This document shows, piece by piece, positions 1 to 64,000 of a DNA stretch of 64,000 bases (position 1 is its first letter; every line of letters begins with the position of its first letter). The notes under the pieces were generated by a model. That model was not told the origin of the DNA and made no database searches. It saw only the letters and a list, made by a program, of their open reading frames with translations. A program made the translations under genes and the position numbers. This DNA comes from Sphingobacteriales bacterium (GTDB lineage Bacteria; Bacteroidota; Bacteroidia; Sphingobacteriales; Sphingobacteriaceae), in NCBI GenBank assembly GCA_025353765.1, contig JANXOD010000044.1, positions 62,001-126,000 of the forward strand, in the 5' to 3' direction.

Positions 1-164
1 CCGGCTGCCGGAATTTTTTCCATTTCCATCCGCCCCTTAGCACCTACAAATAATATTTCAGTAGCGGGTTCAATTCGCTTCAACGCATTAGCAATAGCAA
101 TAGCAGGGAAGATATGTCCTCCTGTTCCGCCACCACTAATTATTACTCTTTTTGCGCCAGTCAT
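1..164 (-). CDS. murG: MurG, UDP-GlcNAc transferase of lipid II synthesis (N-terminal part only)
   Basis: The first 54 codons of murG; the rest lies beyond the left edge. MurG adds GlcNAc to undecaprenyl-pyrophosphoryl-MurNAc-pentapeptide at the inner face of the membrane, producing lipid II. The visible peptide has the glycine-rich loop GGGTGGH about residues 11-17, typical of the MurG acceptor/membrane domain, followed by [10 protein letters not shown] and a [14 protein letters not shown] stretch that is highly conserved in the family. The ATG lies three bases after the ftsW stop, so it is the next gene of the dcw operon. Identification is firm although only about 15% of the protein is present. 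Confidence 0.95.
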
Positions 165-167
165 TTT

Positions 168-1340
168 TTATGCCATTGCAGGAATTTCACCTACAATTAC
201 TTTTTCTTTATTCTTATCTGATATTTCTTTTTTCTCATCAATATCTCTGCTTACACTCAATATAATTCCAAATGCAACACTTGTAAACAAAATTGATGTT
301 CCGCCCATACTTACCAAAGGCAAAGGAACTCCTGTAACAGGGCCTAAACCAACTGCTACGGCCATATTTGCAAATGCCTGAATAGTTAAACTAAAGCTCA
401 AACCTGCTGCAAGTAAAGCTCCAAATGCTTTAGGGCTTTGCGTTACGATTAATATACATCGGTAAAGAAATATGAGGTATAGAATGATGAGTAAAACCCC
501 TCCAATTAAACCATATTCTTCAATAATTAATGCATACACAAAATCTGAATAAGGATGTGGAAGAAAATTTCGTTGTACACTATTACCCGGACCTTTTCCA
601 AATATGCCGCCTGTTGCTATTGCGATTTTAGATTGATTTGACTGGAACGACTTATCCGGATTTACCTTTTCGGGATGCATAAAGGCTTCGATACGGGAAA
701 CGTATGTTTTTCGACGTGGGCCAAGCAAAACAACTCCTGTAAGCAATATTAATCCCGCAAGGCAAACAATAGCGATTTGTTTAATACTGATACGGCCCAT
801 GATAAGCAATAAAATACTTACACCAAAAAGCATTAAAGCCGTGGAAAGATTAGCCAGTGCTATTAATATAAAAACGGCACAAACTGAGCCCATTATTGGT
901 AAAAAAGCTTTTTTTACATCTTTAATATTTTCCTGTTTTTTAGTTAACGTACGAGCCAGAAATGTAATTAAGGCCAGTTTAGCTAAATCGGATGTTTGAA
1001 AAGTTTGGTTAATTATAGGAATAGTAACCCAGCGACTTGCATCATTCACATTAGCTCCAAAAATTAGTGTGTATAACAATAAGGGAATCGTAATAACCAT
1101 TAATATTTTTGAAATACCGGCATAATAACGGTAATCCAATAAATGGGAAAAATACATGAGTGCTAAACCGCCAATAATCATCACTAAATGCTTGATTAAG
1201 TATTGCTCGCTGCCCACTCCTTTCTTATATGCAAGCGTTCCGGTTGCACTGTATACAGCCAATAATGACCATACAGATAGTAAGATCACAATGAGCCAGA
1301 TCCAGCGGTCTCCTTTTGTTTTGTTAATTATTCTTTGCAT
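168..1340 (-). CDS. ftsW: FtsW/SEDS-family septal peptidoglycan polymerase
   Basis: SEDS-family integral membrane glycosyltransferase that polymerises lipid II at the division septum, working with the class B penicillin-binding protein encoded upstream. The 390-residue protein shows about ten hydrophobic segments. The loop PHPYSDFVYALIIEEYG matches the conserved SEDS extracellular loop, in which the Asp is the proposed catalytic residue. Near the C-terminus GLGPVTGVPLPLVSMGGTS is the other family hallmark. It lies between murD (4-base gap) and murG (3-base gap), the usual place for FtsW rather than the elongation paralogue RodA. Confidence 0.95.
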   Translation of the reverse strand: MQRIINKTKGDRWIWLIVILLSVWSLLAVYSATGTLAYKKGVGSEQYLIKHLVMIIGGLALMYFSHLLDYRYYAGISKILMVITIPLLLYTLIFGANVNDASRWVTIPIINQTFQTSDLAKLALITFLARTLTKKQENIKDVKKAFLPIMGSVCAVFILIALANLSTALMLFGVSILLLIMGRISIKQIAIVCLAGLILLTGVVLLGPRRKTYVSRIEAFMHPEKVNPDKSFQSNQSKIAIATGGIFGKGPGNSVQRNFLPHPYSDFVYALIIEEYGLIGGVLLIILYLIFLYRCILIVTQSPKAFGALLAAGLSFSLTIQAFANMAVAVGLGPVTGVPLPLVSMGGTSILFTSVAFGIILSVSRDIDEKKEISDKNKEKVIVGEIPAMA

Positions 1341-1344
1341 TTAT

Positions 1345-2697
1345 TTACAATTCTTTTACAGCTTGTTTAAACTGGTTACCGCGATCTTCGTAGTTTTTAA
1401 ACAGATCAAAACTGGCACAAGCCGGCGATAATAAAACAGTATCTCCTTTTTTTGCCAAATGGTAAGCGATCTCTACAGCTTCACGAGCTGAAAACGTATT
1501 CACTATTATTTCAACGTCGTCTTCAAAAGCTTCATGAATACGTTTATTATCTTTACCCAAACACACAATACTTTTCACTTTATTTTTAACCAGGTCCTTC
1601 AGCATATTGTAATCGTTTCCCTTATCCACACCACCCAGAATAAGAACGACCTCACCCGGCATACTTTCTAATGCGTACCATGTTGAATTCACATTTGTAG
1701 CTTTAGAATCATTAATAAAATCAATTCCGGATATTTTGGCCACATGTTCCAGTCTGTGTTCAATATTGGTAAAGCTTCCCATGCTTTCGCGGATGGATTC
1801 ATTTCGTAATTCCAGCACTTTGGCAATGATGCCTGATGCCATGGAATTATAAATATTATGCTTGCCCTGTAAAGCTAATTCGGTAATTGACATGCTGAAT
1901 GGTTTTTGATTGGTTTGGTGTATATCTATGATGATGTTATTATTTTCTAAATGGGCGCCTTTTTCCACTAATTTTTGAATAGAGAATGGATAAGCTTTCG
2001 CCTGAATTTCATGTTTTTTTAATCCTTTCAGAGTTTCATCATCATCTGCACAGTAAATAAATACATCATTTCCTGTTTGATTTTGGATGATTTTGAACTT
2101 GGAGTCTGAATAATTCTCCATTTGATATTCATATCGATCTAAATGATCCGGCGTTATGTTCAGCAATACTGCGATGTTTGCTTTAAACCGGTACATATTA
2201 TCCAGCATGAAGCTGCTGATCTCCAATACGTAATAATCAAATTTTTCGAGTGCTACCTGCTTGGCAAAACTCTTCCCAATATTCCCGGCTAAGCCTACAT
2301 TTAATCCTGCATTTTTAAGGATATGATATGTCAGCATAGTGGCAGTTGATTTACCGTTTGAACCGGTAATACAAATTAGTTTTGCATCGGTATATCTTCC
2401 GGCAAATTCAATTTCAGAAATAATAGGGATCTGTTTTTCAGCCAATTTTTTAATGATTGGCGATTTATCAGGAATACCCGGGCTTTTTACTACTTCTGAG
2501 GCTGACAAGATTTTTGCTTCTGTATGCTGATTCTCTTCATATACAATTCCAAGTTGATCCAGTTCCTGCTTGTATTTATCTGCTATTGAACCAAAATCTG
2601 ATACAAAAATTTTATAACCCTTCTGCTGAGCAAGTATAGCTGCTCCAACACCGCTTTCACCTGCACCGAGAATCACTAAAAGTCTCGTCTCATTCAT
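1345..2697 (-). CDS. murD: MurD, UDP-MurNAc-L-alanine:D-glutamate ligase
   Basis: Cytoplasmic ATP-dependent ligase adding D-glutamate to UDP-MurNAc-L-Ala. Just after the chosen start lies a Rossmann-type loop GAGESGVG. The ATP loop GSNGKST and the C-terminal NDSKATN and SPACASFD motifs are typical of MurD. The frame is open to an ATG at 2751, which would give 468 residues, but the first 18 codons (low-complexity, Asn-rich) have no counterpart in the family. The ATG at 2697 gives 450 residues starting MNETRLLVILGAGESG, which fits MurD length and N-terminus. The start region lies in a long inverted repeat (separate entry), so initiation may be structured. The gene follows mraY in the operon. 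Confidence 0.93.
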   Translation of the reverse strand: MNETRLLVILGAGESGVGAAILAQQKGYKIFVSDFGSIADKYKQELDQLGIVYEENQHTEAKILSASEVVKSPGIPDKSPIIKKLAEKQIPIISEIEFAGRYTDAKLICITGSNGKSTATMLTYHILKNAGLNVGLAGNIGKSFAKQVALEKFDYYVLEISSFMLDNMYRFKANIAVLLNITPDHLDRYEYQMENYSDSKFKIIQNQTGNDVFIYCADDDETLKGLKKHEIQAKAYPFSIQKLVEKGAHLENNNIIIDIHQTNQKPFSMSITELALQGKHNIYNSMASGIIAKVLELRNESIRESMGSFTNIEHRLEHVAKISGIDFINDSKATNVNSTWYALESMPGEVVLILGGVDKGNDYNMLKDLVKNKVKSIVCLGKDNKRIHEAFEDDVEIIVNTFSAREAVEIAYHLAKKGDTVLLSPACASFDLFKNYEDRGNQFKQAVKEL

Positions 2698-2779
2698 CCC
2701 CGAAAGGGAGGAAGCTTTATTATTTTCTATATTTTTATTATTGTTCAACATTATCTTTATTTCCTCACCTTTCGGGATG
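2695..2779. repeat. Imperfect inverted repeat at the mraY-murD junction
   Basis: The arm at 2695-2713 and the arm at 2761-2779 are near-perfect reverse complements over 19 positions (core CCCGAAAGG / CCTTTCGGG), separated by about 47 AT-rich bases. In the minus-strand transcript this would fold into a long hairpin that holds the upstream candidate murD ATG (2751) in its loop and touches the downstream ATG (2697). It could be a small REP- or MITE-like insertion or a translational control structure. No other copy was noticed in the window. Confidence 0.6.
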
Positions 2780-2782
2780 GAG

Positions 2783-4024
2783 TTATCTCAATTTTAAAGT
2801 CACAATGGTTAAAATAGCCAGTATTATCCCTACGATCCAGAACCGGGTTACAATTTTAGATTCATGAAATCCTTTTTTCTGGTAGTGATGGTGTAAGGGA
2901 GCCATTAAAAAAATCCGAATGCCTTCCCCATATCTTTTTTTGGTGTATTTAAAATAGAATACCTGTAGCATAACAGATATATTTTCTATCAAAAATATTC
3001 CGCACAATAAAGGAATAAGTAATTCTTTGCGAATCATAATAGCAAAAGCGGCGATAATTCCGCCGATAGCTAAGCTCCCGGTATCACCCATAAAAACCTG
3101 CGCCGGATAAGAATTATACCATAAAAATCCTACACAAGCTCCCACAAAAGCACCTGCAAATATTACCAGTTCACCAGAATTTGGGATGTACAGGATATTT
3201 AAATAATCTGCAAAAATTGCATTACCGGAAACATAGGCCAGGATAGCCAGAGTAATACCAATAATCGCTGATGTTCCTGTAGCTAAGCCATCTATTCCAT
3301 CAGTCATGTTTGCACCGTTTGAAACAGCCGTAATAATCACTATGACAAAAAGGAGAAAAACGACTAAAGAATATTTTTCTAACCCTTTGCCAAAAATACT
3401 TAGCACCTTCGAATAGTCAAATTCATTATTCTTATAAAACGGGACATTAGTAATAGTAGATTTAAGGTCCTGAGTATAATAATATTCGTTTCCTCGTTGA
3501 TGCACTTCTAATGGCGCTTTTACTAATGCGGGTAAAGTAACCTGCTGCCGTACTACAATGTCGGGATGAAAATACATCGTCCAGCCAATAATTAATGCTA
3601 AACCAACCTGCCCCATGATCTTAAAGCGTCCGGCAAGGCCTTCTTTATCTTTTTTGAAAACTTTGATATAGTCATCTATAAAGCCAATTACACCCATCCA
3701 AACGGTTGTGACCAACATTAGTAGTACATAAATATTTTCGAGTTTGGCAAATAATAACGTAGGAACCAGAATACCCAACAAAATGATCAAGCCACCCATA
3801 GTTGGAGTTCCTTGTTTTTGCATCTGACCTTCTAAACCTAAATTCCGTACTGTTTCACCTACCTGCTTAGCTCTTAAAATTTTAATTAACCTACTACCAT
3901 AAACAGTGGTTAAAAAAAGCGATAAGATCACAGCCATACCAGTACGAAATGAAATGTATTGAAACACTCCGGCTCCGGGGAAATTATAGCGATGATCAAG
4001 ATATGTGAATAAATAATACAGCAT
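2783..4024 (-). CDS. mraY: MraY, phospho-MurNAc-pentapeptide transferase
   Basis: Integral membrane enzyme transferring phospho-MurNAc-pentapeptide from UDP to undecaprenyl phosphate, giving lipid I. Visible family motifs are GFIDDYIKV (Mg-binding Asp pair), [15 protein letters not shown], the [12 protein letters not shown] loop and [11 protein letters not shown] near the C-terminus. The 413 residues exceed the roughly 360 of Escherichia coli MraY because of an insert of about 50 mostly hydrophilic residues after the fifth hydrophobic segment, a feature of Bacteroidota MraY. The ATG shares one base with the murE stop (TGATG), so translation is probably coupled. Confidence 0.96.
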
Positions 4025-5484
4025 CAGCTCATCAGATTTAGTAATTCCGTTAAAATCATTTTATCATCAAATGGGTATTTTACTCCTCCTATTTCCTGAT
4101 ATTTTTCATGTCCCTTACCCGCCACTAAAATAATATCACCGGCTTTTGCTAAATGGCAAGCTGTACGTATGGCTTCTTTTCTATCCGTAATTGATAATGC
4201 TTTTTTCTTATTATTAGGCAAAACTCCTGCTTCCATATCACGAATAATTTTTTCAGGCTCTTCACTTCGTGGATTATCTGATGTAAGGATTACTTTATTG
4301 CTCCAATCGCAGGCAACTTGGGCCATAATGGGGCGTTTTGTTTTATCGCGATCGCCGCCACAACCAATTACAGTTATAACCTGTTCTGTTCCAGTACGGA
4401 TATCCTGAATAGTACTCAATACATTTTGCACGGCATCCGGAGTATGAGCATAATCAACAATTCCAATAATCCCGTTAGGAGAAGTGAGATAATCGAAGCG
4501 GCCTTCTGCCCCATTTAAACGACTTAAAAAAGTTAATACTTTAGTACGATCCTGATCAAGCAAAAGAGCCGTACCATATACAGCAAGCAAATTATATGCA
4601 TTGAAAGTACCAACCATTTTAAACCATACTTCTTCATTATCTATATTGAGAAGCAAACCGCTAAAATGATTTTCGATGATTTTGGCCTTAAAATCGGCGA
4701 TACTTTTTAAAGCATAGGTTTTTTTATGAGCACGTGTGTTTTGCAACATTACCATCCCATTTTTATCGTCTGTGTTGGTTAATGCAAAAGCAGATTTATC
4801 TAATGCATCAAAAAAGCCTTTTTTAGCTTTTAGATATTCATCGAAAGTGTGATGAAAATCCAAGTGGTCATGTGTAAGGTTGGTAAAAATCCCGCCTGTA
4901 AAAGTTAAACCTCCAATCCTATATTGGGCAATTGCATGGGAACTTACTTCCATAAAGCAATAATCACAACCGCTATTAACCATGTCATTTAACAAACTGT
5001 TTAATGCAATAGGATCTGGTGTAGTATGGATTGCCGGAATGATCAGATCATTAATGTGATTTTGAACAGTTGATAATAATCCCGTTTTATACCCCAAATC
5101 ACAGAATAGTTGGAATAACAAAGTTGCAACTGTGGTTTTTCCATTCGTGCCGGTTATACCAATTAATTTTAGTTTTTGGGATGGATTATCAAAAAAATTA
5201 GCTGCAATAGTAGCTAGTGCTTTTGATGAGTTCTCCACTTCAATATAGGTTATATTGGCCTGCAATTCTTTTGGCAATTCTTCACAAACAATAGCTATTG
5301 CACCCTGAGTTATAGCCTGATTAATGAATAGATGTCCATCTGAAGTGGTTCCTTTAACAGCTATAAATAATACCCCTTGTTTAATCTTACGGGAATCGAA
5401 GTAAATTCCGGCAACGGGTATATCTGTTGAGTTTACTACCTTTTTAAGAGATACGGTATATAAAATATCTTTTAGCCTCTTCAT
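4024..5484 (-). CDS. murE: MurE, UDP-MurNAc-tripeptide synthetase (meso-diaminopimelate-adding)
   Basis: Cytoplasmic Mur ligase adding the third amino acid of the peptidoglycan stem. The ATP loop GTNGKTT is at residues 112-118. The specificity motif DNPR is at 403-406, which in this family marks enzymes using meso-diaminopimelate rather than lysine; the wall is therefore predicted to be DAP-type. The 486-residue length is normal. Its ATG overlaps the ftsI stop by one base (TAATG), and its stop overlaps the mraY start. Confidence 0.96.
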
Positions 5485-7586
5485 TATTCTAGTTCTAAAA
5501 CAATAGGATAACCTTTACCAACTATCAATCCGGCTGCTAAGGATTGCCTAACTACCTTACCACTACCTTTTACACTTGGCCTGAGCCCGGAATTGCCCAT
5601 CAGATATAAGGCATCTTTCAGACCCATGCCGGTTACATTGGGTACTGCCCCTTCTATAATTTTCACTTGTAGCTTAGCTGTCCCAAGATTTGAATCCACA
5701 GCATTCACATATTCTCCGTTTGCAATAAAAGATGATTTAATACCAAACGCTTTATACACATTTTGCGTTGCCTTTTTTTCACCAGCTTTGGCTTGTGGCA
5801 TTTTAGTATTACTTGCAAACTTTTGATCTTTCAAAGCATCAAACATTTGCACATCACTTGCATATACTTTATCTGCTACTTCCCGGAATACCGGGCCAGC
5901 AACTAAAGCAGCATAATAAGCCCCTATAGGATTATTAAGCACAACGATCATCGAATATTTTGGATTATCTGCCGGAAAATATCCGCAGAAAGAGGCCTGA
6001 TAAGATTTTTTACCCTTATAACCTAAAGAACCATTCGCTACTTGAGCTGTTCCTGTTTTGCCGGCTACTTTATAAAACGGATTTTTGATCACATCTTTCC
6101 CCGTACCTTCTTCAACAACTCCTTCAAGCATTTTTTTTAGCTTGCCCAGTGTTTCATTCGAGCAAACTTTTTCATCTATTACACGAGCATTAAAGTTTTC
6201 TACCGTATTGCCTAATCTGCGAATTTCACGAACAAATAACGGGGCAATCATCTTCCCATTATTAGCAATGGAATTATAAAATGTAAGCATTTGCAAAGGC
6301 GTCATTTTCAGTTCATATCCATAAGCCATTTGTGGAAGCGTCAATCCGCTCCAACTTCTATTTTTCTGATTTTTAACTAATGGAGTTCCTTCACCCGGTA
6401 TTTGGAGGCCTAATTTCTCATTTAAATGCAGATCATATAATTTGTCTGTGAATTGTTTAGGGTCTGCTTTATAATTTAAATAAACCAATTTAGCTACGGC
6501 AACATTTGATGATTCTTCAAAAGCCTTTTTGACAGTTAACACACCATTACCCAAATGAGAATCTTTAATAGTATGATTCAATATTCTGTATTCCCCTCCT
6601 TCACAATTTACCAATGAACTTGTATCCACTTTATGCTGATCAAGTAAAGCCATGTAAGATGCTAATTTAAAGGTCGAGCCAGGTTCTGCGCTTTCTGCAA
6701 TGGCATAATTGAATTTCTCCTGATACTCTCCCGGGGATACTTTAGTAAAATTGGCTATTGCACGGATCTCACCAGTTGCAACTTCCATTAAAATCACACA
6801 GCCATAATCTGCCTGACTAGTAATAAGTTGTTTTTTGAGAGCACGCTGAGCAACATCCTGCATGTTGATATTAATTGTTGAAATAATATCGGCACCATCT
6901 TTTGGGGCAATCTCTATATCTTGATTTACTGGCATCCAAACTCTACCAGCAATTTGCTGCATGAGTCGTTTACCACTTTCCCCATCCATGTATGTTCCAT
7001 AAGCTCCTTCTAAGCCAACCGGCTGAACATTTTTATTTTTATAACCAATAGTTCTGGCAGCAAGAGTATTGAACGGCATGATCCGTTTATTTTGCTGCTC
7101 AGCGATCAAACCACCTTTGTATGTGCCTAAATTAAAAATAGGGAAAGTACGTATTAGCTTTAATTGCTGATGAGTAACATTCCGTTTTAACAGTACATAA
7201 CGTCCACTATCTTGCCGGGCCTCACGCAACATGCGGGAATATTGCTTTGCAGATTTATCTTTAAAAAACTCGGAAAGTTTATTGCTGAGTGAATCTACTT
7301 TTTCATAGAAAACTTCATTCTTTTCAATTCCTCCGGCAAGCATATCCATTCGCAGTTCATATTCTGGTACCGAAGTAGCTAATAAGCTACCATCTACTGA
7401 ATAAATATTACCACGGGCTGCTTCTACATTCATGAAACGAGTAGATGATTTATCTGCCATTGCACGCCACTTGTTTCCTTCTATAAATTGAACATGACAT
7501 AGTTTGAATAAAACTGCAAACGCAAAAAGTACAATAAGCCCGAAAGCTATGTACACTCGCATTAATATGTCAGTTCTTATATTCAT
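5484..7586 (-). CDS. ftsI: FtsI/PBP3-type class B penicillin-binding protein with C-terminal PASTA domain
   Basis: Septal D,D-transpeptidase that cross-links peptidoglycan in the periplasm. One membrane anchor is at about residues 12-30, then the PBP dimerisation domain (about 50-210) and the transpeptidase domain. The active-site motifs are complete: STFK at 304-307 (nucleophile Ser304), SSN at 359-361 and KTG at 510-512. A single PASTA domain occupies about 645-700. The 700-residue length and PASTA tail are common in Bacteroidota FtsI. It is followed by murE with a one-base overlap and preceded by the FtsL-like gene. Confidence 0.95.
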   Translation of the reverse strand: MNIRTDILMRVYIAFGLIVLFAFAVLFKLCHVQFIEGNKWRAMADKSSTRFMNVEAARGNIYSVDGSLLATSVPEYELRMDMLAGGIEKNEVFYEKVDSLSNKLSEFFKDKSAKQYSRMLREARQDSGRYVLLKRNVTHQQLKLIRTFPIFNLGTYKGGLIAEQQNKRIMPFNTLAARTIGYKNKNVQPVGLEGAYGTYMDGESGKRLMQQIAGRVWMPVNQDIEIAPKDGADIISTININMQDVAQRALKKQLITSQADYGCVILMEVATGEIRAIANFTKVSPGEYQEKFNYAIAESAEPGSTFKLASYMALLDQHKVDTSSLVNCEGGEYRILNHTIKDSHLGNGVLTVKKAFEESSNVAVAKLVYLNYKADPKQFTDKLYDLHLNEKLGLQIPGEGTPLVKNQKNRSWSGLTLPQMAYGYELKMTPLQMLTFYNSIANNGKMIAPLFVREIRRLGNTVENFNARVIDEKVCSNETLGKLKKMLEGVVEEGTGKDVIKNPFYKVAGKTGTAQVANGSLGYKGKKSYQASFCGYFPADNPKYSMIVVLNNPIGAYYAALVAGPVFREVADKVYASDVQMFDALKDQKFASNTKMPQAKAGEKKATQNVYKAFGIKSSFIANGEYVNAVDSNLGTAKLQVKIIEGAVPNVTGMGLKDALYLMGNSGLRPSVKGSGKVVRQSLAAGLIVGKGYPIVLELE

Positions 7587-7620
7587 GTGCCTCAGTCCTG
7601 ATTTTTGGGGTTTTTATCTA

Positions 7621-8025
7621 TTAAAATTCATCCTCTGTTATCACTATTTTTTTAGGTGGCTCAATGGGTTCTTTCAATCCTAAAGTGTCTACCTGTTTTG
7701 CTACTTCTGTTTGTGTACTTTTTAGCATTAAGTCGGCTTTTATTGTTTTAAAATCCCAGCTTAACTCTTTAACTTCTTTATTTAATTTATCAATATTGCG
7801 TACATTATTTTCTGCAAAATGCTGGTTGCTTATGTAGATCATCGCTAAAAAAGCAACATAAATAATGAACGGCAACATATCTGTTGCTGCTTCTTTGGAT
7901 ATAACTCCTTCAGTAAACATCATTGTGAAAAAGTTCTTTGGAATTTCTACCTTCTCTTTGCTCTCGGGCTGAATTTCCTGTTCTACTTTATCCTCAACTA
8001 TTTCATTTTTAAATTGGTTACTCAT
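7621..8025 (-). CDS. ftsL: FtsL-like bitopic division protein
   Basis: Small single-pass membrane protein of 134 residues between rsmH and ftsI, the standard position of ftsL. It has a charged N-terminal cytoplasmic tail, a transmembrane segment around MLPFIIYVAFLAMIYI and then a heptad-like region (NIDKLNKEVKELSWDFKTIK) suited to the FtsL/FtsB/FtsQ coiled coil. FtsL sequences are poorly conserved, so the name rests on topology and position. The frame is also open from a TTG at 8034; the ATG at 8025 is preferred. Confidence 0.8.
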   Translation of the reverse strand: MSNQFKNEIVEDKVEQEIQPESKEKVEIPKNFFTMMFTEGVISKEAATDMLPFIIYVAFLAMIYISNQHFAENNVRNIDKLNKEVKELSWDFKTIKADLMLKSTQTEVAKQVDTLGLKEPIEPPKKIVITEDEF

Positions 8026-8072
8026 TAGCCTCAATTAACTTGTTGGCAAACAACACATTTTTCATTTGCACC

Positions 8073-8975
8073 TTAGTTTTTTACTGCAATCCTAAGTTTA
8101 GCGCTACGTGCCCTATTATTTTGTTTTATTTCATCATCTGAAGCCGTTATTGCTTTTCGTGTTATAGCTTCCAAGGGCTTAATTTGATTTCCAAAAAAAT
8201 CCTTTTCTACTTCACCTTTAAATTTCCCCTTGGCGATAAAATTCTTGACCAATCTATCTTCCAGGGAATGATAAGACATCACAACCAAGCGTCCACCTGA
8301 TTTTAACACATCTACAGATTGCTCTAAGAATTCTTGTAAAGCCTCTAGCTCCTGATTAACTTCAATGCGCAATGCTTGAAAAACCTGGGCCAGATATTTG
8401 TTTTCTTTTCCTTGGGGGACTAGTTTTTGAATTGCTGATTTTAAATCAATTATGGTATTTAAAGGCTTATTTAAGCGAAAAGTAACCAAAGTACTGGCCA
8501 GTGTTTTTGCATTTTGTATCTCTCCATACATACCAAAAATGCGATGAAGCTTTTCTTCACTATAGGTATTAACCACTTCTTTTGCAGTAAGGGATGTGGT
8601 TTGATCCATTCGCATATCCAAATCTGCATCAAAACGAATAGAAAACCCCCGTTCTGGCCGGTCAAACTGATGTGATGAAACGCCCAAATCGGCCAAAATA
8701 CCATCAGCGGCAATAGCATTCTGCAAACGACAATTGTTTTTTAAATAGCGGAAATTCTGATCAATAAAAGTTAAGCGATCATCTTTTTTTATATTTTTTT
8801 GTGCATCGGCATCCTGATCAAAAGCAATTAATCTGCCCTTCTCATTAAGATGCTTTAATATTTCTCGTGAATGCCCGCCGCCGCCAAAAGTTACATCTAC
8901 ATAAACTCCATCTGGCTTAATGGCTAAACCTTGTATACATTCGTGCAACATAACCGGGCTATGATAATCAGACAT
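8073..8975 (-). CDS. rsmH: RsmH, 16S rRNA (cytosine-1402-N4)-methyltransferase
   Basis: SAM-dependent methyltransferase (formerly MraW) modifying C1402 of 16S rRNA in the ribosomal P site. The protein opens with SDYHSPVMLHE, has the SAM-binding loop DVTFGGGGHS near residue 28 and the family signature MSYHSLEDRLVK. The reading frame extends to an ATG at 8993, but the ATG at 8975 is preferred: a GGAGG Shine-Dalgarno-like sequence (8983-8987) sits seven bases before it, and the protein then starts at the usual family position. It overlaps the end of mraZ by 8 bases. Confidence 0.95.
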   Translation of the reverse strand: MSDYHSPVMLHECIQGLAIKPDGVYVDVTFGGGGHSREILKHLNEKGRLIAFDQDADAQKNIKKDDRLTFIDQNFRYLKNNCRLQNAIAADGILADLGVSSHQFDRPERGFSIRFDADLDMRMDQTTSLTAKEVVNTYSEEKLHRIFGMYGEIQNAKTLASTLVTFRLNKPLNTIIDLKSAIQKLVPQGKENKYLAQVFQALRIEVNQELEALQEFLEQSVDVLKSGGRLVVMSYHSLEDRLVKNFIAKGKFKGEVEKDFFGNQIKPLEAITRKAITASDDEIKQNNRARSAKLRIAVKN

Positions 8976-9432
8976 CTGATTTCCTCCCTGCATTGCCCAT
9001 TACTTCTTCAGCAAGATTCGAAAAATTTTCAGGCTCATTATCTAATTGAGAATCATAAGCTTCTTTAGCCCAAACCTCAATTTTATTAAACTGGCAAGAC
9101 AATACAACTTCAGATTGGATGCCTGCATAATCCATTAATGATTTTGGGAAAAGCACACGATTGGCAGCATCTAATGTCAATTCTGTTGCTCCACGGGTGA
9201 AGTAGCGGATAAATTCACGGGTTTTCTTTTCATACTGATTGAGCTTACTTAACTCATCTGTAATAATATCCCATTCCTTTTTAGTGTAAACTACCAGGTG
9301 CTTTTCAAAGCCACGATTAATCACCAGCCCCTCACGCTCAGCTTCAGGAAGCTGCTTCTTGAGGTTAGATGGAATCATCATCCTGCCTTTAGCATCCAGT
9401 TTACAATCAAATTCTCCTAAAAAGTGTGACAT
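8968..9432 (-). CDS. mraZ: MraZ, transcriptional regulator of the division/cell-wall operon
   Basis: First gene of the dcw cluster. MraZ is a ring-forming DNA-binding protein with two SpoVT/AbrB-like halves. Both are visible: DCKLDAKGRMMIPSNLK near residue 10 and the second-half motif LDAANRVLFPKSLMDYAG around residue 88. At 154 residues it matches the family. In Escherichia coli MraZ represses its own promoter by binding direct TGGGN repeats; matching repeats are present directly upstream here. Confidence 0.95.
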   Translation of the reverse strand: MSHFLGEFDCKLDAKGRMMIPSNLKKQLPEAEREGLVINRGFEKHLVVYTKKEWDIITDELSKLNQYEKKTREFIRYFTRGATELTLDAANRVLFPKSLMDYAGIQSEVVLSCQFNKIEVWAKEAYDSQLDNEPENFSNLAEEVMGNAGRKSDV

Positions 9433-9474
9433 CAGTTTATTTCACTCCATTATTATAGAGTAAAAGTAAATAAT

Positions 9475-9501
9475 TTACCACTTTTTACCACTAGTTCCCA
9501 C
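9475..9501 (-). promoter_or_regulatory. Putative MraZ operator: three direct repeats at 10-bp period
   Basis: On the minus strand GTGGG, GTGGT and GTGGT occur at 9501-9497, 9491-9487 and 9481-9477, exactly 10 bases apart and about 45-70 bases upstream of the mraZ ATG. Known MraZ boxes are direct TGGGN repeats separated by 5 bases, which gives the same 10-bp period. The fit in position and spacing makes autoregulation likely. Confidence 0.7.
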
Positions 9502-9540
9502 CAAAAAGTTTTCCACAAGTTTATTACTCCTTAAAATAGC

Positions 9541-9572
9541 AAAATCCCGCACGTTTAGAGGTGCAGGACTTC
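9541..9572 (-). terminator. Rho-independent terminator after pgk
   Basis: On the minus strand TCCTGCAC (9568-9561) pairs with GTGCGGGA (9552-9545) around an 8-base loop, with one G-T pair, followed by TTTTGC. It lies about 50 bases beyond the pgk stop and insulates pgk from the mraZ promoter region. Confidence 0.7.
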
Positions 9573-9618
9573 TTAAAGGGATAATGAATTTCGCAGGGAA
9601 CTGATTTCTACAATTAGA

Positions 9619-10809
9619 TCAAGAGTTTATAGCTTTTACACCGGGTAATTCCTTGCCTTCCATGTATTCCAATAATGCACCACCGCCGGTTGATACATAA
9701 CTAACATCATCACTAAAACCAAATTTGGATACAGCGGCTGCTGAATCACCCCCTCCAATCAGAGAGAATGCTCCATTTTTGGTGGCTTTAACAACTGCTT
9801 CAGCAATTGCTTTTGTTCCTGATTCAAATTTTTTCATTTCAAACACTCCCATAGGACCATTCCAAAGAATTGTTTTTGAATTTCCGATAATATCACCAAA
9901 TCTTTTGATGGATTCCGGACCAATATCTAAACCCATCCAACTCTCTTTAATATTGTTATTAGGTGCAATTTCTGTATTTGCATCATTTGAAAAAGCATCA
10001 GCAATGACGGAATCGACTGGAAGAATTAAATTAACACCTTTCTCTTTTGCTTTGGAGATGAGATTATTAGCCAGATCTAATTTATCTTCTTCTACTAAGG
10101 ATTTACCAATTCTGCCACCTTGCGCTTTTGCAAATGTATAGGCCATTCCGCCACCAATGATCAGATTATCTACTTTTTCAAGCAACTTTTCAATTAGTTC
10201 GATCTTATCAGAAACTTTAGCTCCGCCCATTATTGCTGTAAATGGTTTTTCTGCATGATGGAGTATTTTTTCTGCATTTGCCAATTCGCTGGCCATTAGA
10301 TAACCAAAGTATTTTGCATCAGGGAAAAATTTTGCTACAATTGCTGTAGAAGCATGCGCTCGATGAGCTGTACCGAATGCATCATTTACATATACATCAC
10401 CTAATTGAGCTAGTTTTTGCGCAAAAATTTCATCTCCTTTTTCTTCTTCCTTGTAAAAGCGTAAATTCTCTAGTAATAATACTTCGCCGGGCTTTAGAGC
10501 TTTAGATTTTTTCATAGCATCTTCACTGATACAGTCATCAGCAAACTGAACATCTCTATTTAATAAAAAAGAGAGATGTTTGACTAAATGTTTAAGCGAA
10601 TATTTTTCTGATGGGCCATCTTTAGGTCTTCCAAGATGAGACATTAAAATTACGGAACCTCCATCATTGAGGATCTTTTCTATGGTCGGTAAAGCTCCCT
10701 GCATTCGATTATCATCCGTAATATTGAATTTATCATCTAAGGGTACATTAAAATCTACGCGAACTAATGCCCGCTTTCCGGAAAAATTTAAGAAGTCTAT
10801 GGTTTTCAT
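9619..10809 (-). CDS. pgk: Phosphoglycerate kinase
   Basis: Glycolytic enzyme transferring phosphate from 1,3-bisphosphoglycerate to ADP. The N-terminal signature RVDFNVP is near residue 17, with [10 protein letters not shown] and [13 protein letters not shown] for substrate binding; the nucleotide-side motifs WNGPMGVFE and GGGDSAAAV are near the C-terminus. The 396-residue length is canonical. It lies on the same strand as gap, which makes the preceding enzyme of glycolysis, with one GNAT gene between them and an 85-base gap. Confidence 0.97.
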
Positions 10810-10894
10810 ACTTGATTGTTGCTATTGTACAATAATATTGCATTTAACATAAATATTGTTGAATTGCTTGCATTTAAAATGAATGATTTAAAAA

Positions 10895-11326
10895 CTACTG
10901 TATTTTTAAGTACATAGTTCGATGAGGGCCAATATTTTCTATTTCAAATTCTTCTGAAATAAATTCGAACCCAATACCCTGATAAAAATGATATGCTGTT
11001 TTACGGGCATTGCACCATAAATAACTGGCTTTTTGGCCTCGAAGATAAATGATAGCAAAATTTAAAATTTGGTTTCCAATACCTTTCCCCTGATGATTTG
11101 GCAAAGTTGCCATCCCGCGTAATTGATAACCTGTTCCTGTAAAATCTTTCCTATTTTGAGGATAAAAAGTAGCTATGCAAACTAGAAATTCATTATCATA
11201 GTAACCTAAATGAAAAGATCCTTCTTTTTCATCTCCCTCAAAATGACATAATTGATTATTTAGGTTATCACGCAAAACGGCACTGCGTATGGGTAGTGTA
11301 TCTTTACTTGTTATAAATTTTATCAC
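10895..11326 (-). CDS. GNAT-family N-acetyltransferase
   Basis: Small acetyltransferase of 143 residues. The acetyl-CoA loop is visible as LRGMATLPNHQGKGIGNQIL (the Q/RxxGxG/A pattern as QGKGIG), and the C-terminal half has the ARKTAYHFYQGIGF segment common in GNATs. The substrate cannot be deduced. The start is a GTG whose first base is the last base of the gap stop codon (TAGTG), so it is probably translated by coupling to gap. Confidence 0.85.
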   Translation of the reverse strand: MIKFITSKDTLPIRSAVLRDNLNNQLCHFEGDEKEGSFHLGYYDNEFLVCIATFYPQNRKDFTGTGYQLRGMATLPNHQGKGIGNQILNFAIIYLRGQKASYLWCNARKTAYHFYQGIGFEFISEEFEIENIGPHRTMYLKIQ

Positions 11327-12318
11327 TAGTTTTTAGATATTTTTTCAACCAGATCTGCTAACCTGCTTGAATAACCGAATTCATTATCATACCATCCTAC
11401 TACTTTAACTAATCCACCTACAATGGATGTTAATTGCGAATCAAATATGCAGGAGTGAGGATTATCCAAAATGTCAACCGAGACTATCGGATCTGATGTA
11501 TATTCTAAAATATCTTTTAAATATCCTTCAGAAGCTAATCTAAATGCCTTATTTATATTTTCAACGGTAGGCTGGTTTCTTAATGTACAAGTAAAATCGG
11601 TTAATGACCCGTTTAAAACAGGGACTCGTATACCTGCTCCTCCTAATTTCCCTTCCAAATGAGGAAAAATAGCTGTTATGGCTTTTGCAGCCCCCGTACT
11701 TGTAGGAATAATAGATGCAGAAGCAGCTCTGGCTCTTCTGAGATCTTTGTGTGGTGCGTCATGCAAATTCTGATCGCCAGTCATGGAATGAACTGTTGTG
11801 ATATATCCATCAATAATACCCCAATTATCATCTAAGACTTTAACCAGTGGAGCTACATTATTGGTAGTACATGATGCATTAGATAAAATTTTAGAGTTCA
11901 GATTAATATGCTGGTCATTAACACCAAGCACAACCGTTGGTATATCTTTATCTGGCGATGGTGCTGAAATTAGCACTTGCTTTGCTCCTGCCTGTAAGTG
12001 TAAACCTGCTGTTTCACTTGTCAAAAATTTTCCAGTTGCTTCAATAACAAGATCAATCTCTAATTCCTCCCATGGAAGATTTGCAGGATCTCTTTCTGTA
12101 AATACTCTCATACATTTATCATTAATAACTAATTGGTCACTTTTTGCAGTTACAGAACCTTTAAATCCTCTGTGCACAGAATCATACTTAAACAAATGCG
12201 CCAATGTTTGGGTATCTGTTAAATCGTTAATTGCAACAACTTCAATACCTTTTTTCTGAAGTAAGGTTCTTAAAGTTATCCTCCCTATCCGACCAAATCC
12301 GTTAATAGCTATTTTCAT
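11326..12318 (-). CDS. gapA: Glyceraldehyde-3-phosphate dehydrogenase, type I
   Basis: Phosphorylating GAPDH of glycolysis. The Rossmann loop INGFGRIGR is at residues 5-13; Asp32 after the second strand (AINDLTD) points to NAD rather than NADP. The catalytic cysteine is Cys150 in SNASCTTNN. The C-terminal WYDNEFGYSSR motif is present. The length of 330 residues is typical. Downstream are the coupled GNAT gene and pgk on the same strand. Confidence 0.96.
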   Translation of the reverse strand: MKIAINGFGRIGRITLRTLLQKKGIEVVAINDLTDTQTLAHLFKYDSVHRGFKGSVTAKSDQLVINDKCMRVFTERDPANLPWEELEIDLVIEATGKFLTSETAGLHLQAGAKQVLISAPSPDKDIPTVVLGVNDQHINLNSKILSNASCTTNNVAPLVKVLDDNWGIIDGYITTVHSMTGDQNLHDAPHKDLRRARAASASIIPTSTGAAKAITAIFPHLEGKLGGAGIRVPVLNGSLTDFTCTLRNQPTVENINKAFRLASEGYLKDILEYTSDPIVSVDILDNPHSCIFDSQLTSIVGGLVKVVGWYDNEFGYSSRLADLVEKISKN

Positions 12319-12748
12319 TCGAAGAATTATTCATTTATATTTTATTTTTATTGATAGTCTCCTTAACCATTAAGCAGCTCAACCATGTGTTTATGTTTTG
12401 TTTTTTATTCATATTTTAGGAGAAGCCAGCTGTGAGATAAACTTTGCTAAGTTTATTTTTCATGAATTGTTGTTCACAATAATTTTATATTATATAAAAC
12501 ATGCTCAAAGTTATCTTAAATCAGCATCAAAAAATATAATTAAATTTTTATTGAATATTTTAAATAATTGGTGTATTAATTGCTGTAGAAATAGATTAAA
12601 TAATTTAACAGAATAAAGGCAATTATTTAATAAGCGCTTAATTTAATGTCAGGTACAAAATATGCGATAATTAATATCAAGCATATTATGATGCCGTACA
12701 TTCAGTAATTAGGACATTAGTTTTCTCTTACCAAACAAACCCATAATA
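12319..12748. other. Divergent AT-rich intergenic region
   Basis: About 430 bases between gap (minus) and the signalling operon (plus). A 72-codon open frame at 12398-12616 is AT-driven and unlike any family I know, so it is not called. The region must hold promoters for both directions, but no convincing TTTG / TAnnTTTG pair was found. A perfect 10-bp palindrome TAAGCGCTTA at 12631-12640 is the only compact symmetry noticed. Confidence 0.5.
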
Positions 12749-14221
12749 ATGATATTGATAGTTGATGATCATGCTGAAAATATTTTTGCTTTAAAGAAAG
12801 TACTTGAAATAAATAATTTTTCAGTTGATACAGCCCTATCGGGAGAAGAAGCTTTAAAAAAAATTCTTAAAAACTCATATGCTTTGATTATTTTGGATGT
12901 TCAAATGCCTGTAATTGATGGCTTTGAGGTTGCTGAAGCAATTTCTGGATATAGTAAATCTAAAGATATTCCTATAATCTTCCTTTCGGCAGTTAATACT
13001 GCTAAAAAATTTATCACCCAAGGTTATGCTAAGGGAGGTATTGATTATATCACAAAGCCTGTTGATACAGATATCCTTCTGCTAAAGGTAAAAACTTTTT
13101 ATACGCTAAGTGAACAACGAAAGGAATTGAATGAAATGCATCAAACCTTGAGAAATGAGATTGATTACAGAACACGGACTCAATCAGAATTAAACGACAA
13201 AGTGAAGGAATTAAGATCTATTTTAGAATCTATCCCCCAGATAGCATTTACTGCCAAGAGCGATGGTACCATAGAATTTGTAAATGATAAGTGGTTTAGG
13301 TATTCGGACTTACAAAATGATTTTCCTGAAACGCATCCCAAAGACAAGGACTTATTAAAAAGCTGGGAGGAGGTGATTAAAACAGGTAATACATTGGATG
13401 TCGAGGTAAGGCTAAAAAATCCTCACAAAAATATTTATAGACATCATTTATTACGTGCTATTCCTGTAAAAGAAGACGATATAATTGTAAAGTGGGTTGG
13501 AACTTTCACAGATATTGAAGAGCAAAAAAGAGCGGAAATTAAAAAAGATGAATTTATAAGTATTGCAAGTCATGAGCTTAAAACACCTTTAACCAGCATT
13601 AAAGGTTATATGCAGCTTTTGGGAAGATCGCTCGCTAAATCCAATAATGATATTGCTCTCAATTATTTAAATAGAACTCAAATACAGGTAGAAAAATTAA
13701 ATCTGCTTATTGCCGACCTACTAGATATTTCCAAAATTGAAAATGGGAAATTGGAATTTAATTACAAGGAATTTGAGCTACAAAATATGCTTACCAATGC
13801 CATTGATGTTGTTCAGCAAACGCAGGAATGTACCATCATTACAAAAGGTACTTTAAATGCTGTGATTTTGGGTGATGAAAATCGGATAGAACAGGTTATT
13901 ATTAATTACTTAACCAATGCTATAAAATATTCTCCAAAATGTGAGGAAGTGCATGTAGATACTTCTTATTCTGATGATAAAAAATCCATTATTGTAAGTG
14001 TAACAGACTTTGGCATAGGCATTTCTAAAGAATTGCATAATAATATATTTAAAAAATTTTACAGAGTAGAAGAGTCGTCAAATCGCTTCCAAGGCTTAGG
14101 AATTGGCTTATTTATTTGTGCCGAAATTATCAACAGACATGGAGGAAAATATGGAGTAAACAGCAATCCTGGTAAGGGATCTGAATTTTACTTCACCATA
14201 CCAATCTACAAACAGATTTAA
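12749..14221 (+). CDS. Response regulator-histidine kinase fusion (REC-PAS-HisKA-HATPase)
   Basis: A 490-residue cytoplasmic protein with no membrane segment. An N-terminal receiver domain (about 1-120) has the acidic pair VDD and phospho-acceptor Asp50 in ILDVQMP, plus the conserved Lys in ITKP. A short coiled linker leads to a PAS-like domain (about 152-260). The dimerisation domain has His275 in SIASHELKTPLTS, and the ATPase domain carries the N box NYLTNAIKYS and glycine boxes VTDFGIGI and GLGIGLFI. An N-terminal receiver suggests the kinase is itself controlled by phosphorylation. First gene of a five-gene operon; 17 bases separate it from the next gene. Its signal is unknown. Confidence 0.88.
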   Translation: MILIVDDHAENIFALKKVLEINNFSVDTALSGEEALKKILKNSYALIILDVQMPVIDGFEVAEAISGYSKSKDIPIIFLSAVNTAKKFITQGYAKGGIDYITKPVDTDILLLKVKTFYTLSEQRKELNEMHQTLRNEIDYRTRTQSELNDKVKELRSILESIPQIAFTAKSDGTIEFVNDKWFRYSDLQNDFPETHPKDKDLLKSWEEVIKTGNTLDVEVRLKNPHKNIYRHHLLRAIPVKEDDIIVKWVGTFTDIEEQKRAEIKKDEFISIASHELKTPLTSIKGYMQLLGRSLAKSNNDIALNYLNRTQIQVEKLNLLIADLLDISKIENGKLEFNYKEFELQNMLTNAIDVVQQTQECTIITKGTLNAVILGDENRIEQVIINYLTNAIKYSPKCEEVHVDTSYSDDKKSIIVSVTDFGIGISKELHNNIFKKFYRVEESSNRFQGLGIGLFICAEIINRHGGKYGVNSNPGKGSEFYFTIPIYKQI

Positions 14222-14238
14222 ATCGAATAAGAATTTAT

Positions 14239-17200
14239 ATGCAAAAAAAAACTACCCATACACGGAATCTAATTTTCGGTTTCGGCCTTTCTCTATTCCT
14301 ATTAATAATTAGTTCGGTTACATCGTATATAAGCATACAAAATTTATTGCAAAGCTCTGGCTTGGTTAACCATACCAATGTGATTATACGTGAGTTGGAA
14401 ACAGTTATATCAACCATGAAAGATGCGGAGACGGGGCAGAGAGGTTATCTTCTTACAAATAAAGTTGAGTTTCTTGAACCCTATTATGGGGCCTCCAGCA
14501 AAGTAGCTAATCTTTTAAAAACCATCAAACAATTAACTGCTGATAATCCAACACAACAGGTTAGTTGCAATCAACTTAAAAATCTGACTGAAAAACGATT
14601 GAATCTTCTTAAAGAACTAATTGATCTTAAAAAATCTAATGCAACACCCAGTCTCTCTAATTTTAATGAAGGTAGAATCTATATGGATGAAGTCCGCCAG
14701 ATGGTGAAAATCATGCAAAATAGGGAAGAACAATTACTTCGTATCCGCACTGCAGCTATGAGCAAATATGCAAGTTATACTCCGATTTTAATAATAATTG
14801 CTGCCATACTTTCTATACTAATTACTATCTTCTTTTTTGTACGTGTGACAAATGATTTTGAAGAAAAAAACAAACTCCAAAAAGATTTAGAAAGAAAAGA
14901 TGAAGAAATTCAGAATCGTATTAATATCATAGAGGGCCTTGCTAATAAAATATCTAATGGAGATTATACGATTCGTATTAATGATAACGAAAAAGATGGC
15001 CTAGGAAGTCTCTCTTTCGCATTAGATAAAATGGCGCAATCTTTAGCGTACTCCTTTGGCCTTTTATCGGACGAAGAATGGCTTCAAACAGGTATCGCAA
15101 AGCTAAATGAAACTATGGTGGGAGAAAAAGACCTTCCAATATTAACGTATGATATCATTGAATTTATTTCTACATATATTCATTGTCAGGTTGGAGCACT
15201 TTACTTATTAGAAGGTGATTTCCTTCATTTACAAAAAGGCTATTCATTAGTTCATAATAAGGACCGGGATAAAATTAAGATTGGAGAAGGTTTAGTAGGA
15301 CAATGTGCCCTAAGCGGGAAACAAGTAGTTCTAAACAATATAGAAGAAGAAAGCATTTCCATAAGTTTTGCCACAGGAGAAGCGAAACCAAAAAGCATTA
15401 TTACTTTTCCTTTTTACCATGATAATACAATAAAGGGAGTGATAGAATTAGCTTCACTTAATGAATTCTCATCCAATGACCTAGCCTTTTTAAAAAATAT
15501 TTCCAGCAACATTGGAATATCGATAACAAGTGCGCAAAACAGAAAAAAATTACAGGAATTACTAGAAGAAACCCAAGTTCAGTCAGAAGAATTACAATCG
15601 CAACATAGTGAATTACAAGGCCTAAATACAGAGCTTGAGTCACAAGCTCAAAAACTACAGGCATCAGAAGAAGAGCTTAGAGTGCAGCAAGAAGAATTAT
15701 TGCAAACCAATATAGAGGTTGAAGAAAGAAGCAGATTATTGGAAGAAAAAAACCAGGTTATAGTAGAAAGAAATCTGGATATATTGCAAAAAGCAGAGCA
15801 ACTGGAACTCAGCACTAAATACAAATCAGAATTCCTAGCTAATATGTCTCATGAATTACGTACACCGCTTAATTCTATCTTATTATTATCCAGGCTTATA
15901 TCCGAAGATAAGCAACTGAGTAAAGAGTTGATAGAATATGCTGAAGTAATTGAGAGTTCAGGGAATGGATTATTGAGTTTAATTGATGAGATTCTGGATT
16001 TATCAAAAATTGAATCCGGCAAAATGACTCTCGAATATGAATCCGTTCCTATAGAAGATATCATAACAGATATGCGTTCATTATTTGGCCTTATTGCAAA
16101 AGAAAAAAAGCTAGAACTAAAAATAAATAAAGAAACTGGCTTGCTAAGTATCCTACAAACAGATAAAATGAGGTTGGAACAAATCTTAAAAAATCTCATT
16201 TCTAATGCACTTAAATTTACAAGCCAGGGTTCTATAATATTGGATATTTCACAACCTGCCAGAGGTAAATTTATACACTTTTTAGTGAAAGATACAGGCA
16301 TTGGAATAGCTCCGGATAAACAGCAATTAATATTTGAAGCTTTCCAGCAGGAAGATGGATCCACGAAGAGGAAATTTGGCGGCACTGGTTTAGGACTTTC
16401 TATAAGTAGAGAGCTAGCTAAACTTCTTCAGGGAGAAATCCAACTTAAAAGTACACAGGGCAAAGGCAGTGAATTTTTGTTAATTATACCAATATCGCAA
16501 TCTGTTGCGGCTGCTATACCAACGCCTCCTATAATTCAAAATAATGAGCCGGAGGAGCCCGTAAAAAAGGTTGCTATTAAAAATACTGAAAGTTTTGTTG
16601 TGTCTGTAATACCAGATGAAATTCTGGATGACCGGGATAATCTTGCAGAAGGCGATCAAACAATTCTTATTATTGAAGATGATACACGCTTTGCGAAAGC
16701 ACTTTTAGATTTCGCTCATAAAAAAAAATATAAGGGTATTATTGCTGTACGTGGCGATCAGGGAATAGAAATGGCATTAATATACAATCCATTTGCTATT
16801 ATGCTTGATATCCAGTTACCGGTAATGGATGGGTGGCAGGTCATGGATGAATTAAAAGCTAATCCCAAAACCCGCCATATTCCTGTACATATTATGTCAT
16901 CTATGGCAGTAAAGAGGGAAAGTTTAATGAAGGGTGCTGTAGATTTTATTGATAAGCCCGTAGCTTTAGAGCAAATGCAGGATATCTTTAAAAAGCTCGA
17001 AGATGCACTTAGTAAGGGGCCGAAAAAGGTGCTTATTATAGAAGAAAATTCCAAACATGCCAAAGCGTTAAGCTATTTTCTTTCTACCTCTAATATAAAT
17101 TCAGAAATAACAGAAAACGTGAATGATAGTATTCATTTACTTCACAAAAAAGAGGTAGATTGTGTAATACTCGATATGGGCGTATTAGGTAAAGAGGCTT

Positions 17201-17838
17201 ATTCAACTTTAGATATTGTTAAAAAAAGTAAGGGATTGGAAAATCTTCCTATTATTGTTTTTACAGGAAAAAGCCTCTCTGTATCTGAAGAAAACCGCAT
17301 AAAGCAATATGCAGATTCTATTGTTGTAAAAACAGCTCACTCTTATCAACGAATATTAGATGAGGCAAGTATTTTTTTACATTTAGTAGAGAAAAATAAA
17401 AAACAAAATATAAAAATTACTGGGTTAGAAAAACTGGTTAAACTGAGAGAAGTTCTTAAAAATAAAACTGTACTTATTGCAGATGATGATGTCCGTAATA
17501 TTTTTTCCATTACAAAAGCTCTAGAGCAGCATAATATGAAAGTAATATCTGCTACTGATGGCCAGGAGGCTATTAAACAGTTAAATAAAAACCCACAGGT
17601 AGATATCGTATTAATGGATATGATGATGCCTGAAATGGATGGATATGATTCTACCACAAAAATACGGCAAAATTCTGCATATAAAAATCTTCCCATTTTA
17701 GCTGTAACTGCCAAGGCAATGATGGGCGATCGTGAAAAATGTATTAGTGCGGGTGCATCAGATTATATTTCCAAACCTATAGATATTGACCAATTGATCT
17801 CACTTTTGCGTGTGTGGTTGTATGATAAATACATGTAA
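14239..17838 (+). CDS. Hybrid sensor kinase: CHASE3-GAF-HisKA-HATPase with three receiver domains
   Basis: A 1199-residue membrane sensor. Two hydrophobic helices (about 13-33 and 183-203) bracket a periplasmic CHASE3 domain with its GQRGYLLT motif. A HAMP-like stretch, a GAF domain (about 290-430) and a long Glu/Gln-rich coiled coil (about 430-530) follow. His538 in MSHELRTPLNS is the phosphorylation site; the ATPase domain has NLISNALKFT and GGTGLGLSIS. Three receivers complete it, with acceptors Asp857, Asp979 and Asp1127. The middle receiver is divergent: it has EE in place of the usual acidic DD pair and may be weak or structural. The last receiver resembles the stand-alone regulator next door, suggesting duplication. 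Confidence 0.9.
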   Translation: MQKKTTHTRNLIFGFGLSLFLLIISSVTSYISIQNLLQSSGLVNHTNVIIRELETVISTMKDAETGQRGYLLTNKVEFLEPYYGASSKVANLLKTIKQLTADNPTQQVSCNQLKNLTEKRLNLLKELIDLKKSNATPSLSNFNEGRIYMDEVRQMVKIMQNREEQLLRIRTAAMSKYASYTPILIIIAAILSILITIFFFVRVTNDFEEKNKLQKDLERKDEEIQNRINIIEGLANKISNGDYTIRINDNEKDGLGSLSFALDKMAQSLAYSFGLLSDEEWLQTGIAKLNETMVGEKDLPILTYDIIEFISTYIHCQVGALYLLEGDFLHLQKGYSLVHNKDRDKIKIGEGLVGQCALSGKQVVLNNIEEESISISFATGEAKPKSIITFPFYHDNTIKGVIELASLNEFSSNDLAFLKNISSNIGISITSAQNRKKLQELLEETQVQSEELQSQHSELQGLNTELESQAQKLQASEEELRVQQEELLQTNIEVEERSRLLEEKNQVIVERNLDILQKAEQLELSTKYKSEFLANMSHELRTPLNSILLLSRLISEDKQLSKELIEYAEVIESSGNGLLSLIDEILDLSKIESGKMTLEYESVPIEDIITDMRSLFGLIAKEKKLELKINKETGLLSILQTDKMRLEQILKNLISNALKFTSQGSIILDISQPARGKFIHFLVKDTGIGIAPDKQQLIFEAFQQEDGSTKRKFGGTGLGLSISRELAKLLQGEIQLKSTQGKGSEFLLIIPISQSVAAAIPTPPIIQNNEPEEPVKKVAIKNTESFVVSVIPDEILDDRDNLAEGDQTILIIEDDTRFAKALLDFAHKKKYKGIIAVRGDQGIEMALIYNPFAIMLDIQLPVMDGWQVMDELKANPKTRHIPVHIMSSMAVKRESLMKGAVDFIDKPVALEQMQDIFKKLEDALSKGPKKVLIIEENSKHAKALSYFLSTSNINSEITENVNDSIHLLHKKEVDCVILDMGVLGKEAYSTLDIVKKSKGLENLPIIVFTGKSLSVSEENRIKQYADSIVVKTAHSYQRILDEASIFLHLVEKNKKQNIKITGLEKLVKLREVLKNKTVLIADDDVRNIFSITKALEQHNMKVISATDGQEAIKQLNKNPQVDIVLMDMMMPEMDGYDSTTKIRQNSAYKNLPILAVTAKAMMGDREKCISAGASDYISKPIDIDQLISLLRVWLYDKYM

Positions 17839-17860
17839 TGCTTATTAAATAGTTGCTGAT

Positions 17861-18238
17861 ATGGAATTTAAAACCAACAAAATTCTTATTGTAGATGATA
17901 ATAGCTGCAATATATTCGCCTTGAGGGCCGTATTGTGTACACGTGGATTTAATTGTGTTTCTGCTACTGGTGCTCGCGAATGCATACTTATGCTTTCTGA
18001 AGACACCGAAATTGGTATTGTATTAATGGATATGATGATGCCTGATATAAATGGCTACGAGGCTATTGCTATGATTTTAAAATCTGAACAGTTGGCACGT
18101 ATTCCCATAATTGCTGTCACTGCCCATGCTATGGTGGGTGATAAAGAAAAGTGTCTACAAGCTGGTGCGGCAGGCTATATCTCCAAACCGGTAAACATAG
18201 ATATATTGTTAGCCTTGTTAAGTAAGCATTTAAAATAA
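17861..18238 (+). CDS. Single-domain response regulator
   Basis: A 125-residue receiver without an output domain. The acidic pair is VDD near residue 11, the acceptor is Asp57 in VLMDMMMP, and YISKP carries the conserved Lys. It closely resembles the last receiver of the preceding hybrid kinase (shared VLMDMMMP, GDxEKC and AGA-YISKP patterns). It sits 22 bases after the kinase and 4 bases before cheR, so it is probably the diffusible phosphate carrier of this operon. Confidence 0.9.
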   Translation: MEFKTNKILIVDDNSCNIFALRAVLCTRGFNCVSATGARECILMLSEDTEIGIVLMDMMMPDINGYEAIAMILKSEQLARIPIIAVTAHAMVGDKEKCLQAGAAGYISKPVNIDILLALLSKHLK

Positions 18239-18242
18239 AAAT

Positions 18243-19061
18243 GTGAGTGGCAATTCGGTTAATGATGACGAGATAGAGATCATATTGAATGATCTGCTTG
18301 AAATTTATGGATATGATTTCAGAGGTTATTCCTCGGCATCTCTAAAAAGGCGAATTAACCGATTATTTTTGATCGACAAATTTACAAGTTTTGCCGAGTT
18401 TCGATATCAAATTAAAACAGAAGTAAACTACATAAACCACTTTATAGAACAGCTTACAGTAAACGTTACTGAAATGTTCCGTGATCCGGAATTTTATAAA
18501 ATTATACGCGAGGAGGTTTTGCCCCGCTTAGGTACTTACCCTTTTATTCGAATATGGCTGGCTGGTTGTTCAACCGGTGAAGAAGCTTATTCATTAGCTA
18601 TTTTGCTGCAGGAAGCTAATTTACTTCATAAATCGTTAATATATGCCACAGATCTAAATCCAGATGTTTTACAAAAGGCTAGCAAAGGGATTTTTCCATT
18701 AGCAAATATGAAACGTTATTCGGAAAATTATAATCTTTCGGGCGGCAAAAAAGAATTTTCAAGCTATTACTCCGCCAATTATGATCTGGCAAAGTTTGAT
18801 GAGAGCTTAAAAACTAAAATGATATTTTCAACCCACAATCTGGTATCAGATACCTCATTCAATAAATTTCAGCTTATTTTGTGCCGCAACGTGCTTATCT
18901 ACTTTGATAAAAATCTTCAATCACGAGTATTTAATTTATTTGATGAAAGCCTTGAAAATCTAGGGTATCTGGCGTTAGGATCTAGAGAAACCTTGCGTTT
19001 TACAGTCATCGAAAATAAATTCTGCCAGTTAAACGGTGAAAAGATATGGAGAAAAGTATAA
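18243..19061 (+). CDS. cheR: CheR-type protein-glutamate O-methyltransferase
   Basis: SAM-dependent methyltransferase of the CheR family, which in chemotaxis methylates glutamates of receptors. An all-helical N-terminal domain (about 1-75) leads into TVNVTEMFRDPEF. The SAM site is GCSTGEEAYS, and LILCRNVLIYF is the other family signature. The 272-residue length is normal. No methyl-accepting protein, CheA or CheW is present in the window, so the substrate may be a partner elsewhere or the coiled coil of the hybrid kinase; this is inference. The start is GTG at 18243, four bases after the previous stop; the ATG two bases before it runs directly into a stop. Confidence 0.9.
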   Translation: MSGNSVNDDEIEIILNDLLEIYGYDFRGYSSASLKRRINRLFLIDKFTSFAEFRYQIKTEVNYINHFIEQLTVNVTEMFRDPEFYKIIREEVLPRLGTYPFIRIWLAGCSTGEEAYSLAILLQEANLLHKSLIYATDLNPDVLQKASKGIFPLANMKRYSENYNLSGGKKEFSSYYSANYDLAKFDESLKTKMIFSTHNLVSDTSFNKFQLILCRNVLIYFDKNLQSRVFNLFDESLENLGYLALGSRETLRFTVIENKFCQLNGEKIWRKV

Positions 19062-19645
19062 CAAGATCTTTTTGCCCTCTGGTAGTTATTGGTGGTTCTG
19101 CCGGAAGCTTGGGTGTAATTCTAAAAATATTGCCAAATCTTGATAAAGACCTTAAAGTAGCACTGATTATTGTATTACATCAACAAAGTAGTAATCGAAC
19201 ATCTCTAACAGATCTTTTATCACATAAAACACAATTAACCGTTAAAGAAGCTGAAGGGAAGGAAGCTATTTTACCAGGTATAATCTATATTGCTCCTCCA
19301 GATTATCACTTACTTATTGAAAAAGATGGCTCTCTCTCTTTAGATTATTCTGAAAAGATTAACTACTCCAGGCCTAGTATAGATGTATCCTTCCAAACTG
19401 CAGCAGAGGCTTATGGCACATTATTAACTTGTTTGCTATTATCAGGTGCTAATATTGATGGCACAGCAGGTATGGCAATAGTAAAATCTTGTGGTGGTAT
19501 AACTGCAGTTCAAAATCCGGCGACGGCCGAAATTCCTTTTATGCCTTTACAAGCTTTAAATAATACACAAATAGATTATATTTTGGATGACAATAAGATG
19601 GCAGAATTTATAAATAGTTTAGCTACTAAAACTAATTATATCTAA
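19046..19645 (+). CDS. cheB: CheB-type methylesterase lacking a receiver domain
   Basis: The catalytic domain of CheB only, 199 residues. The family triad is visible: Ser18 in IGGSAGS, His45 in VLHQQ and Asp137 in GANIDGTAGM. CheB removes methyl groups added by CheR or deamidates glutamine. Classical CheB has an N-terminal receiver that controls the esterase; it is absent here, and the operon's separate single-domain regulator might act in trans. It overlaps cheR by 16 bases and is the last gene of the operon, convergent with the next gene. Confidence 0.9.
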   Translation: MEKSITRSFCPLVVIGGSAGSLGVILKILPNLDKDLKVALIIVLHQQSSNRTSLTDLLSHKTQLTVKEAEGKEAILPGIIYIAPPDYHLLIEKDGSLSLDYSEKINYSRPSIDVSFQTAAEAYGTLLTCLLLSGANIDGTAGMAIVKSCGGITAVQNPATAEIPFMPLQALNNTQIDYILDDNKMAEFINSLATKTNYI

Positions 19646-19717
19646 ATTAATAAGCTCCATAATCCATTCTTATAGGAAATGTTGATTTATCAGTCAGTCT
19701 TTCACAATACTACGTGA

Positions 19718-20821
19718 TTACCAAAACAAATTTATAAGTTTATATGATTTGCGCTCTTTCGAGCGGATTAAATAGCTTAAAATTATATTAAAAAGTATAC
19801 ACATTATAAAAAGTATTCCAATTAATACAAAATTCCCTAAATACCTTAACTCAAGAGCCATGAATATAATGAGCACGTTAAATATCATTAATATAAATGT
19901 TGTTTGCAAATGATTGAACCTAAGTTTTAAAATACGGTGATGAATATGATTATTATCTGCAATAAAGGGAGATCCTTTTTTAATGATGCGCAACACAAAT
20001 ACTCTAATTGCATCAAAAATAGGGCCTATTAATACAGCAACTGCAATAGATGGTGCTGCATTATAATAGACGAGGTGACTTCCATCTGTTTTATTAAGTT
20101 CAATAAACTGCAGACTAAGTACTGCAGAAACCAGGCCAATAATAAGAGAGCCTGTATCGCCCATAAAAATTTTTGCAGGTGTAAAATTGTATCTTAAAAA
20201 TCCTATAAGAGCTCCAACCATAGAAAAAGCGATACAGGCAAAAGCAGGTTGGTTCATATGCGCAAACATGAAACCAAATGTCAAATTTGCTATAACAGCA
20301 GTAATGCCAATAAGCCCATCAATACCATCTATCAAATTAAAGGCATTAGTAAGAAACATAATGATCAGCACAGAACAAGATACACTGGTCCAATACGGTA
20401 ATTCGTACAAATTAAATACGCTGTACATACTTGTTAATCTAACATCACCCAGCAAAACCATAATTAGAGCTACCAATAATTGTATAATAAATTTAGTATT
20501 GGCGTTTACTCCTGTCAGATCATCTTTCAAACCCACAGCAAATAACATAATACATGAAGTAAGCAAATAAGCAGAGTGCTGATATTCATTTATGCCTGAA
20601 AATAGAAGCGAAGTAATAGTAAAGCTGCAGAATATAGCTACACCTCCTAAACGTGAAATCCCGTAACTGTGACTTTTACGATCAACATCTATATCATCAA
20701 ATAAAGACAGTTTATTAGCTACATGAATAATGGATGGTATAATAGATAAAACAAGCAGTAAAGAAAAAGTTGCAATACTAAAATAATAGAGGGGGTTATA
20801 TGATAAAAGTTTCTGGAACAT
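19718..20821 (-). CDS. WecA/MraY-like undecaprenyl-phosphate sugar-1-phosphate transferase
   Basis: Polytopic membrane enzyme (367 residues, about eleven hydrophobic segments) of the polyprenyl-phosphate N-acetylhexosamine-1-phosphate transferase family. Motifs: GLKDDLTG (Mg-binding Asp pair), [24 protein letters not shown] and NNHIHHRILKL, the WecA-type histidine signature. It would start a glycan by loading HexNAc-1-phosphate onto the lipid carrier. It lies at the edge of the polysaccharide locus on the opposite strand, behind a family 2 glycosyltransferase. The sugar donor (UDP-GlcNAc in characterised WecA) is inferred from the family. Confidence 0.88.
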   Translation of the reverse strand: MFQKLLSYNPLYYFSIATFSLLLVLSIIPSIIHVANKLSLFDDIDVDRKSHSYGISRLGGVAIFCSFTITSLLFSGINEYQHSAYLLTSCIMLFAVGLKDDLTGVNANTKFIIQLLVALIMVLLGDVRLTSMYSVFNLYELPYWTSVSCSVLIIMFLTNAFNLIDGIDGLIGITAVIANLTFGFMFAHMNQPAFACIAFSMVGALIGFLRYNFTPAKIFMGDTGSLIIGLVSAVLSLQFIELNKTDGSHLVYYNAAPSIAVAVLIGPIFDAIRVFVLRIIKKGSPFIADNNHIHHRILKLRFNHLQTTFILMIFNVLIIFMALELRYLGNFVLIGILFIMCILFNIILSYLIRSKERKSYKLINLFW

Positions 20822-20880
20822 AAGCAGGTTAATGTTTATATCTTTAGTCTAAATTCTTAATATTGAATTAACAAACTAAG

Positions 20881-21624
20881 TTAAATAAATTGCATTATTT
20901 TACGAATAGGTTTCAAAAATATTGCAACCCATGGCCATCGAATCTCATTTAACTGCATAGCTTTCAAGTCGCTTAAGTTTGCAGAAATTCTATTTTTTAA
21001 AGATTTATTACTCACCCCACCAACTCTCATTTTTACAAGCAGATAGTCTATAAAAACAGATTTGGTAGTATTTTTATTCATAAAACGTAACATTAGCTCA
21101 TAATCAGCTGCGCTTTTAAAATCAATATTATAGTCTCCATAATGTTGAAAAAGTTCTCTGCGGGCATAAAATGTAGGATGAGCTGGCATCCACCCCCATT
21201 GAAATAAATTTTCTGTATAGGGTTTTGATATCCACTTTCGAATCACCTTCTGTAGATTATTGCGAGCAACATACCACAAATTTCCATAAATTATATCTGC
21301 ATTAGTTTCTACAAATTTTTCTGCAATACGTTCAAGTACGGTATCATCTGCAAAAAAATCATCTGCATTTAATATCCCAATCACATCTCCTGTGGCGAGT
21401 GCAATCCCTTTATTCATGGCATCGTAAATTCCTTCGTCCTTTTCAGAAATTAAAGTTGTAATTCCTTTTTTGAATGTTTTAATAATAGAAAGGGTAGAAT
21501 CAGATGAATTTCCATCAATGATTATATATTCAACATTTTTATATTTTTGGGTTAAAACCGAGTTAATACATTGAGCAATATATTCTTCTGCATTCCGGCA
21601 TACCGTTATAAGTGATATTTTCAT
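20881..21624 (-). CDS. Family 2 glycosyltransferase (WcaA-like)
   Basis: A 247-residue GT-A fold enzyme. The N-terminus KISLITVCRN and YIIIDGNSSDST bind the nucleotide sugar; the metal-binding DxD region appears as LNADDFF around residue 86. The EKDEGIYDAMNKGI motif is typical of WcaA-like members. Donor and acceptor are not predictable. It forms a minus-strand pair with the WecA-like gene 59 bases downstream and diverges from the export genes, so it could add the second sugar after WecA. Confidence 0.85.
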   Translation of the reverse strand: MKISLITVCRNAEEYIAQCINSVLTQKYKNVEYIIIDGNSSDSTLSIIKTFKKGITTLISEKDEGIYDAMNKGIALATGDVIGILNADDFFADDTVLERIAEKFVETNADIIYGNLWYVARNNLQKVIRKWISKPYTENLFQWGWMPAHPTFYARRELFQHYGDYNIDFKSAADYELMLRFMNKNTTKSVFIDYLLVKMRVGGVSNKSLKNRISANLSDLKAMQLNEIRWPWVAIFLKPIRKIMQFI

Positions 21625-21655
21625 TTACAAATCACAAAAAATGATTAATTTGTTC

Positions 21656-21688
21656 AAAAAAGCTCTATGTTTGAGAGTAAGCTTTTTT
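21656..21688. terminator. Terminator-like hairpin in the divergent intergenic region
   Basis: AAAAAAGCT (21656-21664) pairs with AGCTTTTTT (21680-21688) around a 15-base loop. The right arm runs into a seven-base T tract on the plus strand, and the left arm gives an equivalent T tract on the minus strand, so it could work in both directions. It sits inside a divergent promoter region rather than after a gene, so it may be an attenuator or a barrier to read-through. Confidence 0.5.
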
Positions 21689-21717
21689 TGACGAATTTAA
21701 CCCGTTTTCTAATATTG
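21687..21717 (+). promoter_or_regulatory. Candidate Bacteroidota promoter for the export operon
   Basis: A TTTG at 21687-21690 is followed, after exactly 19 bases, by TAATATTG at 21710-21717, one mismatch from the Bacteroidota -7 consensus TAnnTTTG. Transcription would begin near 21723, leaving a leader of about ten bases before the ATG at 21732. The -33 element overlaps the end of the hairpin described just upstream. Confidence 0.5.
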
Positions 21718-21731
21718 CAAAGAATTTATAA

Positions 21732-22520
21732 ATGATTAAATATAAACAGAAAAAAAATTGCATTCTAATCTTGTCGGGATTTCTGCTTTTACTTTCATCC
21801 TGTTCAACACGTCATCGGAATGCATTATTTACCAGTAAATCTGATTTAGTGACAGATACTATAAAAACAGTTTATGTTGTTAATTCAAATGAAGAAAAAG
21901 TTGAGCAATATCATATTAAGCCCAATGATGTTTTAGCAATCCGTAATTTACAGGACATCTCTCTCATTACGGTATCAGAAAGCAAACAGGCAGCTTCTCA
22001 GGCAACTACTTTTCGGGTAGAAGAAGACGGCGGTGTCGCCTTACCCGTTATAGGGAAAGTTGCTGTATTAGGACTATCACGTAAGGATGCTGCAGATAAA
22101 ATTCAAGCATTATATAAACAGAGTTTACTTAAAGACCCCATTATTGAGGTTACAGTTGTAAATTTAAAAGTTACCTTATTGGGTGAATTTACAAAGCAGG
22201 GGAATTTTCTATTGGATAAAGAGAATACTTCTCTAATTGATATTATTGGAGAAGCAGGTGGATTAACTCCAAGAGCCAATCCTAAAACTTTAAAGATCAT
22301 CCGTGGCGATCGTTCAAATCCAGAGTTGATTTATGTGAATTTAAAAGACATTAACAGCCTGGCCAGTCAAAAATTAATTTTAAAAAATAATGATATTATT
22401 TACATTGAAGCTCAAGGGATTTACAATACATCAGATAGGCTTCAATCTGTTTCTTCTATATTTCAACCGATATTAATTATTCTGAATACCGCATTAATTA
22501 TTTATAGTTTTACCAGGTAA
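21732..22520 (+). CDS. Wza-like outer-membrane polysaccharide export lipoprotein
   Basis: Polysaccharide biosynthesis/export family protein of 262 residues. A signal peptide ends in the lipobox LSSC with Cys24 as the lipidated residue. The export (poly_export) domain covers about residues 55-145 (YHIKPNDVLAIRN at its start), followed by one SLBB-type domain (VTLLGEFTKQGNF, about 150-230) and a hydrophobic C-terminal helix ending SFTR that should cross the outer membrane. It pairs with the Wzc-like kinase, whose ATG shares one base with its stop (TAATG). Proteins of this type form the outer-membrane channel for capsule or exopolysaccharide. Confidence 0.92.
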   Translation: MIKYKQKKNCILILSGFLLLLSSCSTRHRNALFTSKSDLVTDTIKTVYVVNSNEEKVEQYHIKPNDVLAIRNLQDISLITVSESKQAASQATTFRVEEDGGVALPVIGKVAVLGLSRKDAADKIQALYKQSLLKDPIIEVTVVNLKVTLLGEFTKQGNFLLDKENTSLIDIIGEAGGLTPRANPKTLKIIRGDRSNPELIYVNLKDINSLASQKLILKNNDIIYIEAQGIYNTSDRLQSVSSIFQPILIILNTALIIYSFTR

Positions 22521-24940
22521 TGAATCAAGGAATTTCTACAGAGCAAAATTTACTGGCCAATCAAAATATTGATTATTTCAAAGTTTTAAAAATCCTCTGG
22601 AGCCGCTGGTACTGGATAGCAGGATGTGTGATTACTGCCCTGCTAATTACCTATCTTTATTTGTGGTATACTCCACCCGTTTATTCAACCAATGCCTCGC
22701 TAAAGTTTGATGAGAAAAAATCAGAAATATCAGAATTACTCAAAGTAAATAATGTATACGACCGAACCAATAAAGTACAGTCAGAAACCTTTGTTATTAA
22801 GTCTACTGAGGTATTGATGAATGCGGTATCGAGGCTAAACTACAAAATATCTTATTACTTAAAAGGCAGGATCAGAACCACAGAAACATATCCTTCTATT
22901 CCTTTTCCAATTGAAATTGTATCACAAGATACTACCAATTTTTATCACGGATTATTAGACATTCAGAATTCAGAAAATAATGAGTTCAAATTAACTTATC
23001 TAGATGGTAAGAATGTCATTAAACATAGCTACCATTATGGCGATATAATACATATACCTGGAATTGTTTTCCAAATCAAAGAGAACTTGGGTGCAAAAAA
23101 TTCTGATTATAGCTTTAAATTTAATACTAAAGAAGATTTTATATCACGTATTTCTTCAGGCCTTAGTATGCGGGAGGCAGCTAAAAGCTCAAACATCTTA
23201 ATATTAACTTATACAGACCCCAACCCGGTATTTGCTAAAGACATTTTAAATGCTATAATTCGTGAGTATGTATCCTTTGACGGAAATCAACGTAGTTTAT
23301 CAGCCTCTCAAACCATTCAATTCATTGAAGATCAACTAAAGTTCTTATCCACTCAGGTTACTCGGTCAGGCTCTGCTTTACAAGAATTTAAGCGAGACAA
23401 TAAACTAATCGATCTTAATACAAATACTCAACTTAGCTTAAACAAATTAACCCAGGCGCAAACACAAAAAAATATATTAGAAATAGAAGGCTTGGCCATT
23501 GATCAATTAGAGCAGCAAATTATTAATAATAGAGATGGAGTTAACCTAAATTTCAATCTGGAAGGAACAGTTGGGGGGTTATTATCTAATTTAATTACTC
23601 AACTGAATGCTCTTATTGCAGAGCGGGAAAAAAAATTAAGTCAATTCAATCCTGACTCTCCACCAGTAATTCAAACCGAAAATCAGATAGTTGAAATTAG
23701 AAAAGCTATTATAAACAATATCAAATTGATGCGTGAGCGTAACCAAAAAACGCAACATTATACAGAAAATCAAATTTCTCAGGCTCAGCAAGGTCTAAAT
23801 TCTCTTCCAATTGCAGAACGGGATTTAATTAATCTGCAATCTGTTTTTGATATCAATCAAAAAGTTTTTTCTTATCTCTCAGAAAAGAAACTGGAAGCAC
23901 AGATTAGTAAAGCAGCTGTAATCCCGGGTGCAATTATTGTTAATCTGGCAGAAAATGGCTCTATTATCTCACCCGTACCTAATAAAATTTATACATATGG
24001 TATATTTTTGGGAGTATTAACTGGCCTTGGCCTGATCATATTGGTACGCATATTAAATCCATACATATATGATAAAGAAACTGTCGAGAGCTTAACAACT
24101 ATGCCAATTCTAGGTGTTATCAGACATTTCCCTGGTTATATTGATAAAGATAATCATCAAATACTCTCTCTAGAAAAACCAAAATCTATGTTTTCTGAAT
24201 CAGTACGTTCAGTACGTACTAATCTCAGCTTTTTAGCGGATGAAAAGCAAAGCAAAGTAATCTGTATCACTTCAGAAATCTCTGGTGAAGGGAAATCCTT
24301 TGTCTGTATTAATCTGGTCAGCACATTAGCTCTTATCGATAAAAAAGTGATCCTTATTTCTGCAGATTTAAGAAAATCTAAACTTCACCAAACATTCAAT
24401 TTAAAAAACAATGATGGCTTATCTACCTACCTTTCCAGCCCTGAAAAAGATATAAATACTATTATCCAGCATACTCATATTGATAACCTTGATTTTATAG
24501 CATCAGGGTCTGTACCTCCAAATCCATCCGAGCTTCTTCATTCTGATGCCATGAATAAATTGATTGAAGAATTGAAAGACATGTATGATTTTATAATGAT
24601 TGATACAGCTCCTATAGGATTGGTATCTGATGCTATACCCCTTATCAGAAAAGCAGATATTAATGTTTTTGTAATTCGTTCGGGTATTTCGAGGTATAAT
24701 GCGGCAACAATACCTGATCGTATGGCGCATGAATATGGCTTAACAAATGTAGTTATCGTCCTCAATTCATTTGATGATGATATACTGCACAGTCGTTACT
24801 ATTCAACTAATTATGCTACTAGCTATTACAATAATTACTACTACTATTCTGATTATTCGGGATATTCTAATTCGGGGTATTATGATTTAGATGGTGCTAA
24901 ATCAAGTTGGTGGAAGTTCTGGGAAAAATTTAAACGCTAA
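22520..24940 (+). CDS. Wzc-like polysaccharide co-polymerase / BY-type tyrosine autokinase
   Basis: Inner-membrane protein of 806 residues controlling chain length and export. A first membrane helix (about 30-50) precedes a large Wzz-type periplasmic domain with coiled coil; the second helix is near residue 495. The cytoplasmic kinase has Walker A in SGEGKS (about 590), Walker A' in VILISADLRKSK and Walker B in FIMIDTAPIG. The C-terminal tail holds 13 tyrosines within about 35 residues, the autophosphorylation cluster of BY-kinases. Fusion of the Wzz and kinase parts is the Gram-negative arrangement. Confidence 0.94.
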   Translation: MNQGISTEQNLLANQNIDYFKVLKILWSRWYWIAGCVITALLITYLYLWYTPPVYSTNASLKFDEKKSEISELLKVNNVYDRTNKVQSETFVIKSTEVLMNAVSRLNYKISYYLKGRIRTTETYPSIPFPIEIVSQDTTNFYHGLLDIQNSENNEFKLTYLDGKNVIKHSYHYGDIIHIPGIVFQIKENLGAKNSDYSFKFNTKEDFISRISSGLSMREAAKSSNILILTYTDPNPVFAKDILNAIIREYVSFDGNQRSLSASQTIQFIEDQLKFLSTQVTRSGSALQEFKRDNKLIDLNTNTQLSLNKLTQAQTQKNILEIEGLAIDQLEQQIINNRDGVNLNFNLEGTVGGLLSNLITQLNALIAEREKKLSQFNPDSPPVIQTENQIVEIRKAIINNIKLMRERNQKTQHYTENQISQAQQGLNSLPIAERDLINLQSVFDINQKVFSYLSEKKLEAQISKAAVIPGAIIVNLAENGSIISPVPNKIYTYGIFLGVLTGLGLIILVRILNPYIYDKETVESLTTMPILGVIRHFPGYIDKDNHQILSLEKPKSMFSESVRSVRTNLSFLADEKQSKVICITSEISGEGKSFVCINLVSTLALIDKKVILISADLRKSKLHQTFNLKNNDGLSTYLSSPEKDINTIIQHTHIDNLDFIASGSVPPNPSELLHSDAMNKLIEELKDMYDFIMIDTAPIGLVSDAIPLIRKADINVFVIRSGISRYNAATIPDRMAHEYGLTNVVIVLNSFDDDILHSRYYSTNYATSYYNNYYYYSDYSGYSNSGYYDLDGAKSSWWKFWEKFKR

Positions 24941-24956
24941 AGATTCTTTTATAGTC

Positions 24957-25463
24957 GTGACGATAAGTGAGCAATACCAATGGTATCCGGTATACACTAA
25001 CCCGAGAGCTGAAAAAACATCTCAGACTCTTTTAGCTAAGAAAGGTATTGAAGTTTATTTACCTCTTCAAAAGCAACTTAAAACCTGGAGTGATCGCAAA
25101 AAGTGGGTTGAAGAGCCTCTTATCAAATCCTATGTTTTTGTAAAAATATCAGTAAAGCAGCAGCCGGAAGTATTAATGACCAATGGAATTTGCCGTTTCC
25201 TTTATTTTTCAGGAAAAATAGCTTCCATGCCTGAGAAACAAATTGACCAGTTAAAATTGCTGATGGCCAATGAAGCAGAATTGGAAATATTGGATTACTC
25301 CTTTAAAAAAGGCGAAGAAGTATATGTCAAGGCAGGCCCTTTACAAGGAATGAAAGGAGAATTAATTACATTTCATTCTCAAAAAAAACTATTATTAAGG
25401 TTCGATCATATTGGGCAATCAGTAATTATACAGGTTCCACTGGCCTTTGTAGAACCCTTATAA
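24957..25463 (+). CDS. NusG-like transcription elongation factor (UpxY/RfaH type)
   Basis: Paralogue of NusG probably specialised for this locus. The NGN domain begins WYPVYTNPRAEK and contains PLIKSYVFVKI; a KOW-type domain (GEEVYVKAGPLQGMKGEL) forms the C-terminal third. In Bacteroides such proteins (UpxY) prevent premature termination within the capsule operon that encodes them, and RfaH has the analogous role in enterobacteria. The frame is open from an ATG at 24891 inside wzc, but that adds 22 residues unlike the family; a GTG at 24957, 17 bases after the wzc stop, gives 168 residues with NGN at the N-terminus and is preferred. A 134-base gap separates it from the long downstream operon. 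Confidence 0.85.
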   Translation: MTISEQYQWYPVYTNPRAEKTSQTLLAKKGIEVYLPLQKQLKTWSDRKKWVEEPLIKSYVFVKISVKQQPEVLMTNGICRFLYFSGKIASMPEKQIDQLKLLMANEAELEILDYSFKKGEEVYVKAGPLQGMKGELITFHSQKKLLLRFDHIGQSVIIQVPLAFVEPL

Positions 25464-25597
25464 ATTTTTGTTCTGCTTTAGGAACGAAAATTGTTCAGTT
25501 GGTCATATCAAAAATAAAAGATGTGACTGACGTGGCGAAGCTGTATTTGGTCTATCCAAACTTAAAAAATCAAAATTCTACACCTTTTTAAATTAGC

Positions 25598-27388
25598 ATG
25601 TGCCGTATAGCTGGAATAATTTCTAAACACTCATCTCCGAAAAAATTAATCGCACAGGTTAAAGCTATGTGTACTGTTATGAGAGATGGTGGTCCTGACG
25701 ATGAAGGAATATATGTAGATAAGGAAGGCAACACTTGTTTCGGGCATCGCCGCCTTTCTATACTGGATTTAAGTTCTGCAGGTCATCAACCTATGCTTAC
25801 AGATGATAAAAATCTGTGTATTAGCTATAACGGAGAGATTTATAACTTTAAAGAGCTAAGAGCAGAACTGAGTGCTGCAGGTGATAAATTTTATTCTGAT
25901 ACTGATACTGAAGTTATTCTAAAAGCTTATAAACGCTGGGGAACAAACTCGTTTAAACGATTTAAAGGAATGTTCGCCTTTTCACTTTTTGATACGGAAA
26001 ATAAAAAAACGTATTTGGTAAGAGATCCTAATGGAATAAAGCCACTGTATTATGCCACACCTAATCACGACCTCATATTTGCATCAGAAGTAAAGGCATT
26101 TAATCAAACTTCTTATTCTCTTACTAAAGATGAAAATTGGAAAATTTATCTTCTGGCCTTTGGGCATATCCCTGAACCTTTTACAACCTTTAAAGAGATT
26201 AATAGCCTGGCAAAAGGAAGTTTCTTAACCTGGGATCACCAAACCTGCACCAGCTCAATAAGTACTTTTTATAATTTTCAATACCACCAAACCATTATTG
26301 ATCCGGCTATAGCTATAGAGCAAGTTAAGTCACATCTTATCCAATCAGTAAAGCGGCATTTAATATCTGATGCACCAATTGGAGTGTTTTTAAGTGGAGG
26401 AATTGATTCCAGCATTCTTACTTTAATTGCAAACGAATTTCAAAAGGAAGACTTAGAAACTATTTCCGTAAATCTGGCAGAAACAGATTATTCAGAAGAA
26501 AAATATCAACAAATCATAACTAACTTAATTGTAGGAAAACACAGCGAATATTTATTTAAGTATAAAGAATTTGCAAATAGTTTCGATACTATTATCTCTG
26601 CTATGGACCAACCTTCTACAGATGGAATAAATTCCTGGTATGTGAGCAAATGTGCTAAAGAAAGTGGAATTAAAGCTGTACTATCGGGCTTAGGGGCCGA
26701 TGAATTATTTGGAGGTTATCCCTCTTTCCAGCGTATGGAAACTATTGCTTCTTTAAAAAAACTTCCTAAAAACGTTCTTAAACTGGCAGAGAAACATCCT
26801 AACCTCAAGTATAAACGGCTTTATTATTTAAGCTACGATAATCCCATTGGCGAATATTTATTTCTACGTGGATTTTATACACCCACGCTTATTGCAGAAA
26901 TTTTAGATGTTGATCGAAAAGAAGTTGATCAGCTCCTTTCTGGTTTCTCTATGAATAACGAGTTGAATACTTTGAAAGGTGGTAACAGAGCAAGCTGGCT
27001 TGAGACCAATTTGTATATGCAAAATCAATTACTGAGAGATACAGATTATATGAGCATGAGCCATGGTATTGAGGTACGGGTTCCATTTTTAGATCAGGAT
27101 TTGGTTGAAACTATTTTATCTATACACCCTGATGTTAAATTCAGTAAAAATCAGAGCAAAACTTTATTAATTAATGCATTTAAAGATATATTGCCTGAAT
27201 CGATATGGAAACGAAATAAAATGGGCTTCACTTTTCCTTTCCAGGAATGGATGAAAAAATTTGATGAAATATCAAATCCTGAAAATTATGGCAATAAAAC
27301 ATCCAAAAAATTGATGGGCAATTTTCGCAATGGGCAATTACATTGGTCATCTGCTTTTGCCTTGTACCACATTAATAAGGCAGAATAA
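25598..27388 (+). CDS. asnB: Asparagine synthase (glutamine-hydrolysing)
   Basis: Class II glutamine amidotransferase plus synthetase, 596 residues. Cys2 immediately after the start Met is the glutaminase nucleophile (MCRIAGI); the GHRRLSILDLS and YNGEIYN motifs bind glutamine. The synthetase domain has the PP-loop SGGIDSS near residue 267. Homologues within polysaccharide loci often amidate sugar carboxyl groups rather than making free asparagine, so a role in modifying uronic acids is possible; sequence alone does not settle this. First gene after the NusG-like factor. Confidence 0.9.
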   Translation: MCRIAGIISKHSSPKKLIAQVKAMCTVMRDGGPDDEGIYVDKEGNTCFGHRRLSILDLSSAGHQPMLTDDKNLCISYNGEIYNFKELRAELSAAGDKFYSDTDTEVILKAYKRWGTNSFKRFKGMFAFSLFDTENKKTYLVRDPNGIKPLYYATPNHDLIFASEVKAFNQTSYSLTKDENWKIYLLAFGHIPEPFTTFKEINSLAKGSFLTWDHQTCTSSISTFYNFQYHQTIIDPAIAIEQVKSHLIQSVKRHLISDAPIGVFLSGGIDSSILTLIANEFQKEDLETISVNLAETDYSEEKYQQIITNLIVGKHSEYLFKYKEFANSFDTIISAMDQPSTDGINSWYVSKCAKESGIKAVLSGLGADELFGGYPSFQRMETIASLKKLPKNVLKLAEKHPNLKYKRLYYLSYDNPIGEYLFLRGFYTPTLIAEILDVDRKEVDQLLSGFSMNNELNTLKGGNRASWLETNLYMQNQLLRDTDYMSMSHGIEVRVPFLDQDLVETILSIHPDVKFSKNQSKTLLINAFKDILPESIWKRNKMGFTFPFQEWMKKFDEISNPENYGNKTSKKLMGNFRNGQLHWSSAFALYHINKAE

Positions 27389-27396
27389 TTATATAA

Positions 27397-28515
27397 ATGT
27401 CTAACAAGATTCTCTTTCTTACATTAAAAACATTCAGTTTAACGGGAGGTATAGAAAAAGTATGCCGCATTTTAACCCGTGCTTTGTATGATATAGACTC
27501 TTCCTTAAAAAATATCCATGTTATTTCTTTGTATGATAAAAGTACCGATCGCGACTTAAGATACATTTGCAAAGATGAGTTTGATGGTTTTAACGGACAT
27601 CGAAAAAGATTTATCTTATCGGCATTTAGAAAGGGGATTCGTTCTGATATTGTCATATTAAGCCATATCAATCTGCTTTTTGTAGCATTGCTTATTAAAA
27701 CATTTTCACCTAAAACCCGCATCATTGTTTATGCTCATGGCATAGAAATATGGCGGACTATTAAATCATGGAAACAGAAATTTCTCAAGAATAAATGTGA
27801 GTTATGGTCCGTAAGCAGGTACACCGCCCAAAAACTAATTGAACTTCATCACGTCCCCGCAAAAAATATTGCCGTAATTCCTAACTGTTTAGACCCCTAT
27901 TTGGAAATTCCCTCCGATTTTGCAAAACCAATAGAATTATTGGAAAGATATGGCCTAACATCTCAACAGCCGATACTATTTACATTAACCCGTTTATCAT
28001 CTACCGAGCTTTATAAAGGTTATGATTTGATTATCGACATATTACCGGAACTAATTAAAGTTCATCCAACTATCCATTATTTACTGGCAGGCAAAGCAGA
28101 TCAGTATGAAAAAGAACGCCTACAAGCTCTGATTCTAAATAATAATCTTTCTCAACACGTTACCTTGCTTGGCTTTTTGCCTGATGAAGAACTTACAGAG
28201 CACTTTCTTTTATCCGATATATTTGTAATGCCCAGTCGTAAAGAAGGTTTTGGTATTGTATTCATTGAAGCTGCTGCATGCGGATGCAAAGTTATTGGGG
28301 GTAATCAAGATGGTACTATAGATGCTTTACTAGATGGGGAATTGGGGACTTTAGTTCATCCAACAGATAAAGAAGCTATTTACGAAGCTATTATTAGCAA
28401 TTTAAAGCACCGAAAATCAGAAAAATCTTCGCAGGCTATCCAATCACTTTGTCTGGAGCATTTCAACTATCAAACTTATCTCCAACACATACAACAATTA
28501 ATTACTGGTGAATAA
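27397..28515 (+). CDS. Family 4 glycosyltransferase
   Basis: GT-B fold retaining glycosyltransferase of 372 residues. The N-terminal LTGGIEKVCRIL segment and the C-terminal donor-site region SRKEGFGIVFIEAAACGCKVIGG (with the EX7E pattern beginning at E of KEGFG) place it in the GT4 group. It begins 8 bases after asnB and its end overlaps the ABC permease start by 8 bases. Sugar specificity is unknown. Confidence 0.9.
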   Translation: MSNKILFLTLKTFSLTGGIEKVCRILTRALYDIDSSLKNIHVISLYDKSTDRDLRYICKDEFDGFNGHRKRFILSAFRKGIRSDIVILSHINLLFVALLIKTFSPKTRIIVYAHGIEIWRTIKSWKQKFLKNKCELWSVSRYTAQKLIELHHVPAKNIAVIPNCLDPYLEIPSDFAKPIELLERYGLTSQQPILFTLTRLSSTELYKGYDLIIDILPELIKVHPTIHYLLAGKADQYEKERLQALILNNNLSQHVTLLGFLPDEELTEHFLLSDIFVMPSRKEGFGIVFIEAAACGCKVIGGNQDGTIDALLDGELGTLVHPTDKEAIYEAIISNLKHRKSEKSSQAIQSLCLEHFNYQTYLQHIQQLITGE

Positions 28516-29356
28516 AACTAACATCAATTGGGAAATTAAACCCCAAAGCTCTCTATTTGATCTGAAGCTAAAAAGTACTTGGGAATACCGTGATCTGTTA
28601 TGGTTGTTGGTAAGAAGAGATTTTGTGTCTTTTTATAAGCAAACTATATTAGGACCGCTATGGTTTTTTGTACAGCCGGTTCTTACTACCATCATGTTTA
28701 CATTTGTATTTGGTAAACTGGCCAGAATTTCAACAGATGGATTGCCTCAGCCGCTATTTTACATGGCAGGTATTACCGCATGGAATTATTTTGCAGATTG
28801 TCTGACTAAAACCTCCACCGTTTTTAAAGATAATGCCGGTATTTTTGGGAAAGTCTATTTCCCCCGATTAATTATGCCGCTCAGTATTGTGGTATCAAAC
28901 TTGGTTAGATTTGGTGTGCAGTTTTTATTATTTATAGTTTATATGGCCTATTATTACTGGGTTGTAGGCGCAAGTTTTGCTCCCACTATGTACATTCTTT
29001 TATTTCCCATTCTATTACTTCTAATGGCAGCAATGGGCTTGGGTGCTGGTATGATAATTTCTGCAATGACTACCAAATACCGAGATCTGGCATTTCTGGT
29101 TACATTTGGTGTACAATTATTAATGTATGCTACAACGGTAGTTTATCCGCTTTCAACTGCAAAAGCAGAGTATAAATGGATTATTGAAGCCAACCCAATG
29201 ACGGCCATTATAGAAACCATGCGTTATGGCTTTTTGGGCAAAGGATCTTTCAGCTGGACATCTTTAGGATATTCCTCCGGGATTACTTTTTTACTGCTGG
29301 TTTTCGGTGTAATAATTTTTAATAAAGTAGAGAAAAATTTTGTAGATACCGTTTAG
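28508..29356 (+). CDS. Wzm-type polysaccharide ABC transporter permease
   Basis: ABC-2 family permease of 282 residues with six hydrophobic segments. The N-terminal cytoplasmic part (WEYRDLLWLLVRRDFVSFYKQ) and LGPLWFFVQP after it are hallmarks of O-antigen and teichoic-acid exporters (Wzm/TagG). It would move a lipid-linked glycan across the inner membrane with the ATPase encoded 146 bases downstream. The start is a GTG inside the end of the preceding gene, an 8-base overlap. Confidence 0.93.
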   Translation: MNKTNINWEIKPQSSLFDLKLKSTWEYRDLLWLLVRRDFVSFYKQTILGPLWFFVQPVLTTIMFTFVFGKLARISTDGLPQPLFYMAGITAWNYFADCLTKTSTVFKDNAGIFGKVYFPRLIMPLSIVVSNLVRFGVQFLLFIVYMAYYYWVVGASFAPTMYILLFPILLLLMAAMGLGAGMIISAMTTKYRDLAFLVTFGVQLLMYATTVVYPLSTAKAEYKWIIEANPMTAIIETMRYGFLGKGSFSWTSLGYSSGITFLLLVFGVIIFNKVEKNFVDTV

Positions 29357-29502
29357 ATGCGCTGTATGTTTAATTACTGAATCGGTTATCTGCAAGTTAT
29401 TTAGAACTCAGAAATCAGTTTAGCGAATTAACCAATAAAAACTGAACACCCTTAGAAAAGCCGAATTGAAAGGTTAAGCAAATACACAAACACAAACCCT
29501 TA

Positions 29503-30768
29503 ATGAGCAACATTGCCATCAAAGCAGAAAATCTCTCCAAAGCCTATCAATTGGGCGAAATTGGTACAGGTACTATTTCACGCGATCTAGAGCGCTGGTG
29601 GGCCAAAATGCGTGGAAAAGAAGACCCCTTTTTGAGAATTGGTGAAACCAACGACCACAGCAGCAAAGGTACCAGCAATGTCGTATGGAGCCTTAAAGAT
29701 ATCAATTTTGAAATTGAGCAGGGTGATGCCGTTGGTATTATTGGCCGTAATGGAGCAGGTAAAAGTACCTTGCTTAAAGTATTAAGCCGGGTAACTTCTC
29801 CCACTACAGGTACCATAAGCGGTAAAGGGCGGATTGCCAGTTTATTGGAAGTTGGTACGGGTTTCCACCCCGAGCTTACAGGACGTGAAAATATTTTTTT
29901 AAATGGCGCTATTTTGGGAATGCGCAAAAAAGAGATTACCCGCAAGTTTGATGAAATTGTAGATTTTGCCGGTGTAGAACGCTTCATTGATACGCCTGTA
30001 AAACGCTATTCATCTGGCATGTATGTACGCCTGGCTTTTGCGGTTGCCGCTCACTTGGAATCTGAAATTTTAATTGTGGATGAAGTTTTAGCTGTGGGTG
30101 ATGCGGAATTTCAGAAAAAGTGTTTGGGAAAAATGAATGATGTAAGTAAAGGGGAAGGAAGGACTGTGCTATTTGTTAGTCATAATATTGTTTCAATTAA
30201 AAGTTTGTGTGATAAAGGCATTTTATTAGAAAATGGCAAAGTGAAATATTTAGGAGAGATTAATCAAACAATTGATTCTTACCAAAATACTTTCCCATCT
30301 AACCAAGAAGCTATATTTAAAGAGATATCAGATATTGATAAATCTGTTGGATTTTCTTTCTTAAAGATTGAAATAGTATCTACAGGATTAGAGGGAAGTT
30401 TCCCAATTGACGAATTTATCGAAATCAAAATTCAAGCATATCAAAATATTAAAATTGATTCATTAAACATAAATATTTTTTTTAACAGCCCGGATGGCAC
30501 TAACATTTTCGTAACAGTCACTGATCTCCTTTATCTTAATGAAGCAGGTATTATGGAATTCTCTTGCCATATACCACCTAATATATTAAATGATAATTTA
30601 TATGTATTAGACATAATGGCAGTTAGAGGAGGGGTAACAGTTATAGAACATATTAAGGATGCAATATGCATTCAAGGTGTTGAATCTTTAAGAACGGGTG
30701 TTTGGCGTGATAAGTTCCCAGGGCAGATCAAACCAAAGTTTAAATGGTTAACTAAGAAACTAAATTAA
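29503..30768 (+). CDS. Wzt-type polysaccharide ABC transporter ATPase with C-terminal extension
   Basis: ATPase partner of the permease, 421 residues. Walker A is GRNGAGKST near residue 84, the signature is YSSGMYVRLAFA, and Walker B is ILIVDEVLAVGD. From about residue 265 it continues into a beta-rich extension (about 155 residues). In characterised Wzt proteins this C-terminal domain binds the non-reducing end of the finished glycan and so determines which polymer is exported. Bases in the ATPase half are visibly less AT-rich than those of the extension and the genes after it, suggesting that the extension was exchanged with its glycan genes. Confidence 0.92.
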   Translation: MSNIAIKAENLSKAYQLGEIGTGTISRDLERWWAKMRGKEDPFLRIGETNDHSSKGTSNVVWSLKDINFEIEQGDAVGIIGRNGAGKSTLLKVLSRVTSPTTGTISGKGRIASLLEVGTGFHPELTGRENIFLNGAILGMRKKEITRKFDEIVDFAGVERFIDTPVKRYSSGMYVRLAFAVAAHLESEILIVDEVLAVGDAEFQKKCLGKMNDVSKGEGRTVLFVSHNIVSIKSLCDKGILLENGKVKYLGEINQTIDSYQNTFPSNQEAIFKEISDIDKSVGFSFLKIEIVSTGLEGSFPIDEFIEIKIQAYQNIKIDSLNINIFFNSPDGTNIFVTVTDLLYLNEAGIMEFSCHIPPNILNDNLYVLDIMAVRGGVTVIEHIKDAICIQGVESLRTGVWRDKFPGQIKPKFKWLTKKLN

Positions 30769-30769
30769 A

Positions 30770-31879
30770 ATGATATTTAAAGACCTTTTACAAAAAAGTA
30801 TTGAACATAATTTTGAGAATAATTACTCAGATAATTACGATCAGTATCGCTTTGGATCTGAAACAGATGATGTTAAAGAAAATACCAACTTAATAACTAA
30901 ACTATTTAAGCAAGCATATCACCAAACTGCTCTTTCCAAAAAGAGAGCGTTAAAATCATATCAAAATTCAATAAACTATATTTCAAATGAATTCGATTAT
31001 CTATATGAGCATTTAGATAATGAGGAATCCAGGGAACTTTTAATTGATATTGCTGCATTTAGAATTCTTGGTTATAAGAAAGTAAAATTGCCTTTAAATA
31101 CTCCTAAGTTATGGGCTGATCTAAATCGAGTCGACGAAATGAAGGGATTAGAGACTATTGATCCTCATTTTATGAATTTCATTTTAAACGAGTTCGACTT
31201 ACATAGTCTGGGTTATCCAATAAAATTATTTTTTTCTACTATAGGAATAGTAATAGACTTTATCATTAAACAGTATGAGTATAGAGGCAATAATATATCT
31301 ATTAAAGCGGAAGAAGGAGATATTGTTATAGATGGAGGAGCATGTTGGGGGGATACTGCTCTATATTTCGCAAACCAGATAGGTTTTCAGGGGAAAGTCT
31401 TTAGTTTCGAGTTCATTCCGGGTAATTTGCAAATCTTCGACAGGAATCTTAGCCTGAACCCCAATTTAAGCCCTGTTATCGAAAAGGTAGAACACCCAAT
31501 AGGCGAAAAAAGTGGCGAACAGATGTATTATACTGATTTTGGTCCTGGAAGTACCGTATCTTTTGAAAGATTATCGGAGAAACAAGGAGAAGTATACACC
31601 AAAAGTATAGATGATTTAGTTTTAGAAAAAAAACTTAGTAAAGTGAACTTCATTAAATTAGATATTGAAGGTGCGGAACTAGCTGCATTAAAAGGAGCGG
31701 AAAAAACCATTTTAAAGTACAAACCGAAGATCGCTGTAGCCTTATATCATAATATTGAAGATTTTAAAACCATACCCCAATATCTTAAATCTCTATTACC
31801 AGATTATAATTTTTATTTATCTCATTGTACTATTCATAGTGAAGAAACTATACTCTTCGCACAAGTTGTAAATCAATGA
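30770..31879 (+). CDS. FkbM-family methyltransferase
   Basis: A 369-residue protein whose C-terminal two-thirds is an FkbM-type SAM-dependent methyltransferase. The SAM loop is VIDGGACWGDTALYFA near residue 187, followed by VFSFEFIPGNL, and the FkbM motif FIKLDIEGAELAALKGA near 295. FkbM enzymes O-methylate hydroxyls on sugars or macrolides. The first 170 residues are mostly helical and unassigned. It follows wzt by one base, so it may methylate the exported glycan, for example as a terminal cap; that is inference. Confidence 0.85.
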   Translation: MIFKDLLQKSIEHNFENNYSDNYDQYRFGSETDDVKENTNLITKLFKQAYHQTALSKKRALKSYQNSINYISNEFDYLYEHLDNEESRELLIDIAAFRILGYKKVKLPLNTPKLWADLNRVDEMKGLETIDPHFMNFILNEFDLHSLGYPIKLFFSTIGIVIDFIIKQYEYRGNNISIKAEEGDIVIDGGACWGDTALYFANQIGFQGKVFSFEFIPGNLQIFDRNLSLNPNLSPVIEKVEHPIGEKSGEQMYYTDFGPGSTVSFERLSEKQGEVYTKSIDDLVLEKKLSKVNFIKLDIEGAELAALKGAEKTILKYKPKIAVALYHNIEDFKTIPQYLKSLLPDYNFYLSHCTIHSEETILFAQVVNQ

Positions 31880-32958
31880 TTAATGTAACAAAACCATTTT
31901 TACCACCAGAGCAAGAATATGCAGCACTGGTTTCTGACATTTGGAAACGTAATTGGCTTACTAATAACGGGCCGCTAGTAAACGAACTGGAGTTAAAGCT
32001 TAAAGAATATTTAGATATACCACATTTACTATATTTAAATAATGGAACGGTTGCATTACAAATTGCTATCAAAGCTTTAGAGTTATCAGGTGAAATTATA
32101 ACGACTTCTTTCTCTTATGTAGCTACTACCAGCAGTATTGTATGGGAAGGTTGCAAGCCTGTTTTTGTTGATATTGATAAAGAAACATTTAATATTAATG
32201 CCGAAAAAATAGAAGCTGCTATTACTCCAAAAACGAGTGCAATTTTAGCTACACATGTGTTTGGAAATCCTTGTAATATTGATGCCATTGATGCCATAGC
32301 TCAAAAACATAAACTTAAAGTTATTTATGATGCCGCTCATTGTTTTGGTACTCAATACAAAGGCAAATCGGTATTTGCGTATGGCGACATCAGCACCACC
32401 AGTTTTCATGCTACCAAACTATACCATACTATTGAAGGTGGAGCAGTAATAACTAATAGCCCTGAGCTTACTCATAAAATGTCGTATCTACGTAATTTTG
32501 GGCACAATGGGCCGGAAGCATTTTTTGGAATTGGCATTAATGGCAAAAATTCAGAGTTCCATGCAGCAATGGGTTTAGTCAATCTAAACTACATTAAAGC
32601 TATTTTGGCAAGTCGTAAAAAACAAAGTTTGTATTATAATGATCGCTTATCAACTTTAACTACACAAAAAATTAAAATACAGGCATTAACTGATTTTAAC
32701 TATGCTTATTATCCTATTGTCTTTAAAACTGAAGATACTTTATTAAAAGCACAGGCATTATTGGAAGCAAATTGGATAAACCCGAGGCGTTATTTCTATC
32801 CTTGCTTAACCACATTAAATTACGTAAAACCTCAAATCACACCTATTGCTGAAGATATTAGCAAAAGAGTATTGTGTTTGCCCTTATTTCATGACTTAAC
32901 AACTGTAGAACAAAATTTCATTTGCCGTTTACTTTTACGGGCTCAAAATAATAAATAG
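31876..32958 (+). CDS. DegT/DnrJ/EryC1-family sugar aminotransferase
   Basis: PLP-dependent fold type I aminotransferase of 360 residues converting a keto nucleotide sugar to an amino sugar. The PLP-binding Asp is in VIYDAAHCFG (Asp152), and the Schiff-base lysine is Lys181 in SFHATKLYHTIEGGA. Its ATG overlaps the preceding stop (ATGA) and its stop overlaps the following GTG start. The formyltransferase two genes further on suggests that the amino sugar is N-formylated. Confidence 0.9.
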   Translation: MINVTKPFLPPEQEYAALVSDIWKRNWLTNNGPLVNELELKLKEYLDIPHLLYLNNGTVALQIAIKALELSGEIITTSFSYVATTSSIVWEGCKPVFVDIDKETFNINAEKIEAAITPKTSAILATHVFGNPCNIDAIDAIAQKHKLKVIYDAAHCFGTQYKGKSVFAYGDISTTSFHATKLYHTIEGGAVITNSPELTHKMSYLRNFGHNGPEAFFGIGINGKNSEFHAAMGLVNLNYIKAILASRKKQSLYYNDRLSTLTTQKIKIQALTDFNYAYYPIVFKTEDTLLKAQALLEANWINPRRYFYPCLTTLNYVKPQITPIAEDISKRVLCLPLFHDLTTVEQNFICRLLLRAQNNK

Positions 32959-33662
32959 TGAAAGTAGCAATCATGCAACCGTATTTCATGCCTTATTTTG
33001 GGTATTTTCAATTAATAAATGCTGTTGACAAATTTATTGTTTATGATGATGTTAATTTCATTAAACAAGGGTGGATTAATCGTAATAAAATTCTCTTAAA
33101 TGGGAAGGATTTTGTTTTCACTATTCAGTTAAAAGATGCAAGTTCGTTTAAGCTGATTAAGGACACTGAAATACATGAACAATTCTACAATAATTGGAAA
33201 AACAAATTCTATATAACTTTAGAACAGGCTTATAAAAAAGCTCCACACTTCGACACTGTTTTTCAAATAATTAAAAACACTTTAGAAAGTGAATGTATAA
33301 ATATATCTAAGCTTGCAGTAAATAGTCTTAAATCCATTTGTAGTTATTTAGATATTAGAACTACTTTTTTAGACTCCTCCATTATCTACCACAACACAAA
33401 TTTGTCTGCTCAGAGTCGGATAATTGATATTTGCAAACAAGAAAACGCATCCACGTATATTAATTTAGAAGGAGGTATGAAACTTTATTCAAAAGCAGAT
33501 TTTGCTATGAGTAATCTTACTCTAAACTTTATAAGTCCAAAACCCATAATTTACAATCAATTTAAACATGAATTTGTCCCCGGACTTTCTATTATTGATG
33601 TGATGATGTTTAACACGCCACTACAAATAAAGGAAATGTTGAACCAATATGAATTGATATGA
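32958..33662 (+). CDS. WbqC-family protein
   Basis: A 234-residue protein with the WbqC family start MKVAIMQPYFMPYFGYFQL and the following VYDDVNFIKQGWINRN. WbqC-like proteins are frequent in O-antigen and capsule clusters, but no reaction is firmly established to my knowledge. The start is GTG, sharing a base with the previous stop (TAGTG). It is flanked by two aminotransferase-fold genes, so a role in making or modifying an amino sugar is plausible. Confidence 0.85.
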   Translation: MKVAIMQPYFMPYFGYFQLINAVDKFIVYDDVNFIKQGWINRNKILLNGKDFVFTIQLKDASSFKLIKDTEIHEQFYNNWKNKFYITLEQAYKKAPHFDTVFQIIKNTLESECINISKLAVNSLKSICSYLDIRTTFLDSSIIYHNTNLSAQSRIIDICKQENASTYINLEGGMKLYSKADFAMSNLTLNFISPKPIIYNQFKHEFVPGLSIIDVMMFNTPLQIKEMLNQYELI

Positions 33663-34603
33663 ATGAAGTTGGAGGATATTTTGGCCTGGAGCTAAAAAAA
33701 GGGAAAGAATATCACCTTAATTCTATTAGACTCAACAGTGGTCGTAATGCACTGCAATATATTTTAATAGCAAATAATTATACTAAAGTTTACTTGCCCT
33801 ATTATACTTGTGATGTTTTACTACAACCTATAAAAAACCTAAACTTAAAGTATGAGTTTTATTCAATCAATGAAAGTTTTGAGGCTCATTTTGATTTTGA
33901 AAAAATAAAAAATACGGAAGCATTCTTATATACTAATTACTTTGGGTTAAAAGACCAATATATTATTAAGATAAAAGAAAAATGCACCAACTTAATTATT
34001 GATAATGCTCAAGCATTTTTTGCTCTACCACATAATGGAGTAGATACTTTTTATTCTCCAAGAAAATTCTTTGGTCTTCCGGATGGAGCTTATCTCTATA
34101 GTAACAAATTAATAGAAAAGGAATTTCCTCAAGATATTTCTTATAATAGATTTGAACAGATTCTAAGAAGATCCGATTTAGGGGCAGAAAATGGTTATTC
34201 CTATTTTACACAAAATGAAAATTCCTTAAATCATCTCCCGATTAAAAAAATGTCTAACCTAACTAAAGCTATTTTACAATCGATTGATTATTCTGATGTT
34301 GCTAGTATTCGACGAAAAAACTTCCAATATCTTCATGATTCATTAAATAAAATTAATCAAATCAAGTTTGATTTGATTAATGACCAAGTGCCAATGGTTT
34401 ACCCTTTTTTAACAGATGATTTAAGCTTAAGAAAAAAATTAATAGCTAATAAAGTTTACATCGCACAATATTGGCCTAGCGTGTTAGGCCTGGTTAATAA
34501 TTCAAGCATTGAATATCAATATACAGAAAGACTTATTCATTTACCTATTGATCAAAGATTGGGAATTAATGAGTTAGATAGGATAAGTAGATTAATCAAA
34601 TGA
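33659..34603 (+). CDS. Divergent DegT-like PLP-fold protein
   Basis: A 314-residue protein resembling the DegT aminotransferase fold but shorter and divergent. The PLP-site geometry can still be read: Asp115 in LIIDNAQAF corresponds to the ring-binding Asp, and Lys136 in YSPRKFFGLPDGAYLY sits where the Schiff-base lysine of DegT enzymes lies. The usual GTxA segment is replaced by NSGRNALQYIL. It may be an active aminotransferase of a different type or a carrier-like relative. It overlaps wbqC and the formyltransferase by four bases each (ATGA), so the group behaves as one cassette. Confidence 0.7.
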   Translation: MNEVGGYFGLELKKGKEYHLNSIRLNSGRNALQYILIANNYTKVYLPYYTCDVLLQPIKNLNLKYEFYSINESFEAHFDFEKIKNTEAFLYTNYFGLKDQYIIKIKEKCTNLIIDNAQAFFALPHNGVDTFYSPRKFFGLPDGAYLYSNKLIEKEFPQDISYNRFEQILRRSDLGAENGYSYFTQNENSLNHLPIKKMSNLTKAILQSIDYSDVASIRRKNFQYLHDSLNKINQIKFDLINDQVPMVYPFLTDDLSLRKKLIANKVYIAQYWPSVLGLVNNSSIEYQYTERLIHLPIDQRLGINELDRISRLIK

Positions 34604-35460
34604 AGAACGTTGTCTTTATTGGAAATAGAAAAAACGTTCTTTTAGAACTTCTATCTAGAAAAGCTAACTATGATATAAAAAAGATTTACACACTTGAAAA
34701 CTCCCCTTTACATAAGCATTTAAAAGATGGTAATATCCCTTATGAATTATTCTCAAATACTAAAAAATCAAAATTAGAAATTACTGATTTTTTAACAAGA
34801 GTACCTTTTGATTTATTAGTCTCTAATGGATGTCCTTTTATTCTATCAATATCAACTTTAAAAACAACAAATTCTGGAGCGCTCTTTATTAATACTCACC
34901 CCTCTTACCTACCGCATTTAAAAGGTAAAACACCCCTCAATGGAGTATTATACTTAGGATATGAATTCATAGGCGCTACTACTCATTACATGGATGATGG
35001 TATTGATACTGGGAATATTATAGCTCAGAAAAAAGTACCATTAACTCCCGATATCGATCAAGGTTTAATTTATTTTTTATCATTTTATTTAGAAGGCGTA
35101 GTTTTTAAAAATGCTCTTAAAATATTAGAAAAAAATAATTTTTTATATCCTGGGAAAGTACAGAAAGAAACTGGATCTTATTTTAATAGAGACAATGAAT
35201 TATTTGGCATAAATCTTTTAAAAGATAGTGATGATGATATCATAAGAAAAGTCAAATCAGTTGGGATAATAAATCAAGGTTTAAATATTGAAATTATGAA
35301 TAAGCTATATACAGTTTTTGAAGCTGAGAAGATTTATAATTCTTATTTATTAGACCTTTTTAAAAAAGCACAACCGGGTTTTCTTTTAGTGGAATACAGT
35401 AATAAGATATTGATTAAAACTATAAGTGGAATTATAAGATTTTCTTATGTTAGAAAATAA
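34600..35460 (+). CDS. Formyltransferase-family protein, probable sugar N-formyltransferase
   Basis: A 286-residue member of the formyltetrahydrofolate-dependent transferase family. The catalytic triad is visible as Asn98 and His100 in FINTHPSYLP and Asp136 in DDGIDTG; the spacing N-x-H and 36 residues to Asp equals that of ArnA (N102/H104/D140). Loop LPHLKGKTPLNG is also typical. The protein is too divergent for tRNA-Met formyltransferase, and the aminotransferase genes upstream point to N-formylation of a nucleotide-linked amino sugar. The C-terminal 90 residues are unassigned and may bind the nucleotide sugar. Confidence 0.8.
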   Translation: MKNVVFIGNRKNVLLELLSRKANYDIKKIYTLENSPLHKHLKDGNIPYELFSNTKKSKLEITDFLTRVPFDLLVSNGCPFILSISTLKTTNSGALFINTHPSYLPHLKGKTPLNGVLYLGYEFIGATTHYMDDGIDTGNIIAQKKVPLTPDIDQGLIYFLSFYLEGVVFKNALKILEKNNFLYPGKVQKETGSYFNRDNELFGINLLKDSDDDIIRKVKSVGIINQGLNIEIMNKLYTVFEAEKIYNSYLLDLFKKAQPGFLLVEYSNKILIKTISGIIRFSYVRK

Positions 35461-36313
35461 TTATACCCCTTTGGTAAGCATTTTTATGATTACTTATAAT
35501 CATGAGAAATATATTTCACAAGCATTAGACAGTATCCTGATGCAGGTAGTAAATTTTGATTATGAGATTGTAGTTGGAGAAGATTGTTCAACAGATAGTA
35601 CTAGAAAAATACTATTGGAATATCAAACTGTACATCCTGATAAACTTAAACTTTTATTGCATAAAAGTAATATTGGGGCAATAAGTAACCAAATTACAAC
35701 AATGAATGCCTGCATTGGCAAATACATAGCAATACTTGAAGGCGATGATTATTGGACAGATTCTCATAAACTTCAAAAACAAGTAGACTTTTTAGAGGCT
35801 AATCCAGAGTATAGTTTATCATTTCATAATGCCAAAATTATATCAGCTAATTCTGAGCGTATTTACCATGCATCTCCCATTAAAAGTTGTCTTAAAATAG
35901 AAGATTTACTTTCTTATTATGGGAATATGATTCCAACAGCATCAATAGTATTTAAAACTAAATATATACAGCAATATATAGATATAATAAAAAATCAATA
36001 TATAGGAGACTGGTATGTACAAATTATATTCAGCCAACATGGAAATTTTAAATATCATGATGAAGTAATGAGTGCATATCGAATGTATAACTCGGGTGTA
36101 TGGTCAAAGCTTGATTTAATACAAAAAAATATAGTGTTTTACACTTATTACAAGCATGTGTACTCTTATTTTAAGGAGAAAAAGACATATCAAAAATTAA
36201 TAAAACCGCATCTAAAGAAGATAACCTGGATACTTTTAAAAAGCTATATAAAAAATATAGATTTTAAAAAGTCTGTGTTTTATTTTTCTGAAAATTTAAA
36301 ATTCAACATCTAA
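35447..36313 (+). CDS. Family 2 glycosyltransferase
   Basis: GT-A fold enzyme of 288 residues. LVSIFMITYNHEKYISQALDSIL and the EDCSTDST segment form the nucleotide site; the metal-binding residues are in LEGDDYWTD near residue 104. It overlaps the formyltransferase by 14 bases. Specificity is unknown. Strongly AT-rich like its neighbours. Confidence 0.9.
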   Translation: MLENNYTPLVSIFMITYNHEKYISQALDSILMQVVNFDYEIVVGEDCSTDSTRKILLEYQTVHPDKLKLLLHKSNIGAISNQITTMNACIGKYIAILEGDDYWTDSHKLQKQVDFLEANPEYSLSFHNAKIISANSERIYHASPIKSCLKIEDLLSYYGNMIPTASIVFKTKYIQQYIDIIKNQYIGDWYVQIIFSQHGNFKYHDEVMSAYRMYNSGVWSKLDLIQKNIVFYTYYKHVYSYFKEKKTYQKLIKPHLKKITWILLKSYIKNIDFKKSVFYFSENLKFNI

Positions 36314-37365
36314 TGAATGGAGTTTCAGTAATTATTTGTTGTTATAATAGCAGTTTCAGGTTACCTGAAACATTAAAATATCTTTCATTACAAGAAGGAA
36401 CTGAGAATATCCCCTGGGAAATTATTATAGTTAATAATGCTTCAACAGATAATACTGTTATAGTTGCCCAAAATGAATGGGACCAATATACTTTACCTCA
36501 TACTATTGGGTTTAACATTGTAAATGAAACAAGGGCAGGACTAAGTAATGCGAGAGAAAAAGGTATCAAAGAATCTAAATATGAATACCTTTTATTTTGT
36601 GATGATGATAATTGGCTTAATCCAAACTATATTAAACTAGGATTTGAGATTTTCAATAATAAACCTGGAGTAGCCATAATTGGTGGATTTGGAATTGAAG
36701 CACCTGAAATTAGTCCTCCAAAATGGTTCGAAAAGCACAAATTTTCTTATGCAATTGGAGCTCATGGCCCTCAATCTGGTGATATTACGATTTCCAGAGG
36801 AGACGTTTACGGTGCTGGGGCATGGTTCAGGAAAAGTATCTTAATACTGTTATATCAAAATGGATTCAAATCAATTTTATCTGACAGGAAAGGGAAAGAC
36901 CTCACATCCGGCGGGGATAATGAATTATGTATTTGCATTAAAATACTCGGCTTCAAGATATGGTATTGCGAAGATTTAAAATTCCTTCATTTTATACCCA
37001 AAGATCGGTTAACATTAGCCTATTTATTAAAACTCCAAAAAGGTATTGCTAAAAGTTTTTGTTTATTAAGGCCTTACTACTTTATACTTAATCCTAAACT
37101 TTCATTTGATAACAGGAAAGGATTTAAAAAAACATGGCAATGGTTTGCAATTTCCAGGTTGATTAGCTTCCTATTCTCGAAAACTCTCTTCAATAGTATT
37201 TATTTTAAAATGACAAATAATATTAATGATGGGGTTATAGAAGCTGAATGTCAATTGGAATACTTGAAAACTCTTATTGACCAAAAAAATAAGGTAGTAG
37301 ATAATTATGAAATGCTAAAAAAAGCAGATTGGTATAAAAATAGAATCCAGTTATTTGAAGAATAG
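36313..37365 (+). CDS. Family 2 glycosyltransferase
   Basis: A 350-residue GT-A enzyme starting GVSVIICCYNSSFRLPETL, with IIIVNNASTDNT and the DxD-like LFCDDDNWL. The C-terminal region after about residue 230 is basic and may lie on the membrane. The ATG shares one base with the previous stop (TAATG). Sugar specificity cannot be inferred. Confidence 0.9.
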   Translation: MNGVSVIICCYNSSFRLPETLKYLSLQEGTENIPWEIIIVNNASTDNTVIVAQNEWDQYTLPHTIGFNIVNETRAGLSNAREKGIKESKYEYLLFCDDDNWLNPNYIKLGFEIFNNKPGVAIIGGFGIEAPEISPPKWFEKHKFSYAIGAHGPQSGDITISRGDVYGAGAWFRKSILILLYQNGFKSILSDRKGKDLTSGGDNELCICIKILGFKIWYCEDLKFLHFIPKDRLTLAYLLKLQKGIAKSFCLLRPYYFILNPKLSFDNRKGFKKTWQWFAISRLISFLFSKTLFNSIYFKMTNNINDGVIEAECQLEYLKTLIDQKNKVVDNYEMLKKADWYKNRIQLFEE

Positions 37366-38368
37366 AAAAAAAACAATCAAAATTAAATTCCAAAACGGAT
37401 TAACTGAAGGAATTGCATTAAAGGAAATTCTGAATGAGCTAACTGCTGAATTCGATTTTATTGAAAGCGAAAAGCCAGATTTTATCCTTTTTGGCCCCTA
37501 TGGAAATGATATACCACCAAAAGGAGATTATATAAGAATTGGCTACTTCTGCGAGAATATTAAACCCGACTTAAACATTTGCGAATGGGCATTTGGTGTT
37601 CCCCGAGAGCAAGAGGTTAATAACTCCCATTATAAACGAATTCAATGGCATAATTTCAATCCCGAAAATCTTATAAAAAAAGAATTGAATGTAGAATTTA
37701 TTCTTTCCTCTAAAACAAAATTTTGTAATTTTCTATATTCACATCCTGTTGCATACAGGGAAGAATTCTTCCGCCAGCTTTCTAAATATAAAAAAGTAGA
37801 TGCTCCGGGGAAAAGCATGAATAATATGCCTTCTATAGACCATCTTTATAAAGGTGACAAATGGGGCATTAAACATCAATTTTTATCAAGTTATAAGTTT
37901 ACTATTGCGTTTGAAAATTATGTTTATCCAGGATACCAAACCGAAAAACTATATGATGCTATGCTTTGCCAGAGTTTACCCATTTACTGTGGCGATCCAC
38001 ATATTGGGGAGATTTTTAATACAAAAAGCTTCCTAAATGCAGATGATTTTATAAGCACCAATCATTCAGCATCTGTTCAATTTTTAGAAAAAAGATCACA
38101 ATTAAATTTTATAGATATGCGCCCCGGATTTTATAAATCTCCAAAAGATCGTATACAACGAAAGTTAAAATCATTGGGAAGAAATTTAAAAATGAAATTG
38201 CAATTTAATAAGTTAGATTTTAGTGATTTAATCGATCAAATAATTCTTATTGATAAAACCCCGGAACTGTATTTGCAATATTTAAAAGAACCCTGGTTCA
38301 AACAAAATCGTATACCCGAAAATCTATCAAGCAAAAGCAGATGGATAGAGATATTTAATAGCATTTAA
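37355..38368 (+). CDS. Family 10 glycosyltransferase (alpha-1,3/4-fucosyltransferase-like)
   Basis: A 337-residue protein with the GT10 core: FTIAFENYVYPGYQTEKLYD followed by PIYCGDPHIGE, the GDP-fucose-binding signature also found in Helicobacter and animal Lewis fucosyltransferases. An upstream FCNFLYSHP segment also fits the family. It probably adds fucose in alpha-1,3 or alpha-1,4 linkage, but no GDP-fucose synthesis genes lie in this window. The only usable start is a TTG at 37355 overlapping the end of the previous gene by 11 bases. Confidence 0.88.
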   Translation: MKNRKKTIKIKFQNGLTEGIALKEILNELTAEFDFIESEKPDFILFGPYGNDIPPKGDYIRIGYFCENIKPDLNICEWAFGVPREQEVNNSHYKRIQWHNFNPENLIKKELNVEFILSSKTKFCNFLYSHPVAYREEFFRQLSKYKKVDAPGKSMNNMPSIDHLYKGDKWGIKHQFLSSYKFTIAFENYVYPGYQTEKLYDAMLCQSLPIYCGDPHIGEIFNTKSFLNADDFISTNHSASVQFLEKRSQLNFIDMRPGFYKSPKDRIQRKLKSLGRNLKMKLQFNKLDFSDLIDQIILIDKTPELYLQYLKEPWFKQNRIPENLSSKSRWIEIFNSI

Positions 38369-38369
38369 T

Positions 38370-39347
38370 TTGCATCCATTAGTTTCCATTATTATTCCTG
38401 TCTATAATTCTGAGAAATATCTCTCAGAAACTGTAGAGTCTGCAATAAACCAAACTTGGCAAAATAAAGAAATTATTATTGTAGATGACGGTTCAACAGA
38501 TCATTCCTTATTAGTTGCCAAAGGTTATGAGAATGAAATGGTAAAAGTTTTTCAACAAGAAAACAAAGGTGCCAGTGCAGCCCGAAATAAAGGATTACGA
38601 GAAGCAAAAGGAGATTATATACAATTTTTAGATGCTGATGACCTTTTACATCCTAACAAAATTAAAAATCAAGTCAAATTGTTAAATGGTGAAACGGATA
38701 AAATAGCATTGGGTCCCACAGTGTATTTTTATGATGGTACAGATCCTTATTCCATATTAATAAAACATGAATGGTATAAAAAAGGATCGTCTGATCCAGT
38801 TGACTTTTTAATTAAATTATATGGCGGAAGCATTATTGGCCCTTCTTATGGTGGAATGATTACTATTCATTCCTGGTTAACTCCACGTAAAATAGTAGAT
38901 AAAGCCGGTGCATGGAATGAGGATCTTAGCCTGGATGACGATGGTGAATTTTTTTGTCGGGTAATATTAGCCTCCAAAGAAATCGTTTATAGCGACAATT
39001 CTATTAATTACTATAGAAAATATAATAAGGGAAGTAGTTTAAGTGGCCAAAAAACACATCAGGCATGTAAAAGCGCATTAACCGCCAACTTATTAAAAGC
39101 CAGTTATTTATTATCAAGAACAAACCAGCCGGTAGCTAAATTAGTGATGAGCAGGTATTTTTGGGAAAACGCATTCACATTTTATCCTTATTTTAAAGAT
39201 TTGGCACTTTTGGCAGAAGAGAAAGCGAAAGAATTAGCGCCTGAATTTAAATATAAACCTTACTTTCAAGGAGTGAAAGGGCAATTAGCAGATTTGACAG
39301 GATGGAAATTAATAAAAATACTAGAGAAAATCCAAACTAAACTATGA
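38370..39347 (+). CDS. Family 2 glycosyltransferase
   Basis: A 325-residue GT-A enzyme with the classic order VSIIIPVYNSEKYL, IIIVDDGSTD, GASAARNKGL and the metal-binding FLDADD near residue 90. The start is TTG at 38370, one base after the previous stop; no ATG lies close enough to keep the N-terminal strand. The downstream gene overlaps by four bases (ATGA). Confidence 0.9.
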   Translation: MHPLVSIIIPVYNSEKYLSETVESAINQTWQNKEIIIVDDGSTDHSLLVAKGYENEMVKVFQQENKGASAARNKGLREAKGDYIQFLDADDLLHPNKIKNQVKLLNGETDKIALGPTVYFYDGTDPYSILIKHEWYKKGSSDPVDFLIKLYGGSIIGPSYGGMITIHSWLTPRKIVDKAGAWNEDLSLDDDGEFFCRVILASKEIVYSDNSINYYRKYNKGSSLSGQKTHQACKSALTANLLKASYLLSRTNQPVAKLVMSRYFWENAFTFYPYFKDLALLAEEKAKELAPEFKYKPYFQGVKGQLADLTGWKLIKILEKIQTKL

Positions 39348-40189
39348 AACAAGAATTTCTTATTCCTATTAAAGGTGCCACATGGAAACACCGAATCCTG
39401 GAACGAATTGCTAAATCTAAAGAATTCCCTACCCGTTTACGTTTATTCCATGGTTTAAAAAGTATTCTTCATATAGACTTGTTACTTCGGAAAACTCCCT
39501 CAAACGTTAATTTATTGTTAGATGTTACTGATTGGGTCCAGTCACAGATTTATTTTTATGGGAATTATGAAAATGACAGTATTTCTTTGTTTAAAGAATT
39601 AGCCATTAAATCTCATACTATTTTCGACATTGGTGCTCATATTGGCCAATATGCTTTAGAAGCTGCAAAAATGGATGTGGAAAAGAAAAAACAAATATTT
39701 GCAATAGAAGCCAATCCAAAAACCTTTTCCTATTTGTTAAATAATATTCAACTTAACGATTCTTATCAAATCACACCCGTTTTAGGAGCGGTAGCCGAAA
39801 AACATGAATTAGCTAATATGAATATTCCGGCGTATTGGAATATGGGGAATACACAGCTAGGTCAGCCATCAGAGAATACTACTATTGATAATTATTTAAT
39901 TTCAACATTTAACTTTAGAACACTATTACAAAAATATGAGATTACAATTATTGATCTCATTAAAATTGATATTGAAGGACATGAGTATGGATTTTTCAAA
40001 GATTTATTTGAACATCAGTTATTCCCAGAACACATTCTATTTGAATACATTCCAGAGGTTTTTTCGCAAGCCCATGAATTAGTAAATTTATTAATAGACC
40101 ATAAATATCAACTCACTGATATTTATGGGAAACCTTATCTAGATAATCAAACTGTACCTGAACAAAACTTATGGGCAAAGAAACTATGA
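39344..40189 (+). CDS. FkbM-family methyltransferase
   Basis: A 281-residue SAM-dependent methyltransferase. The SAM loop is TIFDIGAHIGQYALEAA near residue 93, IFAIEANP follows, and IDLIKIDIEGHEYGFF is the FkbM motif. The first 85 residues are a variable region. It starts with an ATGA overlap and is embedded among glycosyltransferases, implying O-methylation of a glycan residue. Confidence 0.87.
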   Translation: MKQEFLIPIKGATWKHRILERIAKSKEFPTRLRLFHGLKSILHIDLLLRKTPSNVNLLLDVTDWVQSQIYFYGNYENDSISLFKELAIKSHTIFDIGAHIGQYALEAAKMDVEKKKQIFAIEANPKTFSYLLNNIQLNDSYQITPVLGAVAEKHELANMNIPAYWNMGNTQLGQPSENTTIDNYLISTFNFRTLLQKYEITIIDLIKIDIEGHEYGFFKDLFEHQLFPEHILFEYIPEVFSQAHELVNLLIDHKYQLTDIYGKPYLDNQTVPEQNLWAKKL

Positions 40190-41043
40190 GCTTGAATCAA
40201 AAAAGATCAATTAGTTTAGTCATATTTACCTGTCAGGGAAGAGAACACTTGTTAAAAAGATGCTATGAATCATTCTTTACGGTATGTCACTTTAAATTTG
40301 ATCAGATTATCCTGGCAATAGACGGGCCAATAGACCCTGAAATTATTAATATCATTTCTCCCGATATTCTCATTCAACATATTCAACGGAAAGGCTATGT
40401 GAATAATATTCTACAGGCATTAAAAGTTATCAATACACCTTACTTTTTTTGGCTGGAAGACGATTGGAAATTTCATATGGATCTTCAACTAACCAGGTTT
40501 CTGACTGATATGCAGCAGCATGTCGATTGGGCGCAGATTATTTACAGCAAATATGGCCCCTTGGAAGAGCATTTTAAGCAATTTCCGATTGGCGATAATT
40601 TGTATGAAACTACTTTTGGCTTTTCTGCTAATCCCTGCATTTGCAATACCCAACTTATACAAACCGCCTTTACAGCATTGGAAAAAGGCCCCAAAGGAGA
40701 TACATTAGGCGAAGATGGTTTTGAGAATTTTTTAACCCGGTACTTTTTACAAAACCATATAAAATGTGTAATACACAATCCCTTAGACCACGCCCTTATT
40801 TCTCATGAAGGTTATCTAGAAAGTACTCCAAGAAATTGGCACATGACCAATTCACTTGAAAAGAGAACAAATAGCCATTTACTTACCATACCTAAACCTT
40901 CTTTTGTTAGAAAAACAGGACTTATTTTTAAGTTAAGCCTAGCTTTTTTACGCTTATCTATAGGGCTGATGTTCAGCAATAAAGTATATGAATTCTGCTT
41001 TCGGATAATTGCTTCAGCAAAAACTATACGTAATGCTGAGTAA
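40186..41043 (+). CDS. Glycosyltransferase, family 2-like (GT-A fold)
   Basis: A 285-residue GT-A-like protein. It begins ISLVIFTCQGREHLLKRCYESF, and the metal-binding motif appears as WLEDDWKF near residue 95, as in GnT-I-related or GT2 families. The GEDGFENFL stretch resembles the catalytic base region. The frame opens at an ATG at 40171, but the ATG at 40186 overlaps the previous stop in the common ATGA form and is preferred. Acceptor and donor unknown. Confidence 0.78.
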   Translation: MSLNQKRSISLVIFTCQGREHLLKRCYESFFTVCHFKFDQIILAIDGPIDPEIINIISPDILIQHIQRKGYVNNILQALKVINTPYFFWLEDDWKFHMDLQLTRFLTDMQQHVDWAQIIYSKYGPLEEHFKQFPIGDNLYETTFGFSANPCICNTQLIQTAFTALEKGPKGDTLGEDGFENFLTRYFLQNHIKCVIHNPLDHALISHEGYLESTPRNWHMTNSLEKRTNSHLLTIPKPSFVRKTGLIFKLSLAFLRLSIGLMFSNKVYEFCFRIIASAKTIRNAE

Positions 41044-42007
41044 CCAACGTCATATTTTAACTATTGCAACTGGCAAAGAAATTTATATTAAACTGGCGGT
41101 TAACCTGGCTCGTTCTTTCAAATGGTGGCATCCAAATACAGATATTCAATTTCATTTAGTTACTGATCAGGAAGAACGGGTTCCGGCTGAGGTAAGAAAA
41201 TACATTAACATTAAAAAAATTACACCGGGTGAATTAGGCCAAGGTTTTTCGTCAAAGCTGCATTTAGATCAATTAGCGCCTGAAGGTCAAACGCTCTTTA
41301 TTGATAGCGATTGCCTGATATTTGGAGATCTTAGCCACCTTTTTGAAGCATTTAAAGGATATCCGGTTTCTGTTATTGGAGGTTATATTGCAGAAGGCGA
41401 ATGGTTTGGCGATGTGGCCAAAATTTGTCGGGATTTTAACATCCACCACCTGCCTAAATTTAACGGCGGCATTTACTACATAGAAAAAGGACCTATAGCT
41501 ACGCAATTGTATGAGAAAGCCCGAGAACTTGAGAAAAAATACGATGAGATTGGCTTTATCAGGTTAAGAAACCGGCCAAATGACGAAGTGCTTATGGCAT
41601 TAGCGATGCAATTGTACAATCAAGTCCCTATCCCCGATGATGGCACAATAATGAGTGACCCGCAAGCTTGCCGGGGAATCTACACATTAGACATCATTAA
41701 AGGTAAAACGCTCATGACTAATCCTCCTTATCCCAGTGCTAATCATCAAAGCTGGTATCCGTTTGAAAAAGTAAGTCCTCTAATTGTACATTTTTTAGGT
41801 TCTTATACTCAAGATTTTCCATACCAGTTGGAAGTTTACCGCCTAAAGAATGCCTTATCTGGCTATAAAGGAATTTATATTGATAGTTACAGTAAACTAA
41901 TTATTAAATGGCCCCAGCAATTAAAAAAATTCTTGAAGAATAATTTAAGAATTCTATATCGCTATTTTTTCGGGCTTAGACGCATTAAAAAATCAGAAAG
42001 GTTATGA
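41033..42007 (+). CDS. GT8-like glycosyltransferase
   Basis: A 324-residue protein with GT-A features: ILTIATGKEIYIKLAVNLARSF at the N-terminus and the metal-binding FIDSDCLIFGDL near residue 90, then FNGGIYYIEKG, as in family 8-type enzymes. A late HFLG segment may supply the metal-binding His. The frame is open from 41009, but the ATG at 41033 is chosen because it gives the normal N-terminal strand; it overlaps the previous gene by 11 bases. Confidence 0.75.
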   Translation: MLSNQRHILTIATGKEIYIKLAVNLARSFKWWHPNTDIQFHLVTDQEERVPAEVRKYINIKKITPGELGQGFSSKLHLDQLAPEGQTLFIDSDCLIFGDLSHLFEAFKGYPVSVIGGYIAEGEWFGDVAKICRDFNIHHLPKFNGGIYYIEKGPIATQLYEKARELEKKYDEIGFIRLRNRPNDEVLMALAMQLYNQVPIPDDGTIMSDPQACRGIYTLDIIKGKTLMTNPPYPSANHQSWYPFEKVSPLIVHFLGSYTQDFPYQLEVYRLKNALSGYKGIYIDSYSKLIIKWPQQLKKFLKNNLRILYRYFFGLRRIKKSERL

Positions 42008-42750
42008 AAATTTTCATAGATATAGGCGCTCACATTGGTCAAACTATACAGGCAGTTTTAGACCCAAAATATCAATTCGATAAAATTTATTCTTTTGAGC
42101 CTGTTATTACACTTCATGAAAACTTAAAAAGAATAGCAGAAAAAGATCAGCGTATTACGTTATTTAATTTTGGATTATGGAATCAAAATTGTACCAAAAA
42201 TATCTACTCACCAGAAAGCTTGGGAGGAAGCTTATATGCAGATCATGAAAGTGTTTCACAAGCAGACTATATTAAATGCCAGTTCAAAAATGCTTCAGAA
42301 TGGTTTGCTGAGCATATCAAAAACACTGATGAAGTATATGTAAAACTAAATTGTGAAGGTGCCGAAATTGAAATACTATTAGATTTATGCGCCTCTGGAG
42401 AAATTCATAAAATCACTAATGTAGCTATTGATTTTGATTCAAGAAAGATTCCTTCGCTAAAAGATAAGGATCAATTAATCCTCCAAAATTTTACTCAGAT
42501 AGGTTTTACCAATTTTTCATTGGTAGAGCATATCATGCGAGGCCCTACCCATCTGGTCAGGATACAATCTTGGTTAGATCAGACTTCTGCGATTAAAAAG
42601 TCTTTTTATACTTCAGTAAAGCAATTGGGATATGTTACTAAAAGCGTAATAAGAAATAAAAGGCCGGGATTTAGCTGGGAATTAAAGCATTGGATTAAAA
42701 AGTATCTTCCAACTCCCTTACTAACTATGCTGAATGCCAGAAAAAGCTAA
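42004..42750 (+). CDS. FkbM-family methyltransferase
   Basis: A compact 248-residue FkbM methyltransferase. The SAM loop FIDIGAHIGQTIQ lies at the very N-terminus (about residues 4-16), with IYSFEPV next and VKLNCEGAEIEILLDL as a variant of the FkbM IDxEGxE motif (Asn-Cys replacing Ile-Asp). The Asp-to-Cys change beside the conserved Glu-Gly could affect metal or substrate binding. It overlaps the GT8-like gene by four bases. Confidence 0.82.
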   Translation: MKIFIDIGAHIGQTIQAVLDPKYQFDKIYSFEPVITLHENLKRIAEKDQRITLFNFGLWNQNCTKNIYSPESLGGSLYADHESVSQADYIKCQFKNASEWFAEHIKNTDEVYVKLNCEGAEIEILLDLCASGEIHKITNVAIDFDSRKIPSLKDKDQLILQNFTQIGFTNFSLVEHIMRGPTHLVRIQSWLDQTSAIKKSFYTSVKQLGYVTKSVIRNKRPGFSWELKHWIKKYLPTPLLTMLNARKS

Positions 42751-42755
42751 ATAAA

Positions 42756-43685
42756 ATGGATGTTTCTGTTATTATTCCTGCATACAATCGTTTATGGTGC
42801 TTGCCAAGAGCCATTGAAAGTTGCCGTAATACTTTATGTAATACTGAAATAATTGTAGTAGATGATGGAAGTACAGATGGAACCTGGGAATGGTTACAAA
42901 CCCAACATGACCTTAAAAAGATTCGCCAGGAAAACCAAGGTCAAACATATGCAATAAATGCAGGGACCTCCATCGCAAAAGGCAAATACATTAGATTTTT
43001 AGATAGTGATGATTTTTTATCCCCTCAGACAATTGATCTCCAATTTAAAAAAGCAATAGAAACTAGTGCAGACTTAGTGTATTCACGGGTGGATAACTAT
43101 GAGCAAGCTACAGGTAAAATTACAGTATGTTCCCAATTAGATGTATGGGATGATTTTCTGGAACTGCAATTAAGCAATCGATATGGAAGTCACTTTTTAG
43201 GAATGTTATTTCGTAAGAACCTGATAAAACAAGTACCCAGAAGGCCTGATTTTGCACTCAGAGAAGATCGAATGTTTTTACTAGAAATAGGCTTACTAGA
43301 CCCGAAACTTGCACTGGTAGAAGGCTGTGCCGGTTATTGGGTACAGCATGAGCAACAAATGCAGGGAAACTATACTGGCTTGAAAGCTCAAGTAACCAAC
43401 TGGCAACATCTAAATATTTACAAAAGAATATTAGGAAACCTTAACAATAAAGGGCAGTTAACTCATACTCGTAAGAAAGCAGCATGCACCATTCTCTGGC
43501 CCTTGGCACATTGGATTGCCAAGCAACATCTACTTGAAGCCAAAGCAGTAGTAAATTGGATTTATGAACTTGATCCAGAATTTAAAATACCTGAAAAAGG
43601 TCTGTTAGGAATGTTCTACAAAACTTTCGGCTTTGCATTCACAGAGGAAATATTACAAATTAGAAGAAAAATTATATTTCATTGA
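42756..43685 (+). CDS. Family 2 glycosyltransferase
   Basis: A 309-residue GT-A enzyme with VSVIIPAYNRLWCLPRAIESC, IIVVDDGSTDGTWEW and FLDSDDFLSP near residue 88. The GQTYAINAGTS segment is the usual helix before the DxD strand. It starts with ATG five bases after the methyltransferase stop and ends overlapping a TTG start. Confidence 0.9.
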   Translation: MDVSVIIPAYNRLWCLPRAIESCRNTLCNTEIIVVDDGSTDGTWEWLQTQHDLKKIRQENQGQTYAINAGTSIAKGKYIRFLDSDDFLSPQTIDLQFKKAIETSADLVYSRVDNYEQATGKITVCSQLDVWDDFLELQLSNRYGSHFLGMLFRKNLIKQVPRRPDFALREDRMFLLEIGLLDPKLALVEGCAGYWVQHEQQMQGNYTGLKAQVTNWQHLNIYKRILGNLNNKGQLTHTRKKAACTILWPLAHWIAKQHLLEAKAVVNWIYELDPEFKIPEKGLLGMFYKTFGFAFTEEILQIRRKIIFH

Positions 43686-44689
43686 ATCCTGAAAAGCCTT
43701 TAAACATTTTTTATGAAGAGCCGGACCCTGATCGTTGGTTTATATATGATCGCTATCCCCGTCGACTAATCCGGAATATTCTTCGTCGTAAGCCGCCCAG
43801 GCCCGGGGGTGTAAAAATGGTAGCATTTGAACTGATGCGGGGCTTAGATAAATTATGCATCTCCTACCGGTTTAACGATTACGCATATATTAAAAAACAT
43901 CCGAAGGAAATTGCTTGTATCATTGGTAAACCACATGTACTTTTTAAATGGGAATTATCTAATCCAATTTTGTTTGGAGCAGGTATATTCTCTCATCCTA
44001 TTGATTGCCCCGATCTGTTCATTAAATATCCCAATGTTAAAAAAATACTAGTTCCTGGTAAATGGATGCTAGATATGTTTAGACCCTATTATGGTAACCA
44101 GGTTTTATCCTGGCCGGTAGGTATTGATACTGAAAAATGGAAACCAGTTATTAATGATACTGAGATAACTACTGATTTTTTAATTTATGTTAAGATATTA
44201 TGGAATTATAATGAACAAGAAAAAGCTGTACTTAACCCTATAATACAAGAATTAAAAAAGCAGAATTTAACTTACACTATTATAAAATATGGTAATTATA
44301 CTCATACTGATCTAATTGATAAGCTTAAAAAATCTAAAGCCTCTATATTTCTTGGCGAACATGAAACGCAGGGTATTGCTTACCAGCAAATTCTTGCAAC
44401 TGATACCCCAATATTAGCTTGGGATTCTGAAGGATATTGGAAAGATCCTACTTATTATCCGGATAAGGTAAAATATAGCCCTGTTAGTTCGGTTCCTTAT
44501 TGGGATGAGAGATGTGGCCTAAAGTTTAAAAATATCGAAGAATTTCCTAAACGTTTACAGGATTTTATAAGTAGCCAAGTAGAGAAAAAATTCTCGCCAA
44601 GATCATATATAGTCGAAAATCTTAGCCTGGAAAAATGCGCTATGAAATATGTGGAAATAGTTAAGGACGTGATTAAAGAACTACCATGA
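43682..44689 (+). CDS. Probable glycosyltransferase, GT-B fold
   Basis: A 335-residue protein. The N-terminus RPPRPGG-type stretch (KPPRPGGVKMVAFELMRGL) resembles the acceptor domain of GT4-like enzymes, and KKILVPGKWMLDMFRPYYG with WPVGIDTEKWKP leads to a C-terminal domain with FLGEHETQGIAYQQILATDTPILAW, the donor-site glutamate region. It is more divergent than the neighbouring GT4 enzymes. The start is TTG in a TTGA overlap with the preceding stop. Confidence 0.75.
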   Translation: MNPEKPLNIFYEEPDPDRWFIYDRYPRRLIRNILRRKPPRPGGVKMVAFELMRGLDKLCISYRFNDYAYIKKHPKEIACIIGKPHVLFKWELSNPILFGAGIFSHPIDCPDLFIKYPNVKKILVPGKWMLDMFRPYYGNQVLSWPVGIDTEKWKPVINDTEITTDFLIYVKILWNYNEQEKAVLNPIIQELKKQNLTYTIIKYGNYTHTDLIDKLKKSKASIFLGEHETQGIAYQQILATDTPILAWDSEGYWKDPTYYPDKVKYSPVSSVPYWDERCGLKFKNIEEFPKRLQDFISSQVEKKFSPRSYIVENLSLEKCAMKYVEIVKDVIKELP

Positions 44690-45702
44690 AAATTTTACTA
44701 ATCATGGATCCGGGTATTCCTGTTCCACCATTACTTTATGGAGGCATTGAACGTATCGTGTTTCAACTGGCCGAAGAGTATACAAGCTTAGGTAATGAAG
44801 TTACTTTATTAGCCGGACCAGAATCTTCTATTAGCGGCAAAGTTGTAAGCTTTGGAAGTAATAAGCTCATTAAATCAAAATTGGAAATGTTAACAGAGAG
44901 TTTCTTTGTTTGGAAATACTTATTACTACATCACAAACAATTTGATTTAATACATTCATTTGGCCGTTTAATCTATCTTTTACCTATCCTAAATAAACGG
45001 ACGAAAAAAATAATGAGTTACCAACGGGACATAACTATAAAAAGCATCCAATCTGTACATAAATTACCCCATAAAAACCTCTATTTCACTGGCTGTAGTA
45101 ACTATATTTCACAAAAAAAAGGACTAACAGGTAAATGGTATACAGTTTATAATTTTATAGATACTCAAAAATTAACTTTCGTAAATAAAGTTCCACAAGA
45201 TGCTCCATTTGTTTTTTTAGGTCGTTTAGACAGTATAAAAGGTTGTCATAATTGTATAGCTCTATCGAAAAAAACAAACCGTAAGCTTATTATCGCAGGG
45301 AATATTTCGGATCTGCCTCATGAAAAAGCCTACTTTGAAGATGAAATTAAACCGCAAATAGATGGTGATCTGATTCAGTATATCGGCCCTGTTAATGATG
45401 TTCAAAAAAACGAGTTATTAGGAAAGGCATATGCTTTTTTAATGTTAATTGAATGGAATGAGCCATTTGGAATTGTAATGGCAGAAGCCCTGGCCTGTGG
45501 CACTCCTGTTCTAGGATTTGCAAAAGGTGCAGTTAAGGAAGTTGTTAAGGATGGGGTGAATGGCATCATTATAAATTCATTAGAATCATATACAGAGCAA
45601 ATTGAATCCAGGCTAAATAAGATCAAAAGATTAGATTGTTATTTATCAGCATCAACTCAATTCAACATAAAACATATCGCACAAGAATACCTCAGTATCT
45701 AA
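44686..45702 (+). CDS. Family 4 glycosyltransferase
   Basis: A 338-residue GT-B enzyme. The N-terminus has PPLLYGGIERIVFQLAEE, the inter-domain region FVFLGRLDSIKG, and the donor site EWNEPFGIVMAEALACGTPVLGF with the EX7E pair. It overlaps the previous gene by four bases (ATGA). Sugar specificity unknown. Confidence 0.92.
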   Translation: MKILLIMDPGIPVPPLLYGGIERIVFQLAEEYTSLGNEVTLLAGPESSISGKVVSFGSNKLIKSKLEMLTESFFVWKYLLLHHKQFDLIHSFGRLIYLLPILNKRTKKIMSYQRDITIKSIQSVHKLPHKNLYFTGCSNYISQKKGLTGKWYTVYNFIDTQKLTFVNKVPQDAPFVFLGRLDSIKGCHNCIALSKKTNRKLIIAGNISDLPHEKAYFEDEIKPQIDGDLIQYIGPVNDVQKNELLGKAYAFLMLIEWNEPFGIVMAEALACGTPVLGFAKGAVKEVVKDGVNGIIINSLESYTEQIESRLNKIKRLDCYLSASTQFNIKHIAQEYLSI

Positions 45703-45704
45703 TT

Positions 45705-46430
45705 ATGGGACTTATTAACACTTTTGGTAAACTGTTATCCAATCAAAAAAAAGAAAAACTGTTGCACAAACTGGGTGCTCCCCATATGTTTTGGAGCATT
45801 AGAAATTTAGCGAAGCTTGGATTTCAACCTAAAGTAATTTTTGATATTGGTGCATACAAAGGTGGATGGACTGAAAGAGTAAATGAAATATTCCCGGAGG
45901 CTGCTTTTTTTATGTTTGAAGGTCAAAAATCCAAAGAGAATGACTTACAAAGAATCAAAAATAAAATTGGTAAAAAAAGCAATTATTATATTGGTTTATT
46001 AGGTGCAGAAAATGGAAAAGAAGTTTTTTTTAGTGAGATTGAAACGGCTAGCAATGTTTCATCCTCTCATAAAAATATGCCTAACCAAACGCTCTCATCC
46101 CTAAATGTTTTAGTTCGTAAAGAAAAAATTCCATTCCCTGAGTTTATAAAAATTGATGTTCAGGGTTATGAATTAGAAGTATTAAAAGGGGCGACAGAAA
46201 TTTTAAGTCAAACAGAAGTGATACTTCTTGAGATTTCCTTGTTAGATATTGGAGATAATAATACACCATTATTAATTGATGTACTAAATTTTATGTACTC
46301 ATTAAATTTTGTGGCTTATGATATTTGTTCTGTAACCACAAGACGCCCATTAGATCAAGCATTATGGCAAACAGATATTTTATTTGTAAAGGAAAATTCT
46401 AAATATAGAGCATCTAAAGCCTACAATTAA
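45705..46430 (+). CDS. FkbM-family methyltransferase
   Basis: A 241-residue SAM-dependent methyltransferase. The SAM loop is VIFDIGAYKGGWTERV near residue 45, FMFEGQKSKENDLQR the second motif, and FIKIDVQGYELEVLKGA the FkbM signature with Gln in place of Glu. The frame is open from 45636 inside the previous gene, but the ATG at 45705, two bases after that gene's stop, gives a natural N-terminus (MGLINTFGKLL) and is preferred. Confidence 0.87.
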   Translation: MGLINTFGKLLSNQKKEKLLHKLGAPHMFWSIRNLAKLGFQPKVIFDIGAYKGGWTERVNEIFPEAAFFMFEGQKSKENDLQRIKNKIGKKSNYYIGLLGAENGKEVFFSEIETASNVSSSHKNMPNQTLSSLNVLVRKEKIPFPEFIKIDVQGYELEVLKGATEILSQTEVILLEISLLDIGDNNTPLLIDVLNFMYSLNFVAYDICSVTTRRPLDQALWQTDILFVKENSKYRASKAYN

Positions 46431-46432
46431 AC

Positions 46433-47671
46433 TTGAAAAAAATTGTCTTAATTACTTCAGGCCAGCCCTCTTTAAATCCAAGATTAGTAAAAGAAGCCGA
46501 TTCCCTATTCAGTGCCGGCTATAAAGTCACTGTTGTTTATCAGTATTGGAATGATTGGGGAACAGAGATGGATGAAGAATTATTAGCAGGCAAAAAATGG
46601 AAAGCTATTTGCGTAGGAGGAAGTCCCAATAAACAGAAAATTATTTATTGGATCACACGGTCTATCCATAAAACAGCAATCTTACTGGCTAAAAATTTTG
46701 GATTTAAACATGGTATTGCTGAATTAGCCATTGGACGCTGTACCTGGTTGCTTTATAACAAAGCAGCAAAATATCCAGCCGATATATACATTGCGCATAA
46801 CCTGGCTGCATTACCGGCTGCTATAAAAGCAGCAAATAAAACGAAAGCTAAATACGGTTTTGATGCTGAAGATTTTCATCGTAATGAAGTAAGTGATAAT
46901 CCTGATGATTTTGATGTACGCATTAAATCATTTATTGAAGAAAAATGTTTCCCAAAAGCTGATTATATAACTGCAAGCAGCAGGCAAATAGCATTAAAAT
47001 ATCAACAATTATTTCCTTCAAAAAGAATAACCACATTGTTAAATACTTTTCCAAAAAATACCATTGCAAGAATGGATTCTGTTAAAAAAGATGAGGCATT
47101 AAAGCTTTTTTGGTTTTCACAATCTGTAGGTTTAACACGAGGTATACAAGATGTATTATATGCCTTAAAAATCCTTGAAAAAGAGAACATTGAATTTCAC
47201 ATACTGGGTAGCCTTAAGCCAGAGGTGAAGATAGAACTTGATTATATAATTAAATATCTAAGCTTTGAATTGAAACCGCACATATTTTATCATAGACCTA
47301 TTCATCCTGATGCTTTAGCACAATTTGCTTCTCATTTTGATATTGGATTAGCCCTAGAGCCAGGGTTTTCAATCAATAATAACATCGCATTAAGCAATAA
47401 GTTATTTACCTATATCAGTGCAGGTTTGGCTTTAATTAACAGCGATACAATTGCACAATCTGAATTTATAGAGAATTATCCGGCTATTGGAAAAATTTAT
47501 AAAAAAGGAAATCCTGTATCACTGGCTAATGTGCTACTTGATTATATTCAAAATCCTCAATTATTAAAAAGTACAAAGGACGCTTCCTATCAAGCTGGGC
47601 AGAATTATCTGAACTGGGAAACTGAAAGTAGGCATTTCTTAGAAGTAATTCAAAATACTCTATCTTCTTGA
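46433..47671 (+). CDS. Family 4 glycosyltransferase
   Basis: A 412-residue GT-B enzyme. The N-terminal strand is KKIVLITSGQPSLNPRLVKEAD, with YIAHNLAALPAAIKAA further on; the C-terminal half has the donor-site ALEPGFSINNNIALSNKLFTY. The pattern fits the GT4 superfamily members in Bacteroidota surface glycan loci. The start is TTG two bases after the previous stop. Specificity unknown. Confidence 0.85.
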   Translation: MKKIVLITSGQPSLNPRLVKEADSLFSAGYKVTVVYQYWNDWGTEMDEELLAGKKWKAICVGGSPNKQKIIYWITRSIHKTAILLAKNFGFKHGIAELAIGRCTWLLYNKAAKYPADIYIAHNLAALPAAIKAANKTKAKYGFDAEDFHRNEVSDNPDDFDVRIKSFIEEKCFPKADYITASSRQIALKYQQLFPSKRITTLLNTFPKNTIARMDSVKKDEALKLFWFSQSVGLTRGIQDVLYALKILEKENIEFHILGSLKPEVKIELDYIIKYLSFELKPHIFYHRPIHPDALAQFASHFDIGLALEPGFSINNNIALSNKLFTYISAGLALINSDTIAQSEFIENYPAIGKIYKKGNPVSLANVLLDYIQNPQLLKSTKDASYQAGQNYLNWETESRHFLEVIQNTLSS

Positions 47672-48951
47672 AAAAAGCACTTATCATTTCTCCCTATTTT
47701 CCTCCCAGTAATGCTGCAGATATGCAACGAATACGAATGAGCCTACCCTATTTTAAAGAGTTTGGATGGGAAGTTGAAGTGGTATGTGTAGATGAGAAGC
47801 ATTCGGAAATGGTTAAAGATCCTTTATTTTCAGAGAGTATTCCTAAAGATATTAAGATTCATATTATTTCTGCATTTTCAAAAAAATGGACATCCAAATT
47901 TGGCTTAGGCAGCCTGGCTCTGCGTTCCATGTGGTTTTATCGTCGCAAAGTAAATCAGCTACTCAAAACAACACATTTTGACCTCATCTATTTTTCTACT
48001 ACCCAGTTTCCAATTACCATTTTGGGGAATTACTGGAAACGAAAATTTGGAATACCTTATGTAATTGATATGCAAGATCCTTGGCATTCTAATTACTATC
48101 AGGATAAACCAAAAGATCAGCGTCCGGCAAAATATTGGTTTTCGTACCGTCTTAATAAATACCTTGAACCATTGGCAATGAAAGAAGTGGGTGGCCTGGT
48201 TAGTGTTTCTGAAGCTTATATTAAAACGCTACAGGAACGCTATTTTAGAATCCAAAATATTCCAACAGCAGTTATTACTTTTGGCGCCTTTGAAAAAGAT
48301 TTTGAAATCGTTGATCAACAAAGAAGTACTTTAAAACCTGCATTTGAAAGAAAAAATGAGAACATTCATATTGTTTATGTGGGACGCGGAGGGCATGATA
48401 TGGAGAATTCGTCGGATTTATTATTTCGCGGGTTCAAAAAAGGATTAGTAGAGAATTCGGGATTATTTCAAAAGATACGGTTTCATTTTATTGGTACCAG
48501 CTATGCTCCGGCAGGAAAAGGAAAACCAACTATTTTACCTATCGCGATCAAACTAGGCTTATCTGAGTATGTTGATGAACAGACAGATCGCATTCCGTTT
48601 TATCAAGGTATTAGAACGCTTCTGGAAGCAGATGCATTATTAGTGCCCGGCTCCAATGATCCTCAATATACGGCCTCTAAGATTTATCCATACATCATGG
48701 CAAAAAAACCACTTCTGGCTATCTTTAACCCTTTGAGCAATGCTTCAAAAATAATACAGGATTGTAACGCCGGAAAAGTTGCAAATATAACTGACCCGAA
48801 AAAAGCGATAGATGATATTTATTCTTTTCTTTTAAGCCTAACCAATGATATTCCTAAACTAAATCATACAAACTGGAAAGTTTTTAAAGAATTTACTGCC
48901 GAAAGCATGACCCGGAAGCAATGCGATCTGTTTAATAAAATTATCAATTAA
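47668..48951 (+). CDS. Family 4-like glycosyltransferase
   Basis: A 427-residue GT-B enzyme. ALIISPYFPPSNAADMQRIR at the start is a common beginning for GT4-like surface-glycan enzymes, and YVIDMQDPWHSNYYQ is the acceptor-domain segment. In the C-terminal half, LVPGSNDPQYTASKIYPYIMAKKPLLAIF replaces the usual EX7E region. The start is TTG in a TTGA overlap with the preceding gene. Confidence 0.83.
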   Translation: MKKALIISPYFPPSNAADMQRIRMSLPYFKEFGWEVEVVCVDEKHSEMVKDPLFSESIPKDIKIHIISAFSKKWTSKFGLGSLALRSMWFYRRKVNQLLKTTHFDLIYFSTTQFPITILGNYWKRKFGIPYVIDMQDPWHSNYYQDKPKDQRPAKYWFSYRLNKYLEPLAMKEVGGLVSVSEAYIKTLQERYFRIQNIPTAVITFGAFEKDFEIVDQQRSTLKPAFERKNENIHIVYVGRGGHDMENSSDLLFRGFKKGLVENSGLFQKIRFHFIGTSYAPAGKGKPTILPIAIKLGLSEYVDEQTDRIPFYQGIRTLLEADALLVPGSNDPQYTASKIYPYIMAKKPLLAIFNPLSNASKIIQDCNAGKVANITDPKKAIDDIYSFLLSLTNDIPKLNHTNWKVFKEFTAESMTRKQCDLFNKIIN

Positions 48952-48963
48952 AATTCAACCATT

Positions 48964-50136
48964 GTGCCCTTGAAAAAGCTTGCAATAATTAGTACTCATC
49001 CTATTCAATATTATGCCCCCGTATTTCGCTTATTATCTGAAAGAGGAAAAGTTGAAATAAAGGTATTTTATACTTGGGGAGAAGGCTCTCTCAAAAAGCA
49101 TGATCCCGGTTTTGGCAAAACCATTGAATGGGATATTCCACTTTTGGAGGGCTATAACTATGAATTTTTAACTAATACTTCTGCTGAACCTGGTTCACAT
49201 CATTTTAAAGGAATAAAAAACCCTGACCTAATTTCAAAGGTTAAATCATTTAATCCTGATGCCATTTTAGTTTATGGCTGGGCCTACCAGAGTCATCTAA
49301 AATTAATGCGTCATTTTAAGGGCAAAATTCCTGTATGGTTTCGAGGGGATTCTACTCTATTGAACTTCCCTAGAGGATATATAGAAAAGGCAAAAGCGAT
49401 TATTAAAAAGATTTTTTTAAAATGGGTATACCAACATATTGATAAAGCATTTTTTGTAGGAAGTAATAACAAAGCCTATTTTCTGAAATATGGCCTAACA
49501 GAACATCAATTAGTATTTGCTCCTCATGCTATAGATAATAACCGCTTTCAGAAAGACCGCAGTGAGGAGGCTTTAAATTTTCGACAAGAACTTAAATTAA
49601 TTGATACAGATATTCTGATACTTTTTGCAGGTAAATTAGATAATAATAAAAATCCTTTTTTATTATTGAAAGCCTTTATAGATCTAAAAATATCTGGTGC
49701 ATATCTCCTATTTACAGGTAATGGAATATTAAAGAAAGATTTAGAATTAAAAGCTTTAGCTCAGCCTAACATTCATTTCTGTGATTTTCAAAACCAAAGT
49801 ATTTTACCTGTTCATTATCAAGCTTGTGATCTGTTTTGCTTACCCTCATTAAGTGAAACATGGGGTTTAGCAGTAAATGAAGCCATGACTTGTGGCAAAG
49901 CTGTATTAGTTTCGGATAAAGTAGGTTGTGCAATTGATCTGGTTAAGCAAAACCTAAACGGGGCTATTTTTAAAAGCAACTCATATATAGACATTCATCA
50001 AAAATTAGGCGATTTAATTAAGAAAAAACGTACAGACTTACAATTAATGGGGCAGGCCTCCTTGCATATTATCCAAGATTGGACATTCCAAAATCAGGTG
50101 AAGGCTATAGAAAACTGTTTAAGTAAAATCGCATAG
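48964..50136 (+). CDS. Family 4 glycosyltransferase
   Basis: A 390-residue GT-B enzyme beginning KKLAIISTHPIQYYAPVFRLL. The C-terminal domain shows LFAGKLDNNKNP, the loop LPSLSETWGLAVNEAMTCGKAVLVSD with the EX7E pair, and a final helix. The start is GTG at 48964, with a TTG two codons later as an alternative. About 50 bases separate it from the polymerase gene. Confidence 0.9.
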   Translation: MPLKKLAIISTHPIQYYAPVFRLLSERGKVEIKVFYTWGEGSLKKHDPGFGKTIEWDIPLLEGYNYEFLTNTSAEPGSHHFKGIKNPDLISKVKSFNPDAILVYGWAYQSHLKLMRHFKGKIPVWFRGDSTLLNFPRGYIEKAKAIIKKIFLKWVYQHIDKAFFVGSNNKAYFLKYGLTEHQLVFAPHAIDNNRFQKDRSEEALNFRQELKLIDTDILILFAGKLDNNKNPFLLLKAFIDLKISGAYLLFTGNGILKKDLELKALAQPNIHFCDFQNQSILPVHYQACDLFCLPSLSETWGLAVNEAMTCGKAVLVSDKVGCAIDLVKQNLNGAIFKSNSYIDIHQKLGDLIKKKRTDLQLMGQASLHIIQDWTFQNQVKAIENCLSKIA

Positions 50137-50186
50137 CATATTATATTAAATTTTTTAAAGCATTTTAACCCTCTTTAATAAGCTTA

Positions 50187-51608
50187 ATGTTTCAATTCAA
50201 ATATGAACGATATTTAATACTTTTTATCCCCTGGATATTAAGTCTGCTTTTTATTAATTTTCCTGAACTGTCTTATTTGCTGGCATGGTTAGGATCATTC
50301 TTCATATTTTATTTAAGCATGTCTGGTTACATCAAACCTATACCAAATGATCTAAGTTTTGCTGAGCAGATCATGCGTCCCCTATTTCTTACGCAATTCA
50401 TATTTGCAGGCTATATGTGTATTACCTCCATATTTTACTTCCTTAATACTTTTTTAAATTTTGAGGAAACACTATCTCCTGTCAATATTCATCAACTGGA
50501 GCTGGTAGCCCAATGTCAGAGATTTTACTGCCTTGCACATGCTGCATTGGCAACAGGTATTTTAATGGTTATGAAGTACCCTATTAAGCCTGTATATAAA
50601 ATAAAATATACATACATGCCTACCTTTTTAATCAATACGGCACTTTTTTTACTTCCAATTTCTTTTTTATTTAGTATAATACCCGGATTAAACCAACTTT
50701 ATTACCAAGTAACTTCCTTAAGTTTTATTGCAGGCACACTTGCCTTAGCTTTAGCATTAGGCATACCCACAAGAAAAACCGGTAATATGGTATTATGTGG
50801 ATTTTTATACATGTTTAATTTTTACCAGGCCTTAATAACAGGCTTTAAAGAGCCTATTATCATTAATATTTTAGTATTGGGTGTGTTTTTATATCCTTTT
50901 TACAAAAAAGCAATCCTGTTAATTTTTGTCCCATTGCTAATTCTCTTATTTTTATACTTACCAACTTACAACCGAGTATTTCGTGAAAGAGCATGGACTG
51001 GAGAAGAAAGTGTAGAGGATGCCACACAGGCAGCATTAATAGCAACTACTAATGATGGGAATGATGGGAATGATGATGATGATGATTTTGAAAAAACAAA
51101 TTGGGAGTTTTTAACAGGAAGATTTTCTGAAATTAGCATGTTTACACAATATGTAAAATCTACTCCAGATATGGTCGATTATTATGGCCTGGGGATTATC
51201 AAACAATCTATTACTTTAATTATACCCCGAATATTATGGCCTGAAAAACCTATTACAGAGCAATTATCAATGGAACGTGTATACAATGCCGGTGTAATAG
51301 AATCATCCTCTAACGTATCCGCCAAACCTGCTGTTATAGTTGATGCCTATTTATCAGGGGGGAAATTTGGTATATTCCTAACTTTTTTGATTTATGGTGT
51401 GCTTGCACAATATATTTCTTCCAAAGCAGAGAAATTATTTGGAGGATACCTCTTGGGAACGGCGTTAATTTATTCAGGACTCTTTCAGGTTTTTTGGCGG
51501 GGACTTAGCTTTGAGTTTCTTATCAATTCAATATTCTGGAGCTTTGTTACTATGTGGGTTATTTTTGCATTATTACGACTTACTAAAATTCTAAATAAAG
51601 TTGCATAA
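50187..51608 (+). CDS. Wzy-like polysaccharide polymerase, copy 1
   Basis: Polytopic membrane protein of 473 residues with about eleven hydrophobic segments and a large acidic loop near residues 270-310, as in O-antigen or capsule polymerases (Wzy). The loop contains WEFLTGRFSEISMFTQYV and, further on, IIPRILWPEKP, shared with the next gene. A string of Asp/Asn/Gly (about 288-300) is encoded by a short DNA repeat. It probably joins repeat units at the periplasmic face of the inner membrane. It has a clear ATG, and its sequence is strikingly similar to copy 2 along its whole length. Confidence 0.82.
   Translation: MFQFKYERYLILFIPWILSLLFINFPELSYLLAWLGSFFIFYLSMSGYIKPIPNDLSFAEQIMRPLFLTQFIFAGYMCITSIFYFLNTFLNFEETLSPVNIHQLELVAQCQRFYCLAHAALATGILMVMKYPIKPVYKIKYTYMPTFLINTALFLLPISFLFSIIPGLNQLYYQVTSLSFIAGTLALALALGIPTRKTGNMVLCGFLYMFNFYQALITGFKEPIIINILVLGVFLYPFYKKAILLIFVPLLILLFLYLPTYNRVFRERAWTGEESVEDATQAALIATTNDGNDGNDDDDDFEKTNWEFLTGRFSEISMFTQYVKSTPDMVDYYGLGIIKQSITLIIPRILWPEKPITEQLSMERVYNAGVIESSSNVSAKPAVIVDAYLSGGKFGIFLTFLIYGVLAQYISSKAEKLFGGYLLGTALIYSGLFQVFWRGLSFEFLINSIFWSFVTMWVIFALLRLTKILNKVA
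51051..51086 (+). repeat. Slippage-prone tandem repeat inside Wzy copy 1
   Basis: Two copies of the 9-base unit AATGATGGG (51051-51059, 51060-51068) run into AAT followed by five consecutive GAT triplets to 51086. Units are multiples of three, so changes in copy number would lengthen or shorten the acidic loop without breaking the frame. Confidence 0.8.
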
Positions 51609-51659
51609 TCTCTGATTACTCCGACCTATAAATAATTACAAACAAATAAATTATTAAAA

Positions 51660-53078
51660 ATTAAACAGTCAATCTATTTCCCACACGAGCGATATCTGCT
51701 TCTTTTTATCCCATGGATATTAAGCCTGATATTTAGTGCAGATCCCATCCTATCTTACCTGATAGCATGGATCGGCTCTTTTTTCATATTCTTTATGAGT
51801 ATTAGTGGGCTAATCAAACCAATTCCAAATGATTTAAAATGGAGTGAACAATTAATGCGGCCTATATTTCTTACACAAATCATATTTGCAGGTTATATGT
51901 GCTCTACATCCATATTTTATTTTATGGATGTGCTCGGCTATATTAACTTTCAATTACCCGCTGTAGGTTATTCGGTAGATACAGACCAATTAGAACTGGT
52001 AGCAACCTGTCAGCAATATTATTGTTTAGGGCATGCAGCTCTGGTTACCGGTATTTTATCACAAATGACATATTCTGCAAAGCAGCAGTATTTTATAAAC
52101 CCTGCTTCAATTCCAAATTTCTTATTAAGTTTAGCCATAATCTCTTTACCTGTATCCCTATTATTTCGGCTTATACCGGGTTTATCACAATTTTCACTCC
52201 AATTTATAGCCTTAAGTTTTATTTCAGGAACCCTGGCCCTTGCCTTTGCTATTCCATTAAAAAAAATAGGCAATACGATTTTATGTTTATTTCTATATGT
52301 ATCCAACTTCACTCAGGCGTTCCTTTCCGGATTTAAAGAACCAATTATCATAAGTATATTGGTTTTAGGAATATTTCTATATCCATTTTACAAAAGGATT
52401 GTTTTTTTTGTTTTTTTACCAATACTCTTTCTCTTGTTTTTATTATTACCAACTTATAACCGGGTATTTAGAGAAAATGCATGGTCTGATGGTGAGAATA
52501 CTTCTATTGCTTCAGATGCTGCAGTAGAAGCTTTATATAACCAAACTAAAACAGAAGAGAATGAAACTAACTGGGACTTCTTAACAGGTCGCTTAAGTGA
52601 GATTGGTATGTTTACGACATTTGTTAAATCAACACCAGACAGAGTTGATTATTATGGCTTGAAAATAGTTAAACAATCGTTTTTGGCCATTATTCCACGC
52701 ATTTTTTGGCCTGCTAAACCTATAACAGAAGAGCAGGTAATGGAACGTGTATACGATGCAGGAGTGGTTGAAACAGGCTCTAAAGTCTCAGCAAAGCCTG
52801 CAGTTGTGGTAGATGCCTATCTCTCTGGAGGCACGCTTGGGGTACTCATAACTTTCCTTATTTACGGTGCTGCCGCTCAATTTATTTCGTCAAAAGCGGA
52901 GAAGTTATTTGGTGGTTATGTAGTAGGTACCGCATTAATTTATTCGGGTTTATTTCAGTCCTTTTGGCGTGGCTTGACATTCGAATTTATGCTAAATACT
53001 ATATTTTGGGGTTATATCTCTATGCTTATTATTTTCAGAGTGCTTAAAGCAACCCATTTTTTGAAAGAGTTCAAGTAA
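51660..53078 (+). CDS. Wzy-like polysaccharide polymerase, copy 2 (no ATG at its true N-terminus)
   Basis: Tandem paralogue of the preceding polymerase with the same hydrophobic profile. The first in-frame ATG is at 51795, but the frame upstream of it continues to encode a match to copy 1: codons from 51687 read ERYLLLFIPWILSL and then SYLIAWIGSFFIFF. An in-frame stop at 51633 limits the start to 51636-51686, where no ATG, GTG or TTG in frame was found; ATT at 51660 (MKQSIYFPHERY, aligning with MFQFKYERY) is the best candidate. From there the protein has 472 residues. If ATT is not used, the product would lack its first two membrane segments. It ends sharing one base with the next ATG. Confidence 0.72.
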   Translation: MKQSIYFPHERYLLLFIPWILSLIFSADPILSYLIAWIGSFFIFFMSISGLIKPIPNDLKWSEQLMRPIFLTQIIFAGYMCSTSIFYFMDVLGYINFQLPAVGYSVDTDQLELVATCQQYYCLGHAALVTGILSQMTYSAKQQYFINPASIPNFLLSLAIISLPVSLLFRLIPGLSQFSLQFIALSFISGTLALAFAIPLKKIGNTILCLFLYVSNFTQAFLSGFKEPIIISILVLGIFLYPFYKRIVFFVFLPILFLLFLLLPTYNRVFRENAWSDGENTSIASDAAVEALYNQTKTEENETNWDFLTGRLSEIGMFTTFVKSTPDRVDYYGLKIVKQSFLAIIPRIFWPAKPITEEQVMERVYDAGVVETGSKVSAKPAVVVDAYLSGGTLGVLITFLIYGAAAQFISSKAEKLFGGYVVGTALIYSGLFQSFWRGLTFEFMLNTIFWGYISMLIIFRVLKATHFLKEFK

Positions 53079-54253
53079 TGCATATCTTTCAGATTAATGC
53101 GTCATACAAGCCCGCTTATATTTACGGTGGCCCTACTATGTCTGTTTCCAAACTGAGTGAAGAACTGGTAAAAGCGGGACAAGATGTTAGCGTTTTAACT
53201 ACCACTGCAAACGGACTAATCGAATTAGATTTAAAGCCAGGAGAACTTCAGTTGGTAGATAATGTACCCGTAATTTACTTTAAACGCCTAACTAAAGATC
53301 ATTCCCATTTCTCTCCTGCTTTATTTAGTCATTTATTTAAGAAGCTTAACAAATCAATAAACCAGCAAATTATTCACATCCACGCCTGGTGGAATTTAGT
53401 ATCTATGATTTCCTGCTTTATCTCTTTGTGGAAACAAAAACAGGTAATACTATCGCCACGAGGAACATTAAGCAGCTATTCTTTTAAAAATAGAAGTAGT
53501 ATATTAAAGAATACCTTCCATACCCTGGCTGGCAAACACCTATTAAAACGTTGCCATTTTCATGTAACCAGTGAAAAAGAAAAACAAGATATTCTCAATC
53601 TGTTAATCCCAAAAAGCATAACAGTGATCCCAAATTTTGTACGGTTAGAAGCTGAAAGTGCTATTTGTAAAACCGAACAAGTTTCACAAAATGAATCTCA
53701 AATCTCAAATCCCATTAAACTTCTCTTCCTATCCCGCATTGAAGAAAAAAAAGGATTAGATCTTCTGTTTAATGCATTGGTAAACTTTCATATCCCATAT
53801 ACGTTAACAGTTGCTGGAAGTGGCCATTCAGAGTATATCGTTCAACTAAAACAGCTTGCTTCAAAATTGGGTATAGACCAACATATAGCGTGGATTGGCC
53901 AACAGGGATCAGAGAAAAAATTCAGTATTTTACATTGCCATGATCTGCTTGTACTTCCTTCTCATGACGAAAATTTTGCCAATGTGGTGATTGAAAGTTT
54001 ATCAGTAGGGACTGCTGTACTCATTAGCAAAAAAGTGGGGCTTGCAGATTATGTAGCAAAACACGATCTTGGGTGGATAAGTGATATTACTGCAGTTGAA
54101 TTAAGACAAACAATTGATATCGCCAGCAAAGATTTCGAGAAAAGAGAATTGATCCGGCAGAATGCTCCACAAAAAATCAGGAATGACTTTAATGATGATC
54201 AATTAGTTAAACGTTATATAGAAATGTACGAAACAGCACTTGCTAATTCTTAA
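53078..54253 (+). CDS. Family 4 glycosyltransferase
   Basis: A 391-residue GT-B enzyme. YKPAYIYGGPTMSVSKLSEEL near the start and IIHIHAWWNLVSM form the acceptor side; LLFLSRIEEKKGLDLLF and LPSHDENFANVVIESLSVGTAV form the donor side with the EX7E pair. The ATG shares one base with the stop of the second polymerase (TAATG). It resembles the XrtY-neighbourhood glycosyltransferases in context, but that link is not checked. Confidence 0.92.
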   Translation: MHIFQINASYKPAYIYGGPTMSVSKLSEELVKAGQDVSVLTTTANGLIELDLKPGELQLVDNVPVIYFKRLTKDHSHFSPALFSHLFKKLNKSINQQIIHIHAWWNLVSMISCFISLWKQKQVILSPRGTLSSYSFKNRSSILKNTFHTLAGKHLLKRCHFHVTSEKEKQDILNLLIPKSITVIPNFVRLEAESAICKTEQVSQNESQISNPIKLLFLSRIEEKKGLDLLFNALVNFHIPYTLTVAGSGHSEYIVQLKQLASKLGIDQHIAWIGQQGSEKKFSILHCHDLLVLPSHDENFANVVIESLSVGTAVLISKKVGLADYVAKHDLGWISDITAVELRQTIDIASKDFEKRELIRQNAPQKIRNDFNDDQLVKRYIEMYETALANS

Positions 54254-54295
54254 ATTATTATTACATATAGTTACTTAGTTCATCTAAATCAATAA

Positions 54296-54925
54296 ATGTC
54301 TGATTATCGCGATTATGGTTTTCCCGGAGAGGAATCCACTCATGCACATGCTTATTTACAGCAGCCTTTAGTGCAATTGCTAAATAAGGATTTAAAACCA
54401 TGCATTCTCGACCTTGGTTGCGGAAATGGATCCTTAGTGAGATTTTTATTAAACAAGGGCTTTGATGCATATGGAACCGATGCTTCTGAAGAGGGAATCC
54501 GTATTGCCAAAAATCTGCATCCTGATCGTTTTGCATTACAGGATTTATCTACAGATGATCTGCCATCTTTATTAGCTGATATTTCTTTTAATACAATTAT
54601 TTCCACGGAAGTGATTGAGCATTTATATAATCCACGTAAGTTTATAACCTTTTGCAAAACAATACTCATTAAAAGCGGTGGCGATCTGATCATTTCCACA
54701 CCATATCATGGATATTTAAAAAACCTATCTCTTAGTCTTATCGGTTATTGGGATAAGCATTTGGATCCGCTTTGGGATGGAGGGCATATTAAAATGTGGT
54801 CAAAAAACACCTTAACTCTTTTACTGGAAGAACAAGGATTTAAGGTTAGCAATTTCATTGGCTGTGGCCGTTATCCCTATCTTTGGAAATCAATGATGAT
54901 TAAAGCAACTTTAGCCCATGCCTGA
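54296..54925 (+). CDS. Class I SAM-dependent methyltransferase
   Basis: A 209-residue methyltransferase of the UbiG/Methyltransf_11-23 type. Motif I is ILDLGCGNGSLVRFL near residue 38, the acidic residue of motif II is in GTDASEEGI, and ISTEVIEHLYNPRKF is the post-motif region. Its probable substrate is a glycan or a lipid carrier-linked sugar, given the surroundings. It is unrelated in sequence to the four FkbM enzymes. Confidence 0.88.
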   Translation: MSDYRDYGFPGEESTHAHAYLQQPLVQLLNKDLKPCILDLGCGNGSLVRFLLNKGFDAYGTDASEEGIRIAKNLHPDRFALQDLSTDDLPSLLADISFNTIISTEVIEHLYNPRKFITFCKTILIKSGGDLIISTPYHGYLKNLSLSLIGYWDKHLDPLWDGGHIKMWSKNTLTLLLEEQGFKVSNFIGCGRYPYLWKSMMIKATLAHA

Positions 54926-55790
54926 TTTCTCTTTCATTATTTTAACCTATAATGAAGAGCAACATCTGCCCCGCTTGCTCGAATCTATAAAAATACTTAA
55001 TGCTAATACATATATATTAGATTCCGGCAGTACGGATCAAACCTTAACTATCTGCAAACAATATGGAGTTCATATAGCATATCACGCTTTTGAAAATCAT
55101 CCCAAACAATGGGATACTGCTTTAAAAATATTTACCATAAATACCCCATGGATTATCGGACTCGATGCTGACCAAATTGTAACACCTGAATTATTGGTAC
55201 AGCTTCAGAATTTCAAAACTGAAGATTATTCAGATGTAAATGGTATATACTTTAACCGGAAAAACTATTTTAAAGGGAAGTGGTTAAAATATGGTGGTTA
55301 CTACCCTAAATATTTATTGAAAATGTTTAGATATGGCATAGGATATTCGGATCTGAACGAAAATATGGATCATCGGTTTATTGTTCCCGGTAAATCCATC
55401 ATTTGGAAAAAGGGGCATATTCTGGAAGAAAATCTGAAAGAGAACAAGATCAGTTTTTGGATTGATAAACATAATCGCTATAGTGATTTGGTGGCTGATG
55501 AGGAAATAGAACGTTTGCTAAACAACCGAAATCAAACTATTGTACCACGTTTTTGGGGTTTACCCGATGAACGGATTGCCTGGCTAAAAAGATTGTGGTG
55601 GAAACTTCCCCATTTTTTACGCCCCTTCTTATACTTTTTTTACAGGATGATTTTCCAATTAGGCATATTGGATGGAAGAACAGGTATCTTATTCCACTTT
55701 TTACAGGGATTCTGGTTTCGCATTATTGTTGACGTAAAGATTGCTGAGAAATTAAAACAAATTAAAAGCCATACTAAAATTAATACCTGA
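54918..55790 (+). CDS. Family 2 glycosyltransferase (WaaE/KdtX-like)
   Basis: A 290-residue GT-A enzyme. It begins FSFIILTYNEEQHLPRLLESI, with ILDSGSTDQT and the metal-binding IGLDADQIVTPEL near residue 82. The HPKQWDTAL stretch and C-terminal hydrophobic helix region (about 225-270) recall WaaE/KdtX-type enzymes, which transfer glucose to lipopolysaccharide core, and the initiating or lipid-proximal class. It overlaps the methyltransferase by 8 bases. Confidence 0.88.
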   Translation: MPDFSFIILTYNEEQHLPRLLESIKILNANTYILDSGSTDQTLTICKQYGVHIAYHAFENHPKQWDTALKIFTINTPWIIGLDADQIVTPELLVQLQNFKTEDYSDVNGIYFNRKNYFKGKWLKYGGYYPKYLLKMFRYGIGYSDLNENMDHRFIVPGKSIIWKKGHILEENLKENKISFWIDKHNRYSDLVADEEIERLLNNRNQTIVPRFWGLPDERIAWLKRLWWKLPHFLRPFLYFFYRMIFQLGILDGRTGILFHFLQGFWFRIIVDVKIAEKLKQIKSHTKINT

Positions 55791-55855
55791 ACTAATACAG
55801 GTTTGAGAAGTAATTTCACTTAGAATATTTAACTTGCTCCCATTATCTAAATGCC

Positions 55856-56455
55856 TTGAACAAAATCCTATACTGGTATAAAAATCCAACATACCGCTTT
55901 CTAGTCTTATTTTTGACGGGATTTTTATTGCTGTATTATTTCAACCTCTTTTTCATCGGAATAACTTCACCAGGGAATTACTATAGTAGTTTTTTAAATC
56001 AGCATTTAAATTATATTCGTGGATTGAGGGATCTGTTGCTACAAATCATATCAAAAATATTAACGATACAGGGTTATAAAGTTTATACTTCAGACTATAC
56101 CCTTCATGCGATGAATATAGGAGGCTTTAATATTGTTTACAGCTGTTTAGGCTTTGGGGTGATGAGCTTTTTTACCGCGTTTGTAATAGCCTGGCCTGGC
56201 AAACCTGTTAAAAACAAGATTTTTTTTATAATAGCAGGTATTGCAATTATACAATTGCTAAACATTACAAGGTTTATATTAATTACGTTATATTTTAATA
56301 AAATTTTGTTTTTAGGAATAAACCATCATACTTTATTTAATCTTATTTTATATTTCATCCTTATGGTGGTGATATATGTTTGGATAAATTCTCCAAAAAA
56401 GAAACATAATAATTCTCCTGATGTTGAAGCAAACACAGCTCAAAAAAAAATTTAA
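55856..56455 (+). CDS. Exosortase/archaeosortase-family membrane protein
   Basis: A 199-residue polytopic protein with about five to six hydrophobic segments. The three exosortase catalytic residues can be placed: Cys97 in IVYSCLGFGVMSFF, Arg139 in LLNITRFIL and His157/158 in GINHHTLFN. In characterised systems exosortases cleave a C-terminal PEP-CTERM-like signal and attach the protein, often in strains making exopolysaccharide. No protein with such a signal was recognised in the window. It follows two Wzy-like polymerases, which recalls the exosortase Y arrangement as I remember it from family collections. The start is TTG at 55856; the ATG five bases upstream meets an immediate stop. Confidence 0.85.
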   Translation: MNKILYWYKNPTYRFLVLFLTGFLLLYYFNLFFIGITSPGNYYSSFLNQHLNYIRGLRDLLLQIISKILTIQGYKVYTSDYTLHAMNIGGFNIVYSCLGFGVMSFFTAFVIAWPGKPVKNKIFFIIAGIAIIQLLNITRFILITLYFNKILFLGINHHTLFNLILYFILMVVIYVWINSPKKKHNNSPDVEANTAQKKI

Positions 56456-56978
56456 CACAAAAGACTATAGCATCGACGCTTCTGCCTTTAAAATAGCATC
56501 CTGGTATTTTGTGAGTACACTTTTTTTCCGTTCCGGCATTATACCCTTCAGTACTATTCTTGTAGCTATTCTAAAAATGTATGGTGCAAAAATTGGTAAA
56601 GATGTTAGGGTAAAGCCTTATACCAATATAAAGTATCCATGGAAACTTATTGTTGGTGACCATACTTGGATTGGAGAACATTGTTGGATTGAGAATCTCG
56701 CCATGGTAACACTCGGTAGCAATGTATGTCTTTCCCAGGGATCTATGTTATTAACCGGCAATCATGATTACAAAAAAGTATCATTTGATCTCATAACGCA
56801 ACCTATAATTATAGAAGATGGCGTTTGGATTGGCGCTAAAGCGATGGTTTGTCCTGGCATACATGCAGCCTCACATGCTATTTTATCTGTTAGTTCTGTG
56901 GCAACTAAAAATATGGATGCTTATTCCATTTACCAGGGAAATCCGGCTGTTAAGGTTAGGGACAGAGTTATTGAATGA
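56421..56978 (+). CDS. WcaF-like hexapeptide-repeat acetyltransferase
   Basis: A 185-residue left-handed beta-helix acyltransferase. After a basic N-terminus with a short hydrophobic segment come hexapeptide turns (VGDHTWIGEHCWIENLA, LGSNVCLSQGSMLLTGNHDY) and IIIEDGVWIGAKAMVCPGI; the catalytic His is probably that of GNHDYK. WcaF-like enzymes O-acetylate colanic acid-type polymers. It overlaps the exosortase gene by 35 bases, so the two are probably co-translated, and it is the last gene of the polysaccharide operon. Confidence 0.87.
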   Translation: MLKQTQLKKKFNTKDYSIDASAFKIASWYFVSTLFFRSGIIPFSTILVAILKMYGAKIGKDVRVKPYTNIKYPWKLIVGDHTWIGEHCWIENLAMVTLGSNVCLSQGSMLLTGNHDYKKVSFDLITQPIIIEDGVWIGAKAMVCPGIHAASHAILSVSSVATKNMDAYSIYQGNPAVKVRDRVIE

Positions 56979-57037
56979 AAGAAGTATGAAAGGAGGAAAT
57001 GATCTAATTAGCTCCCCCAATAATTCAACACACAACA

Positions 57038-58033
57038 TCACTCATTAATTACCTTCCAAAGCAAATCTTTTAGTCCAAGTAATCCTTTCTGCGCAACTGA
57101 TGAAATAAAAATAGCTGGTATTTCAGGAAGATCTTTTTTCATTTCATCTGCTAACTCCTCATCCAGCAAATCTGTTTTTGTAATAGCCAAAACACGGGGC
57201 TTATGCATTAGTTCGGGATTATATTGCTCCAGTTCATTTAATAATATCCCATATTCTTCCCGTATAGTTCTACTGGTATCTGCAGGAACCATAAATAATA
57301 AAACAGAGTTTCGTTCAATATGCCTTAAAAAACGAATTCCTAATCCTTTACCTTGCGATGCTCCTTCTATAATTCCCGGAATATCCGCCATTACAAAAGA
57401 TTTATTATCCCGGTAGGAAACAATGCCCAAATTTGGAACCAGCGTTGTAAAAGCATAATCTGCAATCTCTGGTTTTGCTGCCGATAGTACAGAAAGCAAT
57501 GTTGATTTGCCTGCATTTGGAAAACCTACCAAACCTACATCAGCTAGGATCTTTAACTCCAAAACCATCCACTCCTCTTTTCCATCTTCACCAGGTTGAG
57601 AATAACGCGGCGTTTGCTTTGTGGATGTTTTAAAATGCCAGTTTCCTAAACCGCCTTTACCGCCGGGAGTTAGTATTTTAGTTTCTCCATCTTTCGTGAT
57701 CTCGAAAAGTATTTCTCCTGTTTCGGAGCTTCTGGCAATAGTGCCCAGAGGTACTTCTAATATTTCATCATTCCCTGTTCTGCCAGATTTCTGCCCACTA
57801 GAACCAGGAAAACCATTCTCTGCAATAATGTGTTTGCGATATTTTAAGTGTAGCAGTGTCCATAGCTGGCTGTTCCCTTTTAATATCACATGCCCCCCCC
57901 GACCACCATCTCCACCATCCGGGCCACCTTTAGATGTTAAAATATCCCTATGCAAATGCGAGGATCCTGCACCGCCATGCCCCGATCGACAGCATATTTT
58001 TACATAATCTACAAAATTAGAACCCTGAGACAT
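57038..58033 (-). CDS. obgE: ObgE/CgtA GTPase
   Basis: Essential ribosome-associated GTPase of 331 residues. The N-terminal Obg fold (about 1-160) is the glycine-rich segment with [14 protein letters not shown]; the G domain has G1 in [11 protein letters not shown] (about 168), G3 in DIPGIIEGA and G4 in ITKTDLLD. No C-terminal extension beyond the G domain. It is convergent with the polysaccharide operon and follows adk after an 87-base gap that contains a terminator. Confidence 0.96.
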
Positions 58034-58063
58034 TTTAATTGAATTAAGTTGGCGTGCTTACAA

Positions 58064-58100
58064 AAATAAAAAAGCGGAAGATAAATCTCTGCCGCTTTTC
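58064..58100 (-). terminator. Rho-independent terminator after adk
   Basis: On the minus strand AAAAGCGG (58099-58092) pairs with CCGCTTTT (58077-58070), with a 14-base loop that may pair further, followed by a T-rich tract (TTTTTTATTTTTG). It lies about 20 bases beyond the adk stop. Confidence 0.7.
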
Positions 58101-58120
58101 TGGATACTTTAAAATTTGGT

Positions 58121-58693
58121 TTAAAACTGGTCAATCACATTACCAATCGATGAAAATATCTCATCAATAGTTCCTATGCCATTTATGCTTGTGAATTTAT
58201 TCTGCTCTTTATAATAATTGGCTACCGGAGTAGTTTTGGAATTATATTCAACTATACGATTATGTATTACTTCCGGATTTGCATCATCAGGGCGGCCTGA
58301 TTGCTTACCTCTCATAAGTAAACGCTTTTCTAATTCATCATCATTTACCTCTAAAGCAATCATTCCTGAAATGGAAGAAGATTTTGTTTCTAAAAGTTCA
58401 TCTAAAGCTTCTGCCTGTGCTACTGTTCTGGGAAAACCATCAAAAATAAATCCCTTAGCATTCGGATTAGAATCTAGTTTATTGCTGATCATGCGAATAA
58501 CTACTTCATCCGGCACCAACATTCCCTGATTCATCAATTTTTTAGCTTCACCGCCCAGAGTTGTGCCCTGTGCAATTTCACTTCTAAGAATATCACCTGT
58601 AGATAAATGAACTAACTGATATTTATCAATTAACTTTTGTGATTGTGTTCCTTTACCGGCGCCCGGAGGGCCAAACAATACTAAGTTCAGCAT
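58121..58693 (-). CDS. adk: Adenylate kinase
   Basis: Converts ATP and AMP to two ADP. The P-loop GPPGAGKGTQ is at residues 7-16 when starting from the ATG at 58693; the AMP-binding FDGFPRTVAQAEAL and RPDD motifs follow. Length 190 residues is the short adenylate kinase form (short lid). The frame is also open from 58729, which would add 12 basic residues not usual in the family, so 58693 is preferred. Confidence 0.95.
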   Translation of the reverse strand: MLNLVLFGPPGAGKGTQSQKLIDKYQLVHLSTGDILRSEIAQGTTLGGEAKKLMNQGMLVPDEVVIRMISNKLDSNPNAKGFIFDGFPRTVAQAEALDELLETKSSSISGMIALEVNDDELEKRLLMRGKQSGRPDDANPEVIHNRIVEYNSKTTPVANYYKEQNKFTSINGIGTIDEIFSSIGNVIDQF

Positions 58694-58755
58694 TCGAATT
58701 ATCTTAATTTTTCTTATTGATTTAGGCAATAAGGTATGGACAGCTTCAAAATTTT

Positions 58756-58788
58756 AAAAGCCTTTCCGAAAAGGACGAAAAGGCTTTT
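58756..58788. terminator. Terminator hairpin between tRNA-Arg and adk
   Basis: AAAAGCCTTT (58756-58765) pairs with AAAGGCTTTT (58779-58788) around a 13-base loop, with T tracts on both strands. It lies directly downstream of the tRNA gene in minus orientation and upstream of adk. Confidence 0.65.
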
Positions 58789-58794
58789 TGTTTG

Positions 58795-58871
58795 TGGTGC
58801 ACGCGAAGGGAGTCGAACCCCTAACCTCCTGATCCGTAGTCAGGTGCTCTATCCAATTAAGCTACGCATGC
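58795..58871 (-). tRNA. tRNA-Arg (anticodon ACG), CCA encoded
   Basis: A complete cloverleaf can be drawn on the minus strand: acceptor stem GCATGCG/CGCGTGC (one T-G pair), D arm GCTT/GAGC, anticodon stem CCTGA/TCAGG with loop CTACGGA (anticodon ACG), variable loop AGGTT, and T arm AGGGG/CCCTT with TTCGACT loop. The discriminator A and the terminal CCA are encoded. Total 77 bases. A34 would be deaminated to inosine to read CGU, CGC and CGA. Confidence 0.97.
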
Positions 58872-58944
58872 TTTTTAATGGACTGCAAAAATATGTTTTC
58901 TTTTGAAACTAGCCTAACGTTTTTTGAAAAAACTGCCTTTTTAT

Positions 58945-59859
58945 TTAAGATTCTATTTTAGTCTTTAATTGTTTATCAATTATAGCTAAACCTTCCCTAA
59001 AAGAATGTGGGTTATACTCAAGGTCTCGCATAGTTTTATCCAGAATAAATCCTGTTTTTTTAGGCCTTTTTGCAGTTTGATTTAAGCTATCAGACGATAT
59101 CGGGTTGATCAATGATTTATCTAAACCCCAAAAATCTGCTACCTGTTCTACCAACTCCACAATGCTCATCATATCTTTGCCCGATGCATTATATATGCCG
59201 CGAGCATTATGTTTTACGGCTAATAAACAGCATTCGGCCAGGTCTTCTGCCAGAGTTGGCATTCGCCATTGATCGAATACTACATTAATTGGATCACCTT
59301 TTTCTAATGCACCTTTGGCCCATAGCACAATGTTGGTACGACTCATATCATTCACTATTCCATATACAATGATGGTACGCAATATAACCCAGCGGCATGA
59401 TGATTTCTGTAAAATATGCTCTGCTTCCACTTTGGTGAGGCCGTAATAACTTAAAGGATTTGGTTCATCTTCCTCTGTATAAGGTCCATTTTCACCATCA
59501 AAGATAAAATCTGTTGATAGGTGCATCAATTGAATATCAAGTTCCTTACAAACCTCAACGAGATTTTTTACTGCATTCACATTTAAATCATGGCAAAGTT
59601 CTTTATTATTTTCACAAGCATCTACATTGGTCATAGCAGCAGTATGAATTACGGCATGAGGATGATACAACTCTAATACCTGTTTCACTTGGTCTGAATC
59701 ACAAATATCAAGTTCTGCATAGGTATAACCATTTGCATGAAAATACCTGTTTGCACCTTTAGATGTGGCTATAAGCTCAAAATCCTGCCTCGCTAAAATT
59801 CGATCAGTTAACTTCTGCCCCAGCAATCCATTACTTCCCGTAACCAAAATTCTTTTCAT
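58945..59859 (-). CDS. RmlD-like SDR-family nucleotide-sugar reductase
   Basis: A 304-residue extended short-chain dehydrogenase resembling dTDP-4-dehydrorhamnose reductase. The NAD(P) loop is TGSNGLLG at residues 7-14, HTAAMTNVDACE binds the substrate side, STDFIFDG follows, and the catalytic Tyr-x3-Lys is in YYGLTKVEAE near residue 140. The family also contains enzymes acting on other substrates, so the rhamnose role is not certain. It stands alone between tRNA-Arg and the small membrane protein, about 2 kb from the polysaccharide locus. Confidence 0.82.
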   Translation of the reverse strand: MKRILVTGSNGLLGQKLTDRILARQDFELIATSKGANRYFHANGYTYAELDICDSDQVKQVLELYHPHAVIHTAAMTNVDACENNKELCHDLNVNAVKNLVEVCKELDIQLMHLSTDFIFDGENGPYTEEDEPNPLSYYGLTKVEAEHILQKSSCRWVILRTIIVYGIVNDMSRTNIVLWAKGALEKGDPINVVFDQWRMPTLAEDLAECCLLAVKHNARGIYNASGKDMMSIVELVEQVADFWGLDKSLINPISSDSLNQTAKRPKKTGFILDKTMRDLEYNPHSFREGLAIIDKQLKTKIES

Positions 59860-59951
59860 GCTTCAAATAAGCATATTTTCAAGGAAGCAAACAATAAAAA
59901 AGGCAATTATCTTATCGCCGGATATTTTTATCGCTACGTATTACATTTTTC

Positions 59952-60173
59952 TTATTCCGCCACTTCCCGAAAACTCCTTATAATAAGTAATCCAATAATT
60001 ACTGCCCAGAGCCAGCCTTGTTCATACCAATTAGTAGTAGTTATATGTTTATTTAAACCACTATCTGTTGCATTTTGAGCATAAGCTTGGAATGTTAGTA
60101 ATCCTAAAATAATTAAGCTATTCCCAACCCATTTTCCAATAGATAACACTAGTTGTTCGATCTTTCTTTTCAT
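59952..60173 (-). CDS. Small membrane protein of unknown function
   Basis: A 73-residue protein with an N-terminal hydrophobic stretch ending in QAYAQN, which resembles a signal peptide cleavage site, and a second hydrophobic segment WLWAVIIGLLII followed by a charged end. The frame also opens at an ATG two codons upstream (60179). Small two-helix proteins of this design are common in Bacteroidota, but I do not recognise a family. It is divergent from atpD. Confidence 0.5.
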   Translation of the reverse strand: MKRKIEQLVLSIGKWVGNSLIILGLLTFQAYAQNATDSGLNKHITTTNWYEQGWLWAVIIGLLIIRSFREVAE

Positions 60174-62016
<1,843 letters not shown>

Positions 62017-62041
62017 TTAGTAGCAAGTATTTAGTAGCAAG
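62017..62041 (+). repeat. Direct repeat in the atpD-atpC spacer
   Basis: TTAGTAGCAAG occurs at 62017-62027 and again at 62031-62041, a 14-base period starting directly after the atpD stop. The rest of the 109-base spacer contains similar low-complexity words (CTTGATACTTGATAC, TACTCGATACCC). Confidence 0.6.
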
Positions 62042-62125
62042 CCCTAAGTATATAAAAACAACTAACAACTATGGCCTACAAGCAGTCTTGATACTTGATA
62101 CCAGTTACTCGATACCCAATAAAAA

Positions 62126-62371
62126 ATGAAATTAGAAATATTAACTCCCGATAAAACAGTATACGAAGGTGAGGTTACGTCGGTAACCGTGCCAGGTACA
62201 ATGGGTGCATTTGAGGTTTTAAAAGACCATGCTCCTATTATATCTACTTTGGAACATGGAAAGGTAATGGTTAGAGCAAGTACTGGTTTTGAAACCTTTA
62301 TAATTAAGGGTGGTGTTGTTGAAGTATTAGAAAATAAAATTATAGTTTTAGCCGAAGGCATAGAATCTTAA
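62126..62371 (+). CDS. atpC: ATP synthase F1 epsilon subunit, short form
   Basis: Only 81 residues, containing the N-terminal beta-sandwich (LEILTPDKTVYEGEVTSVTVPG and the ISTLEHGKVMV strand) that binds gamma. The C-terminal helical domain, which inhibits ATP hydrolysis in Escherichia coli epsilon, is absent; this short form is usual in Bacteroidota. It is followed by a strong terminator. Confidence 0.95.
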   Translation: MKLEILTPDKTVYEGEVTSVTVPGTMGAFEVLKDHAPIISTLEHGKVMVRASTGFETFIIKGGVVEVLENKIIVLAEGIES

Positions 62372-62392
62372 GCTAATTCATTCCTTTTTATT

Positions 62393-62429
62393 AAACGCCT
62401 GGCAGGTCCAAAATCTGCCAGGCGTTTTT
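62393..62429 (+). terminator. Rho-independent terminator after atpC
   Basis: AAACGCCTGGCAG (62393-62405) pairs with CTGCCAGGCGTTT (62415-62427) around a 9-base loop, ending in five T residues (62425-62429). A 13-bp stem, the strongest terminator in the window. Confidence 0.9.
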
Positions 62430-62518
62430 GTTTAAATCTTGCCTGAGTACAGGATATAAAATATTCTACATATTCTTAAATAAATAGTATTTTCAAGCTG
62501 TTATTTATTCATGTCCAT

Positions 62519-63217
62519 ATGAAACAAGTTAAAGAAACCATTCAGGATGAAATAAAAAGGGAGTTTCAACTGGAACGTATGATCTTATTCAGCGATGCCG
62601 TTTTTGCTATTGTAATTACATTAATGGCTATTGAAATTCATATACCTCAATCAGTGGGAATAAGAACTAGTGAGACGTTTTTAAAGGATTTATTCCATGT
62701 TCTGCCTGCAATATTAGCCTATACTATCAGTTTCTTTTTCATTGGTATAATATGGTCAAGGCATTTATGGGTCTTTAGTTTTTTAAAAGATTATGACAAT
62801 GGTTTAATATTTAGAAATTTGCTTTTGTTATTTTTTGTCGGCTTATTCCCTTTTAGTGCATCATTAATCACACGATATGGAGGTATCAGCGGACCATATA
62901 TTGTGTATATGTCTGTAATTGTCCTATGCTTAACTGCCCAGTTAATACTTCAAACTTATATATTTAAGAAACGTCCAAATTTAAGATATCCAGTTTCTGT
63001 AGAAAAGGAGCTTTTTCATTTATCTCAAATGAAATTTAATATTATAATTTTAGTAACAGGCGCTGCATTAACCTTTATAACTTTCAATTACGTTCAACAA
63101 GAATATAAGGTATATACATTCATTTGGCTTTGGACGGCTGCAATTATAATGAGAATAAGACAAAAAATAGTAAAAACAAGGCATAAGAAATTAAACCCAG
63201 AAATTGCAAAAGATTAA
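62519..63217 (+). CDS. TMEM175-family (DUF1211) membrane protein, putative potassium channel
   Basis: A 232-residue membrane protein with six hydrophobic segments. The family signature RMILFSDAVFAIVITLM (the R-x3-FSD motif at the first helix) is complete; bacterial TMEM175 proteins form tetrameric potassium-permeable channels with one such repeat per subunit. It stands alone between the atpC terminator and the convergent ABC ATPase gene. Confidence 0.87.
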   Translation: MKQVKETIQDEIKREFQLERMILFSDAVFAIVITLMAIEIHIPQSVGIRTSETFLKDLFHVLPAILAYTISFFFIGIIWSRHLWVFSFLKDYDNGLIFRNLLLLFFVGLFPFSASLITRYGGISGPYIVYMSVIVLCLTAQLILQTYIFKKRPNLRYPVSVEKELFHLSQMKFNIIILVTGAALTFITFNYVQQEYKVYTFIWLWTAAIIMRIRQKIVKTRHKKLNPEIAKD

Positions 63218-63220
63218 CCT

Positions 63221-64000
63221 TTAATCAAACTCTAAAAACTGGTTTAATATAACTTGCACACCCTGACCTTTTTTATAGGAACCGGGATTAAGATTAATAG
63301 CCCGTATTTTTACTTTTGCCCTTTCCAATAGTAGTTCCTCATAAAACCCTTTAAAAAAAATATCTTTAACAATATATTTTTTACTGGTCCAGCTATTTTT
63401 AAACTCCACCCATTCCGGGTAAATCATCACATGTTTCTTTTTTGATCTGAGGCCAATATTACGAGCTTCATCAGCAGGCAAAACAAAAGCATTTCCTAAT
63501 AAGCTTGCCGTGTACATGTGTAATGGATTAGCATAAATAGCACCGGGTTTGCCAGATTCGATCACTTTGCCGTCCTTCAAAATGATCATTTCATCGGCTA
63601 ATGTCAATCCGTCAACAGGATCATGCGAAACTAGCATAATGGTAATTCCTAAATAATTAGATAAACGTTTTAAATCTGCACGAAGCTGATTCTTCAACAC
63701 TGCATCCATTTGGCTGAATGGCTCATCCAGTAATAGAACTTCGGGTTCTGTAATAATTGCTCTTGCCAGAGCCACACGTTGCTGTTCTCCCCCACTCAAC
63801 TCCACAATACGCTTATCTGCCAGTTTATCAATACCTAAGAATTCCATCATCTCCCAGGTTTTCTGCTTTTTCCCCTGTACATCGTCATTAGAAAGCACAC
63901 TCGCTATATTTTCAAATACCTTAGCATAGATGTTCAGATTGAAATCCTGGGTAACCATCTTCATCGAATCATTCCCTGGTATCAGTTTTTCATGCGGACC
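63221..64000 (-). CDS. ABC transporter ATP-binding protein (N-terminus beyond the window)
   Basis: The last 259 residues of an ABC ATPase. Signature LSGGEQQRVALARAI, Walker B LLLDEPFSQMD and the H-loop SHDP are present; Walker A is outside the right edge. The coding frame continues without interruption to the window end past the ATG at 63964, reading KLIPGNDSMKMVTQDFN, so that ATG is not the start. The last 90 residues beyond the ATPase core look like a TOBE-type regulatory domain. Substrate unknown. Confidence 0.88.
   Translation of the reverse strand, partial: GPHEKLIPGNDSMKMVTQDFNLNIYAKVFENIASVLSNDDVQGKKQKTWEMMEFLGIDKLADKRIVELSGGEQQRVALARAIITEPEVLLLDEPFSQMDAVLKNQLRADLKRLSNYLGITIMLVSHDPVDGLTLADEMIILKDGKVIESGKPGAIYANPLHMYTASLLGNAFVLPADEARNIGLRSKKKHVMIYPEWVEFKNSWTSKKYIVKDIFFKGFYEELLLERAKVKIRAINLNPGSYKKGQGVQVILNQFLEFD

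Follow-up and report, generated by a model that had tools for sequence, protein, structure and literature searches.

What does an exosortase act on when its gene lies inside a surface-polysaccharide operon and no target protein can be recognised beside it? This question is raised by one gene in the stretch of 64,000 nucleotides presented above (the window in the following), which comes from a species of the genus Daejeonella within the Sphingobacteriaceae. The features of the window that bear on it are collected in Table 1, and the distribution of the relevant families was followed in 251 genomes of the Sphingobacteriaceae, 105 of which contain the enzyme.

Table 1 Exosortase gene and polysaccharide genes of the window (coordinates refer to the whole stretch)
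Feature	Coordinates	Strand	Basis
Wza-like polysaccharide export protein and Wzz/Wzc-like chain-length kinase	21732..24940	+	PF02563, PF02706, PF13614
UpxY-family antiterminator	24891..25463	+	NF033644, 153 bits
Asparagine-synthase-like amidotransferase	25598..27388	+	TIGR01536, 433 bits; TIGR03108, 362 bits (cut-off 817)
Two GT4-type glycosyltransferases	47668..50136	+	Pfam; upstream of Wzy in other XrtY clusters (synteny)
XrtY-associated Wzy-like protein, first copy	50187..51608	+	NF046084, 674 bits, above cut-off
XrtY-associated Wzy-like protein, second copy	51795..53078	+	NF046084, 646 bits, above cut-off
XrtY-associated GT4 glycosyltransferase XYAG1	53078..54253	+	NF046085, 576 bits, above cut-off
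SAM-dependent methyltransferase	54296..54925	+	PF13489; in a minority of 20 compared loci
GT2 glycosyltransferase, directly upstream of XrtY	54918..55790	+	Pfam PF00535, synteny
Exosortase Y (XrtY)	55856..56455	+	NF046083; C97, R139, H157/H158; TTG start
WcaF-family O-acetyltransferase	56421..56978	+	NF007797, 215 bits (cut-off 192)

The exosortase and its polysaccharide cluster

The open reading frame is present and encodes 199 amino acids counted from its TTG codon. It is an exosortase Y (XrtY), that is, a member of a curated family, and the enzyme itself is not new: NF046083 matches it with 173.2 bits (cut-off 160) over model positions 2-168 of 168, and the cut-off of TIGR04178 is exceeded as well. 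The scores for exosortase X (NF046081, 59 bits, cut-off 170) and XrtF (TIGR04128, 41 bits, cut-off 90) stay below the respective thresholds. Cys97, Arg139 and His157/158, which the first-pass annotation had picked out as an exosortase active site, occupy the right positions and do not vary in any of the 52 XrtY sequences of the alignment; Y95, G99, G101, P114, N136 and Y166 are likewise invariant. AlphaFold2 predicts a mainly helical protein with good confidence (mean pLDDT 87.3, pTM 0.79); a fold comparison against the PDB returned nothing below E = 1 and no solved structure resembling XrtY by sequence was found there. Searches with TIGR04178 and NF046083 recovered exactly one exosortase from the window's genome. 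We also considered XrtX as the processing enzyme of this genome and ruled it out, a second exosortase being absent; the NF046081 cut-off was reached in none of the sampled genomes.

The surroundings turned out as first described, with twin Wzy-like polymerases before the gene and a WcaF-like acetyltransferase frame overlapping its 3' end. Across 20 loci that represent many genera of the Sphingobacteriaceae, the order Wzy, XYAG1, GT2, XrtY, WcaF recurs, some loci lacking one or other of these genes, and WcaF adjoins XrtY in most of them. The exosortase Y group linked to Wzy-like proteins, which the first-pass annotation had brought up, is indeed the family in question: XrtY (at least 100 bits) occurs in 90 of the 94 Wzy-positive genomes among the 251, and 15 of the 105 XrtY genomes are without a Wzy-like protein. 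Nineteen of the 251 genomes have XrtY as part of a longer open frame (463-514 amino acids); in the fused loci that were examined, the GT2 of the upstream gene is joined in frame to XrtY and the exosortase residues are intact in the alignment. In the XrtY tree, such fused forms fall into three to four positions apart from one another. Repeated fusion of two neighbours is usually a sign that they act jointly, and the fusions may hence point to a sugar-containing acceptor or substrate. A predicted structure of the fusion was set aside for its low confidence (pLDDT 58, seven sequences).

Several further observations concern the cluster as a whole. The UpxY-family antiterminator presumably marks the head of a long polysaccharide operon. 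The amidotransferase that follows it is related to the amidotransferase of XrtA/PEP-CTERM systems (TIGR03108, below cut-off), a theme common to PEP-CTERM clusters. An ABC exporter (Wzm-like, 28508-29356; Wzt-like, 29503-30768) is encoded in the same cluster, and together with the Wza/Wzc pair (the region 21732-30768) and the two Wzy-like proteins it may indicate that several polymers or several routes of export are encoded. Upstream of the cluster (12749-17838) lie two receiver-domain histidine kinases, one of 490 and one of 1199 amino acids, the latter with CHASE3, GAF and three receiver domains. In many of the 20 loci the XrtY cluster adjoins obgE and adk (57038-58729 in the window), and these two genes form the 3' border of the polysaccharide cluster in many genera, which suggests that the variable genes for surface polysaccharides occupy a constant place in the chromosome.

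A candidate target encoded away from the cluster

A six-frame scan of the window found no protein with a C-terminal motif, helix and basic tail, in agreement with the initial impression that a target is not visible at the locus. The genome-wide search for such a signal, which had been proposed as a check and was carried out with profiles, yielded a single candidate: by the curated model NF046080, the window's genome has just one protein of the PID-CTERM type, which is encoded on a different contig (C24:109879-109950). The model matches residues 52-75 of the 90-residue precursor with about 42-44 bits (cut-off 26), and the gene is located at L084:9832-10104 on the minus strand. The precursor reads MEKRSSSKTNRYSKFIVGTFLCILIIAATQVNAFAQ-CDPLLDPNCQGDPDAPLDGG-VGFLVVAGVAYGLKKIRNNKGTELSEPLSEKRLF (the divisions are ours) and includes the stretch ...NAFAQCDPLLDPNCQGDPDAPLDGGVGFLVVAGVAYGLKKIRNNKG. 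It consists of a signal peptide, judged by eye from an N-terminal hydrophobic stretch ending in NAFAQ, about 20 acidic Cys-Pro-Asp residues, the motif APLDGG, and a membrane helix that is followed by a basic tail. If the signal peptide is removed and the chain is cut close to PLD, the mature mini-protein is predicted to retain no more than about 20 acidic residues, two cysteines forming a pair among them. It is likely that XrtY has a protein target and that this target is encoded outside the cluster in the window's species; the two genes are unlinked, and their likely pairing is based on co-occurrence and on each being the sole candidate in the genome.

The PID-CTERM locus has an address of its own, which is conserved and unrelated to xrtY: across genera it is often found beside the same RND pump, with AcrB and outer membrane efflux genes (L084:4897-9383, L085, L086, L088-L092, L101, L102). 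In many genomes, a gene weakly similar to GlcNAc kinase is also near this locus.

The co-distribution of signal and enzyme supports the pairing. With the curated model NF046080 alone, an exosortase was found in 32 of 33 positive genomes versus 82 of 218 others (p=1e-11). Most forms from Mucilaginibacter (CPLDTWV) and Pedobacter (CPLDDY) escape this model, and profiles extended to such diverged sequences detected P[ILV]D-CTERM signals in 92/105 XrtY genomes versus 10/146 others (p=6e-42); these profiles were built partly from XrtY-positive genomes, so that 92/105 is not a fully independent figure, as the one from the curated model is, and the p-values overstate the evidence for this reason and because related genomes are not independent of each other. 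Eleven of the 13 remaining XrtY genomes show weaker target matches, which we judged real by their anatomy, and for two (G125, G159) neither the extended profiles nor weaker matches revealed a target. An XrtX-like exosortase is present in five of the ten signal-positive genomes without XrtY, and targets without a detected exosortase were seen in five genomes (G068, G146, G154, G200, G221). Matches in G263 and G227, 38-residue frames with no precursor around them, were discarded as chance hits or remnants. Within the window's genus, XrtY is found in 5 of 20 genomes, and the curated PID model is positive in four of these five and in none of the 15 others; the fifth XrtY genome carries a diverged mini-protein.

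A second target architecture was observed in Pedobacter, where most XrtY genomes are without the T9SS partner domain described below. The targets here are one or several secreted proteins of roughly 117-195 amino acids, often in tandem, with the C-terminal motif C-P-[LI]-D-D-Y followed by a helix and a basic tail, and in 33 of 35 array genomes one of them is encoded 26-48 kb from XrtY. At the Pedobacter loci L194, L195, L197-L199 and L207, the tandem arrays consist of Cys-containing secreted proteins (about 120-185 amino acids) whose C-terminal signals are of the CPLDDY type, and the four that were scanned with NCBIfam gave no match. The array-type XrtY form one Pedobacter clade (support 100/99), and the XrtY of mini-protein-bearing Pedobacter branches elsewhere in the tree, whose long branches leave the exact topology unsure. 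The type of XrtY tracks the type of target and not the genus, which is what one would expect if the two are related as enzyme and substrate.

Overlap and co-inheritance with T9SS cargo

A T9SS cargo protein of 2508 amino acids is encoded in the window's genome at L084:10076-17602 (contig C24), and the 3' end of its gene is overlapped by that of the mini-protein. The T9SS type A domain of the cargo protein (TIGR04183/PF18962) scores 34.9 bits against a cut-off of 23 at residues 2432-2507, and its open frame is the longest among the approximately 45 proteins with a T9SS-CTD in this genome. The arrangement is widespread: a T9SS-cargo gene lies directly upstream of the mini-protein gene, often overlapping it, in 59 of 75 cases (57 recognised by motif, two with variant motifs confirmed by TIGR04183), and TIGR04183 matched all 39 partner C-termini that were tested. 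The overlap of the two genes suggests that the mini-protein product and the adhesins act together at the cell surface.

A domain of about 313 amino acids, located before the sorting domain, is common to all 57 long partner proteins; in the partner from the window's species, neither Pfam nor NCBIfam gave a match in this region. The domain is present in 79 of the 251 genomes, 74 of them with an exosortase, and the mini-protein accompanies it in 72 of these 79 versus 1 of the 172 others. In Daejeonella it occurs in 5/5 XrtY genomes and in 0/15 others, and D. oryzae possesses four proteins with this domain around one mini-protein gene. The window's genome encodes a second T9SS cargo protein with the domain (C27:138392-139303), with no mini-protein nearby, and one mini-protein may therefore serve several adhesins.

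Possible functions and relation to known systems

Considering these data together, we regard it as probable that a small secreted P-[ILV]-D protein of the PID-CTERM type has in XrtY its dedicated processing enzyme, and that the product is displayed together with T9SS adhesins. The precursor would be exported via its signal peptide, and the helix and basic tail at its C-terminus would keep it in the inner membrane. From what is established for the exosortase superfamily (Haft 2006, PMC1569441; archaeosortase substrates, PMC7157517), the best reading is that XrtY, with Cys97 as the cutting residue beside Arg139 and His157-158, would cleave near the P-[IL]-D motif and would then pass the new C-terminus to an acceptor supplied by the adjacent GT2/Wzy/glycosyltransferase cluster, most likely a lipid-linked sugar or the polysaccharide. 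At the surface, the product would work with the adhesins that the T9SS secretes and whose genes lie next to that of the mini-protein; bound to a polysaccharide or a lipid, the peptide could, for example, serve as their docking site. A more specific version, in which a glycan conjugate of the peptide of about 20 residues, made by the exosortase, docks or retains the giant T9SS adhesins via their domain of about 313 residues and so couples two display systems, is a tentative proposal that we hold to be possible and somewhat doubtful. The first-pass annotation had left it between a protein and a glycan as the thing transferred onto a carrier: its protein half gained support, a glycan as the substrate is not needed, and a glycan as the acceptor is plausible, with the GT2-XrtY fusions as indirect evidence.

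The same fusions, together with the nearly constant company of Wzy and glycosyltransferases and the presence of XrtY in nearly all Wzy-positive genomes, could also be taken to mean that XrtY is without a protein target and acts on the polysaccharide itself, for example in a transferase step or a Wzy-like step of an unusual kind, and that the PID proteins belong elsewhere. This is very unlikely, as the P[ILV]D signal coincides with XrtY much more often than chance would allow, the window's genome has no other exosortase to process it, and disruption of the related EpsH in Methylobacillus left the polysaccharide unchanged (Haft 2006, PMC1569441). The shortness of the predicted mature peptide would fit an enzyme that is a protease only and frees an acidic peptide to the periplasm or the medium, as a signal or a soluble T9SS accessory factor. 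We find this quite unlikely, since it leaves the fixed glycosyltransferase context and the GT2 fusion unexplained, and since substrates of archaeosortase are described as lipid-anchored (PMC7157517) and rhombosortase and the T9SS sortase as coupling cleavage to attachment (PMC7468200).

The participation of the adhesins has to be weighed separately. The mini-protein gene does not directly follow a T9SS gene in 16 of 75 cases, and in the Pedobacter array clade XrtY is mostly retained in the absence of the partner domain, which is missing from 35 XrtY genomes, as would be the case if both kinds of genes simply shared a locus for surface functions and the XrtY product decorated the polysaccharide independently of the adhesins. 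Nevertheless, gene overlaps in many genera, the domain common to all partners and its close co-distribution with the mini-protein argue against a mere shared locus, which we consider rather unlikely. Joint action of the XrtY product with T9SS adhesins is further in line with findings in Flavobacterium johnsoniae, where deletion of xrtF causes a loss of biofilm and zorb formation equal to that after deletion of porV, porU, porZ or sprA (PMC10936215). XrtF is likewise an exosortase of Bacteroidota whose deletion phenocopies T9SS mutants, but it belongs to a family different from that of XrtY, as the scores given above demonstrate; the likeness of the mutants independently supports a functional connection between exosortases and the T9SS in this phylum.

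XrtY, its Wzy-like partner, XYAG1 and PID-CTERM are already known as curated NCBIfam families, and proteins of the window exceed the cut-offs of NF046083, NF046084 and NF046085. Beyond this set, the unlinked target, the connection to the T9SS and the GT2 fusion were found here, although the curators may partly know the pairing. The literature that we searched names neither exosortase Y nor PID-CTERM anywhere, and the unlinked targets, the T9SS operons, the domain of about 313 residues, the Pedobacter arrays and the GT2 fusion appear to be undescribed in it. The target of the window's genome resembles PID-CTERM proteins in scoring above the NF046080 cut-off. At XrtX-like loci the PID-CTERM gene adjoins the exosortase (G219, G081, G106, G014), whereas the target in XrtY genomes is usually unlinked or tens of kilobases away; it is very short and in many cases of a diverged form (CPLDTWV, CPLDDY) that the curated model does not reach. 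Like XrtA/EpsH of Proteobacteria, XrtY is a membrane enzyme of the Cys/Arg/His type whose gene lies in an exopolysaccharide locus. In both systems an asparagine-synthase-like protein belongs to the cluster, the targets have an N-terminal signal peptide and a C-terminal motif, helix and basic tail, and, as a further likeness, they are located mostly in operons of their own (PMC1569441). The XrtY system differs in having P[ILV]D in place of the PEP motif, one to few tiny targets plus operonic T9SS cargo, and a GT2 fused to the enzyme in some genomes. In the same phylum, PorU attaches T9SS cargo to A-LPS, which likewise combines C-terminal processing with attachment to a surface glycan (PMC7468200); PorU, however, handles T9SS CTDs and is no exosortase, whereas the inner-membrane XrtY would handle a separate mini-protein beside the T9SS cargo.

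For exosortases Y and F of Bacteroidota, the literature searched holds no published substrate. Here, likely substrates of XrtY are assigned in two architectures, one of which is tied to T9SS adhesins through overlapping genes and co-inheritance. Given the GT2 fusion, the search for the acceptor can concentrate on sugar-containing or lipid-linked sugar molecules, and the genes are present in named species of Mucilaginibacter and Pedobacter and in Daejeonella oryzae, which makes a test at the bench possible. The proposed role of XrtY links two surface-building systems that so far have been studied apart, and the link between XrtY and the T9SS offers a hypothesis for the likeness of exosortase and T9SS mutants in Flavobacterium.
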